Assembly (NCBI GenBank): GCA_030427125.1
Contig: JAUHXF010000008.1
Span: 1-37,732 of the forward strand
DNA length: 37,732 nucleotides
DNA from: a bacterium
GTDB taxonomy: Bacteria; Patescibacteriota; Saccharimonadia; Saccharimonadales; SZUA-47
Direction of reading: 5' to 3'
Within the stretch, counting starts at the first letter, position 1. Every line of letters begins with the position of its first letter. Below the pieces are notes generated by a model. It searched no databases and was not told where the DNA came from. It saw only the letters and a program-made list of their open reading frames with translations. Below are positions 1 to 37,732 of this stretch, one piece after another. A program made the translations under genes and the position numbers.

Positions 1-2189
1 TAATTCTGTACATACGAGTGTGTTAACTGACCAAACAATTCCGCAGGCGGTTCAGGAATTGTTGCTTTTTGAGGTTCGGGCATAGGAGCAGTTAGGTTAT
101 TTGTCTGGCTTAGTATTGCCTCGGAATACTTTTGGTGGCCGGACGGCCTTGGATGATAACTTTCACTGCCAACACATCCGCTTCTCAGTGCGCAGAATCC
201 AGCACTAATTATGTCGTTACCAGCTGTAATACCGTTGAAATACAGATCCTTATTATCATCGACCTCATCACACAACCTTCCTCCATTCAATACATCTTCA
301 ACATCAACATAGAACACACCTGCTTCTTGAGCTGCTGCTTTAATGACTTGGTTCATATAGACCACGCCCTGTGCAGCAACTACTCTCTCACGCTGATCTA
401 GGCGCACGTTTGGATCACACGCTGGATTAATCGTTGAACCCACACCTGGATCATTGCTGTTAATAAACTGAGGGTAGCCGTGTACATATATTCTGGACTC
501 AGGTGATTCTCGCTTTATTATTTCAAAAACTCTCGTTAGGCGAACTTTCTGTGTGGCAATTCTCAAGCCAAGCCAGTCGTTTTCTTCTGAGTCCTGCAGT
601 GCCTCATTACACGTGAAAGGTAGTAGGCACGAGGCAAGATAGCCGCCAAAGTCGGCATCGTTGCCGCCAATGCTAATTGTTATGGCTTCAGGGTTTAAGC
701 CCTTCCGTATCTCACCAACAATCTCTTCTTCACTGAAAAAATCTATCTGTTTTCTGTAACCTGGCTGAAACAACCCTAATGTCTGAGCTTCATCAATTCT
801 GCGGTACTGATTATCCGCTCTTCCAAACGCTGATTCTGGTGCATCGTTCTCAACCAGGCCAAATGGACCACCGATAATGTTGTGGATCTTAGCTCCAGAG
901 CATGCAACTGAGTGAAACAGCCCATCAGAAGCGGGAGATACACCTGTTGCTGAAAGATACCCGAGCTCTACAGCCATCAAATATGGATAGCTTCTACGAG
1001 ATAGGTGACATAAATTCCTACCTGCAAAATTCGACTTATCACCTTGCTCGTCTGTACCAGGCTCATACCATATGCCACCCCGCAAGTCGCCTTCACCACT
1101 TACAAAACTGTCGCCTATTGCAAGATAGCCTTGTGCTGAAGAAACATAATCCTCTGCGGTTATCTTATATTCTCGCCATTGCAGACCGTTCACGCCCACC
1201 TCTGTGCGGCCAACCGCTACATAAAGTGAACTGCCAGCGGGGCTAAAATACGGTCGAAACAAACTGTACGCTTGAGCCGGATCTAGCAAGCCTTGGTCAT
1301 ACAGAATTTGCCCTACATTATCGCTTATTAAGCAGCCATCGTAGGACTGTTGTCTTGTGTCCACCCATGAGCCGTATTCATAGCTTTGTTGACAATCTTG
1401 CGTGTCGATCACATTCAGGTAAGTATTCTTGCCGTACGCGACATATCGTCCATCGTTACTTATAGCGAGTCGAGTGCTTTCAGGGCTTGTGACGTAGGCA
1501 AGTGGTGTTTGAGTTAATTCTTGCAGGTCAATCTTGTCGATGTATGGACCGCGAGATACAACGACAAATCTGCCATTTTGTGAATAGGCGAGCGCGTCTC
1601 GTGTAACGTAATATGACTGACCATTTCCATATCTAAGACTGAAGCCACTTGTCGTGTGCTTGATATATTGTTGGATTCCTTGACGCTGATACGAGGTATT
1701 TTCGAACCAATTTGGATGATACGCTAGAACGCCAGAGTTATTCTGTGGAGCGCTCCTAAACATTGACAACACATACTGACCACCAGGTGCGGGAATATAT
1801 TCAAATACACCAGTGCCAGCACGCGGAAGTAATTTGATTAAGCCCGGGCTACCCTGATAGCCATATATGAGACTGTTTTCATGCTCAGCAAATTGGCCTT
1901 GTGAATTTCGCAGCACACAAATCTCACCTAGATTGTCATATGTTGAAGCTGTCAAAAACTCAGCTGGGGTTAAAATTCCCAGTGGGTCGTGTAGCGTACG
2001 AAGCAGTGCCGGTTCATAGCTGCAAAAAGGACTATTGAAAACTCTATTCTCAGATATGTCCTGCAGTTCAGCTGCAGATAGGGAGCCGTTCCATATATTT
2101 GTTTCAGTCGTTTGCGCTTGTGTGGGTATAGCAGGAATCAATAGCACGCTGTACAAGATAGCAATGGCTAGTATGATGCCTCTCCGCAT
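1..2189 (-). CDS. Secreted beta-propeller-like + SGNH/GDSL hydrolase protein (C-terminus truncated by window edge)
   Basis: Manual minus-strand translation from ATG at 2189: MRRGIILAIAILYSVLLIPAIPTQAQTTE... (signal peptide); SGNH blocks GDSFVSGEG (block I), ISIGGNDADFGGY (block III) and YHPRPSGHQKYSEAI (block V) in one open frame running off the left edge. Missing from the supplied ORF track, probably because no stop lies in the window. Confidence 0.85.
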   Translation of the reverse strand, partial: MRRGIILAIAILYSVLLIPAIPTQAQTTETNIWNGSLSAAELQDISENRVFNSPFCSYEPALLRTLHDPLGILTPAEFLTASTYDNLGEICVLRNSQGQFAEHENSLIYGYQGSPGLIKLLPRAGTGVFEYIPAPGGQYVLSMFRSAPQNNSGVLAYHPNWFENTSYQRQGIQQYIKHTTSGFSLRYGNGQSYYVTRDALAYSQNGRFVVVSRGPYIDKIDLQELTQTPLAYVTSPESTRLAISNDGRYVAYGKNTYLNVIDTQDCQQSYEYGSWVDTRQQSYDGCLISDNVGQILYDQGLLDPAQAYSLFRPYFSPAGSSLYVAVGRTEVGVNGLQWREYKITAEDYVSSAQGYLAIGDSFVSGEGDLRGGIWYEPGTDEQGDKSNFAGRNLCHLSRRSYPYLMAVELGYLSATGVSPASDGLFHSVACSGAKIHNIIGGPFGLVENDAPESAFGRADNQYRRIDEAQTLGLFQPGYRKQIDFFSEEEIVGEIRKGLNPEAITISIGGNDADFGGYLASCLLPFTCNEALQDSEENDWLGLRIATQKVRLTRVFEIIKRESPESRIYVHGYPQFINSNDPGVGSTINPACDPNVRLDQRERVVAAQGVVYMNQVIKAAAQEAGVFYVDVEDVLNGGRLCDEVDDNKDLYFNGITAGNDIISAGFCALRSGCVGSESYHPRPSGHQKYSEAILSQTNNLTAPMPEPQKATIPEPPAELFGQLTHSYVQN

Positions 2190-2242
2190 ATCTTTAATCT
2201 ACACCGACTCACTTTAGATGTAAAGAATGCTAGACTGGTGGC

Positions 2243-3364
2243 ATGGTGAAGAAACATATTGTCATAGATGCAAGGATTAGACCCGCTAGCACTGGTCGTC
2301 CTGTAGCGCGTCTCCTCGAACATTTGCAGGATATTGATGACGATCACCGCTACACGATTTTGCTCAGCAAAAACGACGATTGGAAGCCTAGAAACAAGAA
2401 CTTCACAGCAGTAAAAATAAGATTTCCACTGTTTAGCTTCAACCCAATCAACCAGGTGCTGTTCACAATAATGCTGTATCGACTGAAGGCAGATTTAACC
2501 TATTTCATGTTGACACCGAGCCAGCCAATATTCTATTTCAAACGCTATATGACGATGACTCACGACCTGCAGATGCTGCAGTTCAACCGTCGTGGTCGCC
2601 TACCGGGATGGCTTCACGCTATTCGAATGCGTGGCTATAAATTCCTGCTTTGGGATGCGCATCGTGTCGCTAAACACATCACCGTTCCAAGCCAATACAC
2701 GGCCGACAGCGTAAATAAGTATCACCTGTTCACCAACCGTAAGACCACTCTGACCTACCTCGCCAGTGAACCACCCCTACCAGGTAGAGCGAAGCCGCCT
2801 GAAGAACAGCCAAAAGAATTTATAATGTACACCGGCAGCGCTTTTCCTCACAAGAATCTCGATAGACTAGTAAGTGCATTTTGCATCCTGAAGGAGCAGC
2901 ATCCTCAGCTAAAGTTGGTGTTCGTCGGCAAATACGAGCTATACATGAAACGACTCGAAAAGTTTGCTAATAAACAAACCCGCGGAGATGACATTATATT
3001 CGCCAATAAGGAAGGGTTCGTTGAAGACGAAACACTGAAATGGTATCTACAAAACGCTCGGGCATATGTCTTCCCGTCATTGTTCGAAGGCTTTGGCCTG
3101 ACAGGGCTTGAAGCCATGGTGCACGGCTGTCCGGTTGTGAGCAGCGATTTGACTACTCTACCCGAAGTACACGGCGATGCAGCCCATTATTTTGACCCGT
3201 ATGACATTCAGGACATGGCTGCAAAGATTGATGAAGTTATCAGCAACGAGACATTGCGGAAAAAGCTCATAGAAAAGGGCTACGAAAACACCAAACGCTT
3301 CTCTTGGCGTCGATATACACAGCAAAATCTCGCTTTATTCAAAGAGCTATTGAACGAGAACTAA
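2243..3364 (+). CDS. Glycosyltransferase family 4 (GT-B)
   Basis: 373 aa; YTGSAFPHKNLDRLVSAF and EGFGLTGLEAMVHGCPVVSSDLTTLPEVHGDAAHYFDP are typical GT4 C-terminal motifs. Confidence 0.9.
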   Translation: MVKKHIVIDARIRPASTGRPVARLLEHLQDIDDDHRYTILLSKNDDWKPRNKNFTAVKIRFPLFSFNPINQVLFTIMLYRLKADLTYFMLTPSQPIFYFKRYMTMTHDLQMLQFNRRGRLPGWLHAIRMRGYKFLLWDAHRVAKHITVPSQYTADSVNKYHLFTNRKTTLTYLASEPPLPGRAKPPEEQPKEFIMYTGSAFPHKNLDRLVSAFCILKEQHPQLKLVFVGKYELYMKRLEKFANKQTRGDDIIFANKEGFVEDETLKWYLQNARAYVFPSLFEGFGLTGLEAMVHGCPVVSSDLTTLPEVHGDAAHYFDPYDIQDMAAKIDEVISNETLRKKLIEKGYENTKRFSWRRYTQQNLALFKELLNEN

Positions 3365-3837
3365 TCTTCGGACGTTTCGGTGTCATCAGCAACACGTAAA
3401 ACGATATGTCGATCGCGACCAGCACCTTCTGATTCGGTCGTAAGACCGTACTCACCGGCAAGCTTGTGAATCGTTCGGCGATCGGCCGAGTTCATCGGTG
3501 GAAGGTGTTTTTCTTCACCCGACTTTTTTACTTCTTCAAGCCACGCTTGCGCTTTATCTTCAAGACGATGTGCGCGTTGTTTTTTATAGTCGGCAATATC
3601 CACATTTACCCGAGTGGTTTCATATTCACCACTCTTAAGTGCCATTGATGTGAGATATTGAAATGAGCGCATCGTATCACCGTGATTTCCGATCAGAAAG
3701 CCGTTCATGTGCGTGCTTGGCACGCTTAGCTCAATAACTTCGTCATCCTCGGTTGTCGCATACACTTCGACATTAAGCCCAAAAAAGGACAAAATATCTT
3801 CGAGATATTTTTTTGCAAAATCAATTGATTCGTTCAT
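3361..3837 (-). CDS. jag: Jag/KhpB-like RNA-binding protein (KH + R3H)
   Basis: 158 aa; KH-like GFLIGNHGDTMRSFQYLTSMAL, R3H-like ADRRTIHKLAGEYGLTTESEGAGRDRHIVLRV; next to yidC; SD-like AGAGGTGATACATG. Confidence 0.9.
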   Translation of the reverse strand: MNESIDFAKKYLEDILSFFGLNVEVYATTEDDEVIELSVPSTHMNGFLIGNHGDTMRSFQYLTSMALKSGEYETTRVNVDIADYKKQRAHRLEDKAQAWLEEVKKSGEEKHLPPMNSADRRTIHKLAGEYGLTTESEGAGRDRHIVLRVADDTETSED

Positions 3838-3840
3838 GTA

Positions 3841-4779
3841 TCACCTCTTCTTTTTAGTTGTTTTCTTCGAGGTGGTTTTTACTTTCTTTGGTTTTGATTT
3901 TTTCGAGGTAGTCTCTTTCTTGGTGTCATTGAGCGGCTTTTTACTGACTACGGTCGCTGTGCTTTGCCGCATTAAAAATTCATCTTGATTGAGTAGGTGT
4001 CGTTGCTGAAGGAAAGCCATTAAACCGCTCGTAAACCAGTACAGTGCGAGTGCAGCCGGGAAGCCAATAGTTATGACGAATATCAGAAAAGGCATGATGT
4101 AGCCCATGTTTCGACCCATTGCGGCGTTTACTTCGCTGTTGTCCGGCTCTTTTCCAGTCTTTGCATCGTTAAGGATATCGCGTAATTTACGTCCTTCTTT
4201 GTCATTCGGCATCGTCTGACGAATCTGGAAGAACTGAATAATCGCAGAGCCAAGCACAAGAATAAAAGCCGGGAAGTAGAAACCCTGGTCCGAGTCGATA
4301 GCAGACCTGCTTAAATCTACGAAGCCGAACAGCGTGTTGTCAAACTGTGAAATATCATTAGATAAATCCTGCATGAATGACATGTTCTGAATCGGTTCAT
4401 ACGAAAACTCCACAATCTGTTGAGGATCGTTTACGATGCGGTTCAAACCCGAGAACAACGCGATAAAAACAATTATCTGCACAATCATTAAGCCAATAAA
4501 TGACAGCGGCTTTATCTCTTTTTCCTTATACAGCTCCATCATCATGAGTGATTCTTGCTGTCGATTACCCTTGGCGGCTTTTTTAATCTTCTTTATCTCA
4601 GGCTGCATCTCGCGCATGGCGCGCGTGTGTTTTAGCTGTTTTTTAAGGAGTGGATACATAGCCCACCGCACCAAAACAGTGAATATAATAATCGCAATAC
4701 CAAAGTTATGACCTGGAATTATCGCGTAGATAAGACTAAGTACGTTAAAAATTGGTTGCACGAACAATGTCGTTAACAT
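3841..4779 (-). CDS. yidC: Membrane protein insertase YidC/Oxa1
   Basis: 312 aa; FGIAIIIFTVLVRWAMYPLLKKQLKHTRAMREMQPEIKKIKK and GFPAALALYWFTSGLMAFLQQ; Lys-rich C-tail; conserved synteny jag-yidC-rnpA-rpmH. Confidence 0.95.
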   Translation of the reverse strand: MLTTLFVQPIFNVLSLIYAIIPGHNFGIAIIIFTVLVRWAMYPLLKKQLKHTRAMREMQPEIKKIKKAAKGNRQQESLMMMELYKEKEIKPLSFIGLMIVQIIVFIALFSGLNRIVNDPQQIVEFSYEPIQNMSFMQDLSNDISQFDNTLFGFVDLSRSAIDSDQGFYFPAFILVLGSAIIQFFQIRQTMPNDKEGRKLRDILNDAKTGKEPDNSEVNAAMGRNMGYIMPFLIFVITIGFPAALALYWFTSGLMAFLQQRHLLNQDEFLMRQSTATVVSKKPLNDTKKETTSKKSKPKKVKTTSKKTTKKKR

Positions 4780-4817
4780 GTTTTCTCCTTTATATGTAGT
4801 GTACCACGTGAAAAGAG

Positions 4818-5168
4818 TTAGTGAGGCGTAGTGATTTTCGCTAAGATTTTTTTCGTAACGCTTGCGAACTGTTTATCAAGCTCTGTTTGATCGATTAATG
4901 CAATGTCAACTGTCTTTACATACACAATCATATCTACTGAGATATTCTGCAGTCTCTTCTGCTTGCGTATGGTTTCAAATACACGTCGACGTATTCGATT
5001 TCGAACAACCGCCTTAAGCGATACTTTTTTGCTCACAACAACCGCGAGCCTATAGTCGCTTCTTTTCGTTTTTTCAAAACGACACGAAAAAAGCGAGGTG
5101 TGAATTGTCTCGCCTTTGACCCTGGAAACACTCTTGTGACCATGAAATCTATTTTTGCGAGCAATCAC
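4818..5168 (-). CDS. rnpA: Ribonuclease P protein component (GTG start)
   Basis: 116 aa; RLAVVVSKKVSLKAVVRNRIRRRVFETIRKQ is the RnpA signature; lies between rpmH and yidC. Confidence 0.95.
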   Translation of the reverse strand: MIARKNRFHGHKSVSRVKGETIHTSLFSCRFEKTKRSDYRLAVVVSKKVSLKAVVRNRIRRRVFETIRKQKRLQNISVDMIVYVKTVDIALIDQTELDKQFASVTKKILAKITTPH

Positions 5169-5196
5169 CCTTCGCTCCTTTATCGTTCGATCAAAT

Positions 5197-5334
5197 CTAG
5201 TGACTTAGTCGTGCTCGACCCTTATTTCGGCGAGCCTTCATGACGCGACGACCTTGTCTGGTCGACATTCTCTTAAAGAAACCATGTACACGTGATCGGT
5301 GTCTTTTCTTTGGTTGGTATGTACGCTTTGGCAT
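5197..5334 (-). CDS. rpmH: 50S ribosomal protein L34
   Basis: 45-aa minus-strand ORF translated by hand: [45 protein letters not shown]. Below the ORF-track length cutoff. Confidence 0.97.
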
Positions 5335-5468
5335 AGTCTGTCTACTCTACCACTGTTGAGGCATAATAGCAACCCCTGTAATTCACGTGTTATTTTGGGG
5401 CTTTGTGAAAGTATATAGGTGATTTCACCCTGCTTTGGAGAAATTCGCAAAAAACTGAGCCAGCAGGT

Positions 5469-5591
5469 TTATCCACTATCCACAGAAATTTTCCACAAAA
5501 TTAACAGGGGTAGATTCTCACTGTGGAAAACTCAATCTTCTCTCAGCACGTTTACGCTTATAAAAAATGTTGTGAAACTAGCTGTGGAAAA
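5469..5591. promoter_or_regulatory. Putative oriC, part 1: DnaA-box-like cluster upstream of dnaA
   Basis: TTATCCACT 5469-5477, CTATCCACA 5476-5484, TTTTCCACA 5489-5497, TGTGGAAAA 5522-5530, TGTGGAAAA 5583-5591. Confidence 0.75.
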
Positions 5592-5652
5592 GTCCCCTAC
5601 TCTTCTGTTATTCTTGGTTCTAGAAGCAAAAACTAGAGGGAGCAGAGAAACC

Positions 5653-7029
5653 GTGCAAGAAACAGCTACAGTGTGGCAAGCCGTCCTGGGCGAGATTGAA
5701 CTCAGTGTATCTCGTGGAAATTTCGTTACGTGGTTTAAAAATACCCAGTTACTAGAGTACACTCGCGAAACTGCCCTTATCGGCGTTCCCAATATTTTTA
5801 TAAAACAGCAGCTCGAACGACGTTATCAAGACCTATTAAAAGAGACTCTTGGGAACAACGGCATCACACCAAAGACAATAGACTTTAAGATATATAGCTC
5901 ACCCTCAACACGCGGTAAGCGGAAAAATAACGATACAGTCGTCATGAACGCTGATCTTGCCATATCAACGCCGAAAACCACTCAACCAAAACAATCAGGT
6001 GTCGGCCATACCTACAGACAAGGGCTTAACTCCAAATATACATTTGAAAGTTTTATTGTCGGCAATGCGAATGATCTTGCTTACGCAGCTTGTCAGGCGG
6101 TCGCTCAAACGCCTGGCAATAAATATAACCCATTATTTGTATACGGTGGTGTCGGTATTGGAAAAACGCACCTCATACAAGCAGTCGGTAATGAAATTCT
6201 CAAGAACAACCCAAGTGCGCACGTCGTTTACATCTCTACCGAGCAATTTGTGCAAGAATTCCTCGACGCAATTCGCTTTAAAAAGAATACAGACTTTGCT
6301 GGCTACTATCGTAGCGCTGATGTTCTGATTATTGACGACATACAATTTATTGCCGGCAAGGAAAAAACGCAGGAAGAATTCTTTCACACCTTCAACGCAC
6401 TTCATCAGGCTAATAAACAGATAATTATTAGTAGCGATAAACCACCTCAAGAAATTCCAACTCTCGAGGAGCGCCTTAGGAGTCGGTTTGCCTGGGGCAT
6501 GGCGGTTGATATGCAGACGCCGGATTTCGAGACTCGTGCAGCGATCATTCAAGCTAAAGTCGACCAACAAAATCTACGACTACAGCCTGACGTTGTCGAG
6601 TATTTAGCCAACCACGTCCAATCAAATATTCGTGAGCTTGAGGGTGCGCTCAATCAACTGCTCGCATTTTGCGAGATGCGCGGCCTTGATCCGGACCTCA
6701 AGGTAGCCCAAACGGTCCTTGGTGCGGCGAACAATCGACCAAAACACATCACGCCGAAACAAATTGTCAGCAAGGTTGCAAACTACTACTCCTTGTCTGT
6801 TGAAGACATTATGAGTCCAAAGCGTGACAAGGATATTGTTGTGCCACGACAGATTGCAATGCATTTAATGCGTAGTGAGCTACACCTCAGCTTTCCGAAG
6901 ATAGCTCGTGAATGTGGTCGCAAAGATCACACAACAGCCATTCACTCTGTTGAGAAGATAGAGAACGAGATAACACTTAATCCACTCCTTCGAGAACAAG
7001 TCGCAGAGATCAAGGAGCAACTTGTATGA
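5653..7029 (+). CDS. dnaA: Chromosomal replication initiator DnaA (GTG start proposed)
   Basis: NPLFVYGGVGIGKTHLIQAVGNE (Walker A), DVLIIDDIQFIAGKEKTQEEFFHTFNAL, C-terminal GRKDHTTAIHSVEKIE. ORF track starts at 5419, but domain I (TATVWQAVLGEIELSVSRGNFVTWFKNTQLL) begins just after the in-frame GTG at 5653, preceded by SD-like AGAGGGAG. Confidence 0.93.
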   Translation: MQETATVWQAVLGEIELSVSRGNFVTWFKNTQLLEYTRETALIGVPNIFIKQQLERRYQDLLKETLGNNGITPKTIDFKIYSSPSTRGKRKNNDTVVMNADLAISTPKTTQPKQSGVGHTYRQGLNSKYTFESFIVGNANDLAYAACQAVAQTPGNKYNPLFVYGGVGIGKTHLIQAVGNEILKNNPSAHVVYISTEQFVQEFLDAIRFKKNTDFAGYYRSADVLIIDDIQFIAGKEKTQEEFFHTFNALHQANKQIIISSDKPPQEIPTLEERLRSRFAWGMAVDMQTPDFETRAAIIQAKVDQQNLRLQPDVVEYLANHVQSNIRELEGALNQLLAFCEMRGLDPDLKVAQTVLGAANNRPKHITPKQIVSKVANYYSLSVEDIMSPKRDKDIVVPRQIAMHLMRSELHLSFPKIARECGRKDHTTAIHSVEKIENEITLNPLLREQVAEIKEQLV

Positions 7030-7057
7030 TCAGTGTGTATACTTTTGTGCAAAACGC

Positions 7058-7232
7058 TGTGGAAAGCCTGAAAAGCTGTGGACGAACAGTGTTTAATAAC
7101 GAGCTTTGTGCACAATCGTTTTCAACGGTTACATTTTCTCCACACAATAACCACATTATAATCAACATACTTTTGCGCAACATTTTTATACAGATCGCCC
7201 CTGTCATCTTACGGTTTTGCTCACTTTCCACA
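7058..7232. promoter_or_regulatory. Putative oriC, part 2: DnaA-box-like cluster between dnaA and dnaN
   Basis: TGTGGAAAG 7058-7066, TGTGGACGA from 7077, TTCTCCACA 7136-7144, TAACCACA ~7148, CTTTCCACA 7224-7232, within AT-rich non-coding DNA. Confidence 0.65.
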
Positions 7233-7276
7233 ATGCCTATAAAAACAACTACATATTAAATACATAAAGGAAGAAC

Positions 7277-8368
7277 ATGAAGCTTCAAGTCACTCAAGAA
7301 AATTTACACAAAGCACTCACGAACGTTTCACGTGTAGCAAGTAGCAGATCATCATTACCCGTTCTTTCTAATGTTCTAATAAAAACAAGCGATAAAAGAC
7401 TCACCATCGCTGCTACTAATTTAGATATTGCTGTTACCGAACATATCGGAGCAAAGATAGCACAACAAGGAGCAATAACTGTTCCTGCGAGACTTATGCA
7501 GGATTTAATATCTAGTCTTCCTGCCGGACCTTTGGACATTGAGGTAACAGACAATAAGATGGTTTTAGAGGCTGGAAGATTCTCGTCATCAATCAATGGT
7601 GTATCTGCTGACGAATTCCCTGCGATGCCGACACTTACTAATAGCCAAGAGATTAATTTAGAGACTGGAAGCCTGCGAGATGCGTTAGCGCAAGTGTTAT
7701 TTGCAGCGTCTTCAGACGAAGCTCGCCCAGTGTTAACCGGAGTGTATATATATCAAAACAACGATAAACTTGTATTTGCAGCTACAGATTCTTATCGGCT
7801 AGCAGAAAAAGAGATTCCGGTGAATGCAGCTGGACTGTCTCTCCTCATCCCTTCTCAATCATTACAAGAGGTCCTAAGACTACTAAAAGATGATTCACAG
7901 CAGATTATTATTGCGTATGACGAGCAGCAGGCACGCTTTACTATAGATGAGACAGAAGTGGTCACACGCCTCATCGAAGGCACGTACCCTGACTACAAAC
8001 GGCTACTCCCTAGTTCGTTTGAAACAACGGCAAAACTAACAAAAAAGGCTTTGCTTGAAATCACAAAAGTCTCGAGTTTATTTGCACGCGAAGCAGCAGG
8101 AAGCATAACGATAAGTATCGACGCCATAAAGAATGAAATACGGATTAAATCAATCGCCTCACAGGTTGGTGAGAACACGGCAAGCGCAGAGGCTGAAGTG
8201 ACGGGTGATGCAACTATAACGCTAAACTCACGATATATACTCGATGCTCTTAATGCGTTTTCAGGTGAGTCAATTCAGATCAACGTAAACGGAAAGCTTG
8301 ATCCATGTGTTATTACAAGCGCAGACGACCCAACGTACACACATGTGATTATGCCGGTAAAATCCTAA
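7277..8368 (+). CDS. dnaN: DNA polymerase III beta subunit (sliding clamp)
   Basis: 363 aa; MKLQVTQENLHKALTNVSRVASSRSSLPVLSNVLIKT..., C-terminal THVIMPVKS; directly after dnaA; SD AAAGGAAG. Confidence 0.97.
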   Translation: MKLQVTQENLHKALTNVSRVASSRSSLPVLSNVLIKTSDKRLTIAATNLDIAVTEHIGAKIAQQGAITVPARLMQDLISSLPAGPLDIEVTDNKMVLEAGRFSSSINGVSADEFPAMPTLTNSQEINLETGSLRDALAQVLFAASSDEARPVLTGVYIYQNNDKLVFAATDSYRLAEKEIPVNAAGLSLLIPSQSLQEVLRLLKDDSQQIIIAYDEQQARFTIDETEVVTRLIEGTYPDYKRLLPSSFETTAKLTKKALLEITKVSSLFAREAAGSITISIDAIKNEIRIKSIASQVGENTASAEAEVTGDATITLNSRYILDALNAFSGESIQINVNGKLDPCVITSADDPTYTHVIMPVKS

Positions 8369-8386
8369 ACTAGCTATACTGTAGCT

Positions 8387-9433
8387 ATGCTTTATTCGTT
8401 GCAGTTACAGAATATTCGTTCATACAAGAACGGCATATTTGAATTTAAACCGGGTGTGAACATAATCGTTGGGCCAAACGCGAGCGGCAAGACAAACTTA
8501 CTTGAAGCTATATCATTGCTGTACCAGGGCAGCGCCTTTAAAAGCTCGGATGAAAATATGATTCGCCATAATGAAGCATGGGCGAGAATAGACGCCGTGA
8601 TTGATGGGGTTGATCGTGTAGTTAAGATTCAGAGAGAGCCCCTCAAAAAGGTTTATGTATTGGACGAGGTGGAGAAAAAACGACTCACGCACATAACCAA
8701 ATTACCGATCGTCCTATTCGAGCCTGAACATATGCTACTTTTATCAAAAGAGCCAGAGAGAAGGCGTAGTTATATAGATACAGTCTTAAAACAGACGGAA
8801 TCTACCTACGCTGACACACTTTCAAAATACAAACGAGTATTGTCGCAGCGCAATAGATTATTAAAGCAAGAAAGGAGTTCTCAAGAAGATTTTTTCGTAT
8901 GGGACATGCAACTTTGTGAACTTGCTGGAAGGATAGTTGAAGCTCGTCAATCGTATATTACTGATGCGAATAAAAATCTTACGAAGCGCTACCGTTCTGT
9001 TAGCGGCGGCAAAGAGACGCTGCAACTAAAGTATGAGTCAAAAATAGATAAAGCGAATTATGCAAATTCACTTGCCTTAACACTACAAGATCAATTTGAA
9101 CTTGATAAGATGCGGGGCTTTACTGGGGCTGGTCCTCATCGAGATGATGTACAAATCTTACTCAATGAGAAAGACGCGCGCACGAATGCTTCCCGCGGTG
9201 AAACACGTAGTATTGTATTGGCGTTAAAGATTACTGAGCTTGAAATGGTCTCGGAGGCGTTAGATAGCCAGCCTTTATTGCTCCTTGATGACGTTTTTAG
9301 CGAGCTGGACGGTAAGCGTCGACAGACTTTAGCTAAAACATTGCAAGAATATCAGACCTTCATAACAACTACGGACGCTGATGTTGTAATGGATCACTTT
9401 ACCGACTCCAACATCATCCCAATCACAAATTAA
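8387..9433 (+). CDS. recF: DNA replication/repair protein RecF
   Basis: 348 aa; Walker A GPNASGKTNLLEAISLLY; LLLLDDVFSELDGKRRQ; dnaN-recF synteny. Confidence 0.96.
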   Translation: MLYSLQLQNIRSYKNGIFEFKPGVNIIVGPNASGKTNLLEAISLLYQGSAFKSSDENMIRHNEAWARIDAVIDGVDRVVKIQREPLKKVYVLDEVEKKRLTHITKLPIVLFEPEHMLLLSKEPERRRSYIDTVLKQTESTYADTLSKYKRVLSQRNRLLKQERSSQEDFFVWDMQLCELAGRIVEARQSYITDANKNLTKRYRSVSGGKETLQLKYESKIDKANYANSLALTLQDQFELDKMRGFTGAGPHRDDVQILLNEKDARTNASRGETRSIVLALKITELEMVSEALDSQPLLLLDDVFSELDGKRRQTLAKTLQEYQTFITTTDADVVMDHFTDSNIIPITN

Positions 9434-10937
9434 TTAAAGGAGATATGAAACGGTATCCCTGCTCTTTTAATTTATTGTTCTTTATTATGCTTGATAGCTC
9501 TGCTTCTGCGGCTTGAAGATTTTTCTGGTCAATTTTTAGGCTCCCTGTTTCTTCATTAATAACTCTCTCACCAAGGTTTAATGACAGGTGAACAAAACGG
9601 TCTCCTATTGATGCGTTTTGAACAAACGGACTTTCAGTAATCGGCTGTAATAATACATCTTCCTTAATACTATTCGTGTTAGCTGTATCAATTTGTAACG
9701 TGTGAGATCGGTTGTTTCTATCACGAACATTAATAGTTGCATATTCATCACCGAGACTCATAGAGTCCACGGAGTAATAATCACTACTGTATATGTATCG
9801 ACCCGTCAATGATTCATCTTGAATTTTGTATTCAACAACATGCGTATCAAAAACAACATAAACATATTCAGAGCTTGCGTAGAAGTTTACTACCTCATTT
9901 TGTGCGTATAGAAGATTTAGGTTATTATCGTAAACACCAAGTCGACCTAAGTCATCTAACACGCAAATATACTCCCTTATGCAATAAGAAGATTTAATTA
10001 AGGGTCTGTTCGTTACTCTTTTATTAAATGTCTCAGCTTTGTAGGAGCTAAGCACACCTTTAGAGGCTGTGATATTTATATCATCACCTTCTGTTATAAA
10101 GCCAGACATCAAAACTCCATCGTTAACTACGTCACTAATGGTAATCAAGCCTTCTTCTTCAGGAAGCTCTATTCTCTCCACAGAACTTAAATTGTTGCCC
10201 GAATAATAAAATCTTCCTTCTCGGGGTATAAATATAATCTTGTCACCGCTTCTTCTAACTGTGAAGGTGGTGTCGCTCGGCAGGTTTTCTATAATACGCA
10301 CGAAAACAATATCGAAACCGCCCCCCGCCTCTTTTAGCTCGTATAGAAAGTGTCCAGCACCAAAATTCTCCGAAGCTCTAACAAGGGCATACGTGGACTC
10401 ATTGACGTCAAATACTCCTTCAATTACTCCTGGGTCTGGATTGTCGAGGCTCGTGCTTTCTGCAAATAAGTCCTCTGCCCGAACAACTAACGAAGGTTTT
10501 GTAGAAGTTGGCTGGCTGTGGTAAACAAGACTAAACATCGTTCCGCCGCAGACATATGATACATAGGAACTTCCTAGAGGGTGCACACAAGATTGAGAGT
10601 CGTTTGCGACAAAATATCTTCCATCTTGTGGCCGTAGGTTTGCGTTTATATCCCTTTTTTGAAAAAATCCTGGGACATTGGTTAGCGCGCTAAAATCTCC
10701 GTCATCACCACTAATCTCTACTAAATATTTTCCAGAAGGAACGGACAGCTCGGTTATATCGGATGGGTTCGAAACGGTATTCCTGTAGTTTTCCCCGATG
10801 ACAGTAATCTGCTGCACATTTTGGCTGACAACAACAGTTAACCTACCTCTACTAGACAGCCATAAAATAAAAAGTGTTAGTACCAGCAAAAGTGCAAGTA
10901 AAGCAGTAACTATAATTAATTTTCTACGACTTATCAT
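9423..10937 (-). CDS. Membrane-anchored protein with PEGA-like N-region and beta-propeller-like body, last gene of the T4SS-like operon
   Basis: 504 aa; N-terminal TM (LIIVTALLALLLVLTLFILWL), short RLTVVVSQNVQQITVIGENY...VPSGKYLVEISG segment, then repetitive beta-rich sequence; start overlaps upstream gene by 4 bp. Confidence 0.65.
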   Translation of the reverse strand: MISRRKLIIVTALLALLLVLTLFILWLSSRGRLTVVVSQNVQQITVIGENYRNTVSNPSDITELSVPSGKYLVEISGDDGDFSALTNVPGFFQKRDINANLRPQDGRYFVANDSQSCVHPLGSSYVSYVCGGTMFSLVYHSQPTSTKPSLVVRAEDLFAESTSLDNPDPGVIEGVFDVNESTYALVRASENFGAGHFLYELKEAGGGFDIVFVRIIENLPSDTTFTVRRSGDKIIFIPREGRFYYSGNNLSSVERIELPEEEGLITISDVVNDGVLMSGFITEGDDINITASKGVLSSYKAETFNKRVTNRPLIKSSYCIREYICVLDDLGRLGVYDNNLNLLYAQNEVVNFYASSEYVYVVFDTHVVEYKIQDESLTGRYIYSSDYYSVDSMSLGDEYATINVRDRNNRSHTLQIDTANTNSIKEDVLLQPITESPFVQNASIGDRFVHLSLNLGERVINEETGSLKIDQKNLQAAEAELSSIIKNNKLKEQGYRFISPLINL

Positions 10938-13339
10938 TGAGATCCCAGTCCAGCTAAAATATCTATAGCTTCATTTATCCTATCTCTAACCTCTTCGCTG
11001 CCGTCTTGACAGTCAGCGCATCGCTCATAGTCCACGGCAAATATACTTGCGGCTTCTTCAACCGTCGTAGAGGCAAAGAATGGGTCTCCAGCACGTGTTT
11101 TTTCACTAGATATTTCTCCACCAAAACCAGTTCCACGGAGCTGTCCGTCTAGGAATCGTAGTTGATACGGAATGGTGTCAATTTCATCATATGTCACCCC
11201 TCTCAATGAAGACTGTTCGATTATCTTTCCGGTTGGCGTCCATTGCACAAGACCCCAGCCTATACCGCTAGTTGCAGTAATATCTACGGTCGACGAAGGT
11301 GTTTCAGTGCCCCGTGGAGTTCCCTGAAGCCGCATAGGCTCTACAGACGATTCATGACGCATATTTGCAATCACACCGGCAGCTTGTTCACGAGTAAACC
11401 CAAGTTCTCTTGTTAAAATCCTAAACACATCTGCTTCATTGTTGCCTGTCGTATTTACGTTACACACATCCCTGCCGCTACTCAAAGTGAGTACACTGTT
11501 TTTGTACTGAAGTATTTCTACAAGATTTTTTTCTGTGCTAATACCTCGAGATTTTACCTCATCAATAATTGATTGGAGCTCTGCATCACTTGTGAAGTTG
11601 AATAATGGCATTGTTGCTCCTGCGGCCAGGCTTTTTGCGATTGTGTCCTTTGAGTTTTCGCTTGCTAGAGCCCCTGCTTTCAAGTCGTCGGTTGTGATTA
11701 TGCCCTCAAAACCTAACTCTTCACGAAGAAGCCTAACACCGGCTGCGCTTGTCCCTATGACCTCTCCTTCAGATGTAAGGCCGGGCACAACCGCATTATT
11801 CAACATAACCACACCGTTGTGGCTGTTAACTAGATCTTCAAAGGCAAGAAGATCTCGGTCTCTTAGCGTGTCGATGTCCGGCGAGGTCTGTGGTTCATTG
11901 TCTGTGTTTCCTGGTGTTGTTCCGAGACCTGGAAAGTGTTTGTATGTAGGGTTGACTCCTGCTGAACGCAATCCTTTTGCAAAGGCAGATGCCTTTGCCT
12001 TCACGACTGCCGGGTCTTCAGAGAATCCTCTGTCTAAGTCGAATACCGCTCCACTCCCCTCTACCGACAAATCTGCCACAGGAGCTAGAACCGTATTAAC
12101 GCCTCTATCAAGAAGTTTTTCGCCAATTTCTTTAGCAACGAGCTCTATCTCTGCATCACTTTTTTCTCCGAGTTCTTTTGCGCTTGGGTATTCGCCAATC
12201 TGTTCTCGAAATCTTTGTACTCTACCGCCTTCTTCGTCGCTCGCCACCAACAACGGAATTCCTGCCGCAGCATTGAGGCTATCAAAAAATGCTTTGTTAT
12301 ACTCTCCATTGTCATTTCCCAGGATAAAAACTCCTCCAAGTTTATATTTTTCTACAGCCTCTATCATCTCCTGTCGCTGCGCACCGGTGAATCCTACTAT
12401 GAATGTCTGGGCGATTTTCTGGTCTTCAGATAGCCCGCCAATTGCCTCGGTGACGTCTAGTGTGGGGGTTAAGCTGGATGCTGCTTGTGGCACAGAACCA
12501 GCGGAGATAGACGGTGCTATTATTTGATCTAAGATCCAGCCTGCCTTTGCTTGATTGCCGCTTGTAGTGTGGTGCACACTGTCTGCTAGAGGATACTTAG
12601 CTCCCTCGTTTCGGGTCAGTGAAGCTCTGTATTCTGAAGCAAAATCTAGAACAGTAAAGTTACTTCTTGCAGCTGCCTCGGCTATAGCATTATTAACATT
12701 TGTTTCAGATCCATTTCTTCGCACGGTATTTACCCAGAAAATTTGAGCAGACGAATTATTTGATCGAAGCACGTTGACAAACTCAGTGGTTAAGCGAATC
12801 ATGAGTTCTTGATCTATGTTGGTCGCTCGGTTTGTTCCGAGTCCGACAACGATGATGCCTGCATTAGCATAATCTTGAGCATGTTCAGCTAGATACGGTT
12901 GAATGTTGGTTGATTGAAAGGCTCCGATTGCTTCTGCAGAAGGGCCCCATCTTCTATTGTCGGTGTGCCCACCTGCGCTTCCAGGTTCAACGCTTTCATC
13001 TACATTAAATCCGCGTAGTTTCGCCTCAGTTAGTAGTCCTGAATTTATCATCTGTACGGTTATAGAGTCACCTATAAAGAACACCTTGCTGTTATCTACG
13101 GAGTTTGATGTTCTTCCTCCGCATTGCAAAGTAGATATAGATTCAGGGTCTCGTACTGCTTGGGAGCGATTGAGTTGGTCTACATCGAACTGCGTAAGTG
13201 GTAGTAGCTGCGCTGAAACACTATCAGATAGCACAAATACAAACCCCACCAAGAGTACCATGCATGCATAGCTATAAGATTTTAGTCGACTTAGGTTTGT
13301 ATATTTTTTGACCGGATTATTAATCTTTCTCAGAATCAT
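10934..13339 (-). CDS. Three-module cell-wall hydrolase: SGNH esterase-like + GH3 (NagZ-like) + phage-tail-type lysozyme
   Basis: 801 aa with N-terminal hydrophobic segment. SGNH: FFIGDSITVQ, VVGLGTNRA, DSVHHTTSGNQAKAGW. GH3: IPLLVASDEEGGRVQRF, PTYKHFPGLGTTPGNTDNEPQTSPDID, GFEGIITTDDLKAGAL. Lysozyme-like: ELGFTREQAAGVIANMRHESSVEPMRLQGT...SGIGWGLVQWTP. Confidence 0.88.
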   Translation of the reverse strand: MILRKINNPVKKYTNLSRLKSYSYACMVLLVGFVFVLSDSVSAQLLPLTQFDVDQLNRSQAVRDPESISTLQCGGRTSNSVDNSKVFFIGDSITVQMINSGLLTEAKLRGFNVDESVEPGSAGGHTDNRRWGPSAEAIGAFQSTNIQPYLAEHAQDYANAGIIVVGLGTNRATNIDQELMIRLTTEFVNVLRSNNSSAQIFWVNTVRRNGSETNVNNAIAEAAARSNFTVLDFASEYRASLTRNEGAKYPLADSVHHTTSGNQAKAGWILDQIIAPSISAGSVPQAASSLTPTLDVTEAIGGLSEDQKIAQTFIVGFTGAQRQEMIEAVEKYKLGGVFILGNDNGEYNKAFFDSLNAAAGIPLLVASDEEGGRVQRFREQIGEYPSAKELGEKSDAEIELVAKEIGEKLLDRGVNTVLAPVADLSVEGSGAVFDLDRGFSEDPAVVKAKASAFAKGLRSAGVNPTYKHFPGLGTTPGNTDNEPQTSPDIDTLRDRDLLAFEDLVNSHNGVVMLNNAVVPGLTSEGEVIGTSAAGVRLLREELGFEGIITTDDLKAGALASENSKDTIAKSLAAGATMPLFNFTSDAELQSIIDEVKSRGISTEKNLVEILQYKNSVLTLSSGRDVCNVNTTGNNEADVFRILTRELGFTREQAAGVIANMRHESSVEPMRLQGTPRGTETPSSTVDITATSGIGWGLVQWTPTGKIIEQSSLRGVTYDEIDTIPYQLRFLDGQLRGTGFGGEISSEKTRAGDPFFASTTVEEAASIFAVDYERCADCQDGSEEVRDRINEAIDILAGLGSQ

Positions 13340-16300
13340 CGAATAATTCCTTCGTCTAATAGCCTCACAATCGTATCAGCATGTTCCTTCATGTATGCAG
13401 CAGACTCACTATTGTTCATTTCTACAAGTAAAGCTGGTGAGTTGGTGGCGTCTGCGTACCACGCCTCCATGAAGCCATAGCCCCTGTTAGCGGCTACTGT
13501 CCATGGCCAACTCTTGTTGTTGCAAGATGCTGTGCTCCCATCAATCATGCCTGTGTATGCTTCAGCAATTGGTCGAGATCGATCATAGGTGGCCTCTCCG
13601 GAGTAGAAGACCTTGTTTATGCAGTCATGATATGCAAAGAACGCACTGGAAGGACCTAATGCTGTCAGGAAGTTTTGGACATTCTGAGTTTCAGCCTCAC
13701 TTGCAGCTGACGCACCCCTATAGTCTCCACTAAATGGTGTGTTGTTGCCACTAGAACCCCATCTATAATCAAAGTTCCTATTTAGATTCACTCCGTTTGG
13801 ATTATTTCTCCCGTTGCTTGCAATAGCAGCTTTGTTTACCTCAGGTATAGCTATTACTCGCACATCGCTCGGGAGTGAAGCGTTGAATAGGAGCTCGAAA
13901 GATACCCTCTGTCCACCATTTTCCGATCCGTGGATAGATGAAGCTATTACAATTGTTCGAGGGTTTGTTTCACCTGCGCATGCATCACGTACGAACACCA
14001 TCATGTCGCTACCATTTGTATCCTGGCCAATTATGCCAGAGGCTCCGCCCATTGCTGATGCAATCTCTTCCCAGTTGAGTGCATTTTGACCAGGAGCAAA
14101 GTAGTCACTTTCAAGACCAATACTTCTGCCTTCGCACGGTATAACCGGTCCGTCAATATATTCAGCAATGCTCACACCTGCCAAGCCTGAGCCGGTAAGA
14201 CGCGCACTCGATGCATCTAGGTTGTAAATTTTTGTTGCAGTGTCATTGACAACCTCATCAAGCATACAGATATTGCTTTTTGTATAGACTACCTCTCCGG
14301 TTTCCTCGTCCATTACTTTTGACTCCTCTCGCTCTATAGCGCGTCTTTCACATTCTTCAGGTGTGGTTACTTCAACATCTTCTTCCAGTTCATCTAGGGA
14401 GAATCCATATTGAGCTACCCCGAAGTTTTGACTTCTGCCAAGCAGACTACGCGTTCCAGCTTCTGCGCTTGCTTGGCCTGATATGCCCGCGATCGCAGAG
14501 CTAAACAATGAATTGCCAGACAGATTAATGCCACTTATTGGTTTTCTTATAGGGAGAATAGTACTCAGTCTAAATAAGGATGTGCTTGCTAGCGACTTAG
14601 CGCTGCTTATATCTAGATAGCGTGCGAAAAAGTCTTTTCGTTCAAACTCTTCCTGTTCTTTTTGTGCAAAATATTGATCTAATTCTGCGACTTCTTGATC
14701 ATTGAGAAGCCTTCCTCCGAGACCCTGCATGTTGCCGTTTTCATCCTCGTAGCCCTTTATCATTGTATTGGTGCTTGCGTCGTTAGCGGCCATTACCTGA
14801 TCGATAGCCGTGGCGCCGTCTTCTGTCAGTACATCTGTAGATAACCTAAACATATTATTAATAATTGCTGAGAATACACCCCCAAAAACACCAGATACTG
14901 TGTTGATAGCACTTTTAACGGGGCCTAGGCTGGTGATTGCGCCGACTGCTGGGCCTGTGACGAAATCAACAAATGAATCAATTTTGTCTAGAGCTCCGTG
15001 CACTAAATCGTTTAAACATGGTGTTCCCGTTATAGGTGTACAGGCACGATAAGGACCTAGAGCGATATCTTTGACTGTCCCCAGAGAACCGGAATTTAAG
15101 GCCTCTTCTATTCCCACCGTTTGCCTCAGCTTTGTTTCCGGGCAAACTAGCTCTGCTGAGTCCTTTGTTAGAACAACCCCATCGAGACACTGTCTTTCTG
15201 GCAGCGGTCTATTGTTGGATGCTGCATACATTCTGCTTTGCTCGAAACCATCAACCAATTCGTACATAGCACTTATCTCTTCTATACTAAGTCTCGACTC
15301 AGATCCTGCCTGTGCGGCGGTGGTATTAGCAAGGTTGCCCGCGATTGAACCCGGTAGACGGAGCAACGATGCAATTCCTTCGTTCTTTGGAATGTCTATA
15401 GTGCCATCGATACCGGACATTATCATTGCCGAGTATTCAACAGCAGCAGCAACATTTCTGTCATACACAAACTTAGAAATAGAATTATCTTCAACTTTTT
15501 GAACGAGTTGATCAACAGTGTCTAGAAGGTAGAGAGCAGTTACTATACCAGCAGAGCCTGCAAGTGAACCTATCACTTTAGGGGCTGCGGTCTTAAAGAT
15601 CTTATCGAATACTTTTTCTGTTAGGTATCTTCCAACCCTCTTGTCGCCTATTTCAGAGACAATATCTTGCATTTTTTCACTGGACGCTTCGAGTGCTTCT
15701 CGTGCGGCCCTATTAGTGTCACGATCAAGCTCTTGCGGACTACAAGACGACACAAGACAGAACAAATAGGCGCCAGCCCTAGCATTTGCGGGTTCTACGA
15801 CCCGAGCGATTAATTTAATTTGAAGCTGTTTGAGTCGACTGATGTTTTTTGTGCCAAATTCATCTCGCTTGAAACAAAGTATAAAGCACCATTTCTTTGC
15901 ACCATGGAAAGCAGCTGCTGACCTGAAATGTCTTCGTCCTAAAATACCCTTCCATTTTGTTTCTGCTTCTATAAACTCTCCACTAATTTTTGCTATTCCT
16001 CTTGGGCCGCCCGCTCCTACGACTCTTCCATTTTGAATGACCCTATACTCTCTACCCCCTCTAAAGTCAGTGCTTGGTGCACTTTCAATCTCGATACCAA
16101 AATTATTGAAAAGTTTTGTCTCAATCCTGTTTTGATTCCAATTATTAAATGTTTTCGAGAATATATTGCCAGTTAGAACCTTATTACAGCCACGACGCAA
16201 TGTTGTCCCACAGTCATCCTGCCCAGCAGTCGGTACTAATTTTGAAATATAATACTGAGCAGTAAATTTTTCTAGTCTCTCACCTACGAGCTGCGTTGCC

Positions 16301-16959
16301 CTGCTGCTCGCAGAAGTAACAGCTTCTTTGAATTGCTGGAGTGCAAGCTGAGGGATGGCCATAATTCCGGCAATTGCTAGAGTGACGCCGAGACCGCCAA
16401 TAAAAGTAAAGATGGCCTTTTTAGTATTGGATGCTTTTTTCTTTGCCTTGTTTTTTGTATCGCTTATTGAATAGCGCCACGCAGACATGCCTTTTTCGTC
16501 ATCATCAGAATCTTTTTCTGCCTCACTTACTACTGAACTATCTTGACCGTCGTCTGTTGAAGCGCCATTTTCTGCGTTAGCTAGATCCGCTTCTCCGACA
16601 CCATTCTCTTGTGCGTTAGACGCATCTTTGTCGTCTGTTGGATGGGCTTCTGGATCATACTCAGAATTGCCTACTCCCCCTTCGTCATTCAAGGGCATAT
16701 CAGGGTCGTACGAGTCGCCGGCTCCACCCTCAGGGTTGACGAAATCGGGTTCGATAGCGTCTTGCGCGTTTTGACCTTCTTCTTGCGCGATTTGCTGAGC
16801 AGGAGAGCCTGATGCAAAACGCTGTCTATTTTGCGGCGTGTTAAGCACAGGAGATTTAGCGGTTGGGTTTTTGCCTCTGTTATCGATTCTTCCGCGACCA
16901 CGCAAAGAAACCTTAACTTTCCCTTTGCCTGGTCTTTCTGGTGCTGGTGCTGTTGCCAT
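13336..16959 (-). CDS. Large membrane protein with acidic disordered N-terminus and C-terminal M14-family zinc carboxypeptidase/murein amidase domain
   Basis: 1207 aa; TM AIFTFIGGLGVTLAIAGIMAIPQLAL; C-terminal HGSENGG (HxxE), NPNGVNLNRNFDYRW, FFAYHD and ALLVEMNN match the M14 zinc-ligand and catalytic positions. Confidence 0.82.
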   Translation of the reverse strand: MATAPAPERPGKGKVKVSLRGRGRIDNRGKNPTAKSPVLNTPQNRQRFASGSPAQQIAQEEGQNAQDAIEPDFVNPEGGAGDSYDPDMPLNDEGGVGNSEYDPEAHPTDDKDASNAQENGVGEADLANAENGASTDDGQDSSVVSEAEKDSDDDEKGMSAWRYSISDTKNKAKKKASNTKKAIFTFIGGLGVTLAIAGIMAIPQLALQQFKEAVTSASSRATQLVGERLEKFTAQYYISKLVPTAGQDDCGTTLRRGCNKVLTGNIFSKTFNNWNQNRIETKLFNNFGIEIESAPSTDFRGGREYRVIQNGRVVGAGGPRGIAKISGEFIEAETKWKGILGRRHFRSAAAFHGAKKWCFILCFKRDEFGTKNISRLKQLQIKLIARVVEPANARAGAYLFCLVSSCSPQELDRDTNRAAREALEASSEKMQDIVSEIGDKRVGRYLTEKVFDKIFKTAAPKVIGSLAGSAGIVTALYLLDTVDQLVQKVEDNSISKFVYDRNVAAAVEYSAMIMSGIDGTIDIPKNEGIASLLRLPGSIAGNLANTTAAQAGSESRLSIEEISAMYELVDGFEQSRMYAASNNRPLPERQCLDGVVLTKDSAELVCPETKLRQTVGIEEALNSGSLGTVKDIALGPYRACTPITGTPCLNDLVHGALDKIDSFVDFVTGPAVGAITSLGPVKSAINTVSGVFGGVFSAIINNMFRLSTDVLTEDGATAIDQVMAANDASTNTMIKGYEDENGNMQGLGGRLLNDQEVAELDQYFAQKEQEEFERKDFFARYLDISSAKSLASTSLFRLSTILPIRKPISGINLSGNSLFSSAIAGISGQASAEAGTRSLLGRSQNFGVAQYGFSLDELEEDVEVTTPEECERRAIEREESKVMDEETGEVVYTKSNICMLDEVVNDTATKIYNLDASSARLTGSGLAGVSIAEYIDGPVIPCEGRSIGLESDYFAPGQNALNWEEIASAMGGASGIIGQDTNGSDMMVFVRDACAGETNPRTIVIASSIHGSENGGQRVSFELLFNASLPSDVRVIAIPEVNKAAIASNGRNNPNGVNLNRNFDYRWGSSGNNTPFSGDYRGASAASEAETQNVQNFLTALGPSSAFFAYHDCINKVFYSGEATYDRSRPIAEAYTGMIDGSTASCNNKSWPWTVAANRGYGFMEAWYADATNSPALLVEMNNSESAAYMKEHADTIVRLLDEGIIR

Positions 16960-16992
16960 CTATGCGCCCTTAGATGTAGTTACTTTTCTATT

Positions 16993-18912
16993 TTATTGGA
17001 GGTTTACCGTGTTATTATACCCTGTTTGCTCGAGATTCACTTGCTGTTGCTGCTCAATTGCTTTCACTTCATTTGGATCTGTTGTAATGAGTTGGGTTTC
17101 TGTCGGAGAAGCTGTTATCTGTATGTGGACATGGTTCTCGCCAGCAAAAAACAAACCTTGCCCTACCGGGAACTGTGTTAGTCGTTTCTTCTCTTCGCTT
17201 GTCAGCTTAAATACGTTACTCAATACATCTACGGCAGATGCAGACTGTTTCAGCAGTATCTGCATACTGGCGTTTGCCACAATTGCACGACCCATGCGTG
17301 ACCCCATAAAGTCCTCAACGTCTTGCGTAATGGTTGTTATGCCGAGGTTGTACTTACGTGCTCGCTTCGCTAAGGAGAACAAGAAGTTTGCACTATCTTC
17401 ATATTTCATGAGTTGCCATGCTTCATCAACGACAAGCATGCGTTTCTTCTGGTCCGTCTTTGTCTTGTTCCAGATGTAGTTTAGGACAATATACATCGCT
17501 ACTGGGCGGAGCTCATCTTCTAGGTCACGAACATTAAATACTACAAGCGGATTGTTGATGTCGATGTTGCTTTGCTGGCTAAAGATACCCGCAAACGTAC
17601 CTGTTGTATATTTGCGTAGGCGCTGCGCGAGGTCTGGCCCAGAGCCACCCATATGTAGGAGCGTGTCGTATAGATCGTTGATAGTCGGCGCAGGGGTTGA
17701 GTGTGTTAGGGGGTCATTGGTTATGCCGGCTTTGGCATAGGTTTCAATCAGTGCGGCATCAAGGTCGGATTCCTCCGACGGGCTTAGTGCTGGCATCACC
17801 ATACTGCCGCCACCCTGCTGCTGCGCCATCTGGGCTTGTGCACCACCCATCATGAGTCTGAGTAGTCCGTGCAGCGTTATGATGTTGCTACGGAGGGCGT
17901 TGTCGGCCTCTTCGCCATCAACTACTTTTGGTAGATCAAATGGATTAATTCTCGTTGAGCTGTTTAGGCTTAGGCGTACATAGGCGCCGCCAACAGCATC
18001 TGCCAGTCGTTCGTATTCGTTTTCAGGGTCGATGATAAACACCTCTGTGCCGAACATCATGCTCCTAATTGCTTCGAGTTTGACTGTGAAGCTTTTACCG
18101 GCACCAGACTTTGCAAATACAACACTGTTACCGTTCTCGAGTGAGAATCTATCAAATATCACAAGGCCTGAGTTATGCATATTTACGCCGTATAGAATGC
18201 CGTTATCTTGGGTGAGATCAGCACTTGTGAACGGGAACGAAGTGCTAATTGCACCAGTGTTCATGTTGCGTCTTATTTGCAGTTGATCTTCAAATTGTGG
18301 AAGCGTTGAGTTAAGGCCCTGCTCTTGTTGAGCGCTGGCCGGCTTGCTGTAGACAAGTTGTTGTGCAAGAATCCCTTCTACTTTGTGTGACACAAACTCC
18401 AATTCGTCAACGTCGTTTGCATATATCGTGAAATAAAGGCCAAATCTGAAAAAGCGCTCTTCTCCCACCTGTAATTTATCTCGTAGTTCTTCTGCATCTT
18501 GAATCGCCGCTTGTTTACCAGGGTCTCGCACACGGCCTTTTTCAGCTTCAATTTGAATACCTGCCTCGAGCTGGCCTACTTTTTTTCGAAGGTTTTCAAG
18601 AACAACTTGGCTCTCTACTGGATAAACAAAGAGTGATAAATCGATGATTTCATCGAGGTTTACTAGGCTGCTCAGCCAGCCCGTGTAAATCTGTCTCGGA
18701 TAGCCGTACACATAGTATGTTCGAGCAATTCTCGTGCCTATCTTGAACATACTGCTTTCAAATTCAAGGCTAGCCGGTGCGATAAAGTCTCGAAGTGCGG
18801 TGATTCCTTTTTGAAACGCCGCCTGTACCTCAAGCTGTTCTTGCGCAGCTTGCATTTGTGCTTGTGCGATAGGATCGTTTTTTGGCTGTTTGCCGCCTCC
18901 CAGTAGCCCCAT
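16993..18912 (-). CDS. virB4: VirB4-family T4SS ATPase
   Basis: 639 aa; Walker A VVFAKSGAGKSFTVKLEAIRSM, Walker B KKRMLVVDEAWQLM, TTITQDVEDFMGS. Confidence 0.92.
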   Translation of the reverse strand: MGLLGGGKQPKNDPIAQAQMQAAQEQLEVQAAFQKGITALRDFIAPASLEFESSMFKIGTRIARTYYVYGYPRQIYTGWLSSLVNLDEIIDLSLFVYPVESQVVLENLRKKVGQLEAGIQIEAEKGRVRDPGKQAAIQDAEELRDKLQVGEERFFRFGLYFTIYANDVDELEFVSHKVEGILAQQLVYSKPASAQQEQGLNSTLPQFEDQLQIRRNMNTGAISTSFPFTSADLTQDNGILYGVNMHNSGLVIFDRFSLENGNSVVFAKSGAGKSFTVKLEAIRSMMFGTEVFIIDPENEYERLADAVGGAYVRLSLNSSTRINPFDLPKVVDGEEADNALRSNIITLHGLLRLMMGGAQAQMAQQQGGGSMVMPALSPSEESDLDAALIETYAKAGITNDPLTHSTPAPTINDLYDTLLHMGGSGPDLAQRLRKYTTGTFAGIFSQQSNIDINNPLVVFNVRDLEDELRPVAMYIVLNYIWNKTKTDQKKRMLVVDEAWQLMKYEDSANFLFSLAKRARKYNLGITTITQDVEDFMGSRMGRAIVANASMQILLKQSASAVDVLSNVFKLTSEEKKRLTQFPVGQGLFFAGENHVHIQITASPTETQLITTDPNEVKAIEQQQQVNLEQTGYNNTVNLQ

Positions 18913-19730
18913 TACTCAAGCTCCTTATCTAGATTTGGATTCACAGCGTCACCTTCTCCCTTTGTGACCACAGGAGCGGTGAGGTCGCTGAAATTCTTGA
19001 GCTGCTGACGAGTTGCAGTATCTGGGTTATAGGCGTCGTAATACAGCTCGATTAATTCTTGTGTATCAAGAGGAAGTGATTTTACTTGGCATTGCTGCAG
19101 GCCGTTCATCACCGCCTGAATACGGTTTTTGAGCTCAGTTTTTGCGCGCTCGAGGTCCACCTCATTGATGACGACATGTTCATCTTTCTTGCCAAAGATG
19201 GTTTGGAAGAAGCCCTTGCTCGCTTTCACTGCTTTCTGCATATCGAGTTCTGGCTCAAATGGAATCACGACATAAAATTTCTTATCCATGATGTTTGTTT
19301 GGCTGACGATCGTTTCCATGTAGTTAATGTAGTCCTCCATAAGGAGTGCAAGCAGCATGTTGTCATGTTCAGTTCGGATTTTATCGAGCTTTTCGATATA
19401 TGGACGCATGTCAATCTTTTGGCTTCGAACAAAGATTTGCACCGGAAAATAGAGTGAATTCAAGAAGCCTTGATATGCGAACTCAACCCCCTCGCGCTCT
19501 TGCGGGCTCATGAGGTCAAAATTGATGCTGTTGCACATGAGAACTGCACGAAATGACCCGTCATTCATAATGACGATACCGTCACGTATCTCAGCTATTT
19601 CTAGCGCATTCTGGGTACTCGTCTTATTTGTTGCAAGTTTTGGTGTGGATTGTGGGGACATAGCCGGCTGTCCTGCTTGAACAGGTTGTTGTTGCTGAGT
19701 TGCCTGCGGTTGTTGCTGATTAGGATTCAA
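18912..19730 (-). CDS. TraC-like / VirB4 N-terminal-like T4SS protein (TTG start)
   Basis: 272 aa; EIAEIRDGIVIMNDGSFRAVLMCNSINFDLMSPQEREGVEFAYQGFLNSLYFPVQIFVRSQKIDMRPYIEKL resembles the TraC N-terminal domain; adjacent to virB4 with stop/start overlap. Confidence 0.75.
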   Translation of the reverse strand: MNPNQQQPQATQQQQPVQAGQPAMSPQSTPKLATNKTSTQNALEIAEIRDGIVIMNDGSFRAVLMCNSINFDLMSPQEREGVEFAYQGFLNSLYFPVQIFVRSQKIDMRPYIEKLDKIRTEHDNMLLALLMEDYINYMETIVSQTNIMDKKFYVVIPFEPELDMQKAVKASKGFFQTIFGKKDEHVVINEVDLERAKTELKNRIQAVMNGLQQCQVKSLPLDTQELIELYYDAYNPDTATRQQLKNFSDLTAPVVTKGEGDAVNPNLDKELE

Positions 19731-19763
19731 TTTCTACTACCCACCCCTCTAGCTCGGGAGAGA

Positions 19764-20891
19764 CTAATGAAGCGATATAACGACTTCACCATCTGATGAA
19801 TCATCATTCTTGTGAGTTTCACGAGCCAATGATTCAACGCTACGATCGTTGTTTTGTGCTAACGACAGTATAGCAGGGTCTACAGGGGTTGTGCTACTTA
19901 TTGACGGGTCAGTTTTTGATGTTGAGGGCATTACTGGTTGTTGTCCTGCAGGCAGAATGGTTTTTAGATGACTATGACTCTCAATAGCCTCTTCTATGTC
20001 ATGTTTTTTGTGGAGCTTATTCAACAGCGCTTCTTCTTCGTCTTTTGTTATGGTCGGTCGTTTTACTACTGGCTTTGCTGGTTTTTGTGCTGGCGGCTTT
20101 TCAGCCTTCATTGCAGTGTGATGTTCATCTACCTGAGGTAGTGATACGCTGTCGAATACTGGGTCTGATTTTTGTTCCTGACCTTTGTGAGCACTAGGTA
20201 GGGCAATCTCTTGTGCTGCACCATCTTCGTCAAGCACCGATTTATGCATCTTTTTACTTTTTTGGCGCGCCTCAGCGACGAGATCAAGCGTGTGTTTGCG
20301 GTGTTCATCCTCGGATTTTTTTATTGCTGTGTCTACGTGGTTTGCAGCGGCGGATGTGTCGTCAAGGATGTCTTCTTCCTGGGCTTGTTGTGCCTGCTGC
20401 ATTGCTGATGTGGGCTCGACCGCTGTTGTGGCTACAAGTCTGTCGCTAGCTGGTGCGCGGTCCATGTTTTTCACGGCCCAACCGCGAGTATCGACGACAC
20501 TTGAAAGTGCTGAAAGTCTGCTTTTTACCTGGTCTTGAGAGAGGCCGTCTGTGTATACGTGCACCTCCTTTTTAGGAACAGTAATAGTTACCAAATCTTT
20601 CATGCCTGATTGATCCCATATGCGCTTGCGCTTCATAAGCATGAAGCGAATTCTGGAGGCAAGAAAAATTTCAGTAGGCTGGTCCTTAGACCAGGGAGCT
20701 GCTAGAGCGCCAAAACCAAAAAAGAACGGCAAAAATACGATAGCTAAAAAAGCCGCTCCCGATGTCACAACGAGAAACGTAAGATAGCCAGAAATAAGGG
20801 CGCCACCAGCAAACAAGAACTGTTTGAACGATAGTGGACCAAGGAACTTATCATCAGCCTCAACGTCTTGAGGGACTTTATACACAGCCAT
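19764..20891 (-). CDS. PrgI-family (VirB3-like) T4SS membrane protein with long charged C-tail
   Basis: 375 aa; MAVYKVPQDVEADDKFLGPLSFKQFLFAGGALISGYLTFLVV...FFGFGALAAPW matches the PrgI-family N-terminus; upstream of virB4. Confidence 0.8.
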   Translation of the reverse strand: MAVYKVPQDVEADDKFLGPLSFKQFLFAGGALISGYLTFLVVTSGAAFLAIVFLPFFFGFGALAAPWSKDQPTEIFLASRIRFMLMKRKRIWDQSGMKDLVTITVPKKEVHVYTDGLSQDQVKSRLSALSSVVDTRGWAVKNMDRAPASDRLVATTAVEPTSAMQQAQQAQEEDILDDTSAAANHVDTAIKKSEDEHRKHTLDLVAEARQKSKKMHKSVLDEDGAAQEIALPSAHKGQEQKSDPVFDSVSLPQVDEHHTAMKAEKPPAQKPAKPVVKRPTITKDEEEALLNKLHKKHDIEEAIESHSHLKTILPAGQQPVMPSTSKTDPSISSTTPVDPAILSLAQNNDRSVESLARETHKNDDSSDGEVVISLH

Positions 20892-20949
20892 AAGATGTAT
20901 TATAGACTTAATATCCTCGAGAACAAAAGATGATAGGCTGACCTAAGGA

Positions 20950-22386
20950 CTATGCTGCCTTCTTCTCATCATCTTCATCTTGAGAAAGAGCAATTAACTT
21001 CTGGTCAACTGTCAAATTTTCTGAGCTTACTGAGCCATTTCTAGAAATTGTATCTCTTCTGTGAGTTTTATTCCTTGCTGCATCCAGACTAACAACATTA
21101 TTAGGCGGCTGTTCTTCGCTGGTTGTTTGCCTGTTGCCTACTACATCAACATCCGTATCTTGACTGGCAGCAAGAATTCTAGATTCAGCTTCATTGTCTG
21201 CAAGTTGAAGGGGTGGGGTTGGTCCTAAGTTGTCATCAGTGTCCGGATTAACGGACTCGGCTAGTCGCAACGCAGATTTATGTAGTTTACTCGAAGCATT
21301 GAAAGGTAGAGGTATATAGACGCCAGTATGAGTTTTAGGTATAGCTAGATGAAGCTTTCGTTTGCCGAAGGCGAGATCTTCGAACTGGTGCTCATTATGG
21401 TCAAGATGATGGTTGAAAGTCTTCATCTGTTTTCTTCTCCACTTTTCTTCTTTTCTTCTTGCCCTTCGAAGCGTGCTTAACTCGAGCTTATCAGCTGCTG
21501 GATTCCCATAGATTACTCTCTCTGCTGCAATTTTTGATCTTTTCTTCTGTAGTTTTGCACCTTTTCTCGCTAGTCTCATCTGTCTGAAAGAGGTAGGAAT
21601 TATGCGGCCTCTCCTCTGCGCTGATACCGGTATGTTAGTGTCGTCATCACCTCTCGGATTATCAAGTGAGCTAACCACTGTTCTACCAAGGCGCATGATG
21701 TATGCGACATGGGCTCTCATGTCAGCTTCGTTCAGACGCTTATCAAAATCTTTCGTCAACTTCCCTTTATCAAGACGAAGAGCTTTTGCGAGTCTGTCTA
21801 TGTCAAACGCTGGTGTAATGCCGGCATTCTCAAGGTATTCAACGACGTGCAGTGCTGTCATGGTGGCGTCATCGATTTTTAATTCCTTGAACTGTTTTTT
21901 TCTTGCCTCCAGCTCTTGCTGAGAAAAAGCTGAATCATCGCCAGGCCTTGTGCCGTCCTCTCTCATGAACCTTAGCTTGGGCGACACGTGCATTTGAGCA
22001 GGCACTAAGCTAGCAAATCCTCTTCTTTGAAAGTCAAAATCTGATTCAGGATTTGTTTGAGGACCGTTTTTTGGTCCATGTCGCTTTGTATGAGTTGACT
22101 CTTTAGAAGTATATGCCAAAGAGTTCATAGCTCCTCTTGTTTTTGCGGGTCCTGGTAGGTTTCTACTGTCTTGGTCAGTCGTTTTTATGCCTCTGCGCTG
22201 AACCTCCGAGTGCTTATTTAACGGGGACTGATTAGGGTTCACTCCGTCTTCATCAAGGAATGGCATGTGATACTTATTGTGATAATCAGGACTACCTGCA
22301 TCTCTTTCTAGAACAAGCAGTGGATCAGCTTCAATCGTAGATTCTGGCTTTCCGTGTGCGTGTGCGTGTGAATGGGCTGAGCTCAT
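20950..22386 (-). CDS. Uncharacterised soluble, charged protein embedded in the T4SS-like operon
   Basis: 478 aa open frame with -10-like TAAAAT 6 nt before the ATG; His-rich start MSSAHSHAHAHGKPES; no TM or family signature recognised. Confidence 0.7.
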   Translation of the reverse strand: MSSAHSHAHAHGKPESTIEADPLLVLERDAGSPDYHNKYHMPFLDEDGVNPNQSPLNKHSEVQRRGIKTTDQDSRNLPGPAKTRGAMNSLAYTSKESTHTKRHGPKNGPQTNPESDFDFQRRGFASLVPAQMHVSPKLRFMREDGTRPGDDSAFSQQELEARKKQFKELKIDDATMTALHVVEYLENAGITPAFDIDRLAKALRLDKGKLTKDFDKRLNEADMRAHVAYIMRLGRTVVSSLDNPRGDDDTNIPVSAQRRGRIIPTSFRQMRLARKGAKLQKKRSKIAAERVIYGNPAADKLELSTLRRARRKEEKWRRKQMKTFNHHLDHNEHQFEDLAFGKRKLHLAIPKTHTGVYIPLPFNASSKLHKSALRLAESVNPDTDDNLGPTPPLQLADNEAESRILAASQDTDVDVVGNRQTTSEEQPPNNVVSLDAARNKTHRRDTISRNGSVSSENLTVDQKLIALSQDEDDEKKAA

Positions 22387-22435
22387 ATGTAAATTTTAAC
22401 ATAAAAGCTATTAATTTACAATAGTGCTTATGCTG

Positions 22436-25400
22436 TTAGGATTCATTCTCGGCATTATTTTGCTGATTTAACTGTTCTTGAGTCTGATTTTGGTTTGGCA
22501 TTTGACTTGAGGAAACTGATTTATAACCTTTCGCCATTGCTGCTCGAACTCTTTCGCCTGGTGAAGCAGGGCCTTGCTTTGGCGCAAGCATAACAGGTTT
22601 GCCGTCAGCGTCTCTCTTCACATTGCCATACTCATTGTATTCGTATGCTGGTTCTGAATCAGCTTGTGCAATCGCTTGCGCAGGTCCTGTGTCTGCACTA
22701 GAAACAATACGAGCAACCTCGGCACTCCCCGATTGCTGAGCCATGGTCTTTAACCTATCCATTGACGCAGACAAAGCTCCCATCTGTGCAGCAATGGTTT
22801 CCTGTTCTTCTACACTACTAGCATTAGCCATTTGTGACTCTAAAGCAGCCATGCTTGCGTCAAATCCTTGCTTTAGGTTCTTGGCTGCGGTAGGGTGCAG
22901 TCTACCAACTTCTCCATATGTAATACTGTCGAGTGCCTTCTGGTTCTGTCTGTTATTAATTGACTCCATGGCAACGTCCTGCATACTCACTCCGCTTTGT
23001 GTAACATACCTTCCGTCATCTCCCCTTACAGCTGCTGCAGAAGCCCCCATGCCATCCCATTGGTACTTCCCGTCCGCTCCTTTAACAGCTGCTGATGCTT
23101 TAGCTATTCTATAGTTTCCTTCCTCGTCTTGATACGTTACCTCGGCCCCGCCGTTCATCGCAGATTTAAGCATCGCAGCCTTTTCACCGTAGCTTCCCCC
23201 TCCTAGATCGTGTCTTCCTGCTGCCGCCGCAGCTGCACTAGCCTCGCCAAGCATCTTCATCGCCACAGCCTCGTTTCCGTGTGACATTGACATAATTTTC
23301 TGGGCCATTTCTTCAAAGCCGCCAGTGAATGAGGTCTTGGAAGCAGCCATTGAGGTGACGACTGCTTGCGCCAATGCGTGACCGGAATGATCTCTTTCAA
23401 GAGCTTGAGCTTGAGCAATAGTTTGTTTGACTGCTTGGTCTGAGTATCCTTTGCCCGCAAGGAAGTCGCGCGCCTCCTCAGATCTTCCGGCTATTATTAG
23501 AGATAGGGCTTCAGCAAAATCATCATTCTTTAGCTCAGCATTAACCTGGATGTCTTCTAGCGCATGTTTTGCATGCTCAAGCCTTGCTTTGTCGTCTGCC
23601 GCATCATATGCTCCGCCCCTCAGTCCTTCTTTCAGACCATTTCTCTTTATCGCTTCGGCTCTTGTGTATCCTGCTTTTCCTAGATCATTAATTCCCTTGC
23701 GCCAACCTCGTTTTGCTTTGTCGCCTTTAAACCTATTGCCTGCGTAAAGATCTTTTCGTAATTGTTGACGCTTGTCAGCTCGATATTTCTTTTGTCTATC
23801 AAACACTCCTTTACTAGTGTTATTGGCCATGCCTGCGAGGTTCGCGAAGACACCGCCTGCGTACTTGAAGATTGCAATTATAAAGAAGAACGGACCAATG
23901 TAGAATACTAGCTTCATGAGCGTGGTAAACACTGTTGCACTGTCGCCCTCGAGACCAGCAACAACCGCAGCCATTCCCCGCCCTAACATCAACATGCCTA
24001 TGACTAACGGGTAGATGAGCAGTAGCTTGGTAAACGTATTCCACCAGAGCTTCCATGCTTTGTCGTTTCCAGGAAAGATCCAAGACAATATTGCGAGTGG
24101 CGCCAGCACCATAAGGAACACAATAATGAGCTCACGAACGTTTAATAAAACAAAAATTACGATAAGTGCCAGAAAGGCAACTCCAAGGTAGCTTGCCACT
24201 ATTCCGATAGATGCAAAGCCTACAGCTCCTATTGCGAGGCTTCCACCGATGGCACCATAGCTTACAAGTGCACCTTCTACAGGGCTGAATATTCTTTCTA
24301 GTGCTAATGCACTTTCTCCGCCAAAGGGAGCTGCAACGAGTCCACCGGTTGCGGCGCCTATATTATTAGTGATTTCAATCATTATCCGAGAAATGTCGTA
24401 CGAAAGCGACATAAATATCACCGCGGCCAATAGCCGAGGCATGGCTCGCTTTACGGTGTAAGCATCAACAAACTGGAAACCAAGAGCAGTAGATATTACC
24501 ATTACGAGTAGAATAGGAATTAGCAGCACTGACGCAATATTTCTAAAACGCGCCCAAGTGTCACGAATTGCCTCGGACTCATAGTAGTCTCTGCCAACGT
24601 TCATAGCCTGTCTGATCTCATTGTCAAGCAGCTGGATTCCTTCACTTGCTGCTTCAATAAGCGGGCAAATTAACCAACTTAATGACCCTTTGGATTCACA
24701 TGATTCCTGAGCAATACCGCCACCCCCACTTTCACCGGTATCAGCAACTGGAACAGATGCCTCTGGTGTCGACAATAAGTCTGTTCTACCTAAAGGCAGT
24801 CGAATAGGATTGATTGAACCATCATCTCGTACCCAGTTAGTTGCACCGTTAATTCGTCTAGAAAGGGTGCCAGCGGTTAATCCGCCAAAAAAACGATCAA
24901 CGAAATTTAGCCCCACAACCGTACACTGTGTGTCTTGTGTCTCGTCAGGAGCATCTGGGGACCCATCTTGATCAAGCTCGTACACCGTTACTCGATTGTT
25001 TTCTACAATGGCTACGTCTTGACATGTTTCACCAGCTTCGCTATCTCTTTTATAGTACCCTTCTTCAACGAGTGAAAAAGTGAAGTCGCCTCTTCCGCGC
25101 ACCGTCGGTATTAGTTGGTTCGGTTGGTTGCTATTTACATTCATGATTTTTCTCGTATTTTGAGCATTAAAGATACTCTTGCGAATGCCACCACCCTTGT
25201 CTTCTGCTATAGTTGACTGCTCTGTGGGATAGAGGTCTATGTCTAAATCGCCAAACATAACCTCCTCTCCTTGCTGACCTGCTACAACCGAGTATCCGTC
25301 TGGTAGTGTTATTTTTCCGGCATCACTTCCATAGTCTTCTGCTTCGAATCTATATGTTTGGTCCCATGGGTCCGAATCAATAAATCGAATAGTTATGTCT

Positions 25401-25576
25401 TTATCGGGCACTCTCAACGTAATGAAATCTGGATCTTCGAACTGCAGCCGGGCATTCTGTACGTCTTCCTCGGTCAAAACAGGGTATGCAGAAGCGCTCG
25501 TTGTGAGTAAAAACGAGAATAGTGGGAGCATCAGAATTTGAACAGCCACTACAGTAAAGAACTTTTTAACAAGCAT
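22436..25576 (-). CDS. VirB6/TrbL-like polytopic T4SS channel protein with N-terminal signal peptide
   Basis: 1046 aa; signal peptide MLVKKFFTVVAVQILMLPLFSFLLTTSASAY; multiple TMs (VLLIPILLVMVISTALGF, VAFLALIVIFVLLNVRELIIVFLMVLAPLAILSWIFPG, WWNTFTKLLLIYPLVIGMLMLGRG, FYIGPFFFIIAIFKYAGG) then long Ala/Gln-rich cytoplasmic tail. Confidence 0.85.
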   Translation of the reverse strand: MLVKKFFTVVAVQILMLPLFSFLLTTSASAYPVLTEEDVQNARLQFEDPDFITLRVPDKDITIRFIDSDPWDQTYRFEAEDYGSDAGKITLPDGYSVVAGQQGEEVMFGDLDIDLYPTEQSTIAEDKGGGIRKSIFNAQNTRKIMNVNSNQPNQLIPTVRGRGDFTFSLVEEGYYKRDSEAGETCQDVAIVENNRVTVYELDQDGSPDAPDETQDTQCTVVGLNFVDRFFGGLTAGTLSRRINGATNWVRDDGSINPIRLPLGRTDLLSTPEASVPVADTGESGGGGIAQESCESKGSLSWLICPLIEAASEGIQLLDNEIRQAMNVGRDYYESEAIRDTWARFRNIASVLLIPILLVMVISTALGFQFVDAYTVKRAMPRLLAAVIFMSLSYDISRIMIEITNNIGAATGGLVAAPFGGESALALERIFSPVEGALVSYGAIGGSLAIGAVGFASIGIVASYLGVAFLALIVIFVLLNVRELIIVFLMVLAPLAILSWIFPGNDKAWKLWWNTFTKLLLIYPLVIGMLMLGRGMAAVVAGLEGDSATVFTTLMKLVFYIGPFFFIIAIFKYAGGVFANLAGMANNTSKGVFDRQKKYRADKRQQLRKDLYAGNRFKGDKAKRGWRKGINDLGKAGYTRAEAIKRNGLKEGLRGGAYDAADDKARLEHAKHALEDIQVNAELKNDDFAEALSLIIAGRSEEARDFLAGKGYSDQAVKQTIAQAQALERDHSGHALAQAVVTSMAASKTSFTGGFEEMAQKIMSMSHGNEAVAMKMLGEASAAAAAAGRHDLGGGSYGEKAAMLKSAMNGGAEVTYQDEEGNYRIAKASAAVKGADGKYQWDGMGASAAAVRGDDGRYVTQSGVSMQDVAMESINNRQNQKALDSITYGEVGRLHPTAAKNLKQGFDASMAALESQMANASSVEEQETIAAQMGALSASMDRLKTMAQQSGSAEVARIVSSADTGPAQAIAQADSEPAYEYNEYGNVKRDADGKPVMLAPKQGPASPGERVRAAMAKGYKSVSSSQMPNQNQTQEQLNQQNNAENES

Positions 25577-25656
25577 GATAGTAAATATAGCATTTTTTAG
25601 AGGAAAAAGCTTATGCGTTTCTCATTGAATGAAAGGTGTTGTAGTATGGTTTCATA

Positions 25657-26271
25657 ATGAACCAAATAAAATTATCGCTAATGGCGTCCCTTCTCGTGTT
25701 GATAGCAGTATATGCTGCCTTTACTATAACTGCACCTGTTCTAGCGGATCATACAGTTGATCATTGCGCTGAACAGGTAGGCTCAGATAATAATACAGAT
25801 TTTGACCTTTGTGTCGATGGTGCTCCATCAACAATCGCGGAACAGTCGAGGTGGTGTGAAAATAATCGTTCTGATAGTGAATTTGAAAGCTGCATGCAAA
25901 GCGTGTTTGGCATTGATGTCACCTCTTCTAACGATAACGAAACGACACCATCACAATCAACGTCGCAACCAGTTGACTTCGATGACGATGAAGTTACGAG
26001 CGAAAACGACTGTAGTGCAGACGTGTTAACATCTGACAACTGCATCATAATTCAGTACATAGTTAGAGCTATTAATATATTGTCAGCTCTGGCAGGTCTT
26101 GCAATCACCGGATCAATAATGATTGCCGGGTATCAATACATGACTGCTCGTGATAACTCAGGACAAATCGAGGCCTCAAGGAAGCGAATCATCTGGGCTC
26201 TTATTGCACTGGCTACCCTTATATTCACCTACGCATTCTTGAACTTTATAGTCCCCGGAGGAGTGATATGA
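25657..26271 (+). CDS. T4SS pilin-like protein 1 (extended, Cys-containing ectodomain)
   Basis: 204 aa; signal peptide, then two TMs: IVRAINILSALAGLAITGSIMIAGYQYMTARDNSGQIEASRKRIIWALIALATLIFTYAFLNFI. Confidence 0.78.
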   Translation: MNQIKLSLMASLLVLIAVYAAFTITAPVLADHTVDHCAEQVGSDNNTDFDLCVDGAPSTIAEQSRWCENNRSDSEFESCMQSVFGIDVTSSNDNETTPSQSTSQPVDFDDDEVTSENDCSADVLTSDNCIIIQYIVRAINILSALAGLAITGSIMIAGYQYMTARDNSGQIEASRKRIIWALIALATLIFTYAFLNFIVPGGVI

Positions 26272-26687
26272 GACGCCTGAGAAGCACGCTTGCTTTTATC
26301 AGTTTTAGCATAGTCTCTTTGTTCATGTTTACGTTACCGGCGGCCGCAGTTCCTTGCGAGCCTGAATCTGATATCCTTGGTATCCCTACCTGGTATAAGT
26401 ATTTAGAAGGTGAAGACATTGGCGGAAAATGTACGCCACGTATTAATGCAGCTGAAGATGCCTTGCCAATAGGTCTAGCTGTTCTTGAAATACTCATGAC
26501 TTTTGCTGGTGTTGTTGCGGTTGTTATGGTTATATGGGCATCCTTTCAGTTTGTACTTACACAGGGAGAGCCAGATAAAGCGGCTTCTGCTAGAAAGACC
26601 GTAATCAATGCAGCTATTGGTCTTGTTATTGTTATCGTAGCAACGAGAGTAGTATCATTCATCGCAAACACATTAACCAGCGGTTAG
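26268..26687 (+). CDS. T4SS pilin-like protein 2
   Basis: 139 aa; signal peptide; VLEILMTFAGVVAVVMVIWASFQFVLTQGEPDKAASARKTVINAAIGLVIVIVATRVVSFIANTL; overlaps upstream gene by 4 bp. Confidence 0.82.
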   Translation: MRRLRSTLAFISFSIVSLFMFTLPAAAVPCEPESDILGIPTWYKYLEGEDIGGKCTPRINAAEDALPIGLAVLEILMTFAGVVAVVMVIWASFQFVLTQGEPDKAASARKTVINAAIGLVIVIVATRVVSFIANTLTSG

Positions 26688-26696
26688 ACAAAACAT

Positions 26697-26987
26697 ATGA
26701 AAGAATTATTAGGACAAATTGACATATCACAGGATGAGCTTAACATCCCTAAAGATGTAGCTGCTGATAGTAGTACGGTTGAGATTGTTCTGGAGCTAGC
26801 GTTCGGGTTACTCGGAATGATTGCGTTCATCGTCATAATTATTGCAGGCTTGCAGTTTGTACTAAGTCGCGGAGAGCCAGAAAAGGCAGCAAAAGCTCGA
26901 CGGACAATTATATATGCGGCTGTTGGTTTGGTGATTGCAGTTTCTGCGTTTACCTTGGTTCAGTTTGTAACAGAGACGGTAGGATGA
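26697..26987 (+). CDS. T4SS pilin-like protein 3 (no signal peptide)
   Basis: 96 aa; VLELAFGLLGMIAFIVIIIAGLQFVLSRGEPEKAAKARRTIIYAAVGLVIAVSAFTLVQFV. Confidence 0.8.
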   Translation: MKELLGQIDISQDELNIPKDVAADSSTVEIVLELAFGLLGMIAFIVIIIAGLQFVLSRGEPEKAAKARRTIIYAAVGLVIAVSAFTLVQFVTETVG

Positions 26988-27376
26988 AAAAAATCATTAA
27001 ATCATTCATAGCATCAACTGTACTGCTTTCAGTCTTGCTCGTACCTGCAGGTGTAGGTGCACAGTTTGACACACTGGAGCAGGTTTGCGGGCCAGATAGT
27101 ACATCTGCGGTATGTACTGAGAATGAGCGCGGTAAAGACGAAGATCCATTTATCGGAGAAAATAGTACACTAGAAATAGTTGCTAATTTTCTCGCAGTTA
27201 TTACGGGAGTAATAGCGGTGATTATAATTATCATTGCTGGTATTACTATGATGTTGTCAGGTGGCGACAGTACTAAAGTTCAAAATTCGAGAAATGCAAT
27301 AATATACGCAGCAATTGGGATCGTTGTGGTTACATTGGCGCGAACAATTGTCGTTTTTGTGGTTAATAGAGTATAA
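26984..27376 (+). CDS. T4SS pilin-like protein 4
   Basis: 130 aa; signal peptide ...VPAGVGAQ; GVIAVIIIIIAGITMMLSGGDSTKVQNSRNAIIYAAIGIVVVTLARTIVVFVV; 4-bp overlap with upstream gene. Confidence 0.82.
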   Translation: MKKIIKSFIASTVLLSVLLVPAGVGAQFDTLEQVCGPDSTSAVCTENERGKDEDPFIGENSTLEIVANFLAVITGVIAVIIIIIAGITMMLSGGDSTKVQNSRNAIIYAAIGIVVVTLARTIVVFVVNRV

Positions 27377-27386
27377 AGGAACAATT

Positions 27387-27836
27387 ATGAAAAAAATGCT
27401 CAGTATTTATATCGCAACCTTAGCAGTGTTTCTGCTTGGTTTATTAGGCATATCAAACAGTCTTGTTGCGGCTGATACAGCACAGGATGCTGTCTGTAGA
27501 GGCATAGGAGCTGTTAGCGGAGATGGAACTTGTGTTGAAGGGGACGGTGGCTCAAAGGCAGACGACACAATTATTACTGTTATTAATATACTTTCTATTA
27601 TTGGAGGTGTTATAGCTGTAATCATGATAATGATTGCGGGGATTCGTTTTGTGACTTCGAGCGGCGATTCTGGTTCAGTTGCTACTGCGAGGAACACAGT
27701 TATTTATGCAGTCGTGGGGCTTATTATTATTGCCCTATCTCAAATTATCGTACGATTTGTGGTTGAGCGGGTTAGTGCCGATCCTCCGCCACCAGAAGAC
27801 TCAATGCTCGTCGAGCCGCTGCACGAAGTTGCATAG
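27387..27836 (+). CDS. T4SS pilin-like protein 5
   Basis: ORF track starts at 27315, but the SD (AAAGGA) and signal peptide MKKMLSIYIATLAVFLLGLLGISNSLVAAD place the start at 27387; GVIAVIMIMIAGIRFVTSSGDSGSVATARNTVIYAVVGLIIIALSQIIVRFVVERV. Confidence 0.85.
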   Translation: MKKMLSIYIATLAVFLLGLLGISNSLVAADTAQDAVCRGIGAVSGDGTCVEGDGGSKADDTIITVINILSIIGGVIAVIMIMIAGIRFVTSSGDSGSVATARNTVIYAVVGLIIIALSQIIVRFVVERVSADPPPPEDSMLVEPLHEVA

Positions 27837-27839
27837 GGG

Positions 27840-27868
27840 TTGAGCATCAATGGAGCTTATGATATAAA
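27840..27868 (+). promoter_or_regulatory. Putative sigma-A-type promoter for pilin 6
   Basis: TTGAGC (27840-27845), 17-nt spacer, TATAAA (27863-27868); SD AAAAGGA follows before the ATG at 27900. Confidence 0.5.
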
Positions 27869-27899
27869 CTAAGTAAACCTAAAAAAGGAATAAAACAAT

Positions 27900-28328
27900 A
27901 TGACAATGACTATAAAAAGATTTATAACGGGATTGATTCTCGCACTTGGTCTCATGGTTCCAGCGCTTGTAGCTGTGCCTGCATCAGCTCAGGATGTAGA
28001 GCAAGGCATTTGTAACGGTGCAAACTTGAACTTCAGTGGAGTTCCTAGTGATGCCTCAGATTGTACTCCGGGTTCATCTGGAGCGGGGACAGAAGTCGAC
28101 AGTATTGTGACTGATGTTATCAACATCATATCATTGGTTGTCGGTGTCGTATCGGTCATTATGATCATCATCGGTGGCCTCCGCTACATAACGTCTAACG
28201 GCGATTCAGGAAACGTGACAAATGCAAAGAATACTATTCTGTATGCAATCATTGGTCTTGTCGTCGTCGCATTAGCGCAGCTTGTTGTTCGGTTCGTTAT
28301 CGAACGAGTTAGCACAACTGCTGAATAA
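27900..28328 (+). CDS. T4SS pilin-like protein 6 (candidate major subunit)
   Basis: 142 aa; signal peptide ...VPASAQD; VSVIMIIIGGLRYITSNGDSGNVTNAKNTILYAIIGLVVVALAQLVVRFVIERV; own promoter and terminator. Confidence 0.85.
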   Translation: MTMTIKRFITGLILALGLMVPALVAVPASAQDVEQGICNGANLNFSGVPSDASDCTPGSSGAGTEVDSIVTDVINIISLVVGVVSVIMIIIGGLRYITSNGDSGNVTNAKNTILYAIIGLVVVALAQLVVRFVIERVSTTAE

Positions 28329-28350
28329 AAACACAGAAGACATTCACAAA

Positions 28351-28376
28351 AACTCCTCTCCTGCAGAGGAGTTTTT
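28351..28376 (+). terminator. Rho-independent terminator after the pilin array
   Basis: AACTCCTCT-CCTGC-AGAGGAGTT followed by a T run. Confidence 0.88.
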
Positions 28377-28417
28377 AATATGTGACAACTACACTTAGTT
28401 CACTTATCGGTAGTATT

Positions 28418-28446
28418 TAAAAACCCGCCTGTACGACAAGCGGGTT
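28418..28446 (-). terminator. Rho-independent terminator of hsp20 (minus strand)
   Basis: Minus strand AACCCGC-TTGTCGTACAG-GCGGGTT followed by TTTAAAT. Confidence 0.8.
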
Positions 28447-28468
28447 CATGTATTGTTTGTTTTTGGAT

Positions 28469-28957
28469 TTACAAAACTTGAATTTTCTTCACAGTGTCTT
28501 GCTTCATCTTTGTGAAGCTAACAGTGAGAACGCCGTCTTTTAGGACTGCTTCAATTTCTTCTTCCTTCACCGGAACTGGCAAGGCAATGCTACGACTAAA
28601 CTCGCCCCAATAACACTCCTGTACGAAGTAGTTCTCTACGCCTTCTTCAGCACCGGCAGATAATGTGCCTCGAATACTGAGTGTGTTATCTGCAATACTT
28701 ACATCAAGGTCGCTCTTGTTCACTCCTGCTGTGCGTGCTTTTACGACAAGCTTTTCTTTTGTCTCGTACACATCTACTGCAAGTTGACCTGGTACTGCTT
28801 CGTCCTCATCCCACTCTTCTGCTACTGGCTCAGCCGCCATTTCATCTTCAACCGCAGGTATTTCACCTGTTGGCTGAGAGTTATCTTCCTCTCCCAAGAA
28901 CGCAGCCGTAAGCTCGTCTTCTAGAAGCAAGTCATCGTCGCGATTCTTTCTCGCCAT
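28469..28957 (-). CDS. Hsp20/alpha-crystallin small heat-shock protein
   Basis: 162 aa; QLAVDVYETKEKLVVKARTAGVNKSDLDVSIADNTLSIRGTL...GEFSRSIALPVPVKEEEIEAVLKDGVLTVSFTK. Confidence 0.93.
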   Translation of the reverse strand: MARKNRDDDLLLEDELTAAFLGEEDNSQPTGEIPAVEDEMAAEPVAEEWDEDEAVPGQLAVDVYETKEKLVVKARTAGVNKSDLDVSIADNTLSIRGTLSAGAEEGVENYFVQECYWGEFSRSIALPVPVKEEEIEAVLKDGVLTVSFTKMKQDTVKKIQVL

Positions 28958-29042
28958 TTCTTTTCTACCCTCTCTTACTTATTACTAGAGCTAGACCAAC
29001 CAGAGCTATTTTGGCTTATGACTGATACTAGATTTTTGTGTT

Positions 29043-29080
29043 ACCTCTAGTATAGACCTAAACGAGAGGTGTAATCAACA
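29043..29080 (-). promoter_or_regulatory. Putative hsp20 promoter with overlapping inverted repeat
   Basis: Minus strand TTGATT-N18-TATACT; inverted repeat ACCTCT (29043-29048) / AGAGGT (29065-29070) brackets the -10. Confidence 0.5.
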
Positions 29081-29133
29081 GCTGCAAAGGATATTTACAA
29101 CACATTTTATACAACGGCCACTGATGCGAGCGA

Positions 29134-29148
29134 TATACTAGCTAGTAT
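29134..29148 (+). promoter_or_regulatory. -10 element / 14-bp palindrome at comF start (leaderless-type)
   Basis: TATACT 29134-29139, 7 nt before ATG 29147; perfect palindrome ATACTAGCTAGTAT 29135-29148. Confidence 0.5.
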
Positions 29149-29815
29149 GTTGGGTGTAGATTCTTTCATTGGCGTGCTCGCACCACATCAATGTTTGATG
29201 TGCGGCCTAGAGGGCTACGTGCTATGCCCGCTATGCGTGAGTACCGCAGGCGATCCCCTGCCCTCGCGTTGCGTCGGCTGTAAGAAGCTCACCAAGTCGC
29301 ATAAAACATGTCAGTCTTGTAAGCAATGGTTACCTGTTGAGACTGTTCGTGTAGCAACCGAATATATTGATGTCTATGAACAATTACTGCACGCGTATAA
29401 GTTCGATACAAAAAGACAGGCTGTTGAGCCGATAGCAACTATGATGAGTGTGTTGCCCATGTCGGCGAACAGCATTCTGTGCCCGTTGCCAACCGCACCA
29501 GCCAGAGTACGGGAACGAGGCTTTGATCATACGAGATTGTTAGTAAAGTATTTGGCAAAGAAGAAGCGTGTACCTATTACTCACGAATTGAAGCGACGCT
29601 CTAGTGTTAGGCAGCTCGGTGCAACGCGTTCGCAGCGCATGAAGCAAATGCGAGAAGAATTCTACGTTCGGCGTACGACTGCAATAAAAGGAAAGCATGT
29701 CGTGCTGGTTGATGATGTTGTGACGACCGGCGCGTCCTTAGCCGCTGCAGCGAGGGTGCTTAAAGAAGCAGGCGCCGCTCATGTGTCGGCAGTCATCTAC
29801 GCGCAAAAGCTTTAG
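29147..29815 (+). CDS. comF: ComF-family phosphoribosyltransferase
   Basis: 222 aa; CxxC pairs (CLMCGLEGYVLCPLC, CVGCKKL, CQSCKQW); ARVRERGFDHTRLLVKYLA; HVVLVDDVVTTGASLAAAARVLKEAGA (PRPP motif). Confidence 0.92.
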   Translation: MLGVDSFIGVLAPHQCLMCGLEGYVLCPLCVSTAGDPLPSRCVGCKKLTKSHKTCQSCKQWLPVETVRVATEYIDVYEQLLHAYKFDTKRQAVEPIATMMSVLPMSANSILCPLPTAPARVRERGFDHTRLLVKYLAKKKRVPITHELKRRSSVRQLGATRSQRMKQMREEFYVRRTTAIKGKHVVLVDDVVTTGASLAAAARVLKEAGAAHVSAVIYAQKL

Positions 29816-29874
29816 TTCCCTCTTCAATTTTTCTATCTGATACGATAAGATATGACAACCACACAACAGTATCA

Positions 29875-29967
29875 GGAGAGGTACCCAAGTGGCTGAAGGG
29901 GACGGTTTGCTAAATCGTTAGTGGGGCGAAAGCTCCAGCGAGGGTTCGAATCCCTCTCTCTCCGCCA
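29875..29967 (+). tRNA. tRNA-Ser (anticodon GCT), CCA encoded
   Basis: GGAGAGGTACCCAAGTGGCTGAAGGGGACGGTTTGCTAAATCGTTAGTGGGGCGAAAGCTCCAGCGAGGGTTCGAATCCCTCTCTCTCCGCCA: class II, long variable arm, GGTTCGAATCC T-loop. Confidence 0.96.
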
Positions 29968-29976
29968 AACTATAGA

Positions 29977-30000
29977 ATCGTGGCTTGACCACGATTTTTT
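29977..30000 (+). terminator. Rho-independent terminator after tRNA-Ser
   Basis: ATCGTGG-CTTGA-CCACGAT plus T run. Confidence 0.85.
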
Positions 30001-30019
30001 AGTTTGATGAGAGAAATGA

Positions 30020-30167
30020 GAACCTGACTTTTACGAAGTAAAAAGGGTTCGGCGAAACGCAGCGAAGCAAAGAAAGCATGAAGTATTTTCTTTGCAAGCA
30101 AGTGAAGAAGGGCCAAAGGTCCGCTATCCCTCCCCACCGGATTTATCCCAGTTCAATCTGGGATTTT
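30020..30167 (+). ncRNA. Candidate structured non-coding RNA ending in a terminator hairpin
   Basis: No ORF; stem GAACC..CTTTTAC-GAA-GTAAAAAG-GGTTC (30020-30050); 9-bp stem GCAAAGAAA/TTTCTTTGC (30067-30095); terminator-like ATCCCAG-TTCAAT-CTGGGAT-TTT (30145-30167). Confidence 0.35.
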
Positions 30168-30194
30168 CTATTTTAATGGTCTACAATACTGCTT

Positions 30195-30728
30195 ATGGAT
30201 GAACAACAAGTTCAAGACCAACAAGAGGCGACATGGGAGTTTAATGGAGCTGTTGAAACAGATGCTGCTATGGACCCAATTGAATGGACGGCGTCTGAGT
30301 ATATATCTCACGAAAAGGACATGATGTGGTACGTTGCGGTCACGTTGGGTTCAGTCATTATTGCCGGTGCCGTCTATTTCTTAACGAAAGAATTGATTGC
30401 GAGCATCACTATTGTCGTTGTCGCCTTCTCTGCAGTCTTCTTTGCCGGCCGCAAACCAGAAACAAAAACATACCGCATAACTACCAACACAGTGACTATT
30501 GATGACAAGAAGCATTCACTATCTGACTTTAAATCATTCTCAATTGTCGATGAAGGTGCTATTGATAGCATTTGGTTCAAGCCGCTTGCGAGGTTCAAGC
30601 CGATGCTTATTATTTACTTTGCCCCTGGAGATGAGGAAAAGATAGCCGAAGCACTAAGTAATTTCTTGCCATACGAGAACAGAGAGCTGGATGCATTAGA
30701 CAGACTGACTAGGCGCATGCGCTTTTAG
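30195..30728 (+). CDS. Conserved-type membrane protein, two TMs (unknown function)
   Basis: 177 aa; MMWYVAVTLGSVIIAGAVYFL and LIASITIVVVAFSAVFFAG; -10-like TACAAT 7 nt before the ATG. Confidence 0.75.
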   Translation: MDEQQVQDQQEATWEFNGAVETDAAMDPIEWTASEYISHEKDMMWYVAVTLGSVIIAGAVYFLTKELIASITIVVVAFSAVFFAGRKPETKTYRITTNTVTIDDKKHSLSDFKSFSIVDEGAIDSIWFKPLARFKPMLIIYFAPGDEEKIAEALSNFLPYENRELDALDRLTRRMRF

Positions 30729-30738
30729 GCTAGGCTGC

Positions 30739-31896
30739 ATGGAGTTTGTTCGTCGACTGGCAATTTGGGCGCTGTTGACGGTGTTTTTTGGTTCGCTTAT
30801 TTTCATTGCATATGGCTGGACGTTTAATCAGACCATTGCCGATCGAGAGGTGGTTAAATCATGGCTTGATCGAAGTGGCGCGTATGATAATTTTGTTGAT
30901 GAGATAGTTATTGTGTCTCAAGCACAGGCGGCGGCTGAGGGAAATACTATTTCCACTAGAATCTTACTAGAGGCAGCGAACGCTTCATTTACGCCAGAGT
31001 TACTCCAGACAAGCCTCGAGGCGGTGCTCGATGGAGGCTATGATTGGCTTGAGGGTTCTAAAGAAGAAATTGAGTTCATCGTCGATTTTACGGAGGCAAA
31101 AGAGGAGTTTGCAGAAAATCTCACTGTTGTAGCGGTTGAGCGCGTGGCTTCCCTGCCACTTTGTACAATCCCGCCAACTTCATCAAGCTTTGATCCTTTC
31201 ACGGCTCCATGTAAACCAGCAGGACTCAATTTCGAGCAGCAGGCGGATGACTTTAAAAGACTCATAGTAGAAGACGAAAACTTCATAGCAGAGCCACGGA
31301 TTGTTGGAGCGGATATTTTGCTTGGCGAGGGAGAAAGTCAGCAAACAATTGCTCAAGCTGCTTCTGTTGCCCCGACAGCGTATTCTGTCGCTCGACTAGG
31401 TGCGTATATTGCTCTAATACTTGCATTTTTAAGCGGGCTCGGCATTGTTTTTATCGCTCGCTCCAAGCGTAAAGCTGCAGTGAAGATTTTCCGCGGGCTT
31501 TTTTTCACGGCTTTTTCACTGGCTATCTTCACGTTTTTCTCAAGTACATCTACGGCGTGGCTTGATGCAGTGTTTGCGACAAACCAAGCATCATCGGGTT
31601 TTACTGAGCGAATCATCAAGCCGGTTGTTTCGACTGCATCAGAAGATCTGACTGCATGGACGCTTCGATTCAGCCTGCTATACGCAGGATTGGCCGTTGT
31701 TGTGTTGGCGGGTCTGCTCTATCACTATCATGACAAGAAGCACAAGAAGAAGCCTAAATCGCGTGAACAAATGAAAAATCTAGAAAAACGGTATAGGAAA
31801 ATTGTTGCCAAGAAGCCAAAGGTCTACAAAAAGACTAATGAAAAGCGCAAAAAACAGCTGAAGAAAAAACACCAAAAGAAAAAGCCGACACGATAG
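30739..31896 (+). CDS. Membrane protein with Lys-rich C-terminus (unknown function)
   Basis: 385 aa; N-terminal TM, three C-terminal TMs, highly basic tail KKKHQKKKPTR. Confidence 0.75.
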   Translation: MEFVRRLAIWALLTVFFGSLIFIAYGWTFNQTIADREVVKSWLDRSGAYDNFVDEIVIVSQAQAAAEGNTISTRILLEAANASFTPELLQTSLEAVLDGGYDWLEGSKEEIEFIVDFTEAKEEFAENLTVVAVERVASLPLCTIPPTSSSFDPFTAPCKPAGLNFEQQADDFKRLIVEDENFIAEPRIVGADILLGEGESQQTIAQAASVAPTAYSVARLGAYIALILAFLSGLGIVFIARSKRKAAVKIFRGLFFTAFSLAIFTFFSSTSTAWLDAVFATNQASSGFTERIIKPVVSTASEDLTAWTLRFSLLYAGLAVVVLAGLLYHYHDKKHKKKPKSREQMKNLEKRYRKIVAKKPKVYKKTNEKRKKQLKKKHQKKKPTR

Positions 31897-31901
31897 TCGG
31901 C
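31884..31901 (-). terminator. Rho-independent terminator of tRNA-Arg, overlapping the 3' end of the upstream CDS
   Basis: Minus strand GCCGAC-TATCGT-GTCGGC followed by TTTTTC; the stop codon of the + strand CDS lies in the loop. Confidence 0.75.
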
Positions 31902-31908
31902 AAAAATA

Positions 31909-31985
31909 TGGTGAACCCGGCAGGAGTCGAACCTGCGACCTCCTGTACCGCAAACAGACGCTCTATCCAGCTGAGCTACGGGTCC
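31909..31985 (-). tRNA. tRNA-Arg (anticodon GCG), CCA encoded
   Basis: Minus strand GGACCCGTAGCTCAGCTGGATAGAGCGTCTGTTTGCGGTACAGGAGGTCGCAGGTTCGACTCCTGCCGGGTTCACCA; full cloverleaf, anticodon loop TTGCGGT. Confidence 0.95.
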
Positions 31986-32077
31986 TTAGTGGAGCAAATA
32001 ATACCATTTAACAGATGTAAAATCCAGTACTTTCCTGGTTTCCTGTCTATACTGAACCTGAATATTACCCTATATCG

Positions 32078-32083
32078 TATACT
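32078..32083 (+). promoter_or_regulatory. -10 element, leaderless-type, for the NUDIX gene
   Basis: TATACT 6 nt before ATG 32090; no SD possible between them. Confidence 0.5.
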
Positions 32084-32089
32084 AGCTAC

Positions 32090-32620
32090 ATGGAGTGGAA
32101 CGACATCACCTACGTTGATAAAGATGATCGTGCCATAGGTTCTGGCACAGAAGATAATGCGATTGCACAAGGCATAGTCCACCGAGTCGTACGGGTTTTT
32201 GTGCGTGATATTGACGGCAATATACTGTTACAAAAACGAGGTCCAAACGTTGACATACCGAATAAGTGGGATCAATCTGCGGCAGGACATGTTGACGCGG
32301 GAGAAGAGTATAACGCAGCAGCTCGTAGAGAGCTCGAAGAAGAAGTTGGCATAACGGGTAAAACACTACGCATGATCGATCACTATTACTCCGAAGAAGA
32401 TGATGACGGCGTGTTACGGAAAAGGTTTAATAAACTCTATGACGTTGAGACCGACACGACTGATACGTCACGTCAAGAATCGGAAGTTTCAGAGGTACTA
32501 TGGGTATCTGAGGCTGAGTTAAAGCGGTGGTTGCGGGACTCGCCTTTTGACTTCACTCAGGGGTGCCGAGAAGCACTTTCACGATATTTTTCGTATCTGG
32601 ACAACGAGCGACAAAAATAG
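32090..32620 (+). CDS. NUDIX hydrolase
   Basis: 176 aa; Nudix box GHVDAGEEYNAAARRELEEEVGI. Confidence 0.93.
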   Translation: MEWNDITYVDKDDRAIGSGTEDNAIAQGIVHRVVRVFVRDIDGNILLQKRGPNVDIPNKWDQSAAGHVDAGEEYNAAARRELEEEVGITGKTLRMIDHYYSEEDDDGVLRKRFNKLYDVETDTTDTSRQESEVSEVLWVSEAELKRWLRDSPFDFTQGCREALSRYFSYLDNERQK

Positions 32621-32635
32621 CGTATACTTACAGTC

Positions 32636-32806
32636 ATGAGTAATTTTCTTATCGCACTACTTGTCTCTTTATCTGCTTCGGCTTGGACATACAATAAATT
32701 CATGAAAACGACCGGGAGTAACACGCGCAATGCAGTTGGCGGTGCGGCTATGGCAGGCGTGCTTGCCTTTCTCACGATGATTGTCCTGCTGTCGTTCATA
32801 AACTAG
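32636..32806 (+). CDS. Small two-TM membrane protein (56 aa)
   Basis: Manual translation MSNFLIALLVSLSASAWTYNKFMKTTGSNTRNAVGGAAMAGVLAFLTMIVLLSFIN*; TATACT 7 nt upstream of the ATG. Below ORF-track cutoff. Confidence 0.7.
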   Translation: MSNFLIALLVSLSASAWTYNKFMKTTGSNTRNAVGGAAMAGVLAFLTMIVLLSFIN

Positions 32807-32865
32807 CCATTTAATACCAATTTCTCTAGCATTTTTAGTCGTGAACCAGTATTATACTGCTTTAT

Positions 32866-33720
32866 ATGGGTGGAGAATCCAAAAAGCTTGGCGAGTCGAT
32901 CCAAGCTGCGAGAAAATCGGCCGGAATGACACAACAGCAGCTCTGTGTAGCTGCGGATTTGTCATATTCGACGTTGGCTAAGATTGAGCGAGGTGCGATT
33001 GCATCGCCTTCTATCTTTACTGTGCAGCGTATTGCTGAAGTTCTTGGCGTGAGCATGGACAACCTCGTGGGCGCAGTTGTTCATGGTCATAGCGGGCATC
33101 TCCCTGCGAAGAAGACGAGTAAAAACGGCATTCGATTTGTCTATTTTGACATCAATGGCTGCTTAGTGCGGTTTTTTCATGGCGCGTTTACGCAGCTCGC
33201 GCAAGATACTGGCGTGCCAAGTGACGTGATTGAATCGACATTCTGGCATTACAACGATGCGGTCTGTCGCGGAGAAATTGACCTAGAGGAGTTTAATACG
33301 CTGTTTGCTGAGAAGATTGGCGTTAAATCAATCGATTGGAAGCCTTATTATATGCAGGCGGTTGAGCCCATTGAAGAGATGGTGGAGCTAATTACGTGGG
33401 TCTCAGAGCATTATTCTGTTGGACTACTCTCAAATATCATGCCGGGCTTTATAGAGGACATGCGTCGCAGTAGTCTATTGCCTGGAATCTCATATGATGT
33501 CATTATCGATTCATCTCAGGTCGGTGCTATAAAGCCCGAAGAATCTATCTATAAGATTGCAGAAGCAGAAACTGACGCACAATCTCACGAAATTCTTTTC
33601 ATCGACGACAGCAGAACAAACCTCATGGCGGCTGAGCGGCTTGGCTGGAAAGTCATGTGGTTCGACAGTTATCGCCCGGCTGAGTCGGCAGAGCGAGTTC
33701 GTTCAGCACTAGACTTTTAG
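32866..33720 (+). CDS. XRE-type HTH fused to HAD-superfamily hydrolase-like domain
   Basis: 284 aa; HTH LGESIQAARKSAGMTQQQLCVAADLSYSTLAKIERG; HAD motifs FVYFDINGCLV (motif I with DxN), GLLSN, GAIKPEESIY, ILFIDDSRTNLMAAERLGW. Confidence 0.88.
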   Translation: MGGESKKLGESIQAARKSAGMTQQQLCVAADLSYSTLAKIERGAIASPSIFTVQRIAEVLGVSMDNLVGAVVHGHSGHLPAKKTSKNGIRFVYFDINGCLVRFFHGAFTQLAQDTGVPSDVIESTFWHYNDAVCRGEIDLEEFNTLFAEKIGVKSIDWKPYYMQAVEPIEEMVELITWVSEHYSVGLLSNIMPGFIEDMRRSSLLPGISYDVIIDSSQVGAIKPEESIYKIAEAETDAQSHEILFIDDSRTNLMAAERLGWKVMWFDSYRPAESAERVRSALDF

Positions 33721-36260
33721 CTGAAACGTTCTATTTCTTTTTGAATGTTTGCAAGAAGCGTATTGGTGTCTTCCAGTTGTTGCTTCGTCTCATCTACGAG
33801 TTTTTTCGGCGCCTGTTTCACGTATGCTTCGTTGTCGAGCCGCTTTTTGTAGCCGTCTCGTTGTTTCTCAGCCTCTGTGAGCTGTTTTTCAAGCTTTTCA
33901 CGGTATCTGTCCATCGTCTCTTTATCGACGTCGAGCCAGCAGCTATACGAAGTCTGTGTCAGATGTAGCCCCTGCCCCGCTTCTACTTCATGCACTCCCT
34001 CAAGCTGAGCGAGCCCAGCGATAAGTGCTCCATGATCTTTCAGGAAATCAACATCAGTAAAGTACAGATTTACTTTTTTGAGTTGTAAGCTCGATCGAAT
34101 GAGGCGGATTTCTGCCACGATAGTTTTGATTTCTTCAAATATTACAGCTTGCTTGTCGTCGTATGATGGCGCTTTTGGCCATTCTTGAGAGATGAGTAGT
34201 GTTTCACCGGTCCAGTCGAGCGTTTGCCAAATTGTTTCAGTCACAAATGGTGCGAATGGATGTGCAAGCTTGAGAACAGATTCGAGCCCATAACGAAGCA
34301 TCGATGGATTTATCTCTCGCTTACTTGCCTCCACATACCAATCTGCAAATGAGTCCCACACGAAGTGATACGTCGTATCGAATGCTTCACTAAATCGGTA
34401 GTCATTCAACAGGCTAGACACAGCGTTAATAGACTGTTGTAAATCACGCAACATCCAATGATCAGCAGTTGTGTTGGCTTTCGAATCAGGTTTGCCTGGC
34501 TTGTCTTCGAGCACACCTTCAACAAAGCGTGCGACGTTCCAGAGCTTATTGGCAAAGTTACGCCCCGCGACTATCTTGGCTGGAGCGTACGAAGCACTCT
34601 CTCCTGCACTTCGACCACTAATCATGCCCATGCGGATAGCGTCAGAGCCGTATTGATCGAGCAGTGGATACGGGTCAACGACATTGCCGATGCTTTTACT
34701 CATTTTTCGGCCGTCTTCACCGCGCACCATACCGTGCAAATAGACGTCCTTAAACGGCACTTCGCCGGTAAGGTAGACGCCCAGCACAATCATGCGCGAT
34801 ACCCATGGGTAGAGAATATCGCCGCCGGTCTCCATCAGCGCATTTGGGTAATAGCGCTTGAAGTCTTCACTGTCTGGCCCATCCAAGGTGACATATGGCC
34901 AATGACCGCTGGAGAACCACGTATCAAATACATCAGGGTCTCGACGGTATGATTTGCCGTCAATTTCTAGCGTGTGTTCATGGACGTTCTCGTTAAAAAT
35001 CCACTCATCTGGATCGTCAACGTTCTGGAAGGCTGGGATTGGAATACCCCAGGCGATTTGGCGACTGATGTTCCAGTCTCGCACGTTCTTTAGATAGTCG
35101 ATTGTTTGCTGACGCTTTGCTGCTGGATAGAATGTAATTTTGCCTGCTTCCAGCGCTTTGATAGCCGGTTTTGCAAGCTCTTCCATATTAATAAACCACT
35201 GATCCATAATCATCGGCTCAATAGTAGTGCCGCACTTGTAGCACTTTGCGACGCGGTTCTGGTAGTCATCATCTATCTTGATAAGCAAGCTTTTCTCTTT
35301 GAGAGCTTGCACAACTGCTTTTCGTGCCTCTGCTATCGTCATACCCTCGAACTGTCCGGCCAAGTGATTCATCGTACCGTCGTGATTGATAACGCGTTTT
35401 GCTTCGAGATTATGCCGCTGGGCAACCTCCCAGTCGTTAAAATCATGTGCTGGTGTTATCTTTACGACCCCAGTTCCAAACTCCCTGTCTACCATTTCGT
35501 CGGCAACAACACGGATTTCAAATGTGCCATTGATACCTTCAACCTCAAGGGTCTTATCGACATATTCTTTATACCGCTCATCTTCCGGGTGAACAGCAAT
35601 CGCCGTATCGCCAAATTTGGTTTCAGGACGAGTAGTGGCCAGCTCAAATGGACCGTACTTCATGTAATACAGCGGCGTCTTTTGGTCTTCGTATACGACT
35701 TCAATATCTGCAAAGCTGGTTCGATGTTGCGTGCAGTAGTTAACAAGTCGCTCACCTCTGTATATCAGTCCATCATCCCATAGTTTTTTGAATGTTTTAT
35801 AACTTGTATCAATGACATTCTGATCGAGCGTGAAGGTGAAATGGTTCCAATCAACACTTGCGCCGAGTTGACGAAACATTTGGTCGAAGTTTGAACGGTT
35901 CTGGCCGACAAATTCATAGATCTGAGAGTAGAGTTCATCGCGACTGAAATCGAAGCGGCTCTTCCCTTCTTTAGCTAAATGCTTCTCGTAGACAACTTGT
36001 GTCTCAAAGCCAGCATGATCTGCCCCAGGCAGCCATAGGACGTCGTCGCCTTGCATTCTACGGTAGCGAACAACAAGATCTTGGATGTTGAACATCAACG
36101 CGTGACCAATGTGGAGGCCGGCATTTGCATTCGGAGGTGGCAAGACCATAGAGAAGGTGTTCTTCCCTTTCCCTGACGGCTTAAAAGCATCTGCTTTTTC
36201 CCAGAGGTCATAGATGTCAGATTCAAATTCTTTGTGATTGTATGTTTTGCTCAACTTCAT
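33717..36260 (-). CDS. valS: Valyl-tRNA synthetase
   Basis: 847 aa; PPPNANAGLHIGHALMFNIQD (HIGH), GRKMSKSIGNVVDP (KMSKS), WLPGADHAGFETQ, C-terminal coiled coil. Confidence 0.96.
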   Translation of the reverse strand: MKLSKTYNHKEFESDIYDLWEKADAFKPSGKGKNTFSMVLPPPNANAGLHIGHALMFNIQDLVVRYRRMQGDDVLWLPGADHAGFETQVVYEKHLAKEGKSRFDFSRDELYSQIYEFVGQNRSNFDQMFRQLGASVDWNHFTFTLDQNVIDTSYKTFKKLWDDGLIYRGERLVNYCTQHRTSFADIEVVYEDQKTPLYYMKYGPFELATTRPETKFGDTAIAVHPEDERYKEYVDKTLEVEGINGTFEIRVVADEMVDREFGTGVVKITPAHDFNDWEVAQRHNLEAKRVINHDGTMNHLAGQFEGMTIAEARKAVVQALKEKSLLIKIDDDYQNRVAKCYKCGTTIEPMIMDQWFINMEELAKPAIKALEAGKITFYPAAKRQQTIDYLKNVRDWNISRQIAWGIPIPAFQNVDDPDEWIFNENVHEHTLEIDGKSYRRDPDVFDTWFSSGHWPYVTLDGPDSEDFKRYYPNALMETGGDILYPWVSRMIVLGVYLTGEVPFKDVYLHGMVRGEDGRKMSKSIGNVVDPYPLLDQYGSDAIRMGMISGRSAGESASYAPAKIVAGRNFANKLWNVARFVEGVLEDKPGKPDSKANTTADHWMLRDLQQSINAVSSLLNDYRFSEAFDTTYHFVWDSFADWYVEASKREINPSMLRYGLESVLKLAHPFAPFVTETIWQTLDWTGETLLISQEWPKAPSYDDKQAVIFEEIKTIVAEIRLIRSSLQLKKVNLYFTDVDFLKDHGALIAGLAQLEGVHEVEAGQGLHLTQTSYSCWLDVDKETMDRYREKLEKQLTEAEKQRDGYKKRLDNEAYVKQAPKKLVDETKQQLEDTNTLLANIQKEIERFS

Positions 36261-36324
36261 TCTGAATAGTATACCACCTCTGTTAAGTCCTTTTAAAATG
36301 TAGCCACAAGAAAACTATAAGCGG

Positions 36325-36338
36325 TTTTCACGTGAAAA
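36325..36338. repeat. 14-bp perfect palindrome upstream of valS
   Basis: TTTTCACGTGAAAA. Confidence 0.6.
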
Positions 36339-36514
36339 TTAGCATAAACAAAATAACAACAGATTGATTATTATTCTGTTTGCACCAATTTACCCACATT
36401 GTTTTTGACTGTTGGTGTTCGTATTTTGTTTGTATGTGCATTCTGAGCAGTTACTTCAGATAGTACTTATGTTTTTGTTTCCAGGTAAAGAGTAACAGAT
36501 ATATTTGTCAATTG

Positions 36515-37594
36515 CTACATCGATAAGTTTGGTGCTATTTCAAGCGAGTAGGGGTCAGCTGTTTCTTGGTTGAGCATTGCTTTATAGCAACCAAGTGTAG
36601 CTATCATTGCACCATTATCAGTGCAGAGTTTGAGGTCGGTATATTCGATAGGGCAGGGAAGACGGTCTGAGAGTTGCTTGCGTAATTCTGTACTAGCTGC
36701 AACGCCACCTGCAATAACAACTGATTTCGGTAGGTATTCTTTATATGCCAGTACGGCTTTATCTACGACAGTTTCTATGGCTATGCGTTGGAAGCTAGCT
36801 GCAATATCATTCCTCTGCGCGTCTGAGAGCCGCTCAGGCACTTTGTGTGAAGGGAACGTGAAATCTTCCCCGATTTCCTCCTGCGCAGTGCGTAGAACGG
36901 CTGTTTTCACGCCAGAGAAGGAAAATTCATACTTCTCATCCAGTTTTGATTTCGGGAACGAGTATTTGAGTGGATCTCCTTGTTTTGCAGCCGCTGTGAT
37001 GCTCGGGCCGCCAGGGTAGGGGAGTCCTGTTACCTTGGCGACTTTATCGAATGCCTCGCCGATAGCATCGTCTCGTGTTCTGCCGAGCAGCGTGTAGTCA
37101 AAATGGTCATTGAACGAAGCTAGCTGCGTATGTCCTCCAGATACAATGAGGGCAAGCAAAGGAAACTCTGGCTGGTTAGACGGTAGTTGATAATTAGGAA
37201 GCTTTGTATCAGTTAGAAAGTTGGCGTAGACATGAGCTTCTACATGGTTGATTGCATAGAGTGGCTTGTTTTTCGTGATGGCAAGTGTTCTTGCGGTCAT
37301 AACGCCAATCAGTAGACTGCCGCCTAGTCCGGCGCCATATGTCACCGCGATGGCGTCAATCTTTGACCATGCCTCTTCATCAGAGAGCGAAGGGAAGGCT
37401 GCCTGCAAAGCCTCCTGTAGTACGGGCGTCATGCTCTCGATATGAGAGCGAGCTGCAATTTCTGGAACAACACCGCCATAAACAGTATGTAGGTCCATAC
37501 TTGAAAACACTGCATTAGCTAGTAACGTCTTGCCGTCTTCCACGATGCCGACCGCTGTTTCGTCACAGCTTGTTTCTATACCTAGAACAATCAT
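36515..37594 (-). CDS. tsaD: tRNA N6-threonylcarbamoyladenosine transferase subunit TsaD
   Basis: 359 aa; MIVLGIETSCDETAVGIVEDG, NHVEAHVYANFL, LLALIVSGGHTQLA, VVIAGGVAASTELR. Confidence 0.97.
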   Translation of the reverse strand: MIVLGIETSCDETAVGIVEDGKTLLANAVFSSMDLHTVYGGVVPEIAARSHIESMTPVLQEALQAAFPSLSDEEAWSKIDAIAVTYGAGLGGSLLIGVMTARTLAITKNKPLYAINHVEAHVYANFLTDTKLPNYQLPSNQPEFPLLALIVSGGHTQLASFNDHFDYTLLGRTRDDAIGEAFDKVAKVTGLPYPGGPSITAAAKQGDPLKYSFPKSKLDEKYEFSFSGVKTAVLRTAQEEIGEDFTFPSHKVPERLSDAQRNDIAASFQRIAIETVVDKAVLAYKEYLPKSVVIAGGVAASTELRKQLSDRLPCPIEYTDLKLCTDNGAMIATLGCYKAMLNQETADPYSLEIAPNLSM

Positions 37595-37642
37595 CTCTGT
37601 TGAGTATAACGCAAATTAAATAAATGCATAACCACAACCACC

Positions 37643-37674
37643 TTGACAAAAAAGCAATAATTTGCTAATATAAT
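37643..37674 (+). promoter_or_regulatory. Putative sigma-A-type promoter for a gene beyond the right edge
   Basis: TTGACA 37643-37648, 17 nt to TAATAT 37666-37671 (or 20 nt to TATAAT 37669-37674). Confidence 0.5.
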
Positions 37675-37732
37675 AACATTACAAACAAAAATACAAAAAC
37701 TAGATCAGCTAAGTAAAGGAAACTTATACACT

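Follow-up and report, generated by a model that had tools for sequence, protein, structure and literature searches.

The window, the 37,732-nucleotide stretch of DNA analysed here, encodes an 801-aa protein that is probably an exchangeable peptidoglycan-processing part of the Saccharimonadia T4SS, opening the cell wall locally. Its gene (hereafter the cassette gene) sits in the Saccharimonadia (TM7) T4SS cluster, directly after the gene of a membrane protein that ends in an M14 peptidase (carrier A), and we find that the protein is best explained as a positional and functional, not an evolutionary, counterpart of VirB1 and PrgK. What the essential Saccharibacteria T4SS does has been described as completely unknown (PMC11665869); a hydrolase gene that is both swappable and fast-diverging leads to the testable idea that this T4SS opens a cell wall and that its module set may track the host.

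The cassette gene and its T4SS neighbourhood

The frame reported by a first-pass annotation is present exactly at 10934..13339, on the minus strand, which that annotation had not given, and it overlaps both operon neighbours by 4 nt according to the ORF coordinates (13336-13339 and 10934-10937; Table 1). From the N to the C terminus, the protein comprises a putative signal peptide followed by SGNH, GH3 and phage-tail lysozyme modules. The earlier proposal of three modules in one polypeptide behind an N-terminal hydrophobic segment is thus supported by Pfam, PDB profile and catalytic motifs, and their joint action on peptidoglycan appears plausible from the sequence. The hydrophobic segment (residues 25-43, ending SVSA-Q) reads, by eye, as a candidate cleavable signal peptide. 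The tag that follows it is common to cassette proteins whatever their enzyme type: a Y/F-x-D-P..C-like motif occurs behind the hydrophobic segment of 51 of 65 cassette proteins versus 17 of 239 control ORFs, the window protein's own tag being a variant outside this pattern.

Table 1. Coordinates of the cassette gene, its modules and the surrounding T4SS genes in the window
Feature	Position	Strand	Basis
504-aa single-TM protein downstream of cassette, no family	9423..10937	-	ORF, Pfam, synteny
Cassette gene, putatively secreted SGNH-GH3-lysozyme protein	10934..13339	-	ORF coordinates and Pfam
Lysozyme module (Phage_lysozyme2, PF18013), residues 634-794	10958..11440	-	Pfam; phmmer; alignment
GH3 module, residues 306-601, TIM-barrel domain	11537..12424	-	Pfam, PDB matches
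N478-T-D480 replacing NagZ D-x-H dyad; probable nucleophile D551	11900..11908	-	alignment
SGNH module, residues 83-277	12509..13093	-	S92, N170, D253-x-x-H256 (D, H by motif)
Short N-terminal tag ending in Cys73, window variant ...VRDPESISTLQC	13121..13210	-	motif comparison
Putative signal peptide, residues 1-43, ending SVSA	13211..13339	-	hydrophobic peak; cleavage site by eye
Carrier A, 1207-aa membrane-anchored protein, variable large domain and C-terminal M14 peptidase	13336..16959	-	
M14 peptidase part of carrier A	about 13342-14154	-	
VirB4 ATPase (CD1110 family)	16993..18912	-	368 bits, cut-off 325
TrsD-like / VirB4 N-terminal protein	18912..19730	-	TrsD E 5e-7, below its cut-off
PrgI (VirB3-like)	19764..20891	-	PrgI 40 bits, cut-off 27
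1046-aa multi-TM protein, putatively VirB6-like by position and appearance only	22436..25576	-	no family match
Array of small VirB2-like pilins	25657..28328	+	T4SS_pilin PF18895 in two, one at 51 bits

A search of 394 genomes of the class found the VirB4 ATPase in 362, the 504-aa protein is kept beside the cassette in several relatives, and the main body of carrier A matched nothing in Pfam or among the PDB sequences. In S. epibionticum the T4SS is essential (PMC10633639), and so are the peptidase and lysozyme homologues encoded just downstream of virB4, which may fill the VirB1 role (PMC12102498). Against our reading, Patescibacteria VirB1 homologues identified by HMM were reported to show no strong linkage to virB4 in the majority of classes (PMC12102498). 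The cassette gene itself lies in the T4SS cluster beside VirB4, which is the position looked for in a VirB1/TrsG/PrgK hydrolase. PrgK, from an MPF-FATA T4SS, is a three-domain wall hydrolase (PMC11323569), and the VirB1-type hydrolases of Gram-positive (MPF-FATA) T4SSs, namely PrgK, TraG of pIP501 and TrsG, resemble the window protein in being large, multidomain and T4SS-cluster-encoded and in combining a glycan-cutting module with others. Their modules, however, are SLT, CHAP and sometimes LytM instead of SGNH, GH3 and phage-tail lysozyme; neither SLT nor CHAP was matched in the 801-aa protein, though both occur at the same position in relatives, and the window cluster, unlike theirs, has its peptidase on the neighbouring protein. 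In Ca. S. epibionticum ML1, a member of the same class, this position in the T4SS cluster is taken by the lysozyme and peptidase homologues that follow virB4, but going by the paper's description (PMC12102498) ML1 has lysozyme and peptidase only, whereas the window member adds SGNH and GH3 in-chain. Earlier authors have suggested that other glycosidases may stand in for VirB1 in these bacteria, and the present findings take that suggestion further.

Alternatively, the protein might be a free secreted nutrient scavenger that digests wall for GlcNAc or muropeptides and is merely located in the T4SS operon. GH3 and lysozyme would jointly release amino sugars, and a search for a second GH3 in the genome found none, so that no second NagZ-like enzyme is seen. 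We nevertheless consider scavenging very improbable: throughout the class the gene keeps a strict synteny with T4SS genes and overlaps them, the N-terminal tag is shared irrespective of enzyme type, and the homologous region is essential in S. epibionticum (PMC12102498).

Active sites of the three modules

Whereas the GH3 and lysozyme modules score above their curated HMM cut-offs, the SGNH module falls below those of Pfam: Lipase_GDSL_2 (PF13472) matches residues 88-264 with an E value of 5e-6 and 27.5 bits, under the cut-off of 32.9, and PF00657 scores 16.7, under its cut-off of 23.6. These cut-offs are conservative scores rather than mechanistic features, and the SGNH assignment holds because of the full catalytic set and the PDB-profile support. 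Ser92 (GDS), Asn170 (GLGTN) and the D-x-x-H pair (DSVHH, 253-257) are in place; in an alignment of 25 such modules, G-D-S and G-x-N are invariant and the His is conserved in more than 90%, the block II Gly position being ambiguous. Searched against the PDB, the profile of the module finds the catalytic domain of S. aureus OatA (2.7e-18), and the module modelled on its own by AF2 (pLDDT 80) matches SGNH folds, PatB being the top fold match. The module was originally described as an esterase, yet OatA and PatB, its closest solved relatives, share its SGNH fold and catalytic set and are O-acetyltransferases. This relationship speaks for a module that adds acetyl groups, for example to shield the epibiont or to seal the site. 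Such a transferase, however, strikes us as improbable: unlike the OatA and PatB systems, the genome has no detected membrane acyl-donor domain or partner (no AT3, PF01757, or MBOAT, PF03062, match in the 90%-complete genome), and O-acetylation would impede the lysozyme module of the same chain. Only the missing acyl-donor partner leads us to favour an esterase.

Phage_lysozyme2 (PF18013) covers residues 634-794 with an E value of 7e-21 and 75.2 bits (cut-off 28.2), and Glu663, present in all 56 aligned modules that cover the position, is the probable catalytic residue. The module matches phi29 gp13 in the PDB (phmmer); phage tail lysozymes of this type share the module family and the probable catalytic Glu, but they are phage proteins and the window protein is not in a phage. 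A phage origin of the 801-aa protein was rejected, the phage-collection matches lying in the GH3 region only and none covering 80% of the protein.

The GH3 module consists of the TIM-barrel domain only (Glyco_hydro_3, PF00933, residues 306-601, E 4e-47, 161.6 bits, cut-off 27), the C-terminal GH3 domain being absent from the protein. The full-length AF2 model reaches only moderate confidence (pLDDT 68.5) and is poor in its lysozyme and linker parts, so that nothing but the GH3 fold was taken from it. In the PDB, LpqI-like structures match the module best, and it shares fold and -1 subsite residues with the NagZ/LpqI beta-N-acetylglucosaminidases, but judged by its residues it is not the standard NagZ of the first-pass annotation. 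The Asp-His acid/base dyad, on which all known NagZ enzymes are said to rely (PMC6572805), is absent: in place of the NagZ motif KHFPGHGxxxxD(S/T)H the module has KHFPGLGTTPGNTD, with N478-T-D480, and it reaches 118.5 bits against the NagZ equivalog NF003740, below the cut-off of 207. It further differs from NagZ and LpqI in being fused within a putatively secreted multi-enzyme chain. Because the defining dyad is absent, the GlcNAc removal that had been proposed is not established.

The missing dyad would also fit a catalytically dead GH3 module acting as a glycan-binding or regulatory domain, for which PrgK offers a precedent, its LytM being degenerate and its LytM and CHAP damping the muramidase (PMC11323569). 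We regard this as rather unlikely. The nucleophile and -1 site (D368, R437, K467, H468 and D551, in the motifs D, R, KH and (S/T)DD) are invariant in all eight T4SS-linked GH3 modules, seven of which carry N-x-D instead of D-x-H, and across these seven D480 is invariant together with the same five residues at a mutual identity of only 27-44%. In addition, positions 480 and 515 co-vary, with H480 and H515 in all canonical rows and D480 with N, S or T at 515 in 28 of 28 N-x-D rows. This concerted change is common to actinobacterial lipoproteins, and with the invariant residues it suggests an active site that is remodelled rather than decayed. The canonical-dyad GH3 module of G358 may lie inside or outside the N-x-D T4SS clade, an AU test of its placement giving p 0.30. 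The actinobacterial GH3 lipoproteins (Actinomyces, Microbacterium) and PDB 5bu9 (Beutenbergia) have the same N-T-D motif and PG[L]G, and this group adjoins the T4SS-linked GH3s in trees that do not include 5bu9 itself; they differ in being stand-alone, many with lipoprotein-like signal peptides by eye. We found no published activity for these lipoproteins; with an existing structure and members in Actinomyces-type bacteria, the N-x-D group is a concrete enzymology target.

Module exchange among relatives and the target wall

Nearly every sampled genome has a wall-hydrolase gene in its T4SS cluster, diverging far faster than the ATPase. In about 70 related clusters, a sample partly enriched for matches to the 801-aa protein, the cassette position encodes a wall hydrolase, which in most cases contains a muramidase domain or some other wall-lytic one, with SGNH, GH3, amidase_2/3, C39, CHAP, M23 and NlpC as shuffled extras. 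The combinations include lysozyme alone, SGNH+lysozyme, GH3+lysozyme, SGNH+GH3+lysozyme, SGNH+SGNH+GH3+lysozyme and lysozyme+SGNH+GH3; among clusters with none of the three modules, 12 of the 14 sampled have SLT, glucosaminidase, CHAP, C39, M23 or amidase there. In 56 cases, the window counted among them, the cassette gene directly follows carrier A in the same orientation, at a distance of ≤30 nt in 49, and the C terminus of carrier A is itself an exchangeable hydrolase slot (VanY in 17, M23 in 16, M14 in 3 and SGNH in 3 of 61). Within one genus, VirB4 is 90% identical while carrier A (28%), SGNH (30%) and lysozyme (31%) are not, and the modules are differently arranged.

The three-domain order, put forward as undescribed, was indeed not found in the literature searched, but it is not unique: the three modules occur together in at least four other sampled Saccharimonadia genomes, once in a different order. 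A chimeric assembly is ruled out as its source because the module set recurs in other assemblies. The full architecture was found only within the class; when 384 genomes from across the phylum were sampled, the matches outside Saccharimonadia were confined to the GH3 region, those listed spanning about residues 270-630.

Saccharibacteria are tiny and are known for a life spent attached to other bacteria. We propose that Sec exports the protein and that the N-terminal tag probably keeps it close to the T4SS. The SGNH module would then strip O-acetyl groups, which otherwise would stand in the way of lysozyme, the lysozyme module would cleave the glycan chain at the active site of Glu663, and the GH3 module may trim or bind the new chain ends, while the M14 peptidase of carrier A would act on peptide stems. 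The original proposal put GH3 before the muramidase; an exo-glycosidase would be expected to come after it, because the muramidase makes new chain ends. The wall opened would most likely be the host's, at the contact site, because the rapid divergence and re-shuffling of the enzymes contrasts with an unchanging ATPase, though relaxed constraint or loose taxonomy, not host adaptation, could lie behind the fast divergence.

Less probably, the protein works on the Saccharibacterium's own wall, as a plain VirB1-type remodeller for the T4SS channel with no role on the host wall. PMC12102498, citing earlier work, gives this as the established function of VirB1-type enzymes, and the gene position right after VirB4 and membrane genes fits it. 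However, the enzyme make-up varies between species of the genus with 90% identical VirB4, and a cell's own conserved wall should not require differing enzymes within a genus; modules for other wall modifications or polymers also occur (SGNH and, in one case, GH43). On the host-wall reading, we tentatively speculate that the T4SS hydrolase position is a host-specificity locus, with modules swapped between two adjacent carrier genes, and that its GH3s form an uncharacterised class with Asp as acid/base. If so, module swapping would match the wall of the particular host, and Asp in place of the NagZ His would, following published reasoning on the GH3 His, make these enzymes strict hydrolases rather than phosphorylase-capable.

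Composition and setting of the cassette protein

The cassette gene encodes on one frame the three modules proposed in the first-pass annotation, and this part of the proposal is borne out: the GH3 and Phage_lysozyme2 (PF18013) modules exceed their Pfam cut-offs, while the SGNH module, which falls under its own, is supported by alignment, by a profile match (2.7e-18) to the catalytic domain of OatA and by the resemblance of its AF2 model (pLDDT 80) to SGNH enzymes in a structure search. Among 25 aligned related modules, G-D-S and G-x-N are invariant and the His is kept in >90%. For the GH3 fold, the whole-protein model returned 4yyf as top match (TM 0.85 by target length). Residues 25-43, a hydrophobic stretch ending in SVSA-Q, are read from sequence as a signal peptide. 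Within the window genome, a 90%-complete draft, this protein carries the only PF18013 domain and the only GH3 module, and searches for AT3 and MBOAT proteins gave no match; the incomplete draft makes such absences provisional, and the last of them favors the SGNH module as an esterase over a transferase.

Features of the window and of related stretches (L) from sampled genomes (G)
Feature	Position	Strand	Detail
VirB2-like pilins		opposite to cassette gene	
478-aa protein	20950-22386		between PrgI and VirB6-like gene
VirB4, TrsD/N-terminal-like part	18912-19730	minus	
VirB4, ATPase part	16993-18912	minus	
Carrier	13336-16959	minus	1207 aa; C-terminal M14 peptidase
Cassette gene	10934-13339	minus	801 aa
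SGNH (Lipase_GDSL_2) module	residues 88-264	minus	Pfam 27.5 bits, under cut-off
GH3 module	residues 306-601	minus	Pfam 161.6 bits, above cut-off
Phage_lysozyme2 module	residues 634-794	minus	Pfam 75.2 bits, above cut-off
504-aa single-TM protein	9423-10937	minus	
Lysozyme-SGNH gene, G002	L117:4932-8054		
Second carrier-cassette pair, G050	L098:73-4285		
Second carrier-cassette pair, G091	L106:3227-7431		

On the cassette-gene strand, the type IV secretion system (T4SS) cluster runs from PrgI through a TrsD-like protein, a CD1110-family VirB4 and the carrier, a membrane protein, to the cassette gene and a 504-aa membrane protein, with 4-nt overlaps at both junctions among the last three genes. 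The window also has dnaA-, dnaN-, recF- and yidC-like genes, as read from the translations. In the class (Saccharimonadia), 362 of 394 genomes have VirB4, and those relatives of the GH3 module that are named and share this setting are entered as Candidatus Saccharibacteria. VirB4 itself is split over two adjoining ORFs; TrsD homologues near virB4 are known in Patescibacteria (PMC12102498). The 478-aa protein looks basic-rich by eye and has no convincing family match; the 504-aa protein, without a match in Pfam, PHROG and NCBIfam, recurs at full length beside the cassette gene across several families (L044, L073, L082, L083).

This T4SS is essential in Ca. S. epibionticum (PMC10633639), its role in Saccharibacteria has been termed completely unknown (PMC11665869), and the peptidase and lysozyme homologues encoded immediately after virB4, likewise essential, may replace VirB1 (PMC12102498). 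In position and role, the cassette protein resembles PrgK, the T4SS wall hydrolase of pCF10; of the three domains of PrgK, only the muramidase was found active, and LytM and CHAP downregulate it (PMC11323569). The domain content of the cassette protein places it outside the VirB1/TrsG/PrgK family.

Exchange of modules on two adjacent genes

We sampled 80 stretches from 79 related genomes, mostly anchored on VirB4. With the window counted, 56 genes bearing lysozyme, SGNH or GH3 immediately follow the carrier in the same orientation; 49 overlap it or start ≤30 nt away. Lysozyme alone is found in 33, SGNH without lysozyme in 8, SGNH-lysozyme in 5 and GH3-lysozyme in 3, frequencies that are not unbiased because some stretches were picked as matches to the cassette protein; two further rows are single lysozyme profile matches split in two. 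The complete SGNH-GH3-lysozyme order occurs in the window, G268 and G050, with a second SGNH in G359 and reordered as lysozyme-SGNH-GH3 in G358. Thus, all three modules do share one chain, but the architecture is not unique to the window. Further Pfam domains in cassette proteins are C39, amidase_2/3, M23, CHAP, NlpC, SLT, GH43 (one case) and Exo_endo_phos (three). A further 14 clusters gave no match to lysozyme, SGNH or GH3, and 12 of them have SLT, glucosaminidase, CHAP, C39, M23 or amidase at this position. In G002, of the same family, the corresponding kind of gene encodes lysozyme-SGNH followed by DUF1996. G050 and G091 each have a second carrier and lysozyme-cassette pair adjoining the main one, with no VirB4 of its own between.

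The carrier C-terminus is a second module slot: 61 C-termini include VanY (17), M23 (16), Exo_endo_phos (6), M14 (3) and SGNH (3), so that modules sit on either of two adjacent genes. Judged by domain content, the pair would usually supply both glycan-cutting and peptide-cutting activity. The Exo_endo_phos domains, of DNase I-like fold (six carriers and three cassette proteins; alignments A4 and A5), might act at the same site as delivered nucleases or phosphodiesterases. Mainly open-access literature with few preprints yielded no description of the three modules in SGNH-GH3-lysozyme order, nor of module exchange over two carriers.

The GH3 active site

NagZ enzymes reportedly rely on an Asp-His dyad (PMC6572805) within the consensus KH(F/I)PG(H/L)GxxxxD(S/T)H (PMC5615308). 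The corresponding window segment is KHFPGLGTTPGNTD, with N478-T-D480 (N-x-D) replacing the dyad; the module has the NagZ fold but lacks its catalytic pair. Among eight T4SS-linked GH3 modules, seven (mutual identity 27-44%) have Asp for the dyad His, six of these also Asn for Asp, and the eighth, in G358, keeps the canonical pair. The change is concerted with position 515, where 24/24 canonical rows have His and 28/28 N-x-D rows have Asn, Ser or Thr, while D368, R437, K467 and H468 are constant across both, apart from one row gapped at 368. The motif also occurs in solved structure 5bu9 and in secreted, often lipoprotein-like GH3 proteins of Actinomyces, Microbacterium and relatives. In a tree with the motif columns left out, the T4SS modules form a supported clade (99/95; long-branch G050 copy omitted); a single group (94/93) takes in 27 of the 29 N-x-D sequences and also, nested among them, the canonical G358 module. 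Judging by its title, Macdonald et al. 2015, a reference of PMC6572805, reportedly ties the GH3 His to phosphorylase ability. Phosphorylase activity as a general property is disputed (PMC6572805, PMC6987092).

Proposed action and rate of change

Beyond the modules, catalytic residues, operon and module exchange established from sequence, we infer that the cassette protein would be secreted and stay near the T4SS, removing O-acetyl groups and then opening the glycan meshwork through muramidase cleavage; the GH3 module may trim or hold chain ends, and the M14 domain of the adjoining carrier would work on stem peptides. In most cassette proteins, irrespective of enzyme type, a short stretch behind the signal peptide closes with a Y/F-x-D-P..C-like motif. 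It was matched by 51 of 65 cassette proteins and, among control ORFs that likewise start with a hydrophobic segment, by 17 of 239, a descriptive contrast since the pattern was drawn up after the sequences were seen. The window protein has a variant outside this pattern. It is tempting to guess that the stretch serves docking.

As the target we favor the wall of the host, mainly because the ATPase is fixed while the outer enzymes change fast. Compared with the one other congeneric genome in the sample, the window genome shows identities of 90% for VirB4, 53% for PrgI, 28% for the carrier, 30% for SGNH and 31% for lysozyme, and the relative has SGNH-lysozyme-VanY versus SGNH-GH3-lysozyme in the window. 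The make-up of the cassette differs again in most members of the family.
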